A stretch of 64,000 bases of DNA from Nocardioides luteus. GTDB lineage: Bacteria; Actinomycetota; Actinomycetes; Propionibacteriales; Nocardioidaceae. A program made the position numbers and the translations under genes. Under the pieces are notes generated by a model. The model worked only from the letters and a program-made list of their open reading frames with translations, did not search any database and was not told the DNA's origin. Shown one piece after another: positions 1 to 64,000 of this stretch. How positions within the stretch are numbered: the first letter of the stretch is position 1; every line of letters starts with the position of its first letter. The DNA lies in NCBI RefSeq assembly GCF_015752315.1, contig NZ_JADOVJ010000001.1, positions 5,138,501 to 5,202,500 of the forward strand, written 5' to 3'.

Positions 1-579
1 CCAGATCACGTGGTGGGACAGCATCGTCCAGTCCCGCTTCTCGAACAGTGCGCCGACCTCGTGCTCGACCTTGACCGGGTCCTTCTCCGTCGTCCAGCCG
101 AAGCGGCGCGAGAGCCGGCCGAAATGGGTGTCGACGGTGATCCCCGGCTTGCCGAAGGCGTTGCCGAGCACCACGTTGGCAGTCTTGCGCCCGACACCGG
201 GCAGCTTGACCAGCTGCTCCAGGCGGGAGGGCACCTCCCCGTCGTACTCCTCCACCAGCACGGCACTCAGCTTCAGCAGCGCGTCGGTCTTGGCGCGGAA
301 GAACCCGAGCGGCCCGACGAGCTGCTCCAGGTGCTCCCGGGGCGCGGCGGCCATCTCCTTCGCGGTCGGGTAGGCCGCGAACAGGGCGGGCGAGGCCAGG
401 TTGACCCGCTTGTCGGTCGTCTGTGCGCTCAGCACCGTGACGACCAGGCACTCGAACGGGTTGGTGAAGTCGAGCTCGGCCTTCGCATCCGGGTAGGTCT
501 CACCGAGGATGCGGTCGATCCGACGGGCGCGACGCACCAGACCCAGGCGCGTCTCAGTCGCAAACTTCTGGGCAGGCAC
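1..579 (-). CDS. nth: Endonuclease III (DNA glycosylase/AP lyase), 3' end outside window
   Basis: Base-excision repair glycosylase that removes oxidised pyrimidines and nicks the abasic site. The 193 codons in the window read through the helix-hairpin-helix-GPD core: LPGVGRKTA near residue 125 with the catalytic Lys at about 132, and VDTH with the catalytic Asp at about 150, the same 18-residue spacing as in E. coli Nth. The C-terminal part, where the family's 4Fe-4S cysteines lie, is beyond position 1. The GTG at 579 is chosen because an in-frame TAG lies four codons upstream. It is divergent from crp, as in mycobacteria and Streptomyces. Family assignment is firm; completeness cannot be judged. 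Confidence 0.93.
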
Positions 580-668
580 GCAGCAAGGCTACGCGGCCGC
601 ACCGACAATCCCGATCCGGCCCAGCAGACGACTAGCACAAATACGGCCACACACATGCACTTTCTGGG

Positions 669-690
669 CTTATCGGTGGCTTATCGGTGG
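669..690. repeat. Perfect 11-bp tandem duplication
   Basis: The 11-mer CTTATCGGTGG occurs twice head to tail, at 669-679 and 680-690, in the nth-crp divergent region just upstream of the CRP-like operator. It could be a regulator half-site pair or a replication slippage product. Confidence 0.8.
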
Positions 691-702
691 GGGATGTGCA
701 CC

Positions 703-718
703 TGTGAGACGTTCCACA
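703..718. promoter_or_regulatory. CRP/GlxR-type operator upstream of crp
   Basis: TGTGA-GACGTT-CCACA matches the consensus TGTGA-N6-TCACA with one mismatch. It lies 60 bp before the crp start, inside the likely promoter region (a TAATAC -10-like hexamer is at 735-740). Actinobacterial crp/glxR genes are known to autoregulate through such sites, so this is probably an autoregulatory operator. Binding is inferred. Confidence 0.6.
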
Positions 719-777
719 GATAGGATTCCCGGTGTAATACCCGCGGATGTGGGGAAAATCCAGGAGGAATGGCCGCA

Positions 778-1455
778 ATGGACAACGACGTACTCCGTCA
801 GGCACCGCTCTTCAGCGCACTCGACGACGAGTCGATGACGGCCCTGCACGCCTCGATGGCAGAGTCGAAGCTCCGCCGCGGAGAGGTGCTCTTTCACGAG
901 GGTGACTCCGGCGACAAGCTGTACGTCGTGATCGACGGCAAGGTGAAGCTCGGCCGCACCTCGTCCGACGGCCGCGAGAACCTGCTCGCGATCATGGGCC
1001 CCGGCCAGATGTTCGGCGAGCTCTCGCTCTTCGACCCGGGCCCCCGCTCGGCCACCGTCACCGCGGTCACCGACTCCGCCTTCGCCAGCCTCTCGCACGA
1101 GGACCTCCTCAAGTGGCTCGAGGGCCGCCCGGTCGTCGCCCGCGGCCTGCTCGCCCAGCTGGCCGGCCGCCTCCGCAAGGCCAACGACGTCGTCGCCGAC
1201 CTCGTCTTCTCCGACGTCCCCGGCCGCGTCGCGAAGGCCCTCCTCGACCTCGCCGACCGCTTCGGCCGCACCGCCGACGACGGCGTCCACGTCCACCACG
1301 ACCTCACCCAGGAGGAGCTCGCCCAGCTCGTCGGCGCCTCCCGCGAGACGGTCAACAAGGCCCTGGCCGACTTCGCCAGCCGCGGCTGGCTCCGCCTCGA
1401 GCCGCGCAGCGTGGTCATCATGGATATTGAGCGCATGGCCCGCCGCGCCCGCTGA
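778..1455 (+). CDS. crp: CRP/FNR-family global transcription regulator (Crp/GlxR orthologue)
   Basis: cAMP-responsive global regulator of 225 residues, cytoplasmic and DNA-binding. An N-terminal cyclic-nucleotide-binding beta-roll (about residues 10-125, with the PGQMFGELSLFDPGPRS phosphate-binding cassette) is followed by a long helix and a C-terminal winged helix with the recognition segment QLVGASRETVNKALADF. This closely resembles mycobacterial Rv3676. An upstream ATG at 769 is only 1 nt from the AGGAGG Shine-Dalgarno at 762-767; the ATG at 778 has 10-nt spacing and matches family N termini, so it is preferred. A CRP-like site lies upstream at 703-718. The next gene is separated by a strong hairpin. 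Confidence 0.95.
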   Translation: MDNDVLRQAPLFSALDDESMTALHASMAESKLRRGEVLFHEGDSGDKLYVVIDGKVKLGRTSSDGRENLLAIMGPGQMFGELSLFDPGPRSATVTAVTDSAFASLSHEDLLKWLEGRPVVARGLLAQLAGRLRKANDVVADLVFSDVPGRVAKALLDLADRFGRTADDGVHVHHDLTQEELAQLVGASRETVNKALADFASRGWLRLEPRSVVIMDIERMARRAR

Positions 1456-1479
1456 GTCTTTACCTTCCAACAGGCACCC

Positions 1480-1520
1480 GGCCTCCTTTCATCCGGCGTA
1501 GTAGCCGGTGAAAGGAGGCC
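1480..1520 (+). promoter_or_regulatory. Long hairpin that buries the Shine-Dalgarno of the sigma-factor gene
   Basis: Arms 1480-1497 and 1504-1520 form a 17-bp stem with a single bulged T and the loop GTAGTA. The 3' arm contains AAAGGAGG (1511-1518), which is the ribosome-binding site of the following sigma gene. The stem starts 25 nt after the crp stop. No U-tract follows, so a simple intrinsic terminator is less likely than a translational control element; it may do both. Confidence 0.75.
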
Positions 1521-2030
1521 GTGTCTTTGTTCTCCCCCACAGATCTCGATCGCGGGGCGTTCGAGCATTTCGTACGCTCCCGGGTCCCGGCGCTGTCCCG
1601 AACCGCCTACCTGCTCACCGGTGACGCGCATCTCGCCGAAGACCTCGTCCAGCAGGCGCTCCTCTCTGCCGCGAAGTCGTGGCATCGCATCCAGGGCGAC
1701 CCCGAGCCGTACGTCCGGCGCATTCTCTACACCCAGAACATCTCCTGGTGGCGCCGACGTCGTCTTCAGGAGACTCCGATGGAGTCGTACGAGGCACCTT
1801 CTGCCCCGGCGAAGGACTCCGACCTCCGGCTGAGCCTCGAGCAGGCCCTCGCCGAGCTGACCCCGAGACAGCGCACGATCCTCGTGCTCAGATTCTTCGA
1901 AGATCTCACCGAGGTCCAGACCGCCCACGTCCTCGGGATCCACTCCGGCACGGTCAAGTCCACGACCCGCAAGGCTCTCGACCGCCTGCGCACCCTCGCA
2001 CCTCATCTCGAGGAGCTCCTCCATGACTGA
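1521..2030 (+). CDS. SigE-family ECF RNA polymerase sigma factor
   Basis: Small alternative sigma factor of 169 residues with only regions 2 and 4. Region 2 (about 20-85) has the AYLLTGDAHLAEDLVQQAL signature and a Trp/Arg-rich promoter-melting segment. Region 4 (about 105-155) has LTPRQRTILVLRFFEDLT and a helix-turn-helix. This is the pattern of the actinobacterial SigE subfamily (TIGR02983 type). GTG at 1521 is only 2 nt after AAAGGAGG; TTG at 1527 has better spacing (8 nt), so the true start may be two codons later. It overlaps the next gene by 8 bp, suggesting translational coupling to a membrane-bound regulator. Expression is probably controlled by the upstream hairpin. Confidence 0.9.
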   Translation: MSLFSPTDLDRGAFEHFVRSRVPALSRTAYLLTGDAHLAEDLVQQALLSAAKSWHRIQGDPEPYVRRILYTQNISWWRRRRLQETPMESYEAPSAPAKDSDLRLSLEQALAELTPRQRTILVLRFFEDLTEVQTAHVLGIHSGTVKSTTRKALDRLRTLAPHLEELLHD

Positions 2031-4608
2031 CCAGCAGCTCCGCGAGGAGCTCCACCGCATCGCCGAGCGCGCCCCTGAGGTGTACGTTCCCACCGACACC
2101 TTCGCCCGCGGCCGCCGCGCCCATCGCCGCTCCGTCGTCATCGCCGTCAGTGCGATCTCGGCCGCCGTCGCCCTCATCGCCGGCTCCATCGCCCTCGCTC
2201 CGCACCGCGACTCGGCCGAGGTCGACCCCGCCCGAGGCGACACCGAGCTCGCCGTCCCCGACACGATCTATGCGGCGCCGACGTGGCTGGCCGAGACCGA
2301 AGACGGCCGCTATGTCAACGTCGGGAAGCTCGAACACGACCTGGCCATCGGCGCCGGCGCGATCGCGTACGCCCAACCGGCTCAGGACTCGAACGGCGCC
2401 GTCGCGATCGTCGTCGATGCGGACGACGGCGACTACCACCCGCTCGCCCTCGACGACTTCATCGGCCTCGATCCCTACTGGCAGAACTCATACGGCGACG
2501 ACGGCGGGCACCGCCCGCTCGCCCTTTCACCGGACGGGACCCACCTGGCGTGGTCCTGGGGTCTGGGTCGTGACGCGGCGCCCGACAGTCAGCGCGTCTC
2601 GGGCGGCGTACGCATCGCCGACCTGACCACCGGCGAAATCTCCGAGTGGGACCTCAGCTACGACGGGAGCACCTACGTCACCGACGTGGAGTGGTCCGAG
2701 GGTGGCAACCAGCTGCTCTGGACCGGCCTCCAGATGGACCGCTGGGACTCCGAGGGGTACGTCCCAGGCGATGTCGTTGCGGGCGTCATCACCCACGCGT
2801 CGGCCGAGGTGACCACCTACTCCGGCGAGATCGGCGACGCGACAGACCTCAGCCTCTGGGCGGTCTCCGACGAGGGTGCGATCGCCTTCAACGGCACCCC
2901 CGATGATCAACTACATGTCCAGTCCGCCGAGGGGAAGCTCACCGCTCTGCGGCTTCCCGAGAAGGCTTCCGTCTACGTGCCGATCATGTTCCACGGCTCT
3001 GACCTCTACATCACCTCGGACGATGGGCTTGTCCCCGTGGACGGGGACGGCCAGACCTACGCCACCCCCTCCGATGGCATGTGGCGGCCAGTCGGTTGGT
3101 CGGGAGATGCGCCGCTGCTCAAACTCTACGGCGCCGACAACGTCTACTTCGGTCAGGTCTGGAACGTCGATGACGAGGCAGCGGACAAGGTCGCCGGTGG
3201 CAACTCGCTGATCGCACTCGACGGCAGCGCCGGGACGGTTGCGGACACGGTGAGCATCGCCTACGACCTCATCGACGCCGACTCGATCAAGCACCCGACG
3301 GTGCCTCGGAGCAAACCGTTCTTCTGGCCTCCGTGGATCGGCGGGGCGGTTTTCTGGCTGGTTGCTGCACTCGTGGTGGTCGTCGTCTGGCGGCGAGCGA
3401 GGCGCATGCTCCTGGTCGTCGCCGTCCTCGCTGCTCTGCTGATCCTCGCGGGCGCTCTCTTCCTCATCGATACGACCGGCGCCTTGTCGCGAGGTGACAA
3501 CGTGGAGGGACCAGGCGGCGTGATCGAGATCGAGGCGCAAGGTGATTCGAACGCACCGAGTCGTGCTGTGATTCCCACCCAGATCCGCTGGAACGACCCG
3601 TTTCAGGAGGGCGCTCCCAACGTGCCCGTCAGCACCTCGTTCGACGTCGGCTGGGCCGTCGCCGCCTTCGAGGATCCCTACAGCCGGGAACAGATCCAAG
3701 CCGTGGTGATCACTGCGGCAGGCAGCTACCACAGGCTCGCCCTGCCGGACAGCGACGGAACCCGAGTGCTCTCCGACGAACCGACCGTGGAACTGTCACC
3801 CGACGGTTCTCGACTCGCGTATTCGACGTGGAAGGGGCCTGACGGAAGTCGCGTCAACATCGTCAACCTGCTCTCAGGGGATGTCGACACCTTCGTTCTC
3901 GGGATCACCGGCAATCACAACCGGGTGAGGAGCCTCGCCTGGTCACCCGATTCCACCTGGCTGGTGTGGTCCAGCGAGCAGGGAGGGTCTGAGGATGCAG
4001 GGAGGATCAACATCTCGGACGGCACGAGCCAACACCTTCCTGATGGCTCCTGGACCAACGCGGGCATCTCCGCCGACGGCACGGTCGGGATGCGTTCGAA
4101 CGACCGTACGCGGGTATGGCCAGGCTATGAAGGTGACTTTCCGGGAGACGAGTCCACCACGGTGTCGACCTGGGTCGGATCCACGGTCGGCGACGACGGT
4201 CCGAGCATTGGTTCGGTCGGCTTCACCCGCACACGCACAGTGCTCAGCCTCGGACGGAAGCCTTCAGTTCGCAGCGTCGACGTCGACGGTCGGACCTTCG
4301 AAGGCGTCGCCGGCTGGGACCCCCATGGCACGGCGTTGATCGTGACCAGGAATGAGGACGACAGGGATCTCCGTACGGTCGCCTCCGATGGGTCGACCGA
4401 CATCGTCGCTCACATCGACACCGGCGTACAGAACCTAAGCGTCGCAACGTCTTTGTCCCCTGACGTCGTGGTCTCGGTTCCGGAGACCGAGTGGGCCGAG
4501 CCCAGCCCGCTCCGCTGGCTGCCGCCCATCGGAGCCATCGGGGCGGTCGTGACCGGCTTCCTCATCTGGGGGCACATCAGACGAAAGAAGACCGAGACGG
4601 CCACCTGA
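2023..4608 (+). CDS. Large membrane protein with two propeller-like ectodomains, putative anti-sigma/sensor partner of the adjacent sigma factor
   Basis: 861 residues, starting inside the sigma gene. A short cytosolic N terminus (1-36) precedes TM1 (about 38-58). A first ectodomain of about 370 residues carries WD40/TolB-like blades (LSPDGTHLAWS). TM2 (about 437-457) and TM3 (about 463-485) are followed by a second ectodomain repeating the same pattern (YHRLALPDSDG, LSPDGSRLAYST, LAWSPDSTWLVWSS), and a last TM (about 836-855). The protein looks like a tandem duplication or fusion of two TM-propeller units. Position and overlap suggest it regulates the sigma factor, but no zinc-binding anti-sigma motif is visible in the N terminus, so that role is inferred. 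Confidence 0.7.
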   Translation: MTDQQLREELHRIAERAPEVYVPTDTFARGRRAHRRSVVIAVSAISAAVALIAGSIALAPHRDSAEVDPARGDTELAVPDTIYAAPTWLAETEDGRYVNVGKLEHDLAIGAGAIAYAQPAQDSNGAVAIVVDADDGDYHPLALDDFIGLDPYWQNSYGDDGGHRPLALSPDGTHLAWSWGLGRDAAPDSQRVSGGVRIADLTTGEISEWDLSYDGSTYVTDVEWSEGGNQLLWTGLQMDRWDSEGYVPGDVVAGVITHASAEVTTYSGEIGDATDLSLWAVSDEGAIAFNGTPDDQLHVQSAEGKLTALRLPEKASVYVPIMFHGSDLYITSDDGLVPVDGDGQTYATPSDGMWRPVGWSGDAPLLKLYGADNVYFGQVWNVDDEAADKVAGGNSLIALDGSAGTVADTVSIAYDLIDADSIKHPTVPRSKPFFWPPWIGGAVFWLVAALVVVVVWRRARRMLLVVAVLAALLILAGALFLIDTTGALSRGDNVEGPGGVIEIEAQGDSNAPSRAVIPTQIRWNDPFQEGAPNVPVSTSFDVGWAVAAFEDPYSREQIQAVVITAAGSYHRLALPDSDGTRVLSDEPTVELSPDGSRLAYSTWKGPDGSRVNIVNLLSGDVDTFVLGITGNHNRVRSLAWSPDSTWLVWSSEQGGSEDAGRINISDGTSQHLPDGSWTNAGISADGTVGMRSNDRTRVWPGYEGDFPGDESTTVSTWVGSTVGDDGPSIGSVGFTRTRTVLSLGRKPSVRSVDVDGRTFEGVAGWDPHGTALIVTRNEDDRDLRTVASDGSTDIVAHIDTGVQNLSVATSLSPDVVVSVPETEWAEPSPLRWLPPIGAIGAVVTGFLIWGHIRRKKTETAT

Positions 4609-4614
4609 ACGGAG

Positions 4615-5211
4615 CTACTGAGGCCGGCGCTTCTGGGGATGGAGCGTCTCGTGCCGCGCCAGCATGGCGACGTACTCCTCGATCCTGCGCGCCCGGGCGG
4701 CCTCGGTCTTCAGTGCGGTGATGCGGTGATAGAGGGCGTAGCGGTTCTGCGAGGTGAGGACGTCGTACATCGCCTGCGCCTCGGGCACCGCGGCGATCGC
4801 GGCGAGGAGATCGGGAGGGGTCTCGGCGGTGGCCGGACCGGCGTACGCCGCCTCCCACCGCCCGTCCGCCTTCGCCGCCTCCACGGCCGCCCGTCCGGCG
4901 GCGGTCATCCGGCCCTCGGCCTCGAGCCGGGCGATGTGCTCGACGTTCCGCAGTGACCAGCGGCTCTTCGGCCCACGCGGCGTGAACCGCTGGAACGACG
5001 ACTGTTCGTCGCGCCGCCGGGCCTGACCGTCGATCCAGCCGAAGCAGAGCGCTTCGTCGAGCGCGGTCTGCCAGGTCAACGTGGTCAGCGTGCCACCCTT
5101 CTTGGTCAGCACCAGCCAGACCGCGGGCGTGTCGGCATAGTGCTCCTCCAGCCAGGACCGCCACGCGGGCGGGTCGGGAAGCAGGAGCTCGGCTCCGGAC
5201 AGGATCGGCAT
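4615..5211 (-). CDS. YdeI/OmpD-associated family protein
   Basis: 198 residues. The N-terminal YdeI-type core contains WLVLTKKGGTLTTLTWQTALDEALCFGWIDGQ, split here around the GWIDGQ signature, then RFTPRGPKSRWS; the C-terminal part is helical and ends in an EYVAMLARHETLHPQKRR-type tail. This matches the YdeI/OmpD-associated family, whose biochemical role is not established. The ATG at 5211 is chosen because the family starts right before the PILSGAELLLPDP segment; a longer upstream reading would run into the neighbouring MBL gene. It is convergent with the sigma-linked membrane gene (6-bp gap). Confidence 0.8.
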   Translation of the reverse strand: MPILSGAELLLPDPPAWRSWLEEHYADTPAVWLVLTKKGGTLTTLTWQTALDEALCFGWIDGQARRRDEQSSFQRFTPRGPKSRWSLRNVEHIARLEAEGRMTAAGRAAVEAAKADGRWEAAYAGPATAETPPDLLAAIAAVPEAQAMYDVLTSQNRYALYHRITALKTEAARARRIEEYVAMLARHETLHPQKRRPQ

Positions 5212-5228
5212 GAGCCGAACAGTAGGCC

Positions 5229-6023
5229 TCAGCGCCCAGCGAGGTAAGCCAATTGCGCTCGCACCGAGAGCTCGGCCGCACCCCACAGGACCTGATCGAC
5301 GTCGGCGTACACGATCTCGACGATCGCCCTCGGGTCCGCCTCGACGGGCGTGGCGCCGAGCTCGGCGAGGGCGCCCTCGACCTGTCCGAGGCGCTCGCGG
5401 CGGTGGGCGATGTAGTAGTCGAGCGCTCCGAGAGCGTTCCCGATGACCGGGCCATGACCGGGCCAGACGCTGCCGACGCCGTGCTCGGAGGCGAGCGCGT
5501 GGAGGCGGTCGAGCGAGTCCAGATAGGCACCGAGCTCGCCGTCGGGGTGGGCGACCACGGTGGTCCCGCGCCCGAGGACAGTGTCTCCGGTGAGTACGGC
5601 TCCGTCTCCCGGCAGCCAGAACGACAGCGAGTCCGAGGTGTGCCCGGGTGTCCCGACGACGCGGATCTCCAGGCCGTCGACCTCGATCACGTCACCGTCG
5701 CCGAGCCCCTCGGTGCCGAGCCGGTACTCCGGATCGAGAGCACGTACGCCGGCCCCGACCCGCTCGGCGAAGGCCCGTGCCGCCTCGGAGTGGTCGTAGT
5801 GGTGATGGGTCAGCAGCACCGTCGCCACCTCGCCGGCGGCCTCCGCGACCGCATCGAGATGCCCCTCGTCGAGAGGGCCGGGGTCGATCACGACCGACCG
5901 GCGCGCTCCCGGCTCGCGCAGCACCCAGGTGTTGGTGCCGTCGAGCGACATGATGCCGGGGTTGGGCGCGAGGATGCACTGGCCGCGCTCCCCGAAGGTC
6001 CCACCTGACCAGGACTCGGTCAT
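5229..6023 (-). CDS. Metallo-beta-lactamase-fold hydrolase
   Basis: 264 residues with the MBL metal motif LTHHHYDHSEA around residue 70, the downstream GTPGHTSDS His, the LTGDTVLG Asp and the PGHGPVI His, giving a complete dinuclear site. It corresponds to Rv3677c in the conserved crp block. Substrate unknown; the glyoxalase-II-like architecture with a C-terminal winged-helix-like extension resembles the LACTB2 group. Its ATG overlaps the stop of the NUDIX gene by 4 bp (6020-6023), so the two are translationally coupled. Confidence 0.9.
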   Translation of the reverse strand: MTESWSGGTFGERGQCILAPNPGIMSLDGTNTWVLREPGARRSVVIDPGPLDEGHLDAVAEAAGEVATVLLTHHHYDHSEAARAFAERVGAGVRALDPEYRLGTEGLGDGDVIEVDGLEIRVVGTPGHTSDSLSFWLPGDGAVLTGDTVLGRGTTVVAHPDGELGAYLDSLDRLHALASEHGVGSVWPGHGPVIGNALGALDYYIAHRRERLGQVEGALAELGATPVEADPRAIVEIVYADVDQVLWGAAELSVRAQLAYLAGR

Positions 6024-6931
6024 GAGCGTCCCCTTCCGGCGACGAGCGATGCGTGCAGCGGCATCATCGACAGGGCGTGGCCGCCGTCGACCTCCGTGAC
6101 GGCCGGCGTGAACATGGTCAGCTCGCGCTCCGCGGCGGCGGCGAGCACGTCGTCCTCGGTGCCGATCGAGGCGATCTCGAGGCAGTTGAGGTAGGTCGGC
6201 GGCATCATCGCCAGCTCGCCGGCCTCGACCTGGTCGACCGCCTCGGCGGCGCTGAGCCAGTGCACCGAGGAGGACTCGCTCGACACGTCCCGGGTGACCT
6301 GCCCCTCGGGCAGCCGGGCGACGAAGAACCAGGTCGCGAAGCGCTTCGGCTCGAAGACCGGCGTCGTCCAGGCGGCCCACGGCCCCAACAGATCCGTACG
6401 CAGCACCAGCCCGCGCCGGGTCAGCAGCTCGGTCAACGACAGCGAGTGCGACTCCAGCGCGACCCGGTCCGCCTCCCAGTCCGAGCCCGAGACGTCGTCG
6501 ACGACGGCATCGGCCGACGTCCCGGCGAGCAGTACGCCGCACTCCTCGAATGTCTCCCGCACCGCCGCGGCGACCAGCGCCCGCGCGCGGGCCTCGTCGA
6601 CCCCGAGCCGGCGTGCCCACTCACCGGCCGACGGCCCGGCCCAGCAGGAGTCGGGCAGCTCGGCGTCGCGTACGTCCACACCACCGCCGGGGAAGACGGC
6701 CATCCCGGCGGCGAACCCCATCGTCAGCTGACGACGGAGCAGATAGACCTCCGGGCCGGAAGAGGACCCGGCATCTGAGCCCGGCCGCAGCAGCAGGACC
6801 GTCGCCGCGTCGCGCGGCTCGACCGGGGTGCGTACGCCCTCGGCGTACTCCCCGGCCAAGGCCACGATGTCGTCACCAAGCCGGACAGGAGGGATCGGGA
6901 TGCGCACGCTCGTCACTGTAGCGACGCTCAC
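6020..6931 (-). CDS. NUDIX hydrolase, NUDT19-like with inserted Nudix box
   Basis: 303 residues. The Nudix motif is split: FPGGGVDVRD is followed by an insertion of about 35 residues before AAVRETFEECGVLL, which supplies the metal-binding glutamates. Such insertions are known in the peroxisomal CoA-diphosphatase (NUDT19/RP2) group. It probably hydrolyses a nucleoside diphosphate linked to another moiety; the substrate cannot be read from sequence. GTG at 6931 is the longest start; two further in-frame GTG codons follow within 25 nt, so the exact N terminus is uncertain. Coupled to the MBL gene downstream. Confidence 0.88.
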   Translation of the reverse strand: MSVATVTSVRIPIPPVRLGDDIVALAGEYAEGVRTPVEPRDAATVLLLRPGSDAGSSSGPEVYLLRRQLTMGFAAGMAVFPGGGVDVRDAELPDSCWAGPSAGEWARRLGVDEARARALVAAAVRETFEECGVLLAGTSADAVVDDVSGSDWEADRVALESHSLSLTELLTRRGLVLRTDLLGPWAAWTTPVFEPKRFATWFFVARLPEGQVTRDVSSESSSVHWLSAAEAVDQVEAGELAMMPPTYLNCLEIASIGTEDDVLAAAAERELTMFTPAVTEVDGGHALSMMPLHASLVAGRGRS

Positions 6932-6970
6932 ACCCCGCGCCCCACCCCCATCCGAGACTCAGACCGAGGC

Positions 6971-7432
6971 TCAGATCTCGACGACGATCTCCACCTCGAC
7001 AGGCGCGTCCAGCGGCAGGACGGGCACGCCGACGGCCGAGCGGGCGTGCCGGCCGGCGTCGCCGAAGACCTTGCCGAGCAGCTCGGAAGCACCGTTGGCG
7101 ACACCCGGCTGGCCGGTGAAGTCGGGCGTGGAGGCGACGAAGCACAGCACCTTCACGACCCGCTTGACCTGCGAGAGGTCACCGATCTCGGCCTTGACCG
7201 CGGCCAGGGCGTTGAGCGCACACTGCTGCGCGGCTGCGTAGCCGTCCTCGGCCGTGACGTCCCCGCCGACCTTGCCGACCGAGAGCAGCGCACCGTCCTT
7301 CATCGGGAGCTGGCCCGAGGTGAAGACGTGGTTGCCCGAGCGCACCGCCGGGATGTATGCGGCCACCGGCGGCACCACGTCCGGGACGCTCAGCCCGAGC
7401 TCGGCGAGGACCTCCTCAGGGGCGGCGCTCAC
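6971..7432 (-). CDS. RidA family (YjgF/YER057c/UK114) protein
   Basis: 153 residues, a reactive enamine/imine deaminase-type fold. Visible features are the VFTSGQLPMKDG segment, VVKVLCFVAST and the conserved Arg in GRHARSAVGVPVLPLDAPVEVE. It corresponds to Rv3678c in the conserved block. Many RidA proteins hydrolyse 2-aminoacrylate or related imines to protect PLP enzymes; this actinobacterial branch is less characterised. GTG at 7432 overlaps the TGA of the small upstream gene by 4 bp (7429-7432), which supports this start over a longer reading. Confidence 0.88.
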   Translation of the reverse strand: MSAAPEEVLAELGLSVPDVVPPVAAYIPAVRSGNHVFTSGQLPMKDGALLSVGKVGGDVTAEDGYAAAQQCALNALAAVKAEIGDLSQVKRVVKVLCFVASTPDFTGQPGVANGASELLGKVFGDAGRHARSAVGVPVLPLDAPVEVEIVVEI

Positions 7433-7584
7433 TCCGAGACCGCCCGCTTGAAGAATCCGACGTAGTTGCCCGTGCCGTTGTCGAGGATGGTGACGAGCTC
7501 CCACCCGTCGGCACCGAAGTTGTTGAGGATCTGCGCCGCTGCGTGATTGAGGACCGGCGCCACCTGGTATTCCCACTTGGTCAT
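7429..7584 (-). CDS. Small DUF4177 protein
   Basis: 51 residues, starting MTKWEYQVAPVLNHAAAQ and containing the DUF4177 signature GADGWELVTILDNG, then GNYVGFFKRAVSE. It is below the length cutoff of many gene finders. The ATG at 7584 is the first codon of the unit and the stop overlaps the RidA GTG by 4 bp, so it is probably co-translated with RidA. Function unknown; the family is generally a short single-domain protein. Confidence 0.85.
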   Translation of the reverse strand: MTKWEYQVAPVLNHAAAQILNNFGADGWELVTILDNGTGNYVGFFKRAVSE

Positions 7585-7676
7585 AGCCGCACCCTACTTC
7601 GCGAGGCCGGCACCGCTCCTCCCGATGACATGGTTGGATCTTCCAACCGAGCGACAGAGCCACTACCGTCGGCCCC

Positions 7677-8492
7677 GTGACTTCCACCGAGCAGCTGAAG
7701 ACGTACGTCGACACCTGGTGGTCCTCGATCCAGGACCTCCTCGCGCTCCTGGAGGAGCTCTCCGAGTCCGACTGGGACCGGCCCACCGATCTGCCCGGCT
7801 GGGACGTCCGCGCCATCGCCTCCCACGTCGCTCACCTCGAGGGCCTGACCGCCGGTGCTCCGCGCGAGGAGGCGGAGGTCCCCGAGTCGGCCCACATCAG
7901 GTCGCCGATGGGCCAGTTCACCGAGGTCGGCGTGCTCACCCGCCGCGAGGCCGCACCGGCGAGCATCATCGACGAGATCCGCCGCTACTCCTCCGTACGC
8001 CATCAGGAGCTGCTCGCCTCCCCGCCCGATGACCCGGCGGCGCCCCCGCCCGGCGTCTTCGGTGCGATCGGGTGGAGCAACGGCAAGCTGCTCCGCAACC
8101 GGCCGCTCGACGTCTGGCTGCACGAGCAGGACATCCGCCGCGCGACCGGCCGCCCGGGCAACCTCGACACCGCCGGCGCCCTCCACACCGCCGACTACCT
8201 GCTCGAAGGCGTCGGGTTCGTGCTCGCCAAGAAGGCCGGCGCCGACCCCGGCTGCACGGTCGTGGTCGAGGCCGAGGGCCACGCTCCGTACGCCTTCACG
8301 GTCACCCGGGAGGGCAAGGGAGTCCCCGTCGTGGACCCGGTGGCCGAGCCCACCGTCACACTCTCCACCGACCGCGAGACGTACGTCCTCCTCGCCGGCG
8401 GCCGGGCCTCCGCCGACCCCGCCAAGGTGACGATCACCGGCGACACCACGCTCGGCAGCAAGATTGTCGAGAACCTCAACATCACCCCCTGA
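7677..8492 (+). CDS. Mycothiol-dependent maleylpyruvate isomerase family protein
   Basis: 271 residues. The N-terminal DinB-like four-helix bundle shows the family landmarks LPGWDVRAIASHVAHLEG and RPLDVWLHEQDIRRATG, whose His and Asp/Glu residues bind metal in characterised members. A C-terminal SCP2-like domain (about 180-271) follows. The family (TIGR03083) contains mycothiol-dependent isomerases and many uncharacterised S-transferase-like proteins, so the specific reaction is unknown. It starts at GTG 7677 and is divergent from the DUF4177-RidA unit. Presence supports a mycothiol-making actinobacterium. Confidence 0.85.
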   Translation: MTSTEQLKTYVDTWWSSIQDLLALLEELSESDWDRPTDLPGWDVRAIASHVAHLEGLTAGAPREEAEVPESAHIRSPMGQFTEVGVLTRREAAPASIIDEIRRYSSVRHQELLASPPDDPAAPPPGVFGAIGWSNGKLLRNRPLDVWLHEQDIRRATGRPGNLDTAGALHTADYLLEGVGFVLAKKAGADPGCTVVVEAEGHAPYAFTVTREGKGVPVVDPVAEPTVTLSTDRETYVLLAGGRASADPAKVTITGDTTLGSKIVENLNITP

Positions 8493-8518
8493 CGGCACGT
8501 CCCCGTTAGAGTCACCCC

Positions 8519-9535
8519 ATGAGTTCCGACTGGCCCCATGTGCAGCTGCACGTGGTGACCGGCAAGGGCGGCACGGGCAAGTCGACGGTGGCTGCGGCCC
8601 TGGCGCTCGGGCTGGCCTCCCACGGAAAGAACGTCCTGCTCTGCGAGGTCGAGGGCCGGCAGGGAGTGGCGCGGATGTTCGACGTCGACCCGCTGCCCTA
8701 TGCCGAGACCCGCATCGCGACCGGGCTGCGGATGCGCTCCCGGTCCGGCGCCGACGCCGAGCCGGGCAACGTCTACGCCCTGCACATCGCTCCTGAGGAA
8801 GCGCTCCTCGAATACCTCAAGATGTACTACAAGCTCGGCCCGGCCGGCCGCGCCCTCGACCGCTTCGGCGTCATCGAGTTCGCGACCACGATCGCGCCCG
8901 GGGTCAGGGACGTCCTCCTGACCGGCAAGCTCTTCGAGGCCGTCCAGCGCAACAGCCGCAACAAGGGCGCCCGCACCTACGACGCCGTCGTGCTCGACGC
9001 TCCCCCGACCGGCCGGATCACGACCTTCCTGAACGTGTCCGAGTCCGTTGCGGGCCTGGCCAAGGTCGGTCCGATCAAGAACCAGGCCGACACGATGATG
9101 ACGCTGTTCCGCTCCCGGCGGACCGCGGTGCATCTGGTCACCCTGCTCGAGGAGATGCCGGTCCAGGAGACCGCAGACGGCATCAGCGAGCTCCGTGCCG
9201 CCGGGCTCCCGGTCGGCGGCGTCATCGTCAACCAGGTGCGCCCTCGCGACCTCCCCGACGAGTCCCTCGCCGCCGCCCTCACCGGCTCGCTCGACGGCGA
9301 GACCATCGCCGAGGACCTCAAGCGCGCCGGCGTCGAGCCCGACCCGGCCCTGATCGCCGCGCTGACCACGGAGGCGAAGGAGTACGCCGAGCGCCGATCC
9401 CTCGAGGACGCCCAGCGTGACCTCGTCGCCGGTCTCGGTGTCCCGACCTACGAACTCAACCGGATCGCCGGCGGCATCGACATCGGCGGGCTCTACGAGC
9501 TCGCTGCCGAGCTGAAGGACCAGGGGCTCGCATGA
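8519..9535 (+). CDS. ArsA/GET3-type ATPase, first of a tandem pair
   Basis: 338 residues with the deviant Walker A GKGGTGKST at about 16-24, the A' region EVEGRQGVARMF and a DAPPTGRITTF switch II. It corresponds to Rv3679, which with Rv3680 forms a heteromeric ArsA-like ATPase in mycobacteria. The arsenite-binding cysteines of classical ArsA are not seen, so arsenic transport is unlikely; a role in protein or membrane targeting is inferred from the family. Stop and next start overlap (ATGA at 9532-9535). Confidence 0.9.
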   Translation: MSSDWPHVQLHVVTGKGGTGKSTVAAALALGLASHGKNVLLCEVEGRQGVARMFDVDPLPYAETRIATGLRMRSRSGADAEPGNVYALHIAPEEALLEYLKMYYKLGPAGRALDRFGVIEFATTIAPGVRDVLLTGKLFEAVQRNSRNKGARTYDAVVLDAPPTGRITTFLNVSESVAGLAKVGPIKNQADTMMTLFRSRRTAVHLVTLLEEMPVQETADGISELRAAGLPVGGVIVNQVRPRDLPDESLAAALTGSLDGETIAEDLKRAGVEPDPALIAALTTEAKEYAERRSLEDAQRDLVAGLGVPTYELNRIAGGIDIGGLYELAAELKDQGLA

Positions 9536-10698
9536 CGTCTCACCCACGCGTCGGCCCGCTGGCCGCCCACGCCGACCACACCCGGACCCTCGAGGTCGAC
9601 CGGCTGCTCGACGATCGCAACACCCACATCATCGTCTGCTGCGGCAGCGGCGGTGTCGGCAAGACGACCACGTCGGCCGCACTCGCCCTGCGGGCGGCCG
9701 AGCGCGGCCGCAAGGTGGTCGTGCTGACGATCGACCCCGCCCGGCGCCTCGCCCAGTCGATGGGCATCGCCCAGCTCGACAACACCCCGCGCCCCGTACC
9801 CGGGGTCGGACCGGGCCGGCTCGACGCGATGATGCTCGACATGAAGCGCACCTTCGACGAGGTGGTCGAGTCCCAGGCCAGCCCCGAGAAGGCCCAGCAG
9901 ATCCTCAACAACCAGTTCTACATCGCGCTGAGCTCCAGCTTCGCGGGCACGCAGGAATACATGGCGATGGAGAAGCTCGGCCAGCTCTACCGCGACTCGT
10001 TCGCCCACAACGGCGGCAACGGCGACTACGACCTGATCGTCGTCGACACGCCCCCGAGCCGGAGCGCCCTCGACTTCCTCGACGCACCCGAACGCCTCTC
10101 CAGCTTCCTCGACGGCCGGTTCCTGCGCCTGATGCTGGCGCCGGCGAAGGGACCGGTCCGGCTGATGTCGGCCGGGATCAGCATCGTGACCAACGCGCTC
10201 AAGAAGGTGCTCGGCGGGCAGATGCTCACCGACCTGCAGACCTTCGTCACCGCGCTCGACACCGTCTTCGGTGGCTTCCGGCAACGAGCACAGGAGACGT
10301 ACGCACTGCTCCAGGCCGACGAGACCGCCTTCCTCGTCATCGCGGCGCCTGAGCCCGACGCACTGCGCGAGGCCGCCTACTTCGTCGAGCGGCTCTCCGG
10401 TGACCGGATGCCGCTCCAGGGGCTGGTCGTCAACCGGGCCACCCTGCCCGACGAGGCCTCGCTCACCGCCGCCGCGGCCGGTGCCGCCTCGGAGCGTCTC
10501 CCCGACGCACCGCTCACCGCCGGCCTGCTGCGGCTCCACGCCGACCGCGCCCTGCTGGTCGAGCGTCAGGACCAGCTGCGCGAGCGCTTCGCCGTCGCCC
10601 ACCCGCACGTGCCGACCGCCGTGGTGCCGGCGCTGCCCGGTGACGTACACGATCTCGACGGGCTCCGCGAGATCGGCCGGTTGCTGGCCCAGGGCTGA
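9532..10698 (+). CDS. ArsA/GET3-type ATPase, second of a tandem pair
   Basis: 388 residues. Walker A GSGGVGKTTTSAA at about 39-51, LTIDPARRLAQSMG after the first strand, and VVDTPPSRSALDFLDAP as switch II. It corresponds to Rv3680. The 4-bp overlap with the preceding ATPase indicates coupled, probably equimolar synthesis of two subunits of one complex. No ArsA metal-binding cysteine cluster is visible. The gene ends at a strong hairpin shared with the convergent whiB gene. Confidence 0.9.
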   Translation: MTSHPRVGPLAAHADHTRTLEVDRLLDDRNTHIIVCCGSGGVGKTTTSAALALRAAERGRKVVVLTIDPARRLAQSMGIAQLDNTPRPVPGVGPGRLDAMMLDMKRTFDEVVESQASPEKAQQILNNQFYIALSSSFAGTQEYMAMEKLGQLYRDSFAHNGGNGDYDLIVVDTPPSRSALDFLDAPERLSSFLDGRFLRLMLAPAKGPVRLMSAGISIVTNALKKVLGGQMLTDLQTFVTALDTVFGGFRQRAQETYALLQADETAFLVIAAPEPDALREAAYFVERLSGDRMPLQGLVVNRATLPDEASLTAAAAGAASERLPDAPLTAGLLRLHADRALLVERQDQLRERFAVAHPHVPTAVVPALPGDVHDLDGLREIGRLLAQG

Positions 10699-10716
10699 GC
10701 ACCTGGAAAAAGGGTC

Positions 10717-10749
10717 GAGCCAGGACGTACGTCACGTACGTCCTGGCTC
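10717..10749. terminator. Bidirectional hairpin between the ArsA operon and whiB
   Basis: Perfect 15-bp stem, arms 10717-10731 and 10735-10749, loop TCA. On the minus strand it is followed after a few bases by TTTTT (rc of 10707-10711), favouring termination of the whiB transcript; the ArsA side lacks a clear U-tract. Confidence 0.75.
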
Positions 10750-10792
10750 AGACCAAGATCTTCAGCGATCCACTCGAGTAGGGGACGAGTGA

Positions 10793-11068
10793 TCACTCCA
10801 CCGAGGCACGGGTGCGTGCGGCCTCGAGCACGGCACGCCACGAGGCGTTGGGGCTGCGGCGGAGCAGCGCGCGACGCTCGCGCTCGGTCATGCCGCCCCA
10901 GACACCCCACTCGATCTGGTTGTCGAGCGCCTCGGCCAGGCACTCGGTGCGGACCGCGCAGCCGGAGCAGACCAGCTTGGCCTTGTTCTGCTCGGCGCCA
11001 CGTACGAAGAGCTCGTCGGGCTCGTTCTCACGACAAGCGGCCTGTAGCGACCATTCATCAACCCACAT
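10793..11068 (-). CDS. WhiB-family iron-sulfur transcription regulator (WhiB4/WblA type)
   Basis: 91 residues with four cluster cysteines C12, C34, C37 and C43 (C-X21-C-X2-C-X5-C) and the GVWGG turn at 55-59, followed by a basic C-terminal tail. WhiB proteins bind an O2/NO-sensitive 4Fe-4S cluster and act with the primary sigma factor. Its place between the ArsA pair and the PonA2-type PBP is that of mycobacterial whiB4 and Streptomyces wblA, so orthology is likely by synteny. It is divergent from the PBP gene across 218 bp (11069-11286) in which I see no further gene. Confidence 0.93.
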   Translation of the reverse strand: MWVDEWSLQAACRENEPDELFVRGAEQNKAKLVCSGCAVRTECLAEALDNQIEWGVWGGMTERERRALLRRSPNASWRAVLEAARTRASVE

Positions 11069-11286
11069 TGTGTGCCATCCCTTCGTCGGAGCGCATCGCC
11101 CTCCCCAGTTGACGGCGTGGGCGCCCGTGCGGACTAAAGGTTAAGGACCCTGACCTGTCGAGTGACACACCCTTCTTACCCAAAGTACGTAGTCCGAAAT
11201 GACTAGTAGGGGCCTCGGGACCCCTTTGTGGCCTCCCTGTCCGGCCCCGGTTGCGAATCATGTGCTATTAGCCGCGATCACCTACG

Positions 11287-13731
11287 ATGACGAGCATGTC
11301 CTCGCCGTCGCTGCGCCCGCAGACCGTGCTCAAGCATCTCGCCGTCATGTGTGGAGTGGCAGCCGTCCTCGGGGTCGTCGCCGCAGGTCTGGCCATCCCC
11401 TTCGCCGGGGTGGCCGGGATCGCGGCCAAGGAGACGGCCGAGAAGATGGACTCGCTGCCGAAGGCCTTCGAGGTCGACGACATGTCCCAGACGACCAAGA
11501 TCGTCGACCGCAAGGGCAACCTGATCACGACGCTCTACGACCAGAACCGCGTCTACCGCCCGCTCGACCAGATCTCGTCCAACATGACGAAGGCGCTCCT
11601 GGCGATCGAGGACTACCGCTTCTACCAACACGGCGCGATGGACCTCAAGGGCACGCTGCGCGCGCTGATCACCAACCAGGCCAGCGACTCGGTCCAGGGT
11701 GGCTCCTCGATCACCCAGCAGCTGGTGAAGACGACGCTGGTCTACTCCGCGAAGACCGAGGCCGAGCGCAAGGCGGCCATCGAGAAGTCGACCGCCCGCA
11801 AGATCCGCGAGCTGCGCTACGCGATCGCGCTGGAGGAGCAGCACTCGAAGGACTGGATCCTGGAGCGCTACCTCAACGCGGCCTACTTCGGTGACGGCGC
11901 CTACGGCGTCCAGGCGGCCGCGAAGCACTACTTCAACGTCAACGCCTCCGAGCTCAACTGGCAGCAGTCGGCGATGCTGGCCGGGATGGTGAAGAACCCC
12001 ACCGGCTACGACCCGACCAACTACCCCGACGCCACCATCGCCCGCCGCAACGTCGTCATCGACCGGATGGCCGCGCTCAAGGTCGTCTCCCGTCCCGAGG
12101 CGGAGAAGCTGAAGGACGCCGGCCTCGGCCTCAACGTGCAGAAGCAGCGCAACGGCTGCCTCGGCTCGTCCGCGGAGTTCTTCTGCGACTACGTTCTCAA
12201 CTGGCTGGTCAAGGATCCCTCCTTCGGCGAGACGGAGGCCGACCGACTGGCGCTGATCAGGTCCAGCGGCCTGACCATCAAGACCACGTTGGACCAGCGT
12301 TTCCAGGACGCGGCTCAGGCCTCGGTCGAAGACCACGTCAACGCCACGGACGACGCGATCGGCGCGCTTGCCATGGTCGAGCCCGGCACCGGCCGGGTGC
12401 GAGGGCTCGCCCAATCGCGGCCGATGGGCGACAAGCGGAAGAAGGGCCAGTCGTACCTCAACTACATGGTCCCGACCCAGTACGGTGACTCGGCCGGATT
12501 CCAGGCCGGATCCACCTTCAAACCGTTCGTCCTGACTGCCGCGATCGAGCAGGGCTTTCCGCTCAAGCAGAAGATCAACTCCCCTGAACAGCTGACGCTC
12601 GACCAGTCGTCGTTCGCGCCTTGCCCTGGCGACGGCAAGTTCAACGGCCCGTGGCCCGTCAGGAACTCGACGACCTCAGGGATGAAGGACGCCTACACCG
12701 GCACTCGTGAGTCGGTGAACACCTTCTACGCCCAGCTCACTCAGATCACTGGATTCTGTGCCCCCTACAAGATGGCCCAGAAGATGGGCGTTCAGCTCGA
12801 CGCCCCCTTCGGGCGCGACAAGGAGACCGGAGCGGCTTGCAAGTCCGCCCAGACCGGCTGCACCAACGGTGAGCGAGTGCCGTCCTTCGCTCTCGGCGTC
12901 ACGAGCGTGAGCCCCCTCGAGATGGCAGAGGCGTACGCAACCTTCGGCGCTCGCGGCAAGCACTGCGACTCGGTCCCGGTGAACGAGATCCTCGACGCCA
13001 ACGACAAGGTGATCAAGACCTACAAGCCAACCTGCAAGCAGGTCATGGCCCAGGGCACCGCCGATGCTGTCAACGACATCCTTCGCGGTCTCATCGAAGG
13101 CGGCTTCGCAAGCAACCAGGCACTCTCGGTGCCGGCCGCCGGCAAGACCGGAACCATCAACAGCAACATGGCCGTCTGGTTCATGGGTTACACCCCGAAG
13201 CTGGCCACCGCCGCGATGGTCGCCGGCGCTAATTACGACGGCACGTGGAAGACCCTCAACGGCCAGTACGTCGGCGGGTCCTACATCGGCGAGGCCTCCG
13301 GCTCAGCCGTCGCGGCGCCGATGTGGGGCGACGCGATGAAGGTCATCGACAAGTACCTCAAGTGGGTGGACTTCCACGAAGTCGACCCGAAGGTGATCGC
13401 GGGTAACACGGTCGACGTCCCGTGGGTCGGTGGCATGACCGTCGAGAAGGCCACGAAGGTTCTGCGAGGCGCCGGTTTCCAGGTCCAGGTGGGCCCGGAG
13501 GCTTACTCGGAGTACGACCGCGGCCTGGTGGCCTTCACCACCCCGTCGGGCGACGCTGCCAAGGGGTCGCCGATCACGATCTACACCTCGCTGGGCCCGG
13601 AGCCGAAGCCCGAGCCGAAGAAGAAGAAAAAGCAGCCCGAGGAGTCGACGCCCCCGGAGGACGACGCCAAGCCGAAGCCGAGAGCCGATCCGAACGAGCC
13701 CGACTTCGGCTGGGAGTGGCCGACCGGCTGA
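11287..13731 (+). CDS. Class A penicillin-binding protein with PASTA domain (PonA2 type)
   Basis: Bifunctional peptidoglycan glycosyltransferase/transpeptidase of 814 residues, anchored by one N-terminal TM (about 18-45). The GT51 domain has the catalytic Glu at about 108 in IEDYRFYQHG and GGSSITQQLVK. The transpeptidase has Ser at about 409 (STFK), SVN at about 476 and KTGT at about 620. One PASTA domain (about 700-770) and a Lys/Pro/Glu-rich tail follow. This matches mycobacterial PonA2 (Rv3682), used in stress and dormancy. ATG 11287 or the internal ATG 11296 are both possible starts. The gene ends before a 16-bp hairpin. Confidence 0.94.
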   Translation: MTSMSSPSLRPQTVLKHLAVMCGVAAVLGVVAAGLAIPFAGVAGIAAKETAEKMDSLPKAFEVDDMSQTTKIVDRKGNLITTLYDQNRVYRPLDQISSNMTKALLAIEDYRFYQHGAMDLKGTLRALITNQASDSVQGGSSITQQLVKTTLVYSAKTEAERKAAIEKSTARKIRELRYAIALEEQHSKDWILERYLNAAYFGDGAYGVQAAAKHYFNVNASELNWQQSAMLAGMVKNPTGYDPTNYPDATIARRNVVIDRMAALKVVSRPEAEKLKDAGLGLNVQKQRNGCLGSSAEFFCDYVLNWLVKDPSFGETEADRLALIRSSGLTIKTTLDQRFQDAAQASVEDHVNATDDAIGALAMVEPGTGRVRGLAQSRPMGDKRKKGQSYLNYMVPTQYGDSAGFQAGSTFKPFVLTAAIEQGFPLKQKINSPEQLTLDQSSFAPCPGDGKFNGPWPVRNSTTSGMKDAYTGTRESVNTFYAQLTQITGFCAPYKMAQKMGVQLDAPFGRDKETGAACKSAQTGCTNGERVPSFALGVTSVSPLEMAEAYATFGARGKHCDSVPVNEILDANDKVIKTYKPTCKQVMAQGTADAVNDILRGLIEGGFASNQALSVPAAGKTGTINSNMAVWFMGYTPKLATAAMVAGANYDGTWKTLNGQYVGGSYIGEASGSAVAAPMWGDAMKVIDKYLKWVDFHEVDPKVIAGNTVDVPWVGGMTVEKATKVLRGAGFQVQVGPEAYSEYDRGLVAFTTPSGDAAKGSPITIYTSLGPEPKPEPKKKKKQPEESTPPEDDAKPKPRADPNEPDFGWEWPTG

Positions 13732-13749
13732 CGCCTGGCCCTGACGACG

Positions 13750-13784
13750 AGCGTGGCCCCCACCGATCCGGTGGGGGCCACGCT
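13750..13784. terminator. Bidirectional terminator between PBP and YqeY genes
   Basis: Perfect 16-bp stem, arms 13750-13765 and 13769-13784, loop ATC, lying between two convergent genes. No long U-tract on either side. Confidence 0.8.
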
Positions 13785-13800
13785 TCGTTCGGTGCTGCCG

Positions 13801-14259
13801 TCAGGCGAGCTGCTTGCGCACCTCAGCGGCCACGGCGCCGCCATCGGCCTTGCCCTTGGTCTGCGGGGTCAGGATGCCCATCACCTTGCCCATCGCGCGC
13901 ATCCCCTCCTCGGCGGCACCGGTCTGGGCGATGGCCTTGCTGACCAGGTCGGAAATCTCCTCGGCGCTCAGCTGAGCGGGCAGATACTCCGTGATCACCG
14001 CCGCCTCCCCGGTCTCCTTCTCGGCCTGCTCGGTGCGGCCGCCCTCGGCGAAGGCGGTGGCCGCCTCGCGGCGCTTCTTGGCCTCACGGGTGAGGATCGT
14101 GATGATCTCGTCGTCGGTGAGCTCCTTGGCCTCCTTACCGGCGACCTCGGCCTCGCTGATCGCGGCCATGACCATCCGCAGCGTGCCGGCACGGTCCTTG
14201 TCCCGAGCCTTCATCGCGGAGGTCAGGTCGGTGCGAAGTCGGTCCTTCAAAGAGCTCAT
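13801..14259 (-). CDS. GatB/YqeY domain protein
   Basis: 152 residues, all helical, beginning MSSLKDRLRTDLTSAMKARD and carrying the family blocks LRMVMAAISEAE, EAAVITEYLPAQLS and MGKVMGILTPQTKGKADG. The domain resembles the tRNA-binding tail of GatB, but the free-standing protein has no settled function. ATG at 14259 fits the usual N terminus; ATG at 14268 would add three residues. Convergent with the PBP gene and divergent from the metallophosphoesterase gene. Confidence 0.88.
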   Translation of the reverse strand: MSSLKDRLRTDLTSAMKARDKDRAGTLRMVMAAISEAEVAGKEAKELTDDEIITILTREAKKRREAATAFAEGGRTEQAEKETGEAAVITEYLPAQLSAEEISDLVSKAIAQTGAAEEGMRAMGKVMGILTPQTKGKADGGAVAAEVRKQLA

Positions 14260-14285
14260 GGGACCCATTGTGGCAGGGTTGAGCC

Positions 14286-15206
14286 ATGCGGCTCGCCTCA
14301 GTAATCGGCGCAACCCTCGCCACCGGGCTCGCCACCGGCGCGGCCCTGACGACGTACGCCCTGTGGGAGGCCCGTCAGTACACGCTGCGCGAGGTGACGC
14401 TGCCCGTGCTTCCGGAGGGCGCGGACCCGCTGCGGGTGCTGCACCTCTCCGACATGCACGTGGTCCCCTCGCAGCACAAGAAGCTCGACTGGATCGCCTC
14501 GCTGGCCGCGTTGAAGCCGGACCTGGTCGTCGACACCGGCGACAACCTCGCCCACCAGCGGGCGGTGCCGGCGATCGTCAACGCCCTCGGCACGCTGCTC
14601 GACGTGCCCGGGGTCTTCGTGCACGGGTCCAACGACTACTACGAGCCGCGGATGCGCAACCCGTTCGGCTACCTGCTGCCGGACAACGGCAAGCGGCGTA
14701 CGAACGTGCCGGAGCTGCCCTGGCGCGACCTGTCCGCGTCCTTCACCAAGTCGGGCTGGCTCGATCTGACCAACACGCGCTCGTCGCTGACGGTCAACGG
14801 CATCGAGTTCGCCTTCGCCGGCGTCGACGACCCACACCTGGGACTCGACAACCTGCCCGCGGTCGCCGGGCCGGCGGACGCCGCTGCGGACGTACGCCTC
14901 GGGGTCGCGCACGCGCCTTATCTGCGGGTCCTGGACCAGTTCACCGCCGACGGCTACGACGCGATTCTGGCCGGTCACACCCACGGTGGTCAGGTCTGCC
15001 TGCCCGGCGGGCGGGCGCTGGCCACCAACTGCGACATCGACCCCGCCCGGGCGCGCGGCCTGCACACCCACACCCATGCCGGAAGGCAGGCCTGGCTGCA
15101 CGTCTCGGCCGGCCTCGGCACCTCTCCCTACACCCGGATCCGCATCGCCTGCCGCCCCGAGGCCACCCTGCTGACGCTGACTCCGCGTGGTGCGTCTCGA
15201 CGGTAG
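14286..15206 (+). CDS. Membrane-anchored calcineurin-like metallophosphoesterase
   Basis: 306 residues. One N-terminal TM (about 3-25) is followed by a metallophosphoesterase domain with the metal motifs HLSDMH, VDTGDN, HGSNDYY (the GNHD-equivalent, with the SND variant) and AGHTHGGQ. It corresponds to Rv3683, the last gene of the conserved block. Probably an exported or membrane-facing phosphoesterase; the substrate is unknown. Confidence 0.88.
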   Translation: MRLASVIGATLATGLATGAALTTYALWEARQYTLREVTLPVLPEGADPLRVLHLSDMHVVPSQHKKLDWIASLAALKPDLVVDTGDNLAHQRAVPAIVNALGTLLDVPGVFVHGSNDYYEPRMRNPFGYLLPDNGKRRTNVPELPWRDLSASFTKSGWLDLTNTRSSLTVNGIEFAFAGVDDPHLGLDNLPAVAGPADAAADVRLGVAHAPYLRVLDQFTADGYDAILAGHTHGGQVCLPGGRALATNCDIDPARARGLHTHTHAGRQAWLHVSAGLGTSPYTRIRIACRPEATLLTLTPRGASRR

Positions 15207-15278
15207 GGCTCGATTACGAGTCGGAGCAGTCTCTGGGCTATGCTCATTTCTCGTTGGACCGTTGATCGGTGCAGCATT

Positions 15279-15352
15279 CGGGTTGTAGCGCAGCTTGGTA
15301 GCGCACCTCGTTCGGGACGAGGGGGCCGCAGGTTCAAATCCTGTCAACCCGA
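15279..15352 (+). tRNA. tRNA-Pro(CGG)
   Basis: Cloverleaf: acceptor stem CGGGTTG/CAACCCG (15279-15285 with 15345-15351), D arm with AGCTTGGTAGC, anticodon stem CCTCG/CGAGG enclosing TTCGGGA, giving anticodon CGG for proline, and T arm with GGTTCAAATCC. Discriminator A at 15352; CCA is not encoded. A GNRA-loop hairpin follows directly. Confidence 0.95.
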
Positions 15353-15361
15353 CATCGAGTT

Positions 15362-15395
15362 CAGGCTCGGAGATCGCAAGATCTCCGAGCCTGAG
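15362..15395 (+). terminator. Terminator hairpin after tRNA-Pro
   Basis: Perfect 15-bp stem, arms 15362-15376 and 15381-15395, closed by a GCAA tetraloop, ten bases after the tRNA. The next gene starts at 15424. Confidence 0.75.
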
Positions 15396-15423
15396 TTCAT
15401 TTCCCGCCGGTAGTGTCGACGCC

Positions 15424-15882
15424 ATGAGCTTCGACACTCGCAACGGCACCCGCGGCGCCAGGCAGCCCACCGCCAACCCCCTCCTGAAGCTGGGCAACAA
15501 GCTGATGATGCGCCGGGCCCGCAAGAGCGACTCCACGACGGCCGGGATGCGCCTGCTCGTGCTCACGACGATCGGCAAGAAGAGCGGCGAACCCCGTTCG
15601 TCGCCGCTGGCCTGGTTCCCCGGCGATGACGGCTCCTGGCTGATCGTCGCCTCCGCCGGCGGCGCGGCGAAGAACCCAGCGTGGTACTACAACCTCGCGG
15701 CCAACCCCGACCGCGTCACGATCGAGCTGGGCGGCGAGACCATCCCGGTGGTCGCCGAGCAGCTCCACGGTGAGGAGCGGGCGCAGGCCTGGGCGACGAT
15801 CGTCGCGTCGGCTGCCAACTTCGGGAGCTACGAGAAGAAGACCGATCGCGAGATCCCGGTCATCCGTCTGACCCGCGCCTGA
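15424..15882 (+). CDS. Deazaflavin (F420)-dependent nitroreductase family protein
   Basis: 152 residues of the split-barrel FDOR family. Landmarks are LLVLTTIGKKSGEPRSSPL, the strand with WLIVASAGGAAKNPAWYYNLAANP and the C-terminal REIPVIRLTR. Relatives such as Ddn bind F420H2 and reduce various substrates; others are uncharacterised. ATG 15424 is the start by family alignment; the upstream in-frame extension runs through the tRNA-Pro and is excluded. The gene stands alone between the tRNA terminator and the next membrane protein. Confidence 0.88.
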   Translation: MSFDTRNGTRGARQPTANPLLKLGNKLMMRRARKSDSTTAGMRLLVLTTIGKKSGEPRSSPLAWFPGDDGSWLIVASAGGAAKNPAWYYNLAANPDRVTIELGGETIPVVAEQLHGEERAQAWATIVASAANFGSYEKKTDREIPVIRLTRA

Positions 15883-15919
15883 GTTCAAATGTGACGCGCG
15901 GCATGCGAAACTGCCCCTC

Positions 15920-16633
15920 ATGAGCAACGACCCCGCCGACAAGCTCGCCGCGCCGTCGTTCGGCTTCAAGAAGAAGCGCGGGGGCACGAAGCCGACAAGC
16001 ACCAAGCCGGAGAAGGCTCCCGCCGAGAAGACTCAGGTGCTGGAGACGGCGCCACCCGTCGTCGCTCCCGAGCCGCCTGCGGAGAAGTCCGCGGCGAAGC
16101 CTGCACCGAAACCTGCGAAGAAGCCTGCGCCGAAGCCTGCGCCCAAGCAGAAGGCCGAGAAGCCGGCCAAGCCCGCGAAGGAGCCGAAGGCACCCAAGGC
16201 TCCGCGAGAGCCGAAGGCCCCGAGGCAGCCGATGGACGCGATCCAGCGGCGCATCAACCTCGGCACCCCGTCGGGCTTGTCCGCGGCGGTCATGATCGGC
16301 GCCATCGTCGGCGCGGTCATGGCTCTGGCCGTCTGGTTCAGCGGCATGGTGAGCCAGTGGACGCGTGGCACCTCGTCGCTCGGCGACACCGGCGCGGTCG
16401 TCCTCATCGCCGTCTTCGTGCTCGCGGTCCTCGTCGGCGGCTACCTCCTCCGCCTGGCCAGCGCCCGCTCCCCCTTCACGATCAGCTTCCTCGGCTCGGC
16501 CCTTGTCGCCGTACTCTCGATGCTGTTCCTCACCGAGGTCTTCAACCACGCCTGGGGCGTGATCATCGTGGTGATCCTCACCGCCGCCGCGTATGCCCTC
16601 GCCTACTGGGTGACGACCAACTACATCGACTGA
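15920..16633 (+). CDS. Membrane protein with Lys/Pro/Ala-rich cytosolic N terminus
   Basis: 237 residues of unknown function. The first 105 or so are a low-complexity Lys-Pro-Ala stretch (repeated KPAPKPAKKP-type units) including PKAPKAPREPKAPRQP, followed by four predicted TM helices (about 119-140, 155-178, 188-207, 212-232). The basic disordered tail could bind nucleic acid or acidic lipid, but that is only a guess. ATG 15920 begins MSNDPADKLAAPSFGFKKK. It converges on asd across a strong hairpin. Confidence 0.75.
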   Translation: MSNDPADKLAAPSFGFKKKRGGTKPTSTKPEKAPAEKTQVLETAPPVVAPEPPAEKSAAKPAPKPAKKPAPKPAPKQKAEKPAKPAKEPKAPKAPREPKAPRQPMDAIQRRINLGTPSGLSAAVMIGAIVGAVMALAVWFSGMVSQWTRGTSSLGDTGAVVLIAVFVLAVLVGGYLLRLASARSPFTISFLGSALVAVLSMLFLTEVFNHAWGVIIVVILTAAAYALAYWVTTNYID

Positions 16634-16678
16634 CCACCCAGGCCGAGGCGTCACCTACGTCGGCCGAAGCGTCAACGC

Positions 16679-16718
16679 CGTCGGCCGAGGTGGCACCGTG
16701 GTGCCACCTCGGCCGACG
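16679..16718. terminator. 18-bp bidirectional terminator before asd
   Basis: Perfect 18-bp inverted repeat, arms 16679-16696 and 16701-16718, loop CGTG, between convergent genes. The arm core CGGCCGA also occurs as loose direct copies just upstream (16649-16687). Confidence 0.8.
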
Positions 16719-16732
16719 TGGGTGACGTCTCG

Positions 16733-19611
<2,879 letters not shown>

Positions 19612-19622
19612 GTCGCAGAAGT

Positions 19623-20210
19623 CTACGTGGCCGTCGCGGCCGTCTTCTCCAGCATCTCATCAGCGGCCGCCAGGTCCTCGTCCTCACCGGTGAACGGCTC
19701 GGAGTCGAGGCGGTCGTGAGCGACCACCGTGAGCAACGCGTTGAGCACCGCGCCGGCCAGGTTGCCCCAGTTGTTGACGTAGCTGAACTGCCACCACCAC
19801 AGCGCCTCGTCCACGTCGCCGAGACGGTAGTGCCGCAGGCCGTACTCCAGGTCGGTCACCAGGCTGGCGACGTCGTCGGAGATCTGGCTGTCGACCACGT
19901 CCGGGCTGTAAGGATCGAAGACGAAGCTGTAGGTGTCGATGTCGCCGAACATCTCGGCCAGCCCCATCCGGAGCTCGTCGACGTCGGCCTCCATGCCGAC
20001 GTCGGGCTGGAACTCCTCCCGTGGCTCGAAGTCCTGCTGGGCGCCCAGTCGTGCGCCCGCCAGCAGGATCTGGCTCACTTCCAGCAGCAGCATCGGGACA
20101 GCGCTGCCGCCGTCGCCGTCTGCAGCGATCGCGCGCACCGAGAGCAGAAAGCTCTCCACCGAGTCGGCGATGCTGGTGGCGAAGTCCTTGCCGGTCAAGT
20201 CGTTCGTCAT
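19623..20210 (-). CDS. DUF5063 protein
   Basis: 195 residues, acidic and mainly helical, with the family segments [17 protein letters not shown] and [26 protein letters not shown]. It sits between recR and the aspartokinase gene, the usual position of DUF5063 genes in actinobacteria. No catalytic motif seen. Twelve bases separate it from the aspartokinase GTG, so it is probably transcribed with it. Confidence 0.85.
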
Positions 20211-20296
20211 GACGGCCCCCTTCCCGAGGTCCCTTGAATCGTCAGGCTACCGCCGAAGCCGCGGCCTGACGAGGGTAAAGAGTCTGCTCTTAGGGA

Positions 20297-20893
20297 CTAC
20301 TCAGCCGCGCGGCGACCGGCGAACGCGCGCCCGAGAGTGACCTCGTCGGCGTACTCCAGGTCGCCGCCCACCGGAAGACCGCTGGCCAGACGGGTGACCT
20401 TCAGCCCGAGCGGGCTCAGCTGACGGGTCAGGTAGGTCGCCGTCGCCTCGCCCTCGAGGTTGGGGTCCGTGGCGAGGATCACCTCGGTGATCCCGGGGTC
20501 GTTGAGCCGCTGGACGAGCTCACGGATCCGGAGCTGGTCGGGACCGATCCCGTCGATCGGGCTGATCGCCCCACCGAGCACGTGGTAGCGCCCGCGGAAC
20601 TCACGGGTGCGCTCGATCGCGACGACGTCCTTGTATTCCTCGACCACGCACAGCACCGACTGCTCGCGACGCGGATCGCGACAGATCCGGCACGTCTCCT
20701 CCTCGGAGACGTTGAAGCAGACCGAGCAGAACTTCACCTTCGCCTTGACCTCGTTGAGGATCGAGGCCAGCCGATGTACGTCGGCGGGATCAGCCTGGAG
20801 CAGATGGAAAGCGATCCGCTGGGCACTCTTCGGGCCTACGCCCGGGAGCCGTCCCAGCTCGTCGATGAGGTCTTGGACCACACCCTCGTACAA
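20297..20893 (-). CDS. recR: Recombination mediator RecR
   Basis: RecFOR-pathway protein that helps load RecA at gaps. 198 residues, full length: helix-hairpin-helix with [17 protein letters not shown] at the N terminus, a C4 zinc finger ([18 protein letters not shown]), and a Toprim domain ([33 protein letters not shown]). The best-fitting start is TTG 20893, giving the usual [16 protein letters not shown] terminus. It follows the YbaB gene by 17 bp, the conserved dnaX-ybaB-recR order. Confidence 0.96.
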
Positions 20894-20910
20894 CGCTGTT
20901 GCCTGTCCTT

Positions 20911-21303
20911 CTAGAAGCCGAGCTTGAACGGCGGCTCGTTGCCGCCGGGGGCACCCATACCGCCGCCGAGGCCGCCCGCGAGCGGGCCCATCGCCTCGCC
21001 GGCGAGGGCGTCTGCCTTGCCCTTCGCCTCGCGGTAGGCGGCGACGATCACGGCACCGAGGTCCTCGAGGTCGTCGGGGCTGCTGCCGTCGAACTCGCCC
21101 TGCTTGATCTCCACGCCGACCAGCTCGCCGGTGCCGGTGAGCTTGACGGTCACCGCACCGCCGGCGACGGTGCCGTCGACGATCGTCTCGGCGAGCTTCT
21201 CCTGGGCGTCGACGATCTGGCTCTGCAGCGCCTGCGCCTGCTGCATGATCGCGTTGAGGTCGAAGCCGCCCTCGCCGCCGAGGCCTTCGAGTGGGTTCGT
21301 CAT
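20911..21303 (-). CDS. YbaB/EbfC family nucleoid-associated protein
   Basis: 130 residues. A central coiled coil and beta-sheet dimer core ([37 protein letters not shown]) is flanked by Gly-rich tails (EGLGGEGG at the start; [12 protein letters not shown] near the end). The family binds DNA as a homodimer, and its gene sits between dnaX and recR across bacteria. Start is ATG 21303. Confidence 0.92.
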
Positions 21304-21313
21304 CTGTGCCGTC

Positions 21314-23425
21314 CTAGTTGTGTGGAATCTCTTCGATCATGGTTGCACCCAGCTCCTGAGCGAGCAGCGCCTCGGCACCCATCGCGGCCGGACCGTCGTA
21401 GGCCTGGTCGTCGGGGTTCACCGCGGCGTCAGCCTCGGCCAGACGGGCCGCGGTGTCGTCGACCGGGGGCTCGTAGTCGGCCGCGCGCGTCGGCCGGATC
21501 GCCTCGCGCGCCAGCGCGATCGCTCCGGGATCGGCCGGCTGTGTCGCAGGCGGCTCCGGCGGAGCGGGCGGCTGGTCGGGCGGGGGCGGCTCGGCGGCCC
21601 AGTCGGGCGGCGGGGCCTGCTCGTTCCAGGACGCCTCCGGCGGCTGCTGCGGCTGGGTGGGCTCCTGCGGCTGGCTCGGCTGAGGCTGCGGCGGGGCCTG
21701 CCGCTGCGGGGCGCTCTGGCCACCGCCGGCGACGATCGCCTCGATCTTCGGCTGGATGCCGATCACGTTGACCAGCGCCTGCCCGAGGATCGGCTCGTGC
21801 CCGCCGGTCGCGAACCGGTCACGCAGCCCCGGCGAGGCGAACCCGAGGGTGAGCACGCCGTCGCGGAAGTCGATCACCTGCGCGTTCTGACCCACCAGGG
21901 ACCAGGTCGCCCGGCGCAGGCCCTTGGTCTGGGCGATCACGTCGTCCCACAGGCGGCGGATGTCCACGTTTCCCATGCCACCCGGCTGTGCCGGCGCCTG
22001 GGGCTGGCTCGGCGGCTCCGGTGCGGGCGGTGCCGTCGGAGCCTGCTGCTGCGGAGGCATCTCGGCGGCCGGGGCGGGCTCGCGCGCGGGCTCGGGCGTC
22101 GGGTCGGGGGCGGGCTCGGGCTTCGGGGCGTACGTCTGGACGGGCTCGGGCGGCGGCGCGACCGTCTCGTGTCCCGGCGCACCGACGGACGGCTTGAGCA
22201 CCGGCCGGTCCTGGGCCGGGGCGGGAGCCACCGGAGCAGCGGTCACCGTCGGCGTACCGCTGATCTCGATCCTCCGCTCGAGACGGTCCAGGCGCGCGGC
22301 GAGGCCGTCGGCACCATCGGCCGCGGGCAGCAGGACCCGGGCACAGATCAGCTCGAGCAGAAGTCGGGGAGCCGTGGCGCCGCGCATCTCGGTCAGACCG
22401 GTCGCGACCGCGTCGGCCGCCCGGGAGAGGTCGTGGGGTCCGAAGCGACCGGCCTGGGCGACCAGCCGCTCGCCACCGTCCTCGGAGACGTCGATGAGGC
22501 CGGTCGCGGGCGCATCCGGGACCGCCTTGACGATCACCAGGTCACGCAGCCTCCGGAGCAGGTCCTCGGTGAACCGCCGCGGGTCCTGGCCGGTCTCGAT
22601 GATCTTGTCGATCACCCCGAAGACCGCGGCACCGTCGTGAGCCGCGAAGGCATCGACGACCTCGTCGAGCAGCGCGTCCGGGGTGTAGCCGAGTAGCCCG
22701 GCGGCCAGCTCGTAGGTCACGCCCTCAGGGCCGGCGCCACCGAGCAGCTGGTCCATCACCGAGAGGCTGTCGCGCATCGACCCGGCACCTGCGCGGGCGA
22801 CCAGCGGCAGCGCGGCCGGCTCGACGTTGATGCCCTCCTTCTCGCACAGCGTCGCGATGTAGTCGGAGACCAGCTTCGGCGGGAAGAGACGGAACGGATA
22901 GTGGTGGGTGCGCGACCGGATCGTCGGGATGACCTTCTCCGGCTCCGTCGTCGCGAAGATGAACCGCAGGTGCTCCGGCGGCTCCTCGACGAGCTTGAGC
23001 AACGCGTTGAAGCCCTGCGTCGAGACCATGTGGGCCTCATCGATGATGTAGACCTTGTAGCGGCTCTTCACCGGCGCGAAGAACGCCTTCTCCCGCAGGT
23101 CACGGGCATCGTCGACACCGCCGTGGGACGCCGCGTCGATCTCGATCACGTCGATGCTGCCCGGACCGCCGCGCGCCAGGTCGCGGCACGAGTCGCACTC
23201 CCCGCACGGGTCCGCGATCGGCGCCTTCTCGCAGTTCAGCGCACGCGCCAGGATCCGCGCCGAGGTCGTCTTTCCGCAGCCGCGTGGGCCGGAGAAGAGG
23301 TACGCATGGTTGACCCGGTTGCCCGCCAGCGCATTGCGCAGCGGGCCGGTGACGTGATCTTGACCGATGACCTCGGCAAACGTCTCCGGCCGGTAGCGGC
23401 GGTAGAGAGCTAGCGGTGCGTCCAC
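21314..23425 (-). CDS. dnaX: DNA polymerase III subunit gamma/tau
   Basis: Clamp-loader ATPase, 703 residues. The AAA+ core (1-230) has YRRYRPETFAEVIGQ, Walker A GPRGCGKTTS, the zinc cysteines C-X8-C-X2-C-X2-C (CEKAPIADPCGECDSC), DEAHMVS and the sensor TTEPEKV. Domain III follows, then a long Pro/Gln/Ala-rich linker (about 400-640) around a conserved DNA polymerase III tau-like segment (RRLWDDVIAQTKGLRRATWS). GTG 23425 gives the usual VDAPLALYRRYRPE start; the longer frame to 23536 adds 37 residues without family support. No obvious programmed-frameshift A-run is visible. Confidence 0.94.
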   Translation of the reverse strand: MDAPLALYRRYRPETFAEVIGQDHVTGPLRNALAGNRVNHAYLFSGPRGCGKTTSARILARALNCEKAPIADPCGECDSCRDLARGGPGSIDVIEIDAASHGGVDDARDLREKAFFAPVKSRYKVYIIDEAHMVSTQGFNALLKLVEEPPEHLRFIFATTEPEKVIPTIRSRTHHYPFRLFPPKLVSDYIATLCEKEGINVEPAALPLVARAGAGSMRDSLSVMDQLLGGAGPEGVTYELAAGLLGYTPDALLDEVVDAFAAHDGAAVFGVIDKIIETGQDPRRFTEDLLRRLRDLVIVKAVPDAPATGLIDVSEDGGERLVAQAGRFGPHDLSRAADAVATGLTEMRGATAPRLLLELICARVLLPAADGADGLAARLDRLERRIEISGTPTVTAAPVAPAPAQDRPVLKPSVGAPGHETVAPPPEPVQTYAPKPEPAPDPTPEPAREPAPAAEMPPQQQAPTAPPAPEPPSQPQAPAQPGGMGNVDIRRLWDDVIAQTKGLRRATWSLVGQNAQVIDFRDGVLTLGFASPGLRDRFATGGHEPILGQALVNVIGIQPKIEAIVAGGGQSAPQRQAPPQPQPSQPQEPTQPQQPPEASWNEQAPPPDWAAEPPPPDQPPAPPEPPATQPADPGAIALAREAIRPTRAADYEPPVDDTAARLAEADAAVNPDDQAYDGPAAMGAEALLAQELGATMIEEIPHN

Positions 23426-23597
23426 CCCATGAACCCTAACGACACCCACCGACAGTCGGTAGCCGCCGGGCGGCCCGGTCGTGGACGAACCCGCAAAGTG
23501 GGTCGTTCTGACCCATTCTCCTGCGCAGCCCTCCACCGGCGGACCAGCATTCGCCCAGGGCGCTTGTGGGCGTCGGACATTTCCGGAAGGACGATCG

Positions 23598-24203
23598 ATG
23601 GACCATCACGACGACACGCTGTCGATGTTGCCGCACCAGCCCGTTCCCCAGCACCTGCCGGCTGTCCCGCGTGGTCTGGCGAAGGTCGTGATCGTCCTGG
23701 CCGTCGCCCTCACGGTGTTTCAGCTGGTCACCTACGCGATCCACTCGGTTCCTTCCCCTGCGCGGTGGGCTTGGGACGTACTCACGCTGATCTCGTTGGC
23801 TGCAATCGGGACCGTCATCGCCGTCTACCTGGTGGGCACCCTGTGGCTCCTGCGAAGCTACGACTTCGCGAAGCTGGTCGATCCGACGTTCCCCATGCGG
23901 CGCAGCCGATCATGGACGTGGCTCGGGTGGTGGGTTCCGATCGTGTCGCTCTGGTTTCCCTTCCAGATCGTCGACGACGTACGCCGCGCGACCGCGAAGG
24001 GCGAGACCCGTCCGAGTCCGGCCCTCTGGTGGGCAGCCTGGTTGATCGCCAACTGGGCGCCGCAGATCCCGATGAGAGACGACGGCGGGCTGCTGGTCAC
24101 CAGCCGCGACGCGGTCTCCGTCGTCGCGATGGTGGTCGCGTGTGTCACGTGGATCTCGATCGTCCGCGGGATCACCCGCGACCAGGACGCCGCTCGCGGG
24201 TGA
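23598..24203 (+). CDS. DUF4328 membrane protein
   Basis: 201 residues. A His/Pro-rich N terminus precedes two TM helices (about 26-48 and 60-84), then the DUF4328 hallmark SWTWLGWWVPIVSLWFPFQI (residues split around WWVPI) with the following DDVRRATAKG loop, and two more TMs. Function unknown. ATG 23598 has GGAAGG 8 nt upstream. It is divergent from dnaX (172 bp) and convergent with the SRP RNA gene. Confidence 0.85.
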   Translation: MDHHDDTLSMLPHQPVPQHLPAVPRGLAKVVIVLAVALTVFQLVTYAIHSVPSPARWAWDVLTLISLAAIGTVIAVYLVGTLWLLRSYDFAKLVDPTFPMRRSRSWTWLGWWVPIVSLWFPFQIVDDVRRATAKGETRPSPALWWAAWLIANWAPQIPMRDDGGLLVTSRDAVSVVAMVVACVTWISIVRGITRDQDAARG

Positions 24204-24220
24204 CGTCAGGAAATAGAAAA

Positions 24221-24311
24221 GGCCCCCCACGTACCCAACAGAGCTCGCTTATCCTTGCTGCCTTCCGGCCCTGGGGAGGTTCGACAAGATGTCGCCACAT
24301 GGGGGGTTGCC
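24221..24311 (-). ncRNA. ffs: Small signal recognition particle RNA (4.5S type)
   Basis: On the minus strand the RNA holds the SRP domain IV signature: CCTCCCCAGGGCCGGAAGGC then AGCAAGGATAA. Its ends GGCAACCCCCCATG and CGTGGGGGGCC pair to close the hairpin, and TTTTCTATTT follows as the terminator tract. It binds Ffh for co-translational membrane targeting. Ends are estimated from pairing and may be off by a few bases. Confidence 0.95.
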
Positions 24312-24408
24312 GATGAGTCTAGACGAGTCGCCGCGCCGATCCCAAAGGCGGCCCGCTGGCCCTGCGCCGATTTCCCCCAGGCTCGCGGATCCGCGTAGGA
24401 TCCCTCAC

Positions 24409-24497
24409 GGATCTGTCGCCTAGTGGCCTATGGCGCACGGCTGGAATCCGTGTTGGGTTAATAGCCCTCGGGGGTTCGAATCCCCCCAGATCCGCCA
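24409..24497 (+). tRNA. tRNA-Ser(GGA)
   Basis: Class II tRNA of 86 nt plus encoded CCA. Acceptor stem GGATCTG/CAGATCC, D arm with GTGGCCTATGGC, anticodon stem CACGG/CCGTG with loop CTGGAAT (anticodon GGA), a long variable arm (TTGGGTTAATAGCCCTC) and the T arm GGGGGTTCGAATCCCCC. Discriminator G, as usual for serine. Confidence 0.96.
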
Positions 24498-24520
24498 GCA
24501 GGAAACCCCGGTTGACCTGC

Positions 24521-24564
24521 AAGAACGCCGATCCGGACAGCGCAAGCTCCGGATCGGTGTTCTT
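24521..24564 (+). terminator. Intrinsic terminator after tRNA-Ser
   Basis: 17-bp stem with one G-T pair, arms 24521-24537 and 24548-24564, loop of 10 nt, followed by CATTTTG. It also separates the tRNA from the convergent mycosin gene. Confidence 0.75.
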
Positions 24565-24616
24565 CATTTTGCAGCGGTTCGGTCCAAGACGGCGTACGCC
24601 TCGGCATCCTGACGAG

Positions 24617-25750
24617 CTACATCGAGCCCTTGCGACGTGAGAACAGCGGCCGCAGGACCAGCCCGAGCCCGAGCGCGCCGCCACCGCCGATGCCCCACCA
24701 GACCGCGTTGTCACGGACAGAGGCCAGCGGGTCGACCTTCTCGCGGGCCATCGGGGCCTGCTCGACCTCCGGGGGCTCGGCGGCTTCCTTGACGGCCGGC
24801 CTCATGAGCGCGTCGTAGGCGTTCACGACTCCGGCGCCCCAGTATCTGCCGCCCTGGCCCTCACGGCCCGAGGTGGTGCTGTAGAGGCGGTCGATGACCT
24901 GGCTGGAGCTCCAGCCTGGGTTGGTCGACCAGATCAGCGCAAGGACCGCCGAGACCTCGGCGGAGGCGAAGGAGGTGGAGATCGTGTCGACCCAGCACGG
25001 GTGGCCGAAGAGGGTCTTAGACGGCGCCCCGTAAGTCGGAGCGGCGACGTCCGTGTTGGAGTTGGGCAGCACCGTGGAATCGGTGGGATCCGAGGCCCAG
25101 GTGCCGGAGGCGCTGACCGTCACCACCGAGTCGTTGGCGTTCGGAAAGACCTTGGGGCCGACGTCCCGGTCCGTATCGGTGGCGATGCCGGACCAGTCCG
25201 CGGCCATCACCACGATGGCCCCCTTCTTGATGAGCGTGTCGACCGCCGTCTGGAGACCCGACGCCCCCTGCGTCGCAGGCAGACCGATGTCGACGATCAG
25301 ACCCTTGGCGTTGCCCTTGGCCAAGGAGTTGAGCTGAGCGACCATCTGCTTGGCGTCGATCGTCGACTTCTCCTGGCCGACCTTGAGGACCGGGTGGTCG
25401 CTGAGCTTCGCCTTCGGCGCGATCTGGGAGATCAGACCTGCTGCGACGGTGCCGCGATAGTCCTGCGCGCTGCGGCTGTAGCCGGAGTCGACCACCGCGA
25501 CACGGATCCCCTGGCCCTGCTTGCTCACCTGCTGCGCCTGGGCGATCCGCATGATCGCGAACGGAGCCGCCTTCTCCGGCACCGGCGCCGTCCGCGTCTC
25601 TGGCTTCTGGGGTGTGCCACCACCGGTGTTCGTGGCGTAGGCCGAGCAAAACGGCCGCTCCTCCGCTGCGTACGCGGGGCTCGGGCTGCCGAGCAGGGCC
25701 AGCCCGCCGACGACGGCGGCGAGCGTGATACCGCCACGGACCAGTGTCAC
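24617..25750 (-). CDS. Mycosin-like subtilase of type VII secretion, predicted inactive
   Basis: 377 residues: signal peptide ending AYA (residue 28), S8 subtilase domain, Pro-rich spacer and a C-terminal TM (about 350-372), the MycP layout. The Asp of the triad is present in VAVVDSGY (D88) and the Ser in TSFA (S260). The expected HGTxVA motif reads RGTVA, with Arg99 where the catalytic His belongs. The oxyanion Asn region reads AADWSG instead of AAGN-S. Mycosins also stabilise the ESX complex, so a structural role is plausible. GTG 25750 overlaps the eccB stop by 4 bp (GTGA); GTG 25762 is an alternative. Last gene of the eccD-eccB-mycP operon. Confidence 0.85.
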   Translation of the reverse strand: MTLVRGGITLAAVVGGLALLGSPSPAYAAEERPFCSAYATNTGGGTPQKPETRTAPVPEKAAPFAIMRIAQAQQVSKQGQGIRVAVVDSGYSRSAQDYRGTVAAGLISQIAPKAKLSDHPVLKVGQEKSTIDAKQMVAQLNSLAKGNAKGLIVDIGLPATQGASGLQTAVDTLIKKGAIVVMAADWSGIATDTDRDVGPKVFPNANDSVVTVSASGTWASDPTDSTVLPNSNTDVAAPTYGAPSKTLFGHPCWVDTISTSFASAEVSAVLALIWSTNPGWSSSQVIDRLYSTTSGREGQGGRYWGAGVVNAYDALMRPAVKEAAEPPEVEQAPMAREKVDPLASVRDNAVWWGIGGGGALGLGLVLRPLFSRRKGSM

Positions 25751-27153
25751 TGGGCCACGCACTTGCTCTCCTGCACCTCATCCGTGTTGGGCGGGCACAG
25801 CGCCAGCTCGGTCGACAGGGCAGCACCGCCGGGGAGCAGCCCCAGCCAGGTTCCGGGAACAATCGGGCCCGAGTCGGTCGTCAGGCCGAGCCGCGCGACC
25901 GTGAGCGGACCGTCCAGCGTGTTGACGGTGCCTCGAGCGTCGATCAGATAAGGCGTGGCACTCTGCTTCTGGACGTCCTCGTCATTGGCGGCGTACACGA
26001 AGGCTCCTCGGCCGGCGTCGACCTTGGCTGTGGTGAGGTTGTCGGCCGCCGGCGGCTCGTCCGGCCACGCTCGGCTCCCCGGCTCGACACCCAGACGAAC
26101 CGTCGTCTTGTCCTCGGTCTCGAGCTTGGCGCACACGCCTCCGGTGCCGGGCTCGAGCGTCGACCTCGGCCAGAAGGTGGACTCCTCCAGACGCTCGCCA
26201 TCGATGTTCGGCTGCGAGTCCAAGGACTGCAGGTTGGCCTTGCCACCAAAGGCGACGTCGTAGACCTCGCCGGCGAAGTCCTCGAGCCGCACCCAACCGG
26301 TCTCCGTCATGAGATAGTCCTTGGCCAGGTAGTGGCCCCTCGTACCGATCGGGTACTCCTCACCCTCGACCGTTTGACCCGCCTTGGTGAAAGCGCTGCC
26401 GAAGGACGCGCCGGTCAGCGCCCCGCCCGTGGGGAAGAGGTTGACCCAGGATTGAGGCACCGTGGGAGTCGAGACCGGGTCGTCGAAGACGCGGTCGGCG
26501 TACGTTTCCGCGTCACCTTCGACCTTGTAGCTGTAGGCCTGCGTGTAGCCGTCCAGGTTCTCGCTCTCCGCGATGAGATAGGTGCCCGCTTCGGTCTGCA
26601 CCATGAAGCCGGTGTTGGCGGCCGCCTTCACGTCCGGCTTCTCGGAGATGTTCAGGTACGTCCCCGCCCCGTCGGCCGTGCATGCGGTCCAGCCGGTGTT
26701 GATGAAGTCGGACTTCAGCGGCAGCTCCTCCGGCACCTTGGGGCCGGAGAGGCCGATCGTCTGCTTCGGGAACTCCTTGTCGATCTCCTCCTGGTCGATG
26801 ACCTTGGACTTCTTCTCCAGGTCGAGACCGAGGATGAGCTGAGCGCTGGCCAGGTTGGCGACCGGGTACAGCTCCTTGGCGTTGTCGGGGCCGGTGACGA
26901 CGTACCGCGCCCCGCCCTTGGTCACGATCAGGCCGGGCTGGTCTGCCCAGCCCGTCGCGGGCCGGGGAGCGAGGAAGTGGGCGACAGCACCGCCGGCGAT
27001 GAGCAGCACCGCGAGCACGACGCCACCGAAGACCGAGCGGCCCGGCCGGGCCGGCTCCACCTCACGCCCGCCGGGGGCACCGGAGAGGAACGCGGAGACG
27101 AGCCGGCGGCGGCTGAAGGCATGCGCCTCTACGAGGTCCTTCTTGCTGGCCAT
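25747..27153 (-). CDS. eccB: Type VII secretion protein EccB
   Basis: 468 residues, the family's usual size. The short cytosolic N terminus MASKKDLVEAHAFSRRRL is typical of EccB, one TM follows (about 41-62), then a large extracytoplasmic repeat domain with paired cysteines (TACTADG, GVCAKLE, LALCPP, SKCVAQ). EccB forms the periplasmic-facing part of the ESX membrane complex. ATG 27153 overlaps the eccD stop by one base (TGATG), indicating coupling. Confidence 0.92.
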   Translation of the reverse strand: MASKKDLVEAHAFSRRRLVSAFLSGAPGGREVEPARPGRSVFGGVVLAVLLIAGGAVAHFLAPRPATGWADQPGLIVTKGGARYVVTGPDNAKELYPVANLASAQLILGLDLEKKSKVIDQEEIDKEFPKQTIGLSGPKVPEELPLKSDFINTGWTACTADGAGTYLNISEKPDVKAAANTGFMVQTEAGTYLIAESENLDGYTQAYSYKVEGDAETYADRVFDDPVSTPTVPQSWVNLFPTGGALTGASFGSAFTKAGQTVEGEEYPIGTRGHYLAKDYLMTETGWVRLEDFAGEVYDVAFGGKANLQSLDSQPNIDGERLEESTFWPRSTLEPGTGGVCAKLETEDKTTVRLGVEPGSRAWPDEPPAADNLTTAKVDAGRGAFVYAANDEDVQKQSATPYLIDARGTVNTLDGPLTVARLGLTTDSGPIVPGTWLGLLPGGAALSTELALCPPNTDEVQESKCVAQ

Positions 27154-28523
27154 CAGAAACCAGCCACCGCGGCGCCGAAGAGGCCCGAGGCGAGCACCAT
27201 CAGCGGCAGCATCGCGAGCAGGCAGATCGTCTCGGCGACGTCGGCGAGCCGACCGCGCCGGATCGACCCGACGTCGGGGACGAGCGTCAGCACCAGGAGG
27301 ACGCCACCTGCGGCCGCCAGCACGACGGCGGTCGTCGGCCGCCAGGACTCGTGGTAGACCAGCAGGGCGGCACCGATCGCGAGCAGGCCGGCGATGCCGG
27401 AGACCAGCCCGACGAGCACCTCGGACCCCGTCCGGTACTGCCGGGTACGCAGCATCAGCACGACACACGCGGCGACGGCCAGCAGCGTGCCGAACAGCCC
27501 GAGACGCACCACGAACGGCGCGGTCAGCACGACCAGGACGCCGACGGAGAGCGAGATCGCGACCAGAATCTCGTGAGCGACCTTGGCGTCGACCCGGACC
27601 TGGTCCTTCCGGATCTCGTCCGGGTCGAGGTTGATGTCCTCGTCGGAGTAGAGCTGCGGGACGTCGGTCTTGGTCGTGCTCAGCGCGAGCCACGGGAAGA
27701 AGCTGCCGGCAAGCACGACCACGACCAGCACGATGCCGAGCACGACGCCGGCCTTCCAGCCGGTCGCGCTCAGCAGCAGGCCGGCCACGAGGAACACTCC
27801 GCCGACGAGCGCACCCGGCATCGCCAGCATCCGGGCCTCGCCCAGGCCGAGGAAACCGATGGCGGAGAGGAGCATCGCGCCCGCACCGGCGAACGCCAGC
27901 GGCATCCCCACGCCGCCGTCCAGGCCGAGGGCGGCCGCGCCGATCAGGAAGCCGGCGACCGCGCCGTAGACCTCACCGATCCAGACCGCGGCGATCGCGG
28001 CGTCGTTCTCCGCCTCGAGCCTGGAGAGCACGATCGCGCCTCCGGCGAGGACGATACCGATCACCGCGGCTGCGACGCCGGCGAGCATCGACGGCGCCTG
28101 GGTCCACAGCGCACCGGCGCCGAGGAGCAGGAGCAGTGCGGCGGCCAGCAGTGACGTACGACGTCCGGCTTCGGGCTCCCAGGGAGCCATCTCGCTCTCG
28201 ACGACGTCGGTCATCGCCTCGACCACGTCGTCGTAGACCCGCGGCGGCTTGTCGTCGATCCCGGCGCTCACGGTGAGCACGCCACCGTCCTCGACGCCCT
28301 GCGGGATCAGGCCCAGGTCGCCGGCGAGCTTGCGTCCGTCGGCGAGCACGACGCGGTAGCCGGCGTAGGCCGTCTGCGGGTCGAGCAGCCCGACGCTTCG
28401 CGCGAGCTCCGGCACGAGCTCCGCCACCGGCACCGAACCCGGCAGGACCAGATCCATCCGACGGGTGCCGGAGGCGACCGTCACCCGGACCAGCCCAGTG
28501 GGCGCCACCTGCGCCTGCGTCAT
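27153..28523 (-). CDS. eccD: Type VII secretion membrane protein EccD (copy 1)
   Basis: 456 residues. An N-terminal ubiquitin-like (YukD-type) domain (about 1-90; VRVTVASGTRRMDLVLPG) and a linker ending EMAPWEPEAGRR are followed by about 11 TM helices, the EccD layout. EccD forms the membrane channel dimer of ESX translocons. First gene of the eccD-eccB-mycP operon and separated from the esx pair by a 16-bp hairpin, so it may have its own promoter in 28524-28649. Confidence 0.92.
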   Translation of the reverse strand: MTQAQVAPTGLVRVTVASGTRRMDLVLPGSVPVAELVPELARSVGLLDPQTAYAGYRVVLADGRKLAGDLGLIPQGVEDGGVLTVSAGIDDKPPRVYDDVVEAMTDVVESEMAPWEPEAGRRTSLLAAALLLLLGAGALWTQAPSMLAGVAAAVIGIVLAGGAIVLSRLEAENDAAIAAVWIGEVYGAVAGFLIGAAALGLDGGVGMPLAFAGAGAMLLSAIGFLGLGEARMLAMPGALVGGVFLVAGLLLSATGWKAGVVLGIVLVVVVLAGSFFPWLALSTTKTDVPQLYSDEDINLDPDEIRKDQVRVDAKVAHEILVAISLSVGVLVVLTAPFVVRLGLFGTLLAVAACVVLMLRTRQYRTGSEVLVGLVSGIAGLLAIGAALLVYHESWRPTTAVVLAAAGGVLLVLTLVPDVGSIRRGRLADVAETICLLAMLPLMVLASGLFGAAVAGF

Positions 28524-28649
28524 TTCACGAACTCCTCGCGTCGTGCCTGTGCCCGAGACGAACCGACCGAATGTCCCGGGAGTTGCGCCGAATGTCTGCT
28601 CGTGGCTCAGCCGACGAGCTTCAGCGCTGACTTTGCCATAAAACCAGTG

Positions 28650-28684
28650 ACGAGGGGACCGGTGCCCCGCACCGGTCCCCTCGT
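28650..28684 (-). terminator. Hairpin between the esx pair and eccD
   Basis: Arms 28650-28665 and 28669-28684 give a 16-bp stem with loop CCC. On the minus strand it is followed by CACTGGTTTTATGG, so it resembles a weak intrinsic terminator acting after the esx genes and limiting read-through into eccDB-mycP. Confidence 0.7.
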
Positions 28685-28705
28685 GTTGCTTGTGTGCTGA
28701 AGAAC

Positions 28706-28999
28706 TCAGCCGCCGAAGCCGCCGGCACCGCGCATGTCAGCCTCGTGCATCCGCGCCTGCGACTCGTTGACGAACTTGCTGCTGCGGTCAAGCGTGGCAC
28801 TCAGCTCACGGATGGTCCCGTTCCACTTGGCCTGCGCCTGGTTGTAGGCGTTGGCCGCCTCACCGGTGAAGTTCTCCTGGAGGTTCAGGATGTACCTCTC
28901 GAGCTCGTCGAGGGCGCCGTCCATCTCCTTCACGCCCTTGAGCAGCACGTCCACGATCGAGCCCATGGCTCCGTGGTTAACGACAATCTCTTCGCCCAT
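28706..28999 (-). CDS. Esx (WXG100) protein, second of the pair, with FXG turn
   Basis: 97 residues in two helices. At the usual WXG position it reads F44-T45-G46 (NFTGEAANAY); the second conserved Trp of ESAT-6-like proteins is kept (W59 in QAKWNG). The C terminus is Gly-rich (GAGGFGG) without a clear YxxxD/E signal. Esx proteins are secreted as heterodimers, and the neighbour at 29030 has a canonical WKG, so the two are probably partners. SD AAAGGG lies upstream of ATG 28999. Confidence 0.9.
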   Translation of the reverse strand: MGEEIVVNHGAMGSIVDVLLKGVKEMDGALDELERYILNLQENFTGEAANAYNQAQAKWNGTIRELSATLDRSSKFVNESQARMHEADMRGAGGFGG

Positions 29000-29029
29000 G
29001 ACAGTTCCCTTTCAGTCTGTTGCGTCGGG

Positions 29030-29359
29030 TCAGAACGAGTACTTGGTGCCCTCGACCTGGCTGCTGATGGCGCTGGTCTGCCCCGCGACATCCTGGTCGG
29101 CGTCGGACCCCAGCTGGCGGGCCTTGGTGAGCCCCGCGGTGAGCTGGTCGAGCGCCGTGGTGATCTCGCGAGCCTTCTCGTTGTAGGTGTTCATGAGCTG
29201 CTGGAACGCGTTGCCACCAGCACCCTTCCACCCGGAGGACCCAGCAGACTGAGCCTCGGAGACCGTGCGGGAGTTGATGTTCTCCAGCTTGGCCTTCGTC
29301 TCCTCGATGAACTTGACGGCGGACTCGATCGCCTGCCCTTGCTTGATCTCACTGCTCAT
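29030..29359 (-). CDS. Esx (WXG100) protein, first of the pair
   Basis: 109 residues. Helix 1 is followed by the canonical turn W44-K45-G46 and helix 2 (NAFQQLMNTYNEKAREITTAL split here at NTYNE). The C terminus reads QVEGTKYSF. ATG 29359 with GGAAGGA 7 nt upstream is preferred over a longer in-frame reading. Lies 30 bp upstream of its presumed partner. Likely exported by the EccC system of this locus. Confidence 0.92.
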   Translation of the reverse strand: MSSEIKQGQAIESAVKFIEETKAKLENINSRTVSEAQSAGSSGWKGAGGNAFQQLMNTYNEKAREITTALDQLTAGLTKARQLGSDADQDVAGQTSAISSQVEGTKYSF

Positions 29360-29513
29360 GGTGCTGTCCTTCCACCGGCGGAACCGGTTTCCTAGGTTTG
29401 ATACCTGTCGGAGCCCGGCTCCCGATGGGCTCCCCCGAGGTCCGGACAATGTGTTCTTACCCCGTCCCCGGAGTTCTAAACACAAATCTCTGAACTTTTT
29501 TCAGCCCTGCTGT

Positions 29514-30887
29514 CTAGCCGTTGAAACCCGATTCCCACAGGTGTCGGAAGAACCCCGAGGAAACCACGAACGAGGCGATGACGGCGGCGCCGCACAGCGA
29601 CTCCGACCAGTCGGCCCGAGCCGCCCACTTCGCCGAGCGCCACCCCCGGCCGGTCGCGATCGCCGCGATGATCACGGCGAACCCGATCAGCACGACCCCG
29701 AGACCGAACCAGGAGACCAGCTCCGGGTCCGCCCACCCTACGAAGGCCCGTACGCCGACCGCCAGCGCAATAACGCCTGCGACCCGCAGTACGCCGCGCG
29801 GCAGCCAGTAGCGGTAGCTGCGCGCCGAGAGCAGGATCACGAAGGCACCGGCCAGCATGATCAGCCAGGCGCCGACCCGGTCCACGTCGGCGGTCGCGGT
29901 CGCCACCAGCCCCGGCCCGCTCACCGCGACGACGCCGAGGATCGCCCAGGAGGCTGCCGCCAGCGTGCGCGCACCGCGCTCGGCCACCTCGGTGACCTCG
30001 TCGAACGGGACGGTCGCCTTGCCGGTGGTGGTCTTGGCACGTGCCGACCAGGCGGTCACCGACAACTTGGAGACGTCGAGGAGATAGGAGTCCGGCACGT
30101 CGACGGCGTACGACGGGACGATCCGCGCCGCAAGGGCGGCCGCGGCGAACAGGATCGACCACGGCACCTGCGGCGAGGTGCCGAGCAGGGCGCACAGCGC
30201 GGTCACCACGAAGACCGTGACGCCGGTCAGGGTCCAGACCTTGAGGGCGGCATCGACGGTGTCGACCAGCGAGCGCGAGACGGTCGCGACGACCGCGGCG
30301 GCCAGCCCGGCCACGCCGACCGCCAGCGGCAGCGTCTCCGGTTCGGGGGTGACGGTGGTGACGAACGCGGCGCCCGCGGCGAAGGCCGGGGCCGTGATCG
30401 CCCGGCGGGCTGCGTACGGTCCGGCGGGGATGATCCCGACCAGGGCACCGAGCGCGAGCAGGCCGGCGATCGCCAACCGCTGCCAGCCGTCGGCCTGGGC
30501 GCCGAAGACCGACGCCGCGACCGCCAGCAGGGTGGCCAGGCCGACCCAGTAGAAGGAGAAGCTGCCCGCGCGGACCGGCTCCGCCGTCTCGACGACCTCG
30601 CGCCGCGCGTAGGCCTGGGTGGGCGGCGAGTCCGCCGCGAGCAGGGCGCCCGAGGTGATCCCCCGCGAGGCGAGCGAGGCGTCCGGCTGGATCACCTCGC
30701 CACGCCGGTCGCGCAGCACCGGCGCAGCCGGAAGGCCGACGGCGGTGGCGTACTCCCGGGCCAGGTCCGAGGCGTGCGCATCGGACGGAACGACGATGTC
30801 GACCACTCCGGCGGTGCCGTGGACCGTGACCGCCAGGCCGCCTGCGGCGAGCGCCGGCGCAACGGCATCGGCCGTCTGAGTGGGCAT
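29514..30887 (-). CDS. EccD-like membrane protein (copy 2)
   Basis: 457 residues. A ubiquitin-like N-terminal domain (about 10-90; LAVTVHGTAGVVDIVVPSD) and linker are followed by about 11 hydrophobic helices, so it is a second EccD-type protein diverged from the one at 27153. EccD works as a dimer, so a heteromeric channel is possible. ATG 30887 has GGGAGG 6 nt upstream; a longer reading to 30929 is less likely. It is divergent from eccC across 174 bp. A C-terminal Trp- and Gly-rich end replaces the usual charged tail. Confidence 0.85.
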   Translation of the reverse strand: MPTQTADAVAPALAAGGLAVTVHGTAGVVDIVVPSDAHASDLAREYATAVGLPAAPVLRDRRGEVIQPDASLASRGITSGALLAADSPPTQAYARREVVETAEPVRAGSFSFYWVGLATLLAVAASVFGAQADGWQRLAIAGLLALGALVGIIPAGPYAARRAITAPAFAAGAAFVTTVTPEPETLPLAVGVAGLAAAVVATVSRSLVDTVDAALKVWTLTGVTVFVVTALCALLGTSPQVPWSILFAAAALAARIVPSYAVDVPDSYLLDVSKLSVTAWSARAKTTTGKATVPFDEVTEVAERGARTLAAASWAILGVVAVSGPGLVATATADVDRVGAWLIMLAGAFVILLSARSYRYWLPRGVLRVAGVIALAVGVRAFVGWADPELVSWFGLGVVLIGFAVIIAAIATGRGWRSAKWAARADWSESLCGAAVIASFVVSSGFFRHLWESGFNG

Positions 30888-31061
30888 GACACCTCCCGGA
30901 TGCGTGATGACCCTGTGACAGAGTTCCACATCGGAAGCTCCACCGCCCGTTTTACCCGACCGGCACGGTTAAGGGTAGTAGCCGGGGTGTGGGCACTCTA
31001 AGATCCAGACCACCTGCGGCATCCGGGCCCGCGGGGCACTGAACCAGTCTCAGGGGGACAC

Positions 31062-34000
31062 GTGACTATCGCTGCGACAGCCGGCGGTACCCGCACCGAG
31101 GAGCCGGAGGTCCCCGAGGGGGAGCTCGCACTCAACGCTCCACCGGCTATCGAAGAGGGCGAGGGTGTCGGCGGCGTTCTCATGAACGCGATCCCGATGC
31201 TCGGCAGTCTCGGTTCGATCGTGCTGGTCGCCACGATGCAGCCTGCGGGCGGCACCGGCGGCGGTGCCCCGATCCAGAAGTACCTGGCCGCGGGCATGTT
31301 CCTCTTCGCGACCCTCGGCTTCATCTTCGTGCAGATCGACCGCCAGCGGAAGCAGAAGCAGAAGCAGGTCGGCGGCCAGCGCACCGACTACCTGCGCTAC
31401 CTGGCCGGCGTCCGGCAGTCGGCCCGCAAGGCCGGTGAGCAGCAGCGCAAGGCGCTGACCTGGCACTACCCGGCGCCGTCCTCGCTGCCGTCGATCGCGG
31501 AGGAGCGCAGCCGGCTGTGGGAGCGCCCGAACACCCACAAGCGCTTCCTCGATGTCCGTTACGGCGTCGCCCACCAGCCTCTGGCCCTGACCCTCGTGCC
31601 GCCGCAGCAGACCCCGATCGACCAGGTCGACCCGGCCTCGGCGAGCGCGCTGCACCGGCTGCTGACCGTCCACCGGGTCCAGCCCGACCTGCCGGCGGCG
31701 ACCAACCTGCGCGGGTTCGACAAGATGGAGATCTGCGGCAACGAGGACCAGGCCCGGGCGCTCGCCCGGGCTCTGATCTGTGGGATGACGGCCTTCCACT
31801 CGCCGGAGCAGCTGATCGTCGCCGTGCTCACCTCCGAGCGCAACCTCGCCGAGTGGGACTGGGTCAAGTGGCTCCCGCACGCGCAGAGCGGCCGCGAGGT
31901 CGACGCCGTCGGGCCGCGCCGCATGGTGGTCACCAACATCAACGACCTCGCCGCGCTGCTCCCCACCGAGGTCGGTGAGCGCGCCCGCTGGGGCACCGAC
32001 GACCGGATCCCCTCCCCGCAGGTCGTCGTCATCGTCGACGGCGGTTCCGTCCCGCCGGGCAACCACGTGCTCCCCGACGACGGCATCCAGGGCGTCACCG
32101 TCATCGACCTGCCGACCCACTGGGACGAGCTGTTCGACTCGAGCCGGGTGCGCTTCCTGATCGACGACGAGGAGCCCGACGAGAACAACACGGTTCCCGG
32201 CTACCAGGTCCGGGTACGCATGGACCCGGTCCGGCTGCGCGTGGACCAGATGAGCATGGCCGACGCGGAGGCCTACGCCCGCCGGCTGACCGCTCTCTAC
32301 ACGGTCGCGCCGGAGGGTTCGGACGCGGCCGCCGAGACCCCGCAGGACACCGAGATCGCGGCGCCGAAGGACTACATGGCGCTGCTCGGTCTGGGCGACG
32401 TACGCTCCTTCGACCCGGAGGTCGCCTGGCGTCCTCGCGCCAACCGCGACCGGCTGCGGGTGCCGGTCGGTGTCGGCGAGGCCGGCCAGCAGATCTACAT
32501 GGACATCAAGGAGTCGGCCCAGCAGGGTATGGGTCCGCACGGCCTCGTCATCGGCGCGACCGGTTCCGGTAAGTCCGAGTTCCTCCGCACCCTCGTCCTC
32601 GGTCTGGTGCTCACCCACCCGCCGGAGGTCCTCAACCTGGTGCTGGTCGACTTCAAGGGTGGTGCGACCTTCGCCGGGATGGCGGGCATGCCGCACGTCT
32701 CCGCGGTGATCACCAACCTCGAGGGCGAGCTCACCCTCGTCGACCGTATGCAGGACGCGCTCTCCGGCGAGATGACCCGGCGTCAGGAGCTGCTGCGCGA
32801 GGCCGGCAACTTCTCCTCGCTGAAGGACTACGAGAAGGCTCGTACGCAGGACCCCTCGATGGATCCGCTGCCGTCGCTGTTCATCGTGGTCGACGAGTTC
32901 TCCGAGATGCTCTCGGCGAAGCCCGAGTTCATCGACCTGTTCGTCGCGATCGGTCGTCTGGGCCGATCCCTCGGCATCCACCTGCTGCTCGCCTCGCAGC
33001 GCCTCGAGGAGGGCCGCCTGCGCGGGCTCGACTCGCACCTGTCCTACCGCGTCGGCCTGCGTACGTTCTCCGCGCAGGAGTCGCGGACCGTGCTCGGTGT
33101 GCCGGACGCCTACGAGCTCCCGGCGGTCCCCGGCCTCGGTTACCTCAAGCCCGACCCGACCTCGATGCAGCGGTTCCGGGCGGCGTACGTCTCCGGGCCG
33201 CCGGCCGCGGGGTCGCGGATCCGGCGCGACGAGGGCGGCAAGCTGCAGGGCATCTTCCCGTTCTCGATCGCCGAGGTGAAGCAGCTGGCGATGCCGGTCG
33301 AGGAGGAAGAGCGTCCGGCGGCCCCCGTCGTGGGCGCGGACGGCGTCGAGAAGTCGATGCTCGACATCGCCGTCGAGCGGATGACCGGCCACGGCAGGCC
33401 CGCCCACCAGGTCTGGCTGCCGCCGCTCGACATCCCCGACACGCTCGACTCGCTGATGCCCGACCTGACCACCTCGCCCGAGCTCGGGCTGCACTCGCCG
33501 GCGTGGAAGCGTCTCGGCGGTCTGGTGGTGCCGCTCGGCATCGTCGACAAGCCGCGTGAGCAGCTGCGTGACACGCTCACCGTCGACCTGCGCGGGGCCG
33601 CCGGTCACGTCGCGGTCATCGGCGCGCCCCGCACCGGTAAGTCGACCACGCTGCGCACCATCGTCACCTCGATGTCGCTGACGATGACGCCGCAGGAGGT
33701 CCAGTTCTTCGTGCTCGACTTCGGTGGCGGCACGTTCGCACCGCTGGCAAAGCTCCCGCACGTCTCCGGCCTCGGCACCCGTTCCGAACCGGACGTCGTA
33801 CGTCGCGTCCTGGCCGAGATCTCAGGCATCATCGACCGCCGCGAGGCCTACTTCCGGGCGCAGGGCATCGACTCGATCGAGACCTACCGCACCCGCCGCG
33901 CCCGCGGCCAGGCCGACGACGGCTGGGGCGACGTCTTCCTCGTCATCGACGGCTGGGGCACGCTGCGCGCCGACTTCGACGACCTCGAGTACGCCATCCA

Positions 34001-35099
34001 GGAGATCGCTCCGCGTGGCCTGACCTTCGGTGTCCACATCGTCGCCGCGGCCGGCCGCTGGGCCGAGTTCCGCTCCTCGATGCGCGACGTCTTCGGCACC
34101 AAGCTCGAGCTGCGTCTCGGTGACCCGATGGACTCCGAGCTCGACCGCAAGCTGGCCGCGCTGGTGCCGACCGGGCGCCCGGGTCGAGGCATCGTGAAGG
34201 AGAAGCTCCACTTCCTCAGCGCTCTGCCCCGCATGGACGGCGACGGTTCCGCGGCGACGCTCGGCGACGGCGTCGACGACCTGATCTCCCGGGTCTCCGC
34301 CGCCTGGCAGGGTCCTGCCGGCCCGAAGCTGCGGCTGCTGCCGGAGCAGATCACGATCGAGCGGATCCGGGAGCAGGCCGGGGTCACCGAGGAGAATCCC
34401 GGCAAGCGACTGCTTCTGGGCATCAACGAGAAGGAGCTGGCTCCGGTCGGCCTCGACCCCGACGCGGAACCGCACCTGCTCGTCTTCGGCGACGGGCAGT
34501 CCGGCAAGTCCACCCTGCTGCGTAACATCGCCCGCGAGATCATGCGGACGCACTCGCCGAAAGAGGCCCAGATCGCGGTGGTCGACTACCGGCGCTCGAT
34601 GCTCGGCGAGATCCCGGACGACTACCTGGTCAGCTACCTCACCTCGGCCACGCAGGCGACACCCGCTCTGAGCGATCTGGCGGACTACCTGTCGAAGCGG
34701 ATCCCGGGGCCGGACGTCACGCCCGAGCAGCTCCGCAACCGGTCCTGGTGGACGGGTGCGGACCTGTTCCTGCTGGTCGACGACTACGACCTGGTCGCCA
34801 CGCAGCAGGGGTCGCCGGTCGCACCCCTGCAGCCGCTGATGGCTCAGGCACGCGACGTCGGCCTGCACGTGATCATCGCCCGCCGCTCGGGTGGAGCCTC
34901 CCGATCGCTCTACGAGTCGGTCATCCAGTCGATGCGCGACCTGGCCATGCCCGGCCTGCTGCTCTCCGGCAACCCCGACGAGGGCCCGCTCATCGGCAAC
35001 CTGAAGCCGGTCCCGACGCGCCCGGGTCGTGGCCGCCTGGTCACCCGCGACCGCGGTATCGAGGTCGTCCAGCTGGCGTGGAGCGAGTCCTCGGTGTAG
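31062..35099 (+). CDS. eccC: Type VII secretion ATPase EccC (fused EccCa/EccCb)
   Basis: 1345-residue motor of the ESX translocon. Two TM helices near residues 40-95 are followed by a DUF-type stalk domain and three FtsK/SpoIIIE ATPase domains with P-loops GATGSGKS (about 498), GAPRTGKST (about 854) and GDGQSGKST (about 1143). Only the first domain has a DE Walker B (VVDEFSEM); the second and third read VIDGWG and LVDDYD, as in characterised EccC where ATPase 1 does the main work and ATPase 3 reads substrate signals. GTG 31062 with AGGGGGA upstream. Ends at a strong terminator. Confidence 0.96.
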   Translation: MTIAATAGGTRTEEPEVPEGELALNAPPAIEEGEGVGGVLMNAIPMLGSLGSIVLVATMQPAGGTGGGAPIQKYLAAGMFLFATLGFIFVQIDRQRKQKQKQVGGQRTDYLRYLAGVRQSARKAGEQQRKALTWHYPAPSSLPSIAEERSRLWERPNTHKRFLDVRYGVAHQPLALTLVPPQQTPIDQVDPASASALHRLLTVHRVQPDLPAATNLRGFDKMEICGNEDQARALARALICGMTAFHSPEQLIVAVLTSERNLAEWDWVKWLPHAQSGREVDAVGPRRMVVTNINDLAALLPTEVGERARWGTDDRIPSPQVVVIVDGGSVPPGNHVLPDDGIQGVTVIDLPTHWDELFDSSRVRFLIDDEEPDENNTVPGYQVRVRMDPVRLRVDQMSMADAEAYARRLTALYTVAPEGSDAAAETPQDTEIAAPKDYMALLGLGDVRSFDPEVAWRPRANRDRLRVPVGVGEAGQQIYMDIKESAQQGMGPHGLVIGATGSGKSEFLRTLVLGLVLTHPPEVLNLVLVDFKGGATFAGMAGMPHVSAVITNLEGELTLVDRMQDALSGEMTRRQELLREAGNFSSLKDYEKARTQDPSMDPLPSLFIVVDEFSEMLSAKPEFIDLFVAIGRLGRSLGIHLLLASQRLEEGRLRGLDSHLSYRVGLRTFSAQESRTVLGVPDAYELPAVPGLGYLKPDPTSMQRFRAAYVSGPPAAGSRIRRDEGGKLQGIFPFSIAEVKQLAMPVEEEERPAAPVVGADGVEKSMLDIAVERMTGHGRPAHQVWLPPLDIPDTLDSLMPDLTTSPELGLHSPAWKRLGGLVVPLGIVDKPREQLRDTLTVDLRGAAGHVAVIGAPRTGKSTTLRTIVTSMSLTMTPQEVQFFVLDFGGGTFAPLAKLPHVSGLGTRSEPDVVRRVLAEISGIIDRREAYFRAQGIDSIETYRTRRARGQADDGWGDVFLVIDGWGTLRADFDDLEYAIQEIAPRGLTFGVHIVAAAGRWAEFRSSMRDVFGTKLELRLGDPMDSELDRKLAALVPTGRPGRGIVKEKLHFLSALPRMDGDGSAATLGDGVDDLISRVSAAWQGPAGPKLRLLPEQITIERIREQAGVTEENPGKRLLLGINEKELAPVGLDPDAEPHLLVFGDGQSGKSTLLRNIAREIMRTHSPKEAQIAVVDYRRSMLGEIPDDYLVSYLTSATQATPALSDLADYLSKRIPGPDVTPEQLRNRSWWTGADLFLLVDDYDLVATQQGSPVAPLQPLMAQARDVGLHVIIARRSGGASRSLYESVIQSMRDLAMPGLLLSGNPDEGPLIGNLKPVPTRPGRGRLVTRDRGIEVVQLAWSESSV

Positions 35100-35123
35100 T
35101 TCGCCTCGTCCCGAGCGAGACAG

Positions 35124-35160
35124 AACGGCCCGCGACCTGATCCAGGTCGCGGGCCGTTCC
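35124..35160. terminator. 17-bp bidirectional terminator after eccC
   Basis: Perfect stem, arms 35124-35140 and 35144-35160, loop ATC, between convergent eccC and kinase genes. Confidence 0.82.
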
Positions 35161-35179
35161 AGTTGATCTCGAGGTTGAT

Positions 35180-37543
35180 CTAGAGGGTCCCGGTCCCGTT
35201 GTTGTTGGACGCCTTGCGCAACGGGGGGTGGGGCTGGAACTGGTCGGCCCCCGGCATGTCCCAGGTCTCCACGGTGAACTGGTCCTTGCCAGAGATCAGG
35301 ACCGAGGCCTTGTTGAGGTATTCGTAGTCCCCGTCCCCCGCACGCAGCGGGTTGACCAGGTCGTCGCGGCCGTCGCCGTTGACGTCGGACACTGCGGGAA
35401 TCTGAGAACCGCTGACCGCGTCGTCGTTCCTGACCGGGTCGTCGATGTCCCACGACGGCTCGTGGACGAACTTCTTTCCCTCGGGGTCGAAGGAGTAGAC
35501 CCGGAAGGCCCACTTCTGCTCCACGATCTCCTGGGTGATCATCTCGTCCTTCCCGTCACCGGTGAGGTCGGCGAAGATGGCGGTCCCTGCGGACCGGTCA
35601 CCGTCGGGTCCGGGCAGCTCGAGCTCCGTCTTGGTGAGCTTCGATCCCTGGCTCATCAGCAGCACAGCTGCGGCCGGCGACCTCTCCCTGGCGCCCATGA
35701 CGATGTCGGCCCGCTTGTCGCCGTCGAGGTCACCGACCTCGAAGTTGATGTCGAACGTGGTGCCATTCCAGGGCCCGGTATACCAGTCGGCGCTCTTGGC
35801 CCAGGTGTTGTCGGCCTTGCTCAGCATGACCGTGACGTGGGCCTGGAGGTCCTTGAGCTTCCCGAGCTCTGCGTCGTCCGCAGGCAGCTTGGTTCCGTTG
35901 CCGACGGAGATCATGCCGATGTCGTCGCGTCCGTCACCGTTGAAGTCGGCGCAGAACATGGCCAGGCGCTTGCCCGAGACAGGGACCTGGATGGAGCCGT
36001 CCGGTTGATCCTTGGCGTTCGACTCGACGCTGAAGGTCGACCCGACGCCGGACAGCTGAACAACGTCGACCCGACCGTCGGCATCCAGATCACCGAGCAG
36101 GTTGCCGAACCGGAGGTTCTTCTCGGTGCCTGTCTTGAACGCCTTGCCCGTCGAGGCGAACAGAGTGGCAGCCTCGCTGTCCGAGGCATAGCTCAAGCCG
36201 AGGAAAGGCGCACCGAGAACCACGTCACCCAACCGGTCTCCGGTGATGTCCCCGCTCACGGCCGGCTTGGGCTTGGCCGGGGTGTTCTCCGTGGTGGTGA
36301 GCGTGATCCCGAGCGCGGCACCACCTGCGACGAAGACCGCCGCTGCCGCGCCCGCGGCGACCCACCACTTGGTCTTGGCGCGCTTGAGCGTGACGGTCGC
36401 ACCGGAGGCGAACCCCATCTGACGCCCCGCCATCGCCGCGAACCGGTCCCGGACCCGGACGGCATCGCTGGACCGCCCGGCCGGGTCCTTGGTGAGCAGG
36501 CCGCCCTGACCCGAGAGCAGGTCGTTGGCCTGCAGGGTGAAGTCGTCGCGGCCGGGCAGCGTGGGGATCGGCTGGGAGCTGTGGGCCATCGCGGTCTCGA
36601 CGTCGTTCGCCCCGGTGAAGGGCACCGACCCGGTGACCAGCTCGTAGAAGAGGCAGCCCAGCGAGTAGAGGTCGGTCGCCGGGCTGGCCGGCGCTCCCAT
36701 CGCGCGCTCGGGCGCCAGATAGTCCCAGGCGCCCGAGTGGATGCCGGGCCGGGCCGTCGCGGAGTCGTCGGCGCGCGCCGCCGCGAAGTCCGAGAGATAG
36801 GCGTACGGCGGGGTGTTGCCGTCACGCAGCAGGATGTTCGACGGCTTCACGTCGCCGTGCACCACCCCGACCTCGGGTGAATGGATCGCCGCCAGACCGT
36901 CAGCGATCTGCGCGCAGATGTCGGCGGCCATCGGCCCAGGGAGCCGGCCCCGAGCCTTCAGCAACGAGCCGAGGTCGCCGCCGTCGGCGAACTGGGAGAC
37001 CAGATAGGGGGCGCCGTCGTTGGTCCGGCCGTTGGTGTAGACGCCCATGATGTGGGGCGAGTCGAGCTTGGCCATCAGGGTGGCCTGCTTGTCGAATCTC
37101 GACACGAACTCCGGGTCGCGGGCGCTCCGCCCGAGGAGCACCTTGATGGCGACCGCTCGGTTGAGGCGGGTGTCGGTGGCCCGGTAGACCACCGCGCTGT
37201 CGTTGGCCGCCACCTGCTGCTCGAGCCGGTAGGGCCCGATCATCCCAGGGGTGTCCTGCGGCGCAGCCGGTGGCGGCGGGGGCGGCGCTGATCCAGCCGG
37301 TCCCTGCGTCGGCGCCTGCGTCGGCGCCTGTGTCGGCACAGGCATCGAAGGCGGCGGAGGCGGAGGGGGTGGCGCCTGGGTCGAAGGGGGTGGGGGCGGC
37401 GGTGGCGGCGTACCGGTTGGCCCACCGGGTCGAGCGATCCGGGGCCGGATCGTGGTCTTGTCAGGGTCGTCGACGGCCGGACGCTCGAACGAGGGCTGAG
37501 GACCGCGAGGGCTGTCGTCGGGGATTCCGGTGGAATCGCTCAT
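35180..37543 (-). CDS. Receptor-like Ser/Thr kinase with FG-GAP/VCBS ectodomain, degenerate kinase motifs
   Basis: 787 residues. A Pro-rich disordered N terminus (poly-Pro runs, 45-95) precedes a kinase domain (about 104-375), one TM (393-415) and an ectodomain with calcium-type FG-GAP repeats (DLDADGRVD, DFNGDGRDD, DLDGDKRAD, DVNGDGRDD). The Gly-rich loop has lost its glycines (VAANDSAVVY), HRD is HGD (229-231, catalytic Asp kept) and DFG is DFA (252-254); Lys134 is present. It may be weakly active or a pseudokinase. ATG 37543 overlaps the stop of the next kinase by 4 bp, so the two are co-translated. The beta-propeller-like ectodomain suggests extracellular ligand or cell-wall sensing. Confidence 0.88.
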   Translation of the reverse strand: MSDSTGIPDDSPRGPQPSFERPAVDDPDKTTIRPRIARPGGPTGTPPPPPPPPSTQAPPPPPPPPSMPVPTQAPTQAPTQGPAGSAPPPPPPAAPQDTPGMIGPYRLEQQVAANDSAVVYRATDTRLNRAVAIKVLLGRSARDPEFVSRFDKQATLMAKLDSPHIMGVYTNGRTNDGAPYLVSQFADGGDLGSLLKARGRLPGPMAADICAQIADGLAAIHSPEVGVVHGDVKPSNILLRDGNTPPYAYLSDFAAARADDSATARPGIHSGAWDYLAPERAMGAPASPATDLYSLGCLFYELVTGSVPFTGANDVETAMAHSSQPIPTLPGRDDFTLQANDLLSGQGGLLTKDPAGRSSDAVRVRDRFAAMAGRQMGFASGATVTLKRAKTKWWVAAGAAAAVFVAGGAALGITLTTTENTPAKPKPAVSGDITGDRLGDVVLGAPFLGLSYASDSEAATLFASTGKAFKTGTEKNLRFGNLLGDLDADGRVDVVQLSGVGSTFSVESNAKDQPDGSIQVPVSGKRLAMFCADFNGDGRDDIGMISVGNGTKLPADDAELGKLKDLQAHVTVMLSKADNTWAKSADWYTGPWNGTTFDINFEVGDLDGDKRADIVMGARERSPAAAVLLMSQGSKLTKTELELPGPDGDRSAGTAIFADLTGDGKDEMITQEIVEQKWAFRVYSFDPEGKKFVHEPSWDIDDPVRNDDAVSGSQIPAVSDVNGDGRDDLVNPLRAGDGDYEYLNKASVLISGKDQFTVETWDMPGADQFQPHPPLRKASNNNGTGTL

Positions 37544-39750
37544 CCGATGGTTCCTCCCATGATGTTGTATCGACGCACGTCTTCGGGTGACGATTTCCAT
37601 GTCGCCAGCTCATGGCCCTGGAACGAGCCTTCCTTCGCTGCCAGAGCCACATAGAACGTGTACGGGCTGTCGCTGGTGTCCTGGGAGGCCGCGATCACGT
37701 CGGTCAGCCCGTCCCCGTTCACGTCGGCGAGAGTGACGGGATACCTGCTGGTGGTCTTGAGGGTGTTGCGGGGTTTGGGAAGCTTTCCGCGAGTGGCGAT
37801 CGAGAACTCGGCCAGGTCGTCGCTGAAGGTCCCGATCGTGATCGTCTGCCCCTCGCCCCGTCCGGACTCTCCGACGACGATCTCGTCCCGCCCGTCGCCA
37901 TCGACGTCGCCGGCGACGATCGAGCTGATCCCCTTGTGCTTGAAGGAGAACGACTTGGCCTCGGCGATGGTGGCCCCGTCTCCCTGGTAGAGGTCCAGCT
38001 CCGAGGTTCCGGTCGTGAGCGTCTTGTCCTCGGGCTCACCTGCGGCTCGGTTCAGCACCACCAGATCGGCTTTCTCGTCACCGGTGAACTCACCCACCAC
38101 GATCTGCTCCCTGGTGTCGGCCGGATAGGCCGCGAACTGCGTCGGCTCCGCAAACCCCGACCCGGTGCCGCGATAGACCCAGATGGCGCCGTCCCCGACG
38201 GTTCTGCCCTGTCTGTCGAGGTCCGGGTCCGGGTTGCCGAAGGTCGTGGCCATGAACAGGTCGGCGACACCGTCGCCGTCGAAATCGTCGGTGCCCAGGT
38301 CGTAGTAGAACGTCGACCCGGCCATCTTCTTGCCCTGCTCGACGACCCCCGCCGGCGCTTTGAGTGATCCCTCCAGGTCGCCGTGGAAGTTGAAGCCCTT
38401 CTCGCTCCGCACGAACGTGATCAGCGAGTTCTTCCCATCGCCGGTGAAGTCGGCGCAGAGCGGGAAGACCTCGCTCCCGTCGTTGTCCGCGGGGAGGGCG
38501 GGGTCGTCGTACGTGACGGCTTTCGACGGGGTCAGCGTGCGCCCGTCCGACTTCCAGGTGACCACGTCGACGCCCTTGCCGTCGGGGTTCTGGGTGTTGG
38601 TGACCACGTCCCCGAACTTGTCGCCGTTCACGTCCGCGTACGCAGCGCCCTTGACGGTCGGCACGATGGGCTCGGGGCCGTGCTCGACCCAGGGCTGGGT
38701 GATCGCCAGAGCTCCACCGACCCCGAGGGCGGCCACGCCGACCATCGCCGCACCGACCCGGAGCGGGGTGATCTTCGACGGCCGCGCGGCCTCCTCGATC
38801 AGGATGGCCTCGCTCTCGGACGGCGCCCGCACCGCCGCGACCAGGATCGGCAGTGGGTTCGGGTCGGTCATTGAGGGCGCCGGCACGATCTGTGCCGGGG
38901 CGGTGATCTCGCGCAGCTTCAGCAGGTCGTCCTTGAACACCGCGGCGCTCTGGTAGCGGTTGCGCCGGTCCTTCGCCATCGAGAGCTGCAGGATTCGGTT
39001 GGCTTCCCGGGTCCACTCGTCGGTGCCGACGAACTGCGGGATCGGCGCGTTCTGGTGCGCCATCGCCACCTGCACGGCCTCACCGGCGTACGGGATCCTG
39101 CCGGTCAGCGAGAACCACAGCATGCAGCCGGCGGCGTAGATGTCTCGCGACGGCTCCGGCATGATCGGGCGGCCCTGGGCGTCGCGCTCGTCGCGGATGT
39201 ACTCCGGTGCCAGGTAGTTCCACGTGCCTGTGATCCCGCCGGCCGGCGAGTCCGAGGACGACGTCGCGATCCCGAAGTCGCACAGGAACGCGAACGGGTC
39301 GAGAGGGCTCGCCGGGTTGCGTACGAGCACGTTCGACGGCTTGACGTCCTGGTGGATGATCCCCACCTGGTGGGCGTCGTGGAGCGCCCCCGCGACCTGC
39401 GCGTTGACCAGGCAGGCCAGGTGAGGAGCCAACGGCCCCTTCGAGCGTACGAGGCCGGACAGGTCGCCACCCTTGATGAACTGGGTGACGATGAACGGGC
39501 TGCCCTGCTGCTCGCCGATGTCGTAGATCGCGATGATGTGGGGCGACCTGATCTGCGCGAGGGTCTGGCCTTCTCGGATGAACATGTCGATGAACTGCCG
39601 GTCGGCGAGATGGGCGTGCACCATCTTCAGCGCGACCTGGCGTTCGAGCCTGGTGTCGAATGCGTCGTAAACGACGCCCATTCCACCTTCGCCGAGAATG
39701 CGGTCCAGGCGGTAGTGTCCGAACACTGCCCCGGGATGAAGCGTCGTCAT
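37540..39750 (-). CDS. Receptor-like Ser/Thr protein kinase with FG-GAP/VCBS ectodomain
   Basis: 736 residues. An intact PknB-type kinase domain starts at residue 13: LGEGGMGVVY, Lys42, IIHQDVKPSN (HQD, 133-135) and CDFG (158-160), then an activation segment GITGTWNYLAPEY. A juxtamembrane stretch leads to one TM (about 335-355) and an ectodomain with repeated DVNGDKFGD, DFTGDGK, DFDGDGVAD, DVDGDGRDE and DVNGDGLTD motifs, a seven-bladed integrin-alpha-like propeller by family pattern. Co-translated with the kinase downstream; the pair may heterodimerise. No adjacent phosphatase is seen. Confidence 0.92.
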   Translation of the reverse strand: MTTLHPGAVFGHYRLDRILGEGGMGVVYDAFDTRLERQVALKMVHAHLADRQFIDMFIREGQTLAQIRSPHIIAIYDIGEQQGSPFIVTQFIKGGDLSGLVRSKGPLAPHLACLVNAQVAGALHDAHQVGIIHQDVKPSNVLVRNPASPLDPFAFLCDFGIATSSSDSPAGGITGTWNYLAPEYIRDERDAQGRPIMPEPSRDIYAAGCMLWFSLTGRIPYAGEAVQVAMAHQNAPIPQFVGTDEWTREANRILQLSMAKDRRNRYQSAAVFKDDLLKLREITAPAQIVPAPSMTDPNPLPILVAAVRAPSESEAILIEEAARPSKITPLRVGAAMVGVAALGVGGALAITQPWVEHGPEPIVPTVKGAAYADVNGDKFGDVVTNTQNPDGKGVDVVTWKSDGRTLTPSKAVTYDDPALPADNDGSEVFPLCADFTGDGKNSLITFVRSEKGFNFHGDLEGSLKAPAGVVEQGKKMAGSTFYYDLGTDDFDGDGVADLFMATTFGNPDPDLDRQGRTVGDGAIWVYRGTGSGFAEPTQFAAYPADTREQIVVGEFTGDEKADLVVLNRAAGEPEDKTLTTGTSELDLYQGDGATIAEAKSFSFKHKGISSIVAGDVDGDGRDEIVVGESGRGEGQTITIGTFSDDLAEFSIATRGKLPKPRNTLKTTSRYPVTLADVNGDGLTDVIAASQDTSDSPYTFYVALAAKEGSFQGHELATWKSSPEDVRRYNIMGGTIG

Positions 39751-39807
39751 GCCCGCACCCTATGCAAGGGGCGACGGACCCAACCACTCAAAAAGTCGAA
39801 AAGTCCG

Positions 39808-41526
39808 CTACTTCTTGGTCGGCGCCCACTCGACGATGGTCGAGATGAGCGGCGCGACCTGACCGGACCGAGGTCGTACGCTGTCGACCTTCTTGTCGCT
39901 CACCGTCACCGTCGGGTTCATCACGATCGGCACCACGATCGAGTCCTGGACCAGCGTCTTCTCGATCTCGACGCGTACGTCGCGGGCCTCGTAGGGATCG
40001 GCGGTGCGGGCCAGCTCGCTGATGAGGCGGTCGCGTTCGCGGTCGCCGCCGCCGGTCGCGTTCTGGCTGCCCTTGCTGCCCCACTGCGCCGAGATCTCCT
40101 CCGGCGTCTGCGGGATCGGGATCCTGGCCAGGACGGCGTCCCACTTGTTGCCGGACATCACCTTGTCGGCCCCGGACGCACCACAGTCGGTGGTGGACCA
40201 GCCCTCGTCGTCGACGACGTTCGCGATGGTGTCGTAGGCGCCGGAGGCGAACGCGCTCGACTTGTCATAGGCGATGCACACCCGGGCGCCGCGCGGGGCC
40301 TTGGCGTCCTCGGAGGCTTTGAACTTCGTGGAGAACCCGGAGTCCTCGGTCGCGATCTGGTAGCCCTCACCACCCGGCGGGAACAGCACGACGTCGGTGG
40401 CTTCGTACGCCTCGGCCCACTCGCCCGCACCGCCCTCGGCGATGTCGCCACGCGGCACGGCACGGAGGTAGGCCGTGCGGGTCTCCTTGCGCTTGAACAG
40501 GCCGCGGTCGGTGCGGAGGATCAGCGCCCACATGGTGCCGTCGTTGGCCTCGGCGACGCCGTAGTCGCGACGCTCGAGGTCGCGCACCTGCTTCCGGTTG
40601 GCCTTGGTCGGGGTGACCTGGACGACGTCGACCTTCTCCCCGAGGCCGGACAGCGCGTCGGCGCTCGCCGGGGTGAGGCGTACCTGCTCGTAGGTCGGCC
40701 GGGCCTCGCCCGCGTACTCGGGGTTGGCCTCGAGGTCGACCTCCTGGCCGGTCTCGCCCGCCGCGATCTTCACGACCCGGTAGGGCCCGCTGGACAGCAG
40801 CGCCTCCTCGGACCCCGTGCCGTCCTCGGCGACCGTGAAGGCCGTCTTCCACGCCTCGGCGATCTTGGTCAGCTTCGCGGTGTCGGACTCCTCGATGGCG
40901 GTCTCGACGACCTCCTTGGCCTCGATCGGGTCCTCGATCTTCAGCGCCTTCTGCCCGACCACGTGCGCCGGGACGGCGACGTCCAGGGCCGTACGCCAGT
41001 CGACCACCGGCACCACCAGCGGCACCTCGATGGCCCGCGCGCCCTCGTCGACCTCGGGGATGTAGGCACTCTTGGTCAGCCCGGTCGGCACTCCGCCGAA
41101 GTCGACCTTGCCGTCGCTGCCCTTCTGGGCGGTGCCGAAGTAGCCCGACGTGGCCGCCCACGCGAGCATCAGGTCGGCCGTGTCGATCGGAACCCCGTCG
41201 GACCAGCTGGGCTCGGCCAGGTCGTAGCGCACCCGGGCCTGCTTGTCGCCCTCCATCGTGACCTTGCCGAACGTCTCGTCCATCTCGACCGTGTCGTCGA
41301 CGAGAGTGCCGAACGCGCCGCGGGTCAGCGAGGCGATGTCGAGGTTTCCGTCGGTCACGCTCGCGGCGCTCGCCGGGTTGGTGCTCGTCAGGGACCCTTG
41401 CCACGCCACCGCGACCTCGGTGCCCTCCTCCACCGACGCCGGCAGATCACCCGAGCAGGCGGTTGCGACGAGCGCGAGACTGGCAACGGAAACGAGCCCC
41501 ACGCGACGACGTGCCCCAGGATGCAC
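39808..41526 (-). CDS. Family 5 ABC solute-binding lipoprotein
   Basis: 572 residues. A lipoprotein signal MHPGARRRVG then a hydrophobic stretch ending VATAC (lipid Cys24) is followed by a peptide/nickel-binding (SBP_bac_5) fold: DLAEPSWSDGVPIDTADLMLAW (split at GVPID), SSGPYRV and a C-terminal IPIVMNPTVTV. Such proteins capture oligopeptides or similar solutes for an ABC importer, but no permease or ATPase gene is nearby, so it may act as a receptor or with a distant transporter. GTG 41526 with GAGAGGGGA upstream is chosen; an in-frame extension to 41628 lacks a signal peptide. Confidence 0.85.
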   Translation of the reverse strand: MHPGARRRVGLVSVASLALVATACSGDLPASVEEGTEVAVAWQGSLTSTNPASAASVTDGNLDIASLTRGAFGTLVDDTVEMDETFGKVTMEGDKQARVRYDLAEPSWSDGVPIDTADLMLAWAATSGYFGTAQKGSDGKVDFGGVPTGLTKSAYIPEVDEGARAIEVPLVVPVVDWRTALDVAVPAHVVGQKALKIEDPIEAKEVVETAIEESDTAKLTKIAEAWKTAFTVAEDGTGSEEALLSSGPYRVVKIAAGETGQEVDLEANPEYAGEARPTYEQVRLTPASADALSGLGEKVDVVQVTPTKANRKQVRDLERRDYGVAEANDGTMWALILRTDRGLFKRKETRTAYLRAVPRGDIAEGGAGEWAEAYEATDVVLFPPGGEGYQIATEDSGFSTKFKASEDAKAPRGARVCIAYDKSSAFASGAYDTIANVVDDEGWSTTDCGASGADKVMSGNKWDAVLARIPIPQTPEEISAQWGSKGSQNATGGGDRERDRLISELARTADPYEARDVRVEIEKTLVQDSIVVPIVMNPTVTVSDKKVDSVRPRSGQVAPLISTIVEWAPTKK

Positions 41527-41629
41527 CTTCAGTCCCCTCTCCGAGACAACGGACGCCCAGATCCTAACGAGCCGCGGCGGAGACCTGCCATCGACATAGC
41601 CGGTCTCCGCCGAACGGTCTGTGGTCACC

Positions 41630-42262
41630 TCACGAGGCGGGGATCTCCACCTGCTCCGTGAACTCGGCGATGGTCTTGTCCGAGCCGATCACCTTCGCTC
41701 CGTCCCGCTCGTACTCGATGAGGTACGTGTCGGCCTTCTCCTCCACCTGGAAGGCGATCCAGCCGGTGTGCTCACCGCCGTCGCGCCGCTGCACGTCCTC
41801 GAGCGGCGTACGCTTCGCGGCGGTCAGCTCCTCCGTCATCAGACGGGTGTCGGAGCTCTCGAAGTCACCGCCGTTGTCCCACGAGATCTCGAAGTTCCCC
41901 TCGGAGATCCGGCCGCCGTACTCCGTGCCGGGCTTGATCTTCACCTGGAGCAGCACGACCTCGCCGCCCTCGGCGATGAGGTCCGCCTCCTCCGTCGACG
42001 GGAAGTCGCGGACCGCCGAGACGACCTCGATCGTGTCGCCCATGTCGGGGTCCTTCAACGTCTTCCCGATCTTCACCTCGGTCTCGTCGCCGGCCGGCGC
42101 CGCAGCGGACGGGGACTCGGAGGCCGGTGCGCTGGACTCGACCTCGACCGCGGCGTCCGCGTCGGTCTCCTCGGAGCCGCACCCGGCCAACGTGAGCGCG
42201 ACGCCGAGGCTGAGGCCGACGGCGGCCAGTCGACCGGTCCGGACGGTGGTGCGAGTACGCAT
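41630..42262 (-). CDS. Putative lipoprotein, DUF4352-like
   Basis: 210 residues with a lipoprotein signal ending LTLAGC (Cys28), an Ala/Ser/Glu-rich spacer and a single beta-sandwich domain reminiscent of DUF4352/telokin-like antigens (GDTIEVVSAVRDFPS, VVLLQVKIKPG, WIAFQVEEKADTYLIEYE). Some relatives are extracytoplasmic immunoprotective or binding proteins; role here unknown. ATG 42262 has AAAGGG upstream; ATG 42280 is an alternative. It stands 103 bp after the solute-binding protein start and on the same strand. Confidence 0.72.
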   Translation of the reverse strand: MRTRTTVRTGRLAAVGLSLGVALTLAGCGSEETDADAAVEVESSAPASESPSAAAPAGDETEVKIGKTLKDPDMGDTIEVVSAVRDFPSTEEADLIAEGGEVVLLQVKIKPGTEYGGRISEGNFEISWDNGGDFESSDTRLMTEELTAAKRTPLEDVQRRDGGEHTGWIAFQVEEKADTYLIEYERDGAKVIGSDKTIAEFTEQVEIPAS

Positions 42263-42404
42263 GAAGAACCCTTTCAACAATGAATGTTCCCGAGATCGAG
42301 AGGTACGCGCGTCACCCTGGCAACCCGAGCCCCTGCAGCGCGTTCTTTACTTCGGCGTGTCGCGCGGTGACCTTCGCAACATCAGCATCGCAACCTCTCC
42401 GTGG

Positions 42405-43247
42405 TCAGCGAACCTGTTCGTCGCTCGCGTCGAACTCACGCCATCCGACGTGGCGATACTCCAGAACCCGCCGCCACTCCCGCTCGTCCAACCCGTCGAG
42501 CTCCGACCAGTAGCCCAGAGGCATCTCACGAAGCCGGATCTTGTCTCCTTCGTCCACCGTCACCAGCCGACGTTGGATGAGGATCTCCAGGAGCCTGTCG
42601 CGCGCCTTGCTCGCCCGCAACCGCTGGCTCGAACCTCGTGGCCCACGCGGCGGCGGCTTCCGGTTCTTCGCACCGCCCTCCGGCTTGGAGACCAGCTCGA
42701 GAACCAGACGTGCGGTTCCGAGAATCGCGGCGACGAGCGCCAACGCAGCCAGCCAGGCCATCTCAGGAAGATCGAGGATCAGGACCAAGACGTACGCCGC
42801 GCCCGCTCCGATCGCGGTGACAGCGGCGGTCGCCACCCCGTAGGCGCTTCGCCGACGCGTCCCCCACCACGTGGAGAGCTCCAGGCCGGCCATGATGATC
42901 GCGAGCCCGAAGGCGAGCCTGGCCAGCCACAGCAGCCCCTCCGCACCGGTGCTCTGCGCTGGGGCGAGCGCAACCAGAACGAGCCCGATCAAAGCGGCCC
43001 CGTAGAACGGGGCAGCGAGCAGAGCGAGGAAGCCCACGCCGACCAAGCCCACGAGCTTCAGCGCGAACATTCCCGGCAGCGGCGGATAGTCGCGATCGAG
43101 CACCGCGGCCTCCGCCTCCCCCCAGTTCAACGGCTGCGAGAACGGCGCCACGCGTGCCCAGCTGTCGACCGCCTCCCGAGCCCACACCTTCTCTGCTTCA
43201 TCGGTCTTGCGCGCCCACGCCGCGAGCACCTTCGGCACCTCGGCCAT
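42405..43247 (-). CDS. Four-TM protein with cytosolic winged-helix-like tail, unknown function
   Basis: 280 residues. A Trp/Ala-rich amphipathic N terminus (AWARKTDEAEKVWAREAV) precedes four or five hydrophobic helices (about 60-185). A basic linker (NRKPPPRGPRG) is followed by a C-terminal segment KARDRLLEILIQRRLVTVDEGDKIRL, which looks like a small helical domain. I do not recognise the family. It starts 3 bp after the stop of the lipoprotein gene upstream, so the two form an operon. A similar layout (four TMs plus helical tail) recurs at 45396. Confidence 0.65.
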   Translation of the reverse strand: MAEVPKVLAAWARKTDEAEKVWAREAVDSWARVAPFSQPLNWGEAEAAVLDRDYPPLPGMFALKLVGLVGVGFLALLAAPFYGAALIGLVLVALAPAQSTGAEGLLWLARLAFGLAIIMAGLELSTWWGTRRRSAYGVATAAVTAIGAGAAYVLVLILDLPEMAWLAALALVAAILGTARLVLELVSKPEGGAKNRKPPPRGPRGSSQRLRASKARDRLLEILIQRRLVTVDEGDKIRLREMPLGYWSELDGLDEREWRRVLEYRHVGWREFDASDEQVR

Positions 43248-43250
43248 CAG

Positions 43251-44471
43251 CTACTCCCCCCTCTTGGCCAGCCAGTCCGGGTTGATCGCCAGAGCAGTGA
43301 CACTGGCGTCCTTGGTCGGGAAGTCGACGTCGTCCATGTCCACCTCCAACGCCAGGGACGGCTTCCCCGTGGCCAGATCCGTGCGTACCAGGCTCAACTC
43401 CGTCAGCTCTGTCCACACACGATCACTTCGACGCCTGGTGAAGCGCTTGTGCAGGTCGGTCTCGTTCGTGACCGTGTAGGCGGCGTTCGCCGAGTACGCC
43501 AGCACCTCCGCGTCGAGCCCGACGGAGCCCGGCAGGTAAACCACCTTGCGGGCACGAATCGGCGCAGCCTCGGTGGTCGGCACCGGTGCGCTCCACATCG
43601 TGTTGTCGACGACCCAGAAGAGCTGTCCGTCCGAGACCGTCACCCGATCAGGTCCGCCGATGCGTGATGAGTCGTCGTCCGCCGGGTAGACGATCTCGTG
43701 GTCGACGGCGACTCGCGCTGCGGGCGTTCCCTTGACGGTGTTCCAGACCCGTACGAGGTGCTGGTCAGCGTCGTTCTCCCACCCTTCGTAGACGATGCCG
43801 TCGACGCACGGCGACGTCGTGCCCGGGAAGGTCGAAGGCTCCAAGCTGCTCAAGATGTCCGTACCGTCATGCGGGTAGGCCGACGTCAGTGCGGCGCGGT
43901 CCAGCTGGTTCTCCGGGACGGACTCGCTGTCGTCCTCGAAGGCTTTGGTGTCGGTGCCCCGCCCAGAGGAGAACACGCGCTCACCACACACCGCCGCGGT
44001 CGACGTACCACCGTACGGAGACACTCGGGTCGTCGCCTCGCCCGTGTCATCGTCGATGTAGGTCACGAACGAATCCTTGGACGAGTCTGCGGGACTGAAG
44101 CCGACCAACGTCCCCTCGCCAACCTGCACGCGGTACCACTCCTGACTCGTCTCGAGAGACTCACCGCCACTCGTACGCTTGTGGTCGGTGAGCCCGGACT
44201 CGTCGATCACATAGTCGTGCTTCGGGTCGGAGGTCGTGATCCCATGCTCCGTCCAGGAGATCCCGGCGCCTTCGACACCGTCGAGCTCGATCGCTCGAGT
44301 CTTCCCCTCCGGTGAGACCAGAACGAGGTAACTGGAGTCCTCCCCGCCCTCGTGCACTCGCATCGCGAGGACCGCGTCCTCGATCGCGAAGTCCTTGGGC
44401 GGAGCACCAACGCTGCAACCCGAAACCAGGGCCGCCGTGGCCGCCGTCATCGCTGCGATTCCCCGAGTCAC
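43251..44471 (-). CDS. Putative lipoprotein with beta-propeller-like domain
   Basis: 406 residues. GTG start and a short lipoprotein signal (MTAATAALVSGC, lipid Cys19), then a mostly beta-strand domain with repeated short Trp/Asp turns (GQLFWVVDNTMWSAPVP; EGWENDADQHLVRVWN) suggesting a propeller. No enzyme motif seen. It is coupled to the membrane protein at 42405 and lies next to the type VII cassettes. It is also reminiscent of the ectodomains of the protein at 2023, but I cannot show homology by eye. Confidence 0.68.
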   Translation of the reverse strand: MTRGIAAMTAATAALVSGCSVGAPPKDFAIEDAVLAMRVHEGGEDSSYLVLVSPEGKTRAIELDGVEGAGISWTEHGITTSDPKHDYVIDESGLTDHKRTSGGESLETSQEWYRVQVGEGTLVGFSPADSSKDSFVTYIDDDTGEATTRVSPYGGTSTAAVCGERVFSSGRGTDTKAFEDDSESVPENQLDRAALTSAYPHDGTDILSSLEPSTFPGTTSPCVDGIVYEGWENDADQHLVRVWNTVKGTPAARVAVDHEIVYPADDDSSRIGGPDRVTVSDGQLFWVVDNTMWSAPVPTTEAAPIRARKVVYLPGSVGLDAEVLAYSANAAYTVTNETDLHKRFTRRRSDRVWTELTELSLVRTDLATGKPSLALEVDMDDVDFPTKDASVTALAINPDWLAKRGE

Positions 44472-44530
44472 CGCTCACATCCCGTCATCTGTAGGTTCGC
44501 AAAGCCGGGGTAAGGCTAGCGATCCAAGAC

Positions 44531-44710
44531 CTACGTCGCGTTCGTCGCCTCGTCGGACTTCCGCTGCCCGACCCCCGGAGGCCGGACGGGCCACCGCTCC
44601 CGAAGGAAGTTGCGGAACTCTCGCTCGCTCACTGCCTGCCACACGTGCAGTCCCATACAAACGAGAACGAGAAGCAGACTCGCGCCGATCACCCCGAGCG
44701 CAGGGGCCAC
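44531..44710 (-). CDS. Possible small membrane protein (59 residues)
   Basis: GTG-started reading with one strong TM (residues 3-21; GVIGASLLLVLVCMG) followed by an amphipathic basic tail (EREFRNFLRERWPVRPPG). It is in the same frame as the gene at 44765 and is joined to it by coding-like sequence after a single TAG (44765-44767). It is therefore either a separate small gene with a weak start or the disconnected 3' part of a longer gene. No good Shine-Dalgarno is visible. Confidence 0.4.
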   Translation of the reverse strand: MAPALGVIGASLLLVLVCMGLHVWQAVSEREFRNFLRERWPVRPPGVGQRKSDEATNAT

Positions 44711-44764
44711 GTACGCACCGAAGATCTGGTCGCTGCCGCGATAGATGTCAGCAACCCGCTCGTG

Positions 44765-45394
44765 CTATGCCCGCGGCGGCGACCAGCGAAGCGACGACGC
44801 GCACACGTCGAACGCCGTCTTCCAGCCGATGAACAACGGGTCTGTCGCCGACATCTCCGCGGGCCGCGCGACCGATGCCGTGAGCTGAAGACCGCGACGG
44901 TGCTTCGACCCAGGGATCGGTGTCACATAAACGATCGAGGTCATGACGATCGAGCCACCCTGGAGATCCTTCGTCGACTCTCGTTCGAAGCGGATGAACC
45001 GCTTGTCGCCGAAGAGCGGCTTGGCGTCGTACGCCTGGATCGCATGCGTCACGTATCCGTCGAGGCTCTCGCCGTTGGGCGCGCGCCGGATGGTGGCGAA
45101 CATGGAACCCGGGATGTAGACGTCGCCGGTTGGCGCCCCGGTCGGCGCGAAGTAGGCGATCACGTTCTGCTGCTTCATCAGGGAGAACGCCTGATCCATC
45201 TGCATCCGAAGGTGCGCGTGCAGATCGGGCCGGTTGGCCTCCATGCAGCGCCGCTTCATCTCGGCGTCGATCGCCTCCCGGTCGGAGGCGTCCGGAACGT
45301 GGCGCTCCCACCCGTCGAGGAGCTTCAGGTGGAACTCCGGGTCCTTGGGCGCACCCAGCATCTCCCTCAACGAGCCTGCGCCGTTCACAGACAT
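44765..45394 (-). CDS. Type VII cassette accessory protein, cassette A copy (paralogue of 50110)
   Basis: 209 residues, cytosolic, unknown family. It aligns along its length with the protein at 50110: both have LREMLG/LREALG, PEF-LKL-DGWERH/ARH, RRCMEA/QRCMEA, YFAPT/FFAPT, VVYLTPIPGSKHRR/TPIPGAKRRR and a final LRW/LQW. ATG 45394 lies one base after the stop of the upstream gene and matches the paralogue N terminus; GTG 45415 is an alternative. Because a copy ends each cassette, it may be a chaperone, secretion adaptor or immunity protein for the large cassette protein; that is inference. Confidence 0.75.
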   Translation of the reverse strand: MSVNGAGSLREMLGAPKDPEFHLKLLDGWERHVPDASDREAIDAEMKRRCMEANRPDLHAHLRMQMDQAFSLMKQQNVIAYFAPTGAPTGDVYIPGSMFATIRRAPNGESLDGYVTHAIQAYDAKPLFGDKRFIRFERESTKDLQGGSIVMTSIVYVTPIPGSKHRRGLQLTASVARPAEMSATDPLFIGWKTAFDVCASSLRWSPPRA

Positions 45395-45395
45395 C

Positions 45396-46121
45396 TCAAG
45401 CCTTTCCGTCAGCACTCGCAGTCAGAGGACTGCGGTCAAGTGCATCGAATTCGTCGTAGGACACGATGGAACGCGAGCGGAGCGTGGTCAGCGCTTGACG
45501 CCGCAGGGCGAGAAGGACGTCGAGCTCGTCCGACGTCAACGCGTTGACGTCGACCGCCGGCGGCTTCTCCTTCGAGTAGAGACGGAACTCCGCGACGATC
45601 ACCGCGATGCCGAGAACCAACAGCAACAGCGGTGCGATCACGAGGGGAACCCGGGGGTAGGCATCCGCGTCGCTCATGAAGATCAGGACCAGAAGCAGGA
45701 CGGTCGAGACCAGTACGAAGACCGAGAACCCGAACAGGGATCGGTCCCACTGCCGGTGAGTCGACCAGACCCACGGCACGAAGTGGTAGAGCAGGGCCAG
45801 GAATCCGAGCGCACAGCCGATGTAGACGCACGGAACCTCGAAACCCGGCGAGAAGTCTTCGGAGAGCTTCCTCGTGCCTCCGCCGCTGGCAAAGATCGCC
45901 ACGGAGAACAGCGGTCCCGCCAGACCGATGAGCGCGATCCAATACATCAACCTGGCAGCAAGGTTCGCCGCACCCGAGCGGCGACGCTTCCTCTCGGCTG
46001 CTTCCAGCTCGATCTGCGCGTAGTCCAGAACGACTCGATTCAGCTCGTTGATGTCGAAGCGATCGAAGTTGCTGTGCACCGTTGCCCAGTTACCCGGATC
46101 AATCGCTGCCGCCTTAGGCAT
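45396..46121 (-). CDS. Four-TM membrane protein of cassette A, unknown function
   Basis: 241 residues. An acidic/basic helical N terminus (INELNRVVLDYAQIELEAAERKRRR split at LDYAQ) is followed by four TM helices (about 60-80, 98-118, 127-150, 160-182) and a cytosolic helical tail (LTSDELDVLLALRRQ). ATG 46121 overlaps the upstream stop by 8 bp; a longer start at 46196 is possible. Present only in cassette A. Membrane position next to a candidate toxin makes an immunity role possible, but no family is recognised. Confidence 0.65.
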   Translation of the reverse strand: MPKAAAIDPGNWATVHSNFDRFDINELNRVVLDYAQIELEAAERKRRRSGAANLAARLMYWIALIGLAGPLFSVAIFASGGGTRKLSEDFSPGFEVPCVYIGCALGFLALLYHFVPWVWSTHRQWDRSLFGFSVFVLVSTVLLLVLIFMSDADAYPRVPLVIAPLLLLVLGIAVIVAEFRLYSKEKPPAVDVNALTSDELDVLLALRRQALTTLRSRSIVSYDEFDALDRSPLTASADGKA

Positions 46122-46746
46122 TGGAAAGGTGCTCCCATTCGTCAACGTGGTTTCGTGTGAGACCCGGAACCGGGTCGGCTTCGAAGGTCCGACCATCCGG
46201 GTCGATGAGTGAAAGGCTCGAGAGGATGATCGGCATCTGAGTGATCGTGAGCTGGAAGGCCAAGGGCAGGCCGGACTCCACGATCAGCCCCACGCCGCCG
46301 GAGGCGCCGCTGAAGGCGTACACCGCGGTGGACAGGTGTAGATCCCGTCCGTCGATGCTCTCGTCCCGCGATGCGATGCACTTGATACCCGGGCCGATCG
46401 CCGCACCGATGCACTCGTCGACGTCGAACCCGGACTTCTCCCAGGCCTGGACGTCGAGGTCACCGGCCTCCGCGAGGACGAGTCTGACCCGGCTGACGAT
46501 GGGGACAGTCATCGGCCAGTGAAGCATCGTGACCAGCCTGCCCGGCTCACCGATGGTGGCGAGAGAGTCCGTGAGGATGCGACGTACGTCCTCATCGGAC
46601 TGCCGGCTCGCGTTGGTCCCGAACCACTCCCGCACTCGGGCACACTCGGTCGACACCCACGCTTCGGCGCCCTGTCCCAGGTCACTGGGAACAAAGGTCC
46701 ATTCGCGTTGTGGGTGGATTCCTTCAGCCCGCCACGTTCCGACCAC
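46114..46746 (-). CDS. Cassette A accessory protein, likely paralogue of 50706
   Basis: 210 residues, no TM, no recognised family. Shared layout with the protein at 50706: an N-terminal Trp-rich region, a central helical part, MLHWPMTVPIVSRVRLVLAEA-like against VWPVLAPAAVMCHVDFVASE, a middle IGPGIKCIASR against LGPGLQYSTRR, and a C-terminal strand-helix TITQMPIILSSLSLIDPDGR. GTG 46746 has GGAGG 6 nt upstream. It sits directly downstream of the large cassette protein, so it may be its chaperone or antidote (inferred). Confidence 0.65.
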   Translation of the reverse strand: MVGTWRAEGIHPQREWTFVPSDLGQGAEAWVSTECARVREWFGTNASRQSDEDVRRILTDSLATIGEPGRLVTMLHWPMTVPIVSRVRLVLAEAGDLDVQAWEKSGFDVDECIGAAIGPGIKCIASRDESIDGRDLHLSTAVYAFSGASGGVGLIVESGLPLAFQLTITQMPIILSSLSLIDPDGRTFEADPVPGLTRNHVDEWEHLSNA

Positions 46747-46808
46747 GGTCGTCCTCCGATTTGATTACAAGCTCCTAGCAGCACACATCATGCATGGAGG
46801 TCGACCAC

Positions 46809-47900
46809 TCAGGCGAAGATGTCGACGGCCGAGTCGGGCAAGCCCTGGATCGTGTTCACCGTGCTGTAGAACGAGTTGGCCTGCTTCGCCAACGCACCCT
46901 GGATGTCACCGGCAGAGGCCCACATCTTGCTGTACGAGCTGATCCGCGTGAAGTCACCGACGTCGAGACCGGCGTGAAGACTGGTCATGATGTCCGGGAA
47001 GGCCTTGAGCTTGACGGCGTCTCCGACGCCACCCGCTGCCTTGTACCCAGCCGAGAACTTGGCGAACTTGGACGCGCCGGCGCCCAGATCAGTGATCGCA
47101 TCGGCCATCTTCCCGAACTTGCCGAACGGCACGACGTCGAGAACCGCAAGGCCGAGGTCGACGAGCGAACACTTTCCGGCACAGAACTGGATGGACTTCG
47201 CAAGAAGCACCAGAGCCGACACCGCCATCGCGATCGCCGCCAGCGGTCCCGCGATGAACAGGCTCGCCACGAAGAGCACCATCGCAACGATCTCCAGGAC
47301 GGCGATGATGTCGTCGAGGACCTCCCAGAAGCCGTCCTCGATCTTCCCAGACATCTCGTTACCGATGCCGCTGACGGCAGCGTCGTACGCGTCTTCCCAG
47401 GAGTCGTAGTAGCCGTCCCAGGTCTCGGCGGCGTTCTCCCAGTCCTTGCGGGCCTGTTCCTTGGCCTCGGCGGCGTCCTCCTCCTGCTGCGCTTCCGGGC
47501 TGCCTTCCTCCGGACCGGCGCCCGACGGGTGGTTCGGCGCACCTTCCATGCCGTCGTACTTGGCCCACAGGTCCTCGCAGGTGTCCACCTGCGACCTGAT
47601 CAGCGGCTGCCACTGCTGCAGCTCTTCGCCGTACTTCGCGATGATCGGTCCGACCGGTCGATAGAGCTGGCTGGCTTCGCGGAGCGTCTGGTGGGAATCC
47701 CCGATCTTCTCCTGCAGCTTCTCCACTGCCTTGCCGTCCATCTCGCCGTTGGCAAGATCGTGGGCGGCGATCATCGCCAGCTCATCGGCGCAGGAGCTCA
47801 TCATCTCGCCCAGTCGCTCGATGGCGTTCCCGCGCTCGATGATGCCGGAGGGGTTGCCCTCTACGGTCTTGATCTCTCTGCCCTTAGGGGACGAGTCCAT
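46809..47900 (-). CDS. Candidate type VII substrate with hydrophobic C-terminal half, cassette A
   Basis: 363 residues. The N-terminal half is a helical domain of T7SS-signal/LXG-like character (GREIKTVEGNPSGIIERG then LYRPVGPIIAKYGEEL), followed by an acidic linker. GFWEVLDDIIAVLEIV leads into two or three hydrophobic helices (about 190-250), a short VPFGKFGK turn and a helical C-terminal end. The N-terminal 220 residues are clearly homologous to the protein at 51436 while the C-terminal end differs, the pattern of polymorphic toxins. No known toxin motif is visible; a pore-forming or structural role is possible. Confidence 0.72.
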   Translation of the reverse strand: MDSSPKGREIKTVEGNPSGIIERGNAIERLGEMMSSCADELAMIAAHDLANGEMDGKAVEKLQEKIGDSHQTLREASQLYRPVGPIIAKYGEELQQWQPLIRSQVDTCEDLWAKYDGMEGAPNHPSGAGPEEGSPEAQQEEDAAEAKEQARKDWENAAETWDGYYDSWEDAYDAAVSGIGNEMSGKIEDGFWEVLDDIIAVLEIVAMVLFVASLFIAGPLAAIAMAVSALVLLAKSIQFCAGKCSLVDLGLAVLDVVPFGKFGKMADAITDLGAGASKFAKFSAGYKAAGGVGDAVKLKAFPDIMTSLHAGLDVGDFTRISSYSKMWASAGDIQGALAKQANSFYSTVNTIQGLPDSAVDIFA

Positions 47901-47947
47901 GGTCTGTGCGCTCCTAGGTCCGAGCCGGTGTGTCGTGGATACGCGTC

Positions 47948-48298
47948 TTAGACGGCGGAGCCCGAAGGAGCACCGCCGGATGCCCCGGGGGCTTGGATCG
48001 AAGTATTCGACTGGAACTGGAGGGCAGTCTCGCTGTCCCAGTTCTCGAAGCCGTCGACTACCCCTTTGACGTGCTCTTGGAGCTCCTTCAGGCTCTCCTT
48101 GAGTTCGTCACGCTTGTCATCCCAGCGCTCCTCGAAGTCCTGTGCCTTGTCACGAAGGTCGCTTCGGCCGTAGGGGTTGCCGATGTCGGCCTCCAGCTCT
48201 TCGGACTGGCTTTCCGCTTTCTCGAACTCGTTGACGATCGAGTCCAGCTGCGACGCGATCTTCGCGAGAGTATCGATCTTGATCCTGACGTCCGCCAC
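47948..48298 (-). CDS. Helical WXG100-like partner, cassette A
   Basis: 116 residues: two long charged helices with the turn GNPYGRSDLRDKAQDFEERWDDKRDEL and a Ser/Gly/Ala-rich end. It is about 60% identical by eye to the protein at 52676 (shared EELEADIG, DFEERWDDKRDELKESL). A true WXG is missing; Trp is in RWDDK. GTG 48298 is the start. Its place between the 95-residue WXG100-like gene and the large substrate matches the small Lap-type partners described upstream of LXG toxins. Confidence 0.78.
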   Translation of the reverse strand: MADVRIKIDTLAKIASQLDSIVNEFEKAESQSEELEADIGNPYGRSDLRDKAQDFEERWDDKRDELKESLKELQEHVKGVVDGFENWDSETALQFQSNTSIQAPGASGGAPSGSAV

Positions 48299-48358
48299 CG
48301 CACGTTCCCCTTCGATCTTCCGTCAATCTGCCCGGTCAAAGTGCCGAAATGCCGCCTC

Positions 48359-48391
48359 GGGCGGGGCGATCACTCGCGTGTCGCCCCGCCC
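48359..48391 (-). terminator. Hairpin after the cassette A 95-residue gene
   Basis: 11-bp GC-rich stem, arms 48359-48369 and 48381-48391, loop 11 nt, placed 15 nt after the stop of the 95-residue gene and before the partner gene. No U-tract; it may act as an attenuator or 3'-end stabiliser. Confidence 0.55.
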
Positions 48392-48406
48392 AATCAAGCG
48401 AATGGA

Positions 48407-48694
48407 TCAGCCGCCGGCGAGCTGGCTGTCCAGGTCCTGGATCGCCGTGGCCATGTCACGCAGAGCCTGCGCCATGTCCTCGACACCAGCAATGGCGTCC
48501 TTCAGACCCGTGGTCATCTCGGTGTAGCCGTCCTGGAACTTACCGGACGCCTTCTCCGTCTTGAACCCGTCCTGGACGAGCTCGTCGACGTAGCCCTGGC
48601 ACTCGTCAAGCGCGGACTCAATGGTGTCCTTGCCCTGGTCGAGCTTGTCGGCGGTGCCGGTCATCTCGTCGTATGTTGCCCCGAAGTCAGTCAT
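48407..48694 (-). CDS. WXG100-like protein, copy A
   Basis: 95 residues, two helices, no Trp. The usual WXG turn reads DGFKTEKASGKF, a variant seen in other actinobacterial WXG100 proteins, and there is one Cys (C32). It is identical in protein sequence to copy B (53120) and differs from copy C (53728) only at residue 2, although many codons differ. Probably secreted with, or as a targeting partner for, the large protein downstream. A conserved leader and promoter-like element lie upstream. Confidence 0.88.
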   Translation of the reverse strand: MTDFGATYDEMTGTADKLDQGKDTIESALDECQGYVDELVQDGFKTEKASGKFQDGYTEMTTGLKDAIAGVEDMAQALRDMATAIQDLDSQLAGG

Positions 48695-48776
48695 CGATCA
48701 TTGCCTTTCCCGCGATTTCATTGCACAGCGCCCGATCTCGGGACACCGTGGGTCACCGTAGTCACGCCGCACAGGC

Positions 48777-48803
48777 TTGTGAAGCGTAAAAACGAATCCG
48801 TTG
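48777..48803 (-). promoter_or_regulatory. Promoter-like element shared by 95-residue gene copies (A)
   Basis: TGTGAAGCGTAAAAAC and CCGTTG (plus-strand reading) match the element at 54098 over about 26 bp with roughly five differences and lie the same distance (about 83 bp) from the start codon. On the minus strand it reads GTTTTTACGCTTCACA, with TACGCT a fair -10 hexamer. Confidence 0.55.
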
Positions 48804-48945
48804 CGGCATCGGTTCAGAAGTTCACGTTCCGGCCTCCAACGGTGCCCGCAAGGCTACTGATACCACGTCAGACGGTCGTCGCTGGGTCGGCACCCTGCGC
48901 GTCCCACTTGGCCGGCGAGCGACTCGCATCCGACAGGGTGCGCGA

Positions 48946-49401
48946 TCAAAGGCCGTATACGGCCAGAAGATTGCCACCGAGCTCGATCTCCGGCTCCTGA
49001 TTCGGGTCGAGCCACGGAACCTGAGTCTTCTTCTTGAGGTAATGGTTAGTCACCGGCGACGCCGGCGCCGGAGCGCTACCGTCGAGCGCTGCTTGAACCG
49101 CTTCGACGAACTTCTTCAACGCTCGGTCGTTCATCGTTCCGTCCAAGAGCGCAGAAGGCGTTCGAGGGTCGGCACCGACCACGACGTGCATCTGTGAACC
49201 CGCACCGTCAGCGGTGACCCCGACGAGGACGAACTTCGGATTCGAGAACTTCGGCTTCTCGCGGACGACGAGCTTGCGTCCTTCATTGTGCACGGCCAAG
49301 ATCTGTCGGCCCTTCGCACCTTGAACTACGCCGACTGCAGCTTCGAAAACCTCACCGGCATCCCGCGACACTCGGATGGAAACCTCTTTAGCCTGACGCA
49401 C
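48946..49401 (-). CDS. Small protein of unknown function at the cassette A boundary
   Basis: 151 residues, predicted mixed alpha/beta, no TM. Segments such as GRQILAVHNEGRKLVVREKPKF, FVLVGVTADGAG and a C-terminal LKKKTQVPWLDPNQEPEIELGGNLLAVYG are well formed, but no family is recognised. GTG 49401 with GAGGTG upstream is preferred; a longer in-frame reading to 49605 crosses A/T-rich non-coding-like sequence. It faces the DUF3592 gene across 245 bp in which I see nothing certain. Confidence 0.6.
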   Translation of the reverse strand: MRQAKEVSIRVSRDAGEVFEAAVGVVQGAKGRQILAVHNEGRKLVVREKPKFSNPKFVLVGVTADGAGSQMHVVVGADPRTPSALLDGTMNDRALKKFVEAVQAALDGSAPAPASPVTNHYLKKKTQVPWLDPNQEPEIELGGNLLAVYGL

Positions 49402-49646
49402 CGTGCACCTCAATCTTTGAATGGATCGCAACCAATTAGAGAGCTTCCGCACCGCAATACAACCACTCGCGGAAGACATAGACGACAGGAAGATCAAACG
49501 ACCGCCAATGCACAACCGCGACGCACTGGCTGTCCACGGACGTCGCGTCGGTGTCCGTTCAGACTCCGAAGCCTCATGCCCATTCTCACCGGACTCTGAG
49601 CACACAGTATGATGTGCAGCCTCCGAAAACGTTGAGAGGGACAGTC

Positions 49647-50087
49647 ATGGATACGGGATCAGTCACCGCACTTGTCATCGGCATCGCACTGCTGATCGCG
49701 CCTGTTTGCATGGCAATACTTTGGATTCGCCGCAGTATGCGCCGGGCCAGTTGGACCCGGACCGAGGCAACGGTCCGTTTCGTGAGACGAATTAAGCGAA
49801 GCACATCCGCCACCAGTTCGGTCGAGGCTGAGAAGGTGACTCAGACTCAGTACACATATACCGATTCGCAGGGTCGCCAGCACCAAGGTGAGTCGGAAGT
49901 CTTGAAGAACCCTGAGGTAGGCGACGTGGTCGAGGCGCTGTACGACCCGAACAACCCGGGATCGAGCGAACTTGTCGGCCCCAACTCACTTCTGGTCAAT
50001 CTGCTGACCCGCGGCGCTGTGTTCATCGTTCTTGGAGCGTTGGGACTGTTCCTGGTCATCGCCGCCCTGGACGTCGTTTCAGTCTGA
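49647..50087 (+). CDS. DUF3592 membrane protein
   Basis: 146 residues: TM1 (about 6-28), a cytosolic or extracytoplasmic beta domain with TQYTYTDSQGRQHQGESE and VEALYDPNNPGSSEL, typical of DUF3592, and TM2 (about 118-142). SD GAGAGGGA precedes ATG 49647. The only plus-strand gene between the two cassettes; codon use and base composition are visibly more A/T-rich than the core chromosome. Function unknown. Confidence 0.75.
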   Translation: MDTGSVTALVIGIALLIAPVCMAILWIRRSMRRASWTRTEATVRFVRRIKRSTSATSSVEAEKVTQTQYTYTDSQGRQHQGESEVLKNPEVGDVVEALYDPNNPGSSELVGPNSLLVNLLTRGAVFIVLGALGLFLVIAALDVVSV

Positions 50088-50109
50088 GTTCGCAATGATC
50101 CGTCACGTA

Positions 50110-50709
50110 TCAGCGCCACTGCAGCGTTGAGACACAGGCATCGAACAGCAGTCGCACGGAGTTGATCGACTCCGAGTCAGCGTCGATATCAGGAGTCCTG
50201 GCGAAACCAGCCACCAGTGAAAGTGCGCGCCTTCGTTTGGCCCCCGGGATCGGGGTGAGATAAACGACGGAATGGTTGATGACAATCTCAGTCCCGACCC
50301 GGGTCGTCTTCTCCTTCTCCACCCGCAGGGTCCGATGATCGCCCAGTAGCGGCGTCGCCCCGTGGTCGCGAATAAGGGTTCGGACCAAGTTGTCGAGCGT
50401 CTGGCCCGGTTCGCCGCTCCGGATGGAGGCATTGATCGACGACGGGATCGCCAGAGTCCCATCACCAGGAGTCGTCGGAGCGAAGAAGGCAAAGACACCA
50501 CCCTTACGCATCGACGCGAAGGCGGCCTCGAGTTGACCCTTCACCTCTGCGTACAGGTGGACGGCGTGCGCCTCCATGCACCGCTGCTTTGCGGCAGCGA
50601 GCATCGCTTCGAGCGAAGCGTCGTCCACGCCGTGACGCGCCCAGCCATCAGGTAGTTCGAGCTCGAACTCGGGCACGACGGGCACGCCCAATGCTTCCCG
50701 CAAGTTCAT
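50110..50709 (-). CDS. Type VII cassette accessory protein, cassette B copy (paralogue of 44765)
   Basis: 199 residues, cytosolic, homologous end to end with the protein at 44765 (shared LREALG, CMEA, FFAPT, LTPIPGAKRRR, final LQW). ATG 50709 overlaps the upstream stop by 4 bp, so it is translated with the protein at 50706. Last gene of cassette B. Conservation in both cassettes argues for a general rather than toxin-specific role, such as chaperone or secretion adaptor; this is inferred. Confidence 0.78.
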   Translation of the reverse strand: MNLREALGVPVVPEFELELPDGWARHGVDDASLEAMLAAAKQRCMEAHAVHLYAEVKGQLEAAFASMRKGGVFAFFAPTTPGDGTLAIPSSINASIRSGEPGQTLDNLVRTLIRDHGATPLLGDHRTLRVEKEKTTRVGTEIVINHSVVYLTPIPGAKRRRALSLVAGFARTPDIDADSESINSVRLLFDACVSTLQWR

Positions 50710-51356
50710 GACACCCCACCATCAGAGAGCACCCACTGCTCTTCGCGAACGTAGTCCGGCACCACCGTCGAGGTGAACGGCGTGCCGTCAGCCTTGACCA
50801 CCTGCAATGCATCCTTCAGCCGGGTGAATCCGACCACCGCGTGCGCAATGAGCGTCGAGATGGACTCTTCCAAAGTCAGCATCAGTGCCACTTCGCCATC
50901 GTCGAAGACGAAGTGAACCGAGCTCAGATCGATCGGAGCCTCAGGGCCGTCGACCTGCCGGCGCGTCGAGTACTGAAGGCCGGGGCCGAGATATCGCGCG
51001 TCAGCCGCGTGAATCACTCCGTCGAGATCTCTCCAGTTTGGAAGGTCTTCGCTTGCCACGAAGTCGACGTGACACATCACTGCTGCAGGAGCGAGGACGG
51101 GCCAAACCTGATACATCGCATATGACGCCGACGTGGCGCGAGCAGCGAGACCCTCGGCGAGCACGGACCGAACCATTGTCTCGGTGCCACGAGCCTCGGT
51201 TGCCGGACCTGAGCCGATGACACCCCACAGAAGCTCTGTGGCCGAGTGCAGCCACAATTCCTGCTCGTCGCGTGCGAGCCCCTCCGGGAGGAAGAGCCAA
51301 CCGGGCAGGTCGACATCCTCACCAAATCCTAGTGACCATCCCTCGAGCGAACTCAA
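50706..51356 (-). CDS. Cassette B accessory protein, likely paralogue of 46114
   Basis: 216 residues, no TM. The TTG at 51356 with AGGAAGGGG 8 nt upstream is the best start visible. Contains LPGWLFLPEGLARDEQELW at the N terminus, VWPVLAPAAVMCHVDFVAS in the middle and a helical strand pattern close to that of the protein at 46114. Coupled to 50110 by a 4-bp overlap. Function unknown. Confidence 0.68.
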   Translation of the reverse strand: MSSLEGWSLGFGEDVDLPGWLFLPEGLARDEQELWLHSATELLWGVIGSGPATEARGTETMVRSVLAEGLAARATSASYAMYQVWPVLAPAAVMCHVDFVASEDLPNWRDLDGVIHAADARYLGPGLQYSTRRQVDGPEAPIDLSSVHFVFDDGEVALMLTLEESISTLIAHAVVGFTRLKDALQVVKADGTPFTSTVVPDYVREEQWVLSDGGVS

Positions 51357-51435
51357 GATCGGGTCCCCTTCCTATTGTTCGTACGCACGGGTCCCTTGGC
51401 GATCGCCTTAGAGCCCGCTACGTATGACGACCCCA

Positions 51436-52653
51436 CTAGATGAACGCTCCGACAGGACCCGGAATGCTGATGTCGACTCCGCCGCTGCTGCTGATCGCCG
51501 TCGCCACGCTGCCGTAGTGACTGCTGAACGCGCCGACCCTGCTCGCCACAGAGTCGACTTTGGAGAGGTTACGCACCATCCCCAGGCCCGACTCCAGAGC
51601 TGAGCGGTTGCCGATGTAGAGGCCGATGTTTCCCTTGCGGATCGACTTGACGCCCTGACCAAGCAGCTTCTCACCGATCTCGGACTTGGTGAGGAGCCGG
51701 ATCGGCTTGTTGTAGTTTTTCGCCAGCTCACGCAGCGGACCACCGCCCGTGGCTTTCCATGTGCGACTGATCGCGTTCATCATTCCACCCGCCTTGGCGA
51801 GCTTGGGAAACTGCGCGAACTTCGTCAGACTCGTGATCTTTCCGACGGGGAAAATCGCTAGTCCTGCCAGCAAGAGTTCGAGTCCGGAGGCCTTGCCATT
51901 GAGGTATTTGATGCCGGTCAGCAAGAAGGCAGCAATCGCCAAGCCGACTGCGAGCGCGACGATCCACCCGCCACAGAAGAGAGCTACCACGCCGACGATA
52001 AGCGCAGCCCAGCTGAGGATCTCGGTGAGAACCTCGATGACGTCGCCCCAGTTGTCCCAAAATCCATCTTCGATGGAGCCGGAAAGGCCGTCTGAGATAC
52101 CCGTGACCGCTTCGTCGAACGCGTCCTCCCAAACGCCGTACCAGGTGTCGAACTGCTCAGCCTCATCTTCCCAGGCTTCGTACGCTTCCTTCTTGGCCTT
52201 GTTCTCGGCGGCCTCTTCCTTGTCTGTGTCGCCGATGCCCAGAAGACCACCGTCGTCCTCGGTGGTGCTGTCGTCCTTGTCTCCCGGAAGGCTCTCGTAT
52301 GTAGCCCAGAGGTCGCTGCAGTTCCGCGCCGTGCTGTCGATCTGCGGCTTGTAGGTCTCCAGCATCTCGCCGTACTTCACCAGCACGGGGCCCACAGGCT
52401 TGTAGAGGTCAGCCGCCTCTTCGAGAGTCTTATAGGATTCACCAATGGTTTCCTGAAGCTTCTCGATCGCCTTTCCCTCTTGCTGACCACCAGCGAAACT
52501 GTTTTCCTTGATGCTCCGCAGCGTGTCGGCCGAGGTGTCCATCATCTTGCCGAGGCGCTCGATCTCCTTGCCTCGCTCGATGATCCCGGACGGAGTTCCC
52601 TCGACCGTCTTGATCTCGCGCCCCCTAGGGGAATCCGGCATGCCACCGAACAT
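51436..52653 (-). CDS. Candidate type VII substrate with hydrophobic C-terminal half, cassette B
   Basis: 405 residues. N-terminal helical T7SS-signal-like domain (GREIKTVEGTPSGIIERG; LYKPVGPVLVKYGEML), acidic linker (TTEDDGGLLGIGDTDKEEAA), then GFWDNWGDVIEVLTEIL and several hydrophobic helices (about 210-290), a FPVGKI turn and a basic C-terminal domain (about 310-405) unlike that of the cassette A protein. The split between a conserved front and a variable end is typical of polymorphic secreted toxins, but no catalytic motif is recognised. ATG 52653 has AAAGGAAG upstream. Confidence 0.72.
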   Translation of the reverse strand: MFGGMPDSPRGREIKTVEGTPSGIIERGKEIERLGKMMDTSADTLRSIKENSFAGGQQEGKAIEKLQETIGESYKTLEEAADLYKPVGPVLVKYGEMLETYKPQIDSTARNCSDLWATYESLPGDKDDSTTEDDGGLLGIGDTDKEEAAENKAKKEAYEAWEDEAEQFDTWYGVWEDAFDEAVTGISDGLSGSIEDGFWDNWGDVIEVLTEILSWAALIVGVVALFCGGWIVALAVGLAIAAFLLTGIKYLNGKASGLELLLAGLAIFPVGKITSLTKFAQFPKLAKAGGMMNAISRTWKATGGGPLRELAKNYNKPIRLLTKSEIGEKLLGQGVKSIRKGNIGLYIGNRSALESGLGMVRNLSKVDSVASRVGAFSSHYGSVATAISSSGGVDISIPGPVGAFI

Positions 52654-52675
52654 ATGCTCTTCCTTTCACCAGCGC

Positions 52676-52996
52676 TTACGACGCGGGTCGGGCAACTTCT
52701 CTCTTGGGCTCGAACTGCAGCGCAGTTTCGCTGTCCCAGTTCTCGATCCCGTCGATGACGCCTTTGATGTGCTCGCTGACCTTCTTCAGGCTCTCTTTGA
52801 GCTCATCGCGCTTGTCATCCCAGCGCTCTTCGAACTCACAGGCCTTGTCCCGCAGTTCGCTTCTATCGAACGGGTCGCCGATGTCAGCCTCGAGGTCTTC
52901 GGAGCTACTCGTGGCGTTCTCGAACTCCTGGACAATCGAGTCCAATGAGGTCCTGACCGTCTCCAGCTCGGAGATCTTGATCAAAATGTCCGCCAT
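52676..52996 (-). CDS. Helical WXG100-like partner, cassette B
   Basis: 106 residues, the counterpart of the protein at 47948: shared LDSIV-EFE, EDLEADIGDPFDRSELRDKA, EFEERWDDKRDELKESL and ENWDSETALQF. The C-terminal tails differ (Lys/Arg/Pro here). ATG 52996 with AAAGGTG 6 nt upstream is preferred over a start three codons earlier. It lies 22 bp before the large substrate gene, so co-translation and complex formation are likely. Confidence 0.8.
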   Translation of the reverse strand: MADILIKISELETVRTSLDSIVQEFENATSSSEDLEADIGDPFDRSELRDKACEFEERWDDKRDELKESLKKVSEHIKGVIDGIENWDSETALQFEPKREVARPAS

Positions 52997-53071
52997 GGCA
53001 CGCACCTTTCACGTGGTTACAGAAGCGCGCCAGCGGGGGTCGTCACCGTAGGCGCGTGACCGAGAATGGAG

Positions 53072-53103
53072 GATGGTGGGCCGGCAGACGCCAGCCCACC
53101 ATC
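53072..53103 (-). terminator. Hairpin after the cassette B 95-residue gene
   Basis: 14-bp stem with one mismatch, arms 53072-53085 and 53090-53103, loop AGAC. Nearly the same sequence as the hairpin after copy C (53680-53711), so it was duplicated with the gene. Confidence 0.6.
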
Positions 53104-53119
53104 CGACAAGCGTTGTGAC

Positions 53120-53407
53120 TCAGCCGCCGGCGAGCTGCGAGTCCAGGTCCTGGATCGCCGTGGCCATGTCACGCAGGGCCTGCGCCATGTCCTCGACGCC
53201 AGCGATGGCGTCCTTGAGGCCCGTGGTCATCTCGGTGTAGCCGTCCTGGAACTTGCCCGACGCCTTCTCCGTCTTGAACCCGTCCTGGACGAGCTCGTCC
53301 ACGTAGCCCTGGCACTCATCGAGGGCGGACTCGATCGTGTCCTTGCCCTGGTCGAGCTTGTCGGCAGTGCCGGTCATCTCGTCGTAGGTTGCCCCGAAGT
53401 CAGTCAT
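53120..53407 (-). CDS. WXG100-like protein, copy B
   Basis: 95 residues, protein identical to copy A (48407) with many synonymous codon changes. FKT-ASG replaces WXG; one Cys at 32. First gene of cassette B. Its leader (GGAAAGGC before the ATG) is shared with the other copies. Confidence 0.88.
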   Translation of the reverse strand: MTDFGATYDEMTGTADKLDQGKDTIESALDECQGYVDELVQDGFKTEKASGKFQDGYTEMTTGLKDAIAGVEDMAQALRDMATAIQDLDSQLAGG

Positions 53408-53679
53408 CGATCATCGCCTTTCCCGCGATTTTCCCATTTCACGACACCCATTGCGGCGCCGTTCGTCACCTTCGCTCACGCATCACGTGTTCGTGGAGCG
53501 TGAACCCGACGAGCCGACACCGTCGTCCCGGGTGTGGTCCGAGATCCAGGCGATCAACGTCGTCGCGGTAGTCCTACCCGCTACGTCCAGTTCTAAACAT
53601 CTTTGAAAGTAAAGTCTCTGCTGATTCTGGGGGGAGGTACCGGCGAGAGTCGACACCGCAGTACCTGTCCGAGAACGCT
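53408..53679. other. Intergenic leader region between copies B and C
   Basis: No convincing gene. It holds the conserved leader of copy B, a degenerate form of the shared promoter-like element (CGTGGAGCGTGAACC from 53492, about 85 bp from the start), and AGTTCTAAACA at 53589-53599, an 11-mer also present at 29472-29482 upstream of the esx pair. Confidence 0.5.
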
Positions 53680-53711
53680 GATGGTGGGCCGGCGTAGGCC
53701 GGCCCACCATC
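53680..53711 (-). terminator. Hairpin after WXG100-like copy C
   Basis: Perfect 14-bp stem, arms 53680-53693 and 53698-53711, loop GTAG, about 16 nt after the stop of copy C. No U-tract. Confidence 0.65.
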
Positions 53712-53727
53712 TGGCAAGCGTTGCGGC

Positions 53728-54015
53728 TCAGCCGCCGGCGAGCTGCGAGTCCAGGTCCTGGATGGCGGTCGCCATGTCGCGCAGGGCCTGTGCCATGTCC
53801 TCGACACCTGCGATGGCGTCCTTGAGGCCCGTGGTCATCTCGGTGTAGCCGTCCTGGAACTTGCCCGACGCCTTCTCGGTCTTGAACCCGTCCTGGACGA
53901 GCTCGTCCACATAGCCCTGGCACTCGTCCAGAGCCGACTCGATCGTGTCCTTGCCCTGGTCGAGCTTGTCGGCGGTGCCGGTCATCTCGTCGTATGTTGC
54001 GCCGAAGTCACTCAT
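53728..54015 (-). CDS. WXG100-like protein, copy C
   Basis: 95 residues, differing from copies A and B only by Ser for Thr at residue 2. It is not followed by a partner or substrate gene but lies directly downstream of the EssC-like ATPase gene. It is preceded by the shared element at 54098-54123. Likely a free secreted or targeting copy. Confidence 0.86.
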   Translation of the reverse strand: MSDFGATYDEMTGTADKLDQGKDTIESALDECQGYVDELVQDGFKTEKASGKFQDGYTEMTTGLKDAIAGVEDMAQALRDMATAIQDLDSQLAGG

Positions 54016-54097
54016 CGATTGTTGCCTCTCCCGGGATTTTCATGAGGTGACGCCCGTACGAACGCCGCTGGCCACCGTAGGCCACTGTCTTCGCCCC

Positions 54098-54123
54098 TGT
54101 GAAGGGTAAAAACACCTTCGTTG
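54098..54123 (-). promoter_or_regulatory. Promoter-like element shared by 95-residue gene copies (C)
   Basis: TGTGAAGGGTAAAAAC then TTCGTTG (plus-strand reading), the counterpart of the element at 48777, again about 83 bp before the start codon. Similarity continues on the far side (TGAACYTCTG on the minus strand). It overlaps the region just before the EssC-like gene stop at 54142. Confidence 0.55.
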
Positions 54124-54141
54124 TGCGATTTGTGCAGAGGT

Positions 54142-57100
54142 TCATGCAGAACCCTCGGATTCGCTCGCCAGAGGCATCTGCATGGTCACCGTGCGACCGG
54201 CCTGGACGAAGATTCCGCGACCCGCAGGGAAGTCGGTGCGCTTGAGCTTGCCGAACGGAACCTTGAACAGCGTGTCGCCGTCGTAGGTGTCCGGCTTGAG
54301 CACGATGCCCTGACGAGCGGCCTTCCACTCACCCATGACGCCCGAGCCGCCGCCGGCTCGAGTGACATCGGCGTCGCCGATGAAGAGGTGGTCGGAGTTG
54401 TTGATGGCCTGCAGCAGGGCGCGCATAGGACGGTCGGCGGGACCGTCGGCCAGGTGGGTCATGTCCTCGGCGACGATCATGATGCGGCCGGGGAAGGACT
54501 CGTCGGCGACGATCTCGGCGAGCTCGGTGACGAGCGCCTTCTCGTCGTCGGGGCGGGTGGCGCTGCGTACCCACGGGCGGAAGTCGCCGAGGGTGGCGCG
54601 ACGGCTGCCGAGGTGGAACAGCTTGACCTCGGGGTCGAAGCGCTCCACGGACTCGACGAGCGCCTTGAGGGCGTTCGTCTTACCCGACTGCGGCGGGCCG
54701 GTGATGATGAACGAGCCGATCGGGTCGAAGCCGCGGGCGGACAGGGTGTCGTCGGCGATACCGAAGACGGGCTGTCCGTTGACCTGTGCCGGCATGGCCC
54801 GGCTGGAGATCTTCGTCGGCAGGGCGCCGATCTCCCCGACCTCAGGTACGCCCTGGGCACGCAGCTGGCTGACGAGCTCGTCGAGAGCCTTGGTCTGCTC
54901 GGCCACGTTGGTGGTGCCGCCGAGCACGGCCAGCTGGACCTCGGCCTTGTCGACGACGGCACGGCCGGGCACCGACTGCTCGTTGAGTACGTCCTTGGGT
55001 GCTCCGACCAGGACGTACTGGCTGGGGTCGGAGAGCCGCATGACGACACGGCGCGGGATGTTCGCGAAGACCGCCGTCGGGACGGACCCGGACCGGTCGG
55101 CGGTGATCACCGCGTGGATGCCGAGCGGGCGGCCCTCACCGAGGACACGCATGAAGGACTGGTAGAACGGCGCGCGACCGGCGGCGATCTCCCACTCCTT
55201 CTTGAACTCGGGGTAGTTGTCGATCAGCAGCAGGATGCGCGGCATCGAGGCGTCGGCGATCTCGCGGTACTCGGTGAGATTCGCGGCCGCAGCCTTGGAG
55301 AACAGCTCGGAGCGGCGGTCCATCTCCCGCTCGAGCGTACGCATCAGCCGCTGCAGACGCTCGGCGTCGTCGCCGTCGATGATCGAGCCGACGTGCGGGA
55401 GACGCTCGATCGCACCCAGCGCGCCGGAGGCGAAGTCGAGACCGTAGACGTGCACCGTGCCGAGCTCCGGACGGGCACCAGCGGCGGTCGCGATCGTCTT
55501 GAGCAGCGTCGACTTGCCGGAACCGGACGAGCCGAAGATGAGCAGCGAGCCGTCCCGGTCCGGGGAGAAGTAGACCGCGTTCTGCTGCTGACGCTCCGGG
55601 ATGTCGGCGAGACCCAGCAGGATCTGACCATCGCCCTCCAGCGGCAGGTCGCGCATGTCGACCACGGGAGCCAGGTCGTCGAGCCACGGACGCCGCGGGG
55701 TCATCAGGCCGGCGGTGGCCGAGGCCTTGATCAGCGTGGCCACGATCCGCTTCTGGTCGTTGGGGCCGAGATCCTCGTCGTGCGAGTCGCTCTCCGGCGG
55801 ACGCTCCGGCTCCCACTCGGTGATCGAACCGAACTTGAGCTCGGCCACCTTCACGTCAGCGGTGACCACCTCGTCCTCGCGGGTCCAACCACCGGCGTAC
55901 GCGGACTGGAACGGCGTCAGGCGACCGGGACCGGTCTTCGCGATGCCGCGGCCGGGCAGGGATGGCGGGAACGATGCCGCCACCGGGTCGTCGACGACGT
56001 CCTTGGAATCGGTCTCGTCGGCCATCCGCAGCGCGACGCGGAGGTTGGTGTTGGCCCGCAGGTTGTCCTTGATGACACCCGCCGGGCGCTGGGTCGCCAT
56101 GATCAGGTGGATGCCGAGCGAGCGGCCTCGCTGGGCGATGTCGACGACACCGTCGACGAACTCCGGGACCTCGCCGGCCAGAGCGGCGAACTCATCGATG
56201 ACCAGCACCAACGCGGGCGGGCACTCGGGGTCCTGGCGCTTCTCCAGCTCGAGGAGATCCTTGGCCTTCTTCCGGTTGAACAGGTGCTCGCGGTAGTGCA
56301 GCTCGGCCTTGAGGCTCGTCAGCGCGCGGCGTACGAGGTGCGGGCTCAGGTCGGTCACCAGACCGACACAGTGCGGCAGGTCGATGCAGTCGGCGAAGGC
56401 CGAGCCGCCCTTGTAGTCGACGAAGAGGAACGTCACCCGGTCGGGCGAGTGCGCCGAGGCGATGCCCAGCACCCACGCCTGCAGGAACTCGGACTTACCG
56501 GCACCGGTGGTGCCGCCGACGAGGGCGTGCGGACCCTGTGTACGCAGGTCCAGAGTCATCGCGTCGGAGGCGCCCTGGCCGATGATGGCGCGCAGGTTTC
56601 CCGCCTTCTTCAAGCGCGGCCGGGGCCGGTCGGACCGGTCGATGATGGAGTTGTTCTGCGCCCAGCGCTCGACGACGGAGTGCGGGTCCTCGGCGACCTC
56701 GTTGCCGACCAAGGACAGGAAGCTGACCGAGTTCGGGAGGTCGGAGGAGTCGTGGACCACGGTGCTGGCGTCCACGACGGGCGCGAGGCGCTTGGCGAAC
56801 ATGTCCATGTAGGCGTTGGAGACGCCCTCGACGGTGACACCCTCGTAGAGGTCACCGTTGCGGACCAGTCCGACGGTGGCGCGCTCCAGGCCCTCGCTGA
56901 CGTCCAGGTAGCTGCGGCAGACCGCCGGCAGCGCCTCGACGGTGGAGGACATGAAGACGGCGTGCACGCCGACATCGGCTCCACGCTCGAGCACCTGCAC
57001 CAGCCGGGCACGGTCCACCGGAGCGTCGTTGGTGACGAAGACGATGATGGAGACCTGCACCCGCGCGTTGGTCTCCTCGCCGGCCCGAGCGACGTCGGTG

Positions 57101-58647
57101 CCGTACTGCATCGGGTTCCACTTCTCCGGGAACGGGCCGCGGTGCTCCGCGGTCCGCCCGGCGCGCATGATGTATTCCTCCAGCGCGCTGAGCAGGGCGT
57201 TGGCCGTCGGCGCGGAGTCGGCCAGCGGCATGTCCTTGAACCGGTTGGTCTCGGAGGTGGTGTGCGGCAGCCACTTGAGCCACTCGAACTCCTCGACCCA
57301 GTCGGGGTCGGCGAAGGCGACGGTGACGACCTCGTTGGGCGCGTGCAGACCGAAGAGCTGCACCGCGATCCCGCGCATCGCGTCGGCCGCCGGGCCGGCC
57401 GGCCCGGCGACACCCACGGAGCCCACCGCGGGCAGCGACTCCAGCAGCGGTACGTCGTCGACGTACTTGTAGCGCTCCTTCAGACGGTCGATCCGCTCGA
57501 TGAACTCGGGCAGGCCGTTCTGGGTGTCGCGCTCCGCGATCGAGTTGCGCGAGAGCGCGCGGGTGGTGCCGAGACGTACGGCCAGGAAGTTCCAGTGCTC
57601 AGGACGCCTGGTCCACAGGCGCGGACCGAGCTGCATCGCCTGCTCGAAGACCTCCGCGACCGGCGGGACCTCCTCGTTGCGCGCCAGCTCCTCCTCGGGC
57701 TTGCTGCGGTAGAAGACCTCTTCCAGCTTCTCGAACTGCCGCTCGAAGAGCTCGATCTCGTGATCCTGCTTCGCGCCGGCCTGGCGGTGCTGGTTGATGA
57801 AGTTGCCGACCGCCATCATCGGCGTCATCACGACCAGCAGCAGCGCCCGGGCGCGACCGGTCATCGCGTAGATGGAGAGCGCCATGATGATCGGCGCGAT
57901 CAGCACGAACCACGGGAACAGCTTCTTCTGCATCTCCGTGGGCATCCACGGCGGCGGGTGCTCGGTGCCCGGGTAGCGGACGTCGACCCGCGGGCTGCGG
58001 TTGAAGAGCAGGCCGCCACCGCGCTCGAGGACCGGGTCCTCGACCGTGTCGAGGAAGTCCTGGGAGAGCTGCATGACCAGCGTGGTGCTGCCGATGATGA
58101 CGGGCGTGTCCGGCGCCAGACGTACGCGGGAGACCTGGGTGCCGTCGACGACGACGCCGTTGGCGGAGTTGAGGTCGACCAGCTCCACGGAGCGGTCCAC
58201 CTCGATACGGGCGTGCCGCTTGGAGACCATCGGGTCGGCCAGCACGATCTCGTTCTCAGGTCCACGGCCGATCGAGGCGTGGCCGGTGACCAGCGGGAAC
58301 GCCTGTCCCCGGACCGGACCGTCGATCGCGCGGAGCACGCCGACGCTCTTGCGCCGCGAGCCGGTCGCCTCGGCGTCCGGGCCGAGGTTCACCACCGCTG
58401 CGGCGAAGCCGGACCCGATCGGCGCCTCGCCGATGGGGATGTCGTGCTGGAGCGGCTCCATCCGGTCGGCGGTCGGCGGAGCGACCGCCAACGTCAAGAC
58501 GTCGTGCTCACCCGCGATGATCGAACGAGCCGGGTCGGCGTCGGCGATGTGTCGGGCGACGTCACCCGCGGTGGCAGTGGAGTCAGCCGTGACGATCACA
58601 TCCGCAGGCGCGACACCGGGCCGGTGCAGAGTGAGCTTGACCTTCAT
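54142..58647 (-). CDS. EssC-like FHA/FtsK-SpoIIIE type VII secretion ATPase
   Basis: 1501 residues. An N-terminal domain (1-90) and an FHA domain (about 105-190: SIGRGPENEIVLADP, SKRHARIE, NSANGVVVDG) precede two TM helices (about 240-285) and three P-loop domains: GTTGAGKSEF (about 712), GSSGSGKSTL (about 1038) and GPPQSGKTNA (about 1315). Walker B of the first domain is complete (VLVIDEFAAL); the later ones read LLIDNYPE and IVAEDMT. FHA domains before the TMs are the hallmark of EssC/YukBA of Firmicutes, not of EccC. It presumably drives a second secretion route or substrate class; FHA implies control by phosphothreonine, perhaps from the kinases at 35180-39750. Confidence 0.92.
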   Translation of the reverse strand: MKVKLTLHRPGVAPADVIVTADSTATAGDVARHIADADPARSIIAGEHDVLTLAVAPPTADRMEPLQHDIPIGEAPIGSGFAAAVVNLGPDAEATGSRRKSVGVLRAIDGPVRGQAFPLVTGHASIGRGPENEIVLADPMVSKRHARIEVDRSVELVDLNSANGVVVDGTQVSRVRLAPDTPVIIGSTTLVMQLSQDFLDTVEDPVLERGGGLLFNRSPRVDVRYPGTEHPPPWMPTEMQKKLFPWFVLIAPIIMALSIYAMTGRARALLLVVMTPMMAVGNFINQHRQAGAKQDHEIELFERQFEKLEEVFYRSKPEEELARNEEVPPVAEVFEQAMQLGPRLWTRRPEHWNFLAVRLGTTRALSRNSIAERDTQNGLPEFIERIDRLKERYKYVDDVPLLESLPAVGSVGVAGPAGPAADAMRGIAVQLFGLHAPNEVVTVAFADPDWVEEFEWLKWLPHTTSETNRFKDMPLADSAPTANALLSALEEYIMRAGRTAEHRGPFPEKWNPMQYGTDVARAGEETNARVQVSIIVFVTNDAPVDRARLVQVLERGADVGVHAVFMSSTVEALPAVCRSYLDVSEGLERATVGLVRNGDLYEGVTVEGVSNAYMDMFAKRLAPVVDASTVVHDSSDLPNSVSFLSLVGNEVAEDPHSVVERWAQNNSIIDRSDRPRPRLKKAGNLRAIIGQGASDAMTLDLRTQGPHALVGGTTGAGKSEFLQAWVLGIASAHSPDRVTFLFVDYKGGSAFADCIDLPHCVGLVTDLSPHLVRRALTSLKAELHYREHLFNRKKAKDLLELEKRQDPECPPALVLVIDEFAALAGEVPEFVDGVVDIAQRGRSLGIHLIMATQRPAGVIKDNLRANTNLRVALRMADETDSKDVVDDPVAASFPPSLPGRGIAKTGPGRLTPFQSAYAGGWTREDEVVTADVKVAELKFGSITEWEPERPPESDSHDEDLGPNDQKRIVATLIKASATAGLMTPRRPWLDDLAPVVDMRDLPLEGDGQILLGLADIPERQQQNAVYFSPDRDGSLLIFGSSGSGKSTLLKTIATAAGARPELGTVHVYGLDFASGALGAIERLPHVGSIIDGDDAERLQRLMRTLEREMDRRSELFSKAAAANLTEYREIADASMPRILLLIDNYPEFKKEWEIAAGRAPFYQSFMRVLGEGRPLGIHAVITADRSGSVPTAVFANIPRRVVMRLSDPSQYVLVGAPKDVLNEQSVPGRAVVDKAEVQLAVLGGTTNVAEQTKALDELVSQLRAQGVPEVGEIGALPTKISSRAMPAQVNGQPVFGIADDTLSARGFDPIGSFIITGPPQSGKTNALKALVESVERFDPEVKLFHLGSRRATLGDFRPWVRSATRPDDEKALVTELAEIVADESFPGRIMIVAEDMTHLADGPADRPMRALLQAINNSDHLFIGDADVTRAGGGSGVMGEWKAARQGIVLKPDTYDGDTLFKVPFGKLKRTDFPAGRGIFVQAGRTVTMQMPLASESEGSA

Positions 58648-58711
58648 CCTTCGTTCCCCTCGTCAACGTGCTGAAAGACCATGCAGAAAGATCGTGCGGG
58701 CGGGAACGCGG

Positions 58712-60079
58712 TCACCCGCGTCGCACCAGGGCGGAGCGGTCGCCGAACCGGATCATCGCGCCGACGGGGGCCAGCACCGGCTCCCAGGCCTTCAGCCGGC
58801 GGGTGGCACCCTCGTGGATCACCACGGTGCCGTTGGTCGAGCCGCGGTCGGTGACCTCGACACCGTCACCGCTGGGCCGCAGCGAGAGGTGGGTCTTCGA
58901 GACCGACACGTCGATGATCGAGACCGTACGCGCCCCGAGCGTGTTCTCCGTCAAGGCGGGGTCACGACCGACCAGCACCAGGCCGGACACCGGGATCCGC
59001 TCGCCGGAGTCGACCTTGAGCATGATGCCGCGCGACTGTGCCGCGGGCTGGTGGGCGCCGGTGGTGGACGCCGGAGCCGGAGTCGGCGTCGGGGTCGGGG
59101 GCGGGGTCGGCGCGGGAGTCGGGATCGGCGCCGCCGTAGGGGCGGGCGCCGGAGTCGGGTGCGGAGTCGGGGCAGGCGTCGGGGTCGGGGGCGGCGGGGG
59201 CACGGTCTGGCCCTGGTTGGGCACCACACCGCGCGAGGGCGGGATCGACGGCATCACCGGCTTCGGCGCCACCGGTCCCGACGGCGGGGTCGCGAGCGCA
59301 CCACCTGGGGAGGCACCGGGCTCCTCGCGCTTCGCCTTCGGACGGGACACCCCGAGCACGCCGGCGCTGACCCGCCCCGCGGGACGGTAGCTGCCGGCGT
59401 CGTGGTCGTTGGGCGTGCTGAGCGAGGGCAGCGACTTCCGCTCCGCGACGGGCGCGGCCGCGACCGTCTTGCGGGCGATGCGCATCCGCTTCTCGTCGTA
59501 GGGGTCGAGACCTTCGCGGACGTCGACCATCCAGGTCTCGGCGACCTTGTCGTGCCAGCCGCGGCCACGGTTCTCCTTGTCGAGCAGCGGCGAGGCGAGG
59601 AAGACGATCGGCGCGATCGGGACGATGCCGGACCCCCAGAGCACGAGAGCCCTGAGGAACGCGCGGCCGACGCCGGGGCGCTCGAGCGTCTTGACGTTGA
59701 CCGATCGGACGCCGGCCATGGACTTGCCCAGCGTGACGCCGCGGCGGCCGTGGAAGACGATCTGGACGATGACGAAGATCAGCGACAGCAGCACGGTCGC
59801 GCCACCCGCGATCGCGGCCAGCGTGATGTCGGGGTGGCTCAGGAACCGGGCGAAGCCGAACTTTCCCTGGGCCAGCTTGAGCAGCAGCGGAAGGGTGAAG
59901 ACGAGATACGGCACCTGGAGGACCAGGTAGCAGACGATGTCGACGGCCGCGGCGGCCGCCCGACGGCCCAGGGGCGCGTCCTTCAGCCCGAGCGAGGCAG
60001 CGTAGGCCGGGTCCGGTTTTCCGTCGGCGGTGAGACCTTCGATCCGGTCGTCATTTTCGGCGACCTCCCATATCTCCAC
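58712..60079 (-). CDS. RDD-FHA membrane protein
   Basis: 455 residues. An RDD membrane domain (about 35-200; three or four TMs, with GRRGVTLGKSMAGVRSV) is followed by a basic linker, a very long Pro/Thr/Ala-rich stretch (about 260-345) and a C-terminal FHA domain (LVLVGRDP, SVSKTHLSLR, DRGSTNGTVV). GTG 60079 with GAGGAG 9 nt upstream; an in-phase ATG at 60071 is out of frame. It lies 64 bp upstream of the EssC-like gene, so the two FHA proteins probably form an operon and respond to the same phosphorylated partner. Confidence 0.88.
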   Translation of the reverse strand: MEIWEVAENDDRIEGLTADGKPDPAYAASLGLKDAPLGRRAAAAAVDIVCYLVLQVPYLVFTLPLLLKLAQGKFGFARFLSHPDITLAAIAGGATVLLSLIFVIVQIVFHGRRGVTLGKSMAGVRSVNVKTLERPGVGRAFLRALVLWGSGIVPIAPIVFLASPLLDKENRGRGWHDKVAETWMVDVREGLDPYDEKRMRIARKTVAAAPVAERKSLPSLSTPNDHDAGSYRPAGRVSAGVLGVSRPKAKREEPGASPGGALATPPSGPVAPKPVMPSIPPSRGVVPNQGQTVPPPPPTPTPAPTPHPTPAPAPTAAPIPTPAPTPPPTPTPTPAPASTTGAHQPAAQSRGIMLKVDSGERIPVSGLVLVGRDPALTENTLGARTVSIIDVSVSKTHLSLRPSGDGVEVTDRGSTNGTVVIHEGATRRLKAWEPVLAPVGAMIRFGDRSALVRRG

Positions 60080-60192
60080 CGCAAGAACTCCTCACGCCCG
60101 ATGTCCGAGTATTTTCGGCGCTGACCCAACAACGCCAGAAGGCTACCGGAATCTCCCGGCTCGGGCGCGATGGTGTCTGGCAGGATCGACGT

Positions 60193-61077
60193 ATGTCAAC
60201 ACCCTCCGGGCCATCCGGGAGCCCCGAGCGCATCGTCTTCTCCGACGGCAGCACCGCCGATCTCGTACGCAAGGAGGACGGCTGGGTCATCGAGATCAAC
60301 GGTGTGGCGCAGTCCCACCTCGGTGACCCCGGGCAGCCGCCGAAGCTCGCCTCGATCCGGTGGATGCTGGCGGCGCTCGGCGACCGGGCGCCGCGGACGG
60401 CCGCCCACCTCGGCGGGGCGCTGCTCGCGCTGCCCCGCGCGGTCGCCCACCGGTGGCCGTCGACCACCCAGACGGTCGTGGAGCTGGAGCCCGCGCTCGT
60501 CGAGCTCACCGCGTCGCGGTTTCCCCTGCCCGCGGGGATCACCATGGAGACGGCCGACGCACGCTCGTGGCTGGAGGCGCACCCGGGGTCGGAGCACGAT
60601 GCCGTCGTCATCGACATCTTCGTCGGCAACCGGATCCCGCCGGCGTTCACCTCGCTGGAGTGCATGACCGCGGCTCGCCGTGCGCTGAGCGAGGAGGGTC
60701 GGCTGGTGCTGAACTCCGTCGCCGGCCCCGAGCTGCTCTTCACCCGGCGCGAGCTCGCGACGCTGCGTACGGTCTTCGAGCATGTCGCGATGATCGTGCA
60801 GGGGTCCGCGCTGGCGGGAGCGCGGTTCGGCAACGCCACGCTGATCGCCTCGGCGTCCCCGATCGACTTCGACGCGATCCGCGCGGCGCTCGCCGGCGAC
60901 GCGTCGAAGGGCGCGCTGGTGACCGACCTCGACCCGATCGTCGACGGGGCCGGCCCGATCCGCGACGCCGACCAGCTCTGGTCCCCGGAGCCGAACCTGC
61001 CCGACGCGAGCGCGGCGCTGCGGCTCCTCGAGCAGGCCCGCCGGGCCGTCGGCACGCTCAGAACCGCCGCCGACTGA
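60193..61077 (+). CDS. Spermidine/spermine synthase-like methyltransferase-fold protein
   Basis: 294 residues. Rossmann landmarks are AHLGGALLALPRA (the Gly-rich loop region), TTQTVVELEPALVELT and the acidic loop TADARSWL, then DAVVIDIFVGNR; this is the SpeE-like fold. The N-terminal beta domain is short and the putrescine-binding residues are not evident, so polyamine synthesis is uncertain. It resembles the many SpeE-like proteins of unknown substrate in actinobacteria. ATG 60193 starts it; divergent from the RDD-FHA gene across 113 bp. Confidence 0.8.
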   Translation: MSTPSGPSGSPERIVFSDGSTADLVRKEDGWVIEINGVAQSHLGDPGQPPKLASIRWMLAALGDRAPRTAAHLGGALLALPRAVAHRWPSTTQTVVELEPALVELTASRFPLPAGITMETADARSWLEAHPGSEHDAVVIDIFVGNRIPPAFTSLECMTAARRALSEEGRLVLNSVAGPELLFTRRELATLRTVFEHVAMIVQGSALAGARFGNATLIASASPIDFDAIRAALAGDASKGALVTDLDPIVDGAGPIRDADQLWSPEPNLPDASAALRLLEQARRAVGTLRTAAD

Positions 61078-61270
61078 CCTTCCGTCCCCTTTGTCTAGCG
61101 AGATTCGGCCCTATCGCTCGGCAGATACCGCGACAGGCATCGACGGGCATTTCTTTTACCGAAACCGGCTTGTAACGTTCAAACAACCTGCTCGCGACTT
61201 GAGGGCGGGATGCTTGATGCGCAAGACAAACCACGATGCACACCATCTATCCGTTGTAGGGGGGACCTCG

Positions 61271-61441
61271 ATGGAAACACTCACCGCGATCGAGCCTGAG
61301 GCCAGCAGCGCCGCTAAGCAGCGCAGCCTCAAGTTCCGCCACGCCAGCGCCCTGACCAAGCTCATGGAGGAGCGTCAGGACCTGCGTGGTGTTCACGTGT
61401 TCGCCGACTTCGTCGACGACTCGGTCCGCTGGTCCGCGTGA
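61271..61441 (+). CDS. Small conserved-looking protein of 56 residues
   Basis: Begins METLTAIEPEASSAAKQRS and contains KFRHASALTKLMEERQDLRG and a C-terminal VHVFADFVDDSVRW; acidic with a basic middle. No TM or signal peptide. GGGGGGA precedes ATG 61271. It stands alone between the spermidine-synthase-like gene and a terminator; the 193 bp upstream look A/T-rich and promoter-like. No function known; an in-frame extension upstream to 61091 is probably non-coding. Confidence 0.65.
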   Translation: METLTAIEPEASSAAKQRSLKFRHASALTKLMEERQDLRGVHVFADFVDDSVRWSA

Positions 61442-61480
61442 CCAGCATCTGATTTGGGGGGATCCACGATCCCGATGCGT

Positions 61481-61508
61481 AAGGCCCGGCCAACGACGGC
61501 CGGGCCTT
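61481..61508. terminator. Bidirectional terminator
   Basis: 11-bp perfect stem AAGGCCCGGCC/GGCCGGGCCTT, arms 61481-61491 and 61498-61508, loop of 6 nt, between the small gene and the convergent amidohydrolase gene. Confidence 0.7.
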
Positions 61509-61527
61509 CGCAGTTCTCGAGGGGCGC

Positions 61528-63021
61528 CTAGGCCGTCCGGTGGGCGATCCGCCCGCCGACCACGGTCAGCACGACGCCGCCGTGGGCGATCGCGGCCAGG
61601 TCTCCGACCGAGGCCCGAAGCGGGTCGATGTCGAGCAGGGCCAGGTCGCCGCGAGATCCGGGAGCGACCGTCGGCTGGCCGTCCACCGAGGCCGTCAGCG
61701 CCTCCTGGACGGTCAGTGCCTGCTCCGGATGCCACGGCTCCTTGCCGTCTCGCGAGCGACCGACGGCCGAGGCGATCGCCAGCCACGGGTCGAGGGGCGC
61801 GACCGGGGCGTCCGAACCGAGCGCGATCCGCACCCCCTCCTCGAGCATCCAGCGGGTCGCGAAGCAGCGCTCCTCCCGCCCCGGCCAGACGTCCTCGGTC
61901 ATCTCGCGGTCGTCGAGGATGTGGGCCGGCTGCACCGAGGCAGTGATCCCGAGCCGGGCCATCAGCGGCAGATCCTCGCGACGTACGAGCTGGGCGTGCT
62001 CGATGCTCCCGCGCGCACCCGTGGCCGCGTACGCCGCCAGAGCCTCCGACACCGCCCGGTCGCCGATCGCGTGGGTGGCCACCTCCAGGCCGGCCGCGCG
62101 GGCCTTCCCCAGCAGCCCGGTCAGCTCCTCGGGCGACTGGTTGGGGGCCCCGCAGCTGTCCGGGTCGTCGGCGTAGGGGTCGCAGCACCACGCGGTGCGA
62201 GTGCCCAGCGAGCCGTCGCTGATGATCTTCAGCGGTCCCATGGTGAGCCGGTCCTCGCCGGGGATCAGCGGGTCGCCGGTGCGAAGACCCGAGGCGATCG
62301 CCTCGTCGAGCTGGTCGGCGTACGTCGCGACCCGGATCCGGAGCAGGTCGCAGCCGGACGACCACCGTGACCGCCAGTCGTCGAGCCGGACGCCGACCTC
62401 GAAGTCGGTCATCCCGACCACCCCGAGCGCGGCCGTGCGGGTGAGCATCCGGCGGTAGGCCGCCGGAGTGCTTCCGCGGGTCTCGAAGAGCTCCGCCACC
62501 CGCGGATAGGCCTGGTACCACTCCGTCTCCTGCACCATGTCCTCACGGCGAGGAAGCTCCAGGGCGTCGAGGGCCGCGGTGTTCAGCCAGGCGTGGTGGA
62601 AGTCGTGGTTGACCAGGATCGCGGGGACGGGGCCGGTGACCGAGTCGAGCTCGGAGACGGTGCCCCAGCGGTCCCAGGTGCCGGCAGAGTGGCCCATCCC
62701 GACGATCGCCTCACCCGGCTGGATCTCACGTGCCGCCGCCGCGACCCGCGCCAGTGCCTCGGCGGGCGAACGGGTGCCGTGCAGGTCCAGCCGGCTGGCC
62801 CGCAGCGTCCACTGGCCGAGGTGGGTGTGGGCGTCCCACAGTCCCGGCACCAGCCAGCGGCCGCCCGCGTCGTACGCCTCGACGCCATCGGGCCGGGGCA
62901 GGCCTTCTCCGACCGCCGACACGAGACCGTCGGTGACGAGGACATCAACCACCCCGGCGGGCACGTCCGCCCGAGGTGAGAGCGGAACGATGCGTACGTT
63001 CCGGAGGAGAAGGTCGGGCAT
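61528..63021 (-). CDS. Amidohydrolase family 3 protein (YtcJ-like)
   Basis: 497 residues of the TIM-barrel metal-dependent hydrolases. Metal motifs: DAHTH near residue 64, a central His pair in THAIGD and SIEHAQL, and GSDAPV near 400; the small beta-sandwich strand domains are at both ends. YtcJ-like enzymes hydrolyse N-formyl or similar amides; the substrate here is unknown. ATG 63021 is the start, with no obvious operon partner. Confidence 0.88.
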   Translation of the reverse strand: MPDLLLRNVRIVPLSPRADVPAGVVDVLVTDGLVSAVGEGLPRPDGVEAYDAGGRWLVPGLWDAHTHLGQWTLRASRLDLHGTRSPAEALARVAAAAREIQPGEAIVGMGHSAGTWDRWGTVSELDSVTGPVPAILVNHDFHHAWLNTAALDALELPRREDMVQETEWYQAYPRVAELFETRGSTPAAYRRMLTRTAALGVVGMTDFEVGVRLDDWRSRWSSGCDLLRIRVATYADQLDEAIASGLRTGDPLIPGEDRLTMGPLKIISDGSLGTRTAWCCDPYADDPDSCGAPNQSPEELTGLLGKARAAGLEVATHAIGDRAVSEALAAYAATGARGSIEHAQLVRREDLPLMARLGITASVQPAHILDDREMTEDVWPGREERCFATRWMLEEGVRIALGSDAPVAPLDPWLAIASAVGRSRDGKEPWHPEQALTVQEALTASVDGQPTVAPGSRGDLALLDIDPLRASVGDLAAIAHGGVVLTVVGGRIAHRTA

Positions 63022-63075
63022 GAGCAGACGATAAGGAGTCTGCCCATGCCCGGGCCAATCAGATATCGAGGTGGC

Positions 63076-64000
<925 letters not shown>

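Follow-up and report, generated by a model that had tools for sequence, protein, structure and literature searches.

To our knowledge, it is little understood how a type VII secretion system (T7SS) exports proteins with transmembrane (TM)-like segments while keeping them out of the membrane of the producing cell. The locus described here raises the question of what two recurring accessory proteins, acc1 and acc2, do beside a large putative T7SS substrate that carries a hydrophobic hairpin. The explanation that we favour, at a probability of roughly 0.6, is that these are type VII effector cassettes in which acc1 and acc2 would be cytosolic chaperones for the hydrophobic segment, and a protein with four TM segments (4-TM protein) would provide immunity.

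The cassettes and the adjacent secretion machine

The original prediction for the window (a stretch of 64,000 nucleotides, part of the single-contig 5.82 Mb genome of Nocardioides luteus) placed two paralogous cassettes at 44765..53407, and every gene that it named was found as a minus-strand open reading frame in the expected place (Table 1). The right cassette reads WXG100 copy B, partner, large, acc1 and acc2, and the left one WXG100 copy C, partner, large, acc1, 4-TM protein and acc2. The proposed common order holds for the genes that were listed, but not for the 4-TM gene between the left accessories, which was missing from that list. All-against-all BLASTP found paralogy for the WXG100 protein, the partner, the front of the large protein and acc2, and for acc1 by way of a third cassette. 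Between the two cassettes come a plus-strand DUF3592 gene and another gene whose family is unknown. Beyond the left acc2 there is a lipoprotein-like gene, recognised by eye, followed by the second 4-TM protein.

Table 1. Features of the cassette locus, in window positions.
Feature	Position	Strand	Evidence or remark
RDD and FHA membrane protein adjoining the ATPase	58712..60079	-	RDD 2e-15, FHA 3e-7
EccC/EssC-type T7SS ATPase, N-terminal FHA, 1501 aa	54142..58647	-	FtsK_SpoIIIE E 6e-57, FHA E 5e-14
Shared 15-base upstream element TTTTTACSCTTCACA, before WXG100 copy A	54098..54112	-	2 matches vs 0 expected in 100 shuffles
WXG100 copy A, 95 aa	53728..54015	-	PF06013 E 5.4e-13, 49.5 bits vs cut-off 27.3
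Terminator- or attenuator-like hairpin after copy A	53680..53711	-	14-nt perfect inverted repeat, 4-nt loop
WXG100 copy B, 95 aa, right cassette	53120..53407	-	99-100% identical to copies A and C
Second hairpin, after copy B	53071-53104		
Helical partner, 106 aa, right cassette	52676..52996	-	65% identical to left partner (E 2e-50)
Large substrate, 405 aa, right cassette: helical front, hydrophobic hairpin, variable end	51436..52653	-	BLASTP, alignment, hydropathy
acc1, 216 aa, right cassette	50706..51356	-	related to left acc1 via third-cassette copy
acc2, 199 aa, right cassette; 4-nt overlap of its start with the acc1 stop	50110..50709	-	modelled, pLDDT 86.7
Second copy of TTTTTACSCTTCACA, before WXG100 copy C	48778-48792		
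WXG100 copy C, left cassette	48407..48694	-	protein identical to copy B; 16 synonymous codon differences
Helical partner, 116 aa, left cassette	47948..48298	-	BLASTP vs right partner
Large substrate, 363 aa, left cassette	46809..47900	-	BLASTP, alignment
acc1, 210 aa, left cassette	46114..46746	-	40% identical to third-cassette acc1
4-TM protein between left acc1 and acc2	45396..46196 (likely start 46121, by comparison with L018)	-	4 hydrophobic segments
acc2, 216 aa, left cassette	44765..45415	-	42% identical to right acc2, E 1e-53
Second 4-TM protein, same family	42405..43247	-	member of tm4 profile by construction

At the machine end the minus-strand order runs from the RDD-FHA protein through the FHA-containing EccC/EssC-type ATPase to WXG100 copies A and B, with the cassettes directly downstream of the ATPase gene; copy A and the ATPase gene lie just outside the coordinates given above. 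Among 27 other cassette loci, several of them on short contigs, 16 carry a homologue of the ATPase, and RDD-FHA homologues lie upstream of the ATPase in L035, L037, L040, L041 and L044. Kinase genes are found 14-19 kb away from the ATPase gene. Judging from its adjacency, the FHA-EccC machine would be the exporter of the cassettes. A separate set at 24.6-35.1 kb of the window comprises two WXG100 genes, a subtilase and genes for an EccC-like ATPase and two EccD-like proteins, of which one scores below its cut-off; we infer that it is ESX-4-like.

As predicted, each cassette is headed by a 95-residue WXG100-like protein that belongs to PF06013. This protein has three copies in the genome at E 0.001, all in the window, any two of which are separated by 16-22 synonymous and 0-1 nonsynonymous codon differences. 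Since the differences are almost confined to synonymous sites, selection is visible. The element TTTTTACSCTTCACA was also seen in the same place at L007, L018 and L021 among 51 loci, two more loci with it being own-genome stretches.

The large proteins had been described as a conserved front with a variable end, and their 46% identity (E 2e-77) extends over about the first 290 residues, where the local alignment stops. Neither matches LXG in Pfam at E 1, the variable end matches no known enzymatic or toxin domain in Pfam, and the cassette effectors, whose neighbours are T7SS-type genes, have no PAAR match in Pfam. We dropped the idea that the large proteins are LXG or enzymatic polymorphic toxins, as no domain was matched and the variable end is short. 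The proposed likeness to a Lap-LXG-immunity organisation stands in part: WXG100 protein, Lap-like partner, large protein and two recurring accessories are there, but the LXG match is not, and for the accessories a role as payload chaperones looks likelier than one as classical immunity proteins. Sequence comparison supports T7SS-type substrate cassettes with a WXG100 protein and a Lap-like partner.

Linkage of the accessories to hydrophobic effectors

A search with acc2 located the third cassette of the N. luteus genome at about 778 kb. Its partner, large, acc1 and acc2 genes follow one another as in the window, and the 16 kb read there showed no WXG100, 4-TM or machine gene beside them. Left and right acc1 by themselves share 22% identity (E 0.08, BLASTP), and the third-cassette acc1 bridges them, being 40% identical to the left (E 1e-49) and 30% to the right one (E 4e-9). 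The accessories are therefore paralogous between cassettes, as had been claimed, acc2 directly at 42% and acc1 through the third cassette. The closest named relatives of acc2 and of the large protein are from Nocardioides, and right acc1 had no match in plasmid records.

The original prediction was staked on the accessory families recurring beside WXG100 genes in other genomes, and such co-occurrence was seen. Scanning with the acc2 alignment turned up 17 loci, which belong to Microbacterium, Ruania, Nocardioides and Agrococcus. Of 149 genomes of the family, two have acc2, and the large protein matched strongly (E below 1e-100) in the same two and weakly in 15 more. A draw of 345 genomes of the class gave strong matches to the large protein (E below 1e-39) in nine and weak ones in 24; acc2 was present in eight, all of them within the nine, and the ninth, G258, has a diverged acc2 (E 9e-14 once its locus L040 was read). 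Many of the weak large matches span just the central hydrophobic part; inspection covered the match of G006 (on both lists) and the ATPase surroundings (L051) of G128, which belongs to the 15.

The 36 cassettes with a strong large match comprise 20 selected by acc2, for which counting acc2 is circular, three of the N. luteus genome itself and 13 chosen through the large protein; genome G141 was found by both selections. The partner and acc2 are each present in 36/36, where an acc2 split over three frames (L020) is counted as present, and acc1 in 26/36 (one partial). A WXG100 gene lies within 1.3 kb upstream at 22 of the 36, and a 4-TM protein downstream at 20. Each of the 13 large-selected cassettes has acc2 within 1.8 kb, its start lying 0.1-1.7 kb downstream of the large gene. 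When the 10 cassettes lacking acc1 were searched with a broader acc1 profile, an acc1-like gene was found in five (independent E below 1e-3; two of these, L039 and L041, are themselves in the profile), a weak match in two (E 0.003 and 0.02) and none in three. The maximum 19-residue hydropathy was 2.47-3.26 in 36/36 large proteins, a count of which 20 are acc2-selected. Homologues of the second 4-TM protein lie beside acc2 in L005, L007, L008 and L009.

Seven loci of 18-19 kb were read at more distantly related FHA-ATPases. At L045 a diverged large protein is accompanied by an acc2-like gene (E 6e-9); the six others, without large, gave no acc1 or acc2 match at E 0.01; a WXG100 gene was seen in three of the six and none in L049-L051. 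We rejected the proposal that acc2 goes with the machine and not with the effector, because these six loci, which have a related ATPase and no large protein, lack acc2. L046 and L047, which are large-less with a WXG100 gene, have a WXG100_2-like effector frame recognised by eye; the Pfam match to PF25547 (WXG100_2) was made on an own-genome protein.

A second effector type occurs in L010, L012, L017, L039 and L040, where a partner-like gene is found together with a protein that combines a large-related front and hydrophobic segments with an end in which GxSxG was recognised by eye. Its front matches the large profile distantly (E 4e-6 to 5e-11). The end gave sub-threshold Abhydrolase_2 and PGAP1 matches in L040 and L012, and that of L010 no hydrolase-fold match. 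Downstream there is an acc2-like gene in four of the five loci, the contig of L017 ending there; those of L012 (E 6e-7) and L039 (E 0.008) came from a profile search, and those of L010 and L040 were recognised by eye from an LPxxW-like motif. Together with the acc2-like protein of L045, these four match the acc2 profile at E 1.6e-11 (probability 97%), the acc1 profile at E 0.01 (probability 4%) and the large, 4-TM and partner profiles at 0.23-0.67. Maximum hydropathy over 19 residues was 2.64-3.66 in four hydrolase-like effectors and 2.16 in L045, compared with 1.60-1.87 in three WXG100_2-type proteins without accessories of their own (L046, L047 and one whose gene lies on the other strand, 2 kb away from the third cassette). 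In these small numbers, which all point one way, the accessories accompany the more hydrophobic effectors.

These comparisons also bear on a reading in which the cassettes are not toxin loci at all, the large protein being an exported structural or signalling protein and the accessories assembly factors of the machine. It would suit a variable end without a known enzymatic domain and a third cassette with neither machine nor 4-TM gene detected beside it. We regard it as very improbable, as a constant front with a variable end in multiple paralogues is what polymorphic effectors show, a distant relative of the front is found in the hydrolase-like effector, and elsewhere in the class the central hydrophobic part has weak matches within frames that reach 3,919 codons.

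Predicted fold and covariation with the payload

The claim that the accessories are of no known family holds by sequence, neither acc1 nor acc2 having a convincing Pfam or NCBIfam match. When PDB sequences were searched with profiles and 22 diverse acc2 and 21 diverse acc1 members were scanned against Pfam, only isolated weak matches emerged: DUF1795 was matched by 0/22 and 0/21 members in Pfam at E 0.05, DUF5085 by no acc1 or acc2 member in Pfam, and the sequence of 3lyd, a Jonesia denitrificans protein of solved structure, was not reached by the accessory profile searches. The claim fails at the level of predicted fold. The model of right acc2 resembles LpqN, Mog1p and PsbP together with the type VI secretion system (T6SS) Eag chaperones EagT6 and SciW, so that acc2 is predicted to have a Mog1p/PsbP-like fold; tentatively, the model of the third-cassette acc1 suggests the same for acc1. 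Comparison of the acc1 and acc2 profiles gave E 5.5e-5 and a probability of 66% with broad alignments and no relation with narrow ones. No hydrophobic segment was found in the four window accessories by a crude hydropathy scan, hence no obvious signal peptide, which fits a cytosolic location.

Covariation was assessed from pairwise distances of the partner, acc1, acc2 and three parts of the large protein, namely the front (N), the hydrophobic part (T) and the end (C), in 19 dereplicated cassettes; the 17 omitted from the 36 were 12 without a full-length acc1/acc2 profile match and five near-duplicates (L009, L012, L013, L014 and L021). The partner tracked N, with a partial r of 0.64 given T and C. 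Given partner and N, acc1 and acc2 tracked each other (0.84) as well as T (0.62 and 0.60) and C (0.58 and 0.55), with a permutation p of 0.0005, but given T and C their links to N or the partner fell to 0.02-0.17 (p 0.05-0.42). Earlier runs on 20 cassettes, which included the 41-residue L020 acc2 fragment, gave accessory links to N of 0.18 (p 0.04) and 0.24 (p 0.01), and links to the partner or N of up to 0.25. The contrast was stronger in Nocardioides alone (10 cassettes, without the L020 fragment). The 4-TM protein likewise tracked T and C (0.68 and 0.69 given partner and N) and N less (0.35 given partner; 16 cassettes, L020 fragment included). In the two cassettes of L007, identity is 72% for N, 34% for T, 14% for C, 19% for acc1 and 41% for acc2. 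This pattern divides the cassette into an export module and a payload module, with both accessories on the payload side. Gene order alone could produce such covariation if recombination breaks within the large gene, and kinship inflates the tests, so that the correlations speak for co-inheritance and not for contact.

One alternative is that acc1 and acc2 are targeting chaperones like EspG and EsaE, which would attach to the tip of the helical bundle of partner and substrate and direct this bundle to the ATPase. EspG and EsaE are indeed globular T7SS chaperones encoded with substrates or systems (PMC11217815, PMC10653861). However, accessory distances barely track the partner or the front once the payload part is controlled for, and we think targeting decidedly unlikely; EspG was also not among the matches listed for the acc models, although its absence there excludes nothing. 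A second alternative follows the Lap-LXG-immunity scheme, with acc1 and/or acc2 as cytosolic immunity proteins that neutralise the variable end. This is less unlikely and a serious rival, but acc2 is fairly conserved (45% on average) and its family accompanies two different C-terminal ends, covariation with the hydrophobic part is at least as strong as with the variable end, and the separate 4-TM family offers a better candidate for immunity.

A proposed handling set for hydrophobic type VII effectors

In the chaperone explanation, each cassette would provide one effector of the FHA-EccC type VII machine along with its handling set. The partner and the helical front of the large protein would pair up to form the export signal, and the shared WXG100 protein would be a component of the secretion core. 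The hydrophobic hairpin and the short variable end may insert into membranes; acc1 and acc2, in the cytosol and probably as a pair, would keep the hydrophobic segment in solution and prevent it from doing harm up to the effector's export by the ATPase, and the 4-TM protein would be the likely immunity against effector from neighbouring cells. The analysis shows gene content, conservation, linkage, covariation with the payload and the predicted fold of acc2 (tentatively of acc1), and we infer binding, chaperone action, secretion, toxicity and immunity of the cassette proteins. By analogy with ExiB, a double role of the accessories is possible.

Eag chaperones hold TM segments of T6SS effectors (PMC7773334), and acc2 is similar in predicted fold to EagT6 and SciW, which are DUF1795 proteins (PMC7773334, PMC12881460). 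Like them, the accessories are encoded beside effectors with TM-like segments, and the acc2 family is common to effectors with different ends. They differ in having no DUF1795 match, in being linked to type VII rather than type VI secretion and in being two, where Eag is one homodimer; moreover, the hydrophobic segment of Eag effectors is N-terminal, before PAAR, whereas that of the large protein is central. In Staphylococcus aureus, ExiA/ExiB hold EsxX, and ExiC/ExiD are membrane immunity proteins (PMC12744356), to which the 4-TM protein would correspond. That locus likewise combines a membrane-seeking T7SS substrate, a soluble pair and polytopic membrane proteins, although ExiA/B are DUF5085 proteins with a GyrI/SHS2 fold from another phylum and another machine (PMC12744356).

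EspG and EsaE (PMC10653861, PMC11217815) are, like the accessories, globular proteins encoded with T7SS substrates, but they are linked to the helical targeting bundle, whereas the cassette accessories covary with the payload. LXG toxins and their Lap partners (PMC11217815) share with the cassettes a helical front, small helical partners and a variable end; the end of the large protein, by contrast, is about 70-130 residues long and has no known toxin domain. In gene content the locus resembles T7SSd of Actinomycetota (PMC11217815), with an FHA-containing ATPase, a WXG100 protein and regional Ser/Thr kinases, and it differs in its RDD-FHA protein and FG-GAP kinases.

In searches of open full-text papers, screened by title and start of the abstract, no Mog1p/PsbP-fold or DUF1795 protein was tied to type VII secretion. 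PMC13285283 has both terms, but its passages that were examined place Eag with the T6SS only; 'type VII' is absent from both Eag papers (PMC7773334, PMC12881460), and PMC11217815 makes no mention of LpqN or Nocardioid.

ExiA/ExiB of S. aureus, reported in 2025, represent one answer to the export of hydrophobic T7SS substrates (PMC12744356). If the accessories are chaperones, they would be a second, structurally different answer, found in Actinomycetota and built with a fold that the T6SS uses for the same problem. We suggest, at a little below even odds, that actinobacterial T7SS have their own paired Mog1p/PsbP-fold chaperones, acc2 being general for hydrophobic effectors and acc1 a fast-evolving, effector-specific partner. 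If this is true, the fold of T6SS Eag proteins would perform the same task in an unrelated secretion machine, and acc2 would be a gene marker for hydrophobic type VII effectors.

Type VII machinery in the window

The window holds an ESX-4-like set which, besides its ATPase, comprises two EccD-like proteins, two WXG100 genes and one subtilase. As this set is distinct from the machine with the FHA-containing ATPase that accompanies the cassettes, two type VII machines lie within ~35 kb. The family-5 solute-binding gene, which adjoins the kinase genes, was found again in eight cassette loci.

Coordinates of features in the window and in two fetched loci
Feature	Sequence	Position
ESX-4-like set	window	24617-35099
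EccC-like ATPase of this set	window	31062-35099
Pair of Ser/Thr kinases carrying FG-GAP repeats, adjoining family-5 solute-binding protein	window	35180-41628
TTTTTACSCTTCACA, before WXG100 copy C	window	48778-48792
TTTTTACSCTTCACA, before WXG100 copy A	window	54098-54112
Plus-strand DUF3592 gene overlapping gene of unknown family, between cassettes	window	48946-50087
WXG100_2 protein and protein slightly below Tox-REase-5 cut-off, near third cassette	L004	12802-14142
Accessory 2 over three reading frames, complete Microbacterium genome	L020	7004-7598

Sequences around the cassette genes

The element TTTTTACSCTTCACA, present also in loci L007, L018 and L021, is possibly a shared promoter or operator. 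The overlapping inter-cassette genes have a third-position GC of 0.65-0.66, which is low relative to the window. The broken accessory 2 gene of L020 reflects either decay or sequencing error.

Other putative effectors and the hydrophobic part

A second type of putative type VII effector combines a helical front with hydrophobic segments and a hydrolase-like end that bears GxSxG. It was seen in L010, L012, L017, L039 and L040, and in four of these five loci an accessory 2-like gene lies downstream of it. The WXG100_2 protein near the third cassette was found again in L013-L015; its sub-cut-off Tox-REase-5 neighbour has a full-length counterpart only in L014, the pattern to be expected if the toxin end is exchangeable. 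In the large cassette protein, the hydrophobic central part is perhaps a widespread effector membrane domain: elsewhere in the class, other families have frames, the longest of 3,919 codons, to parts of which it gave weak matches.
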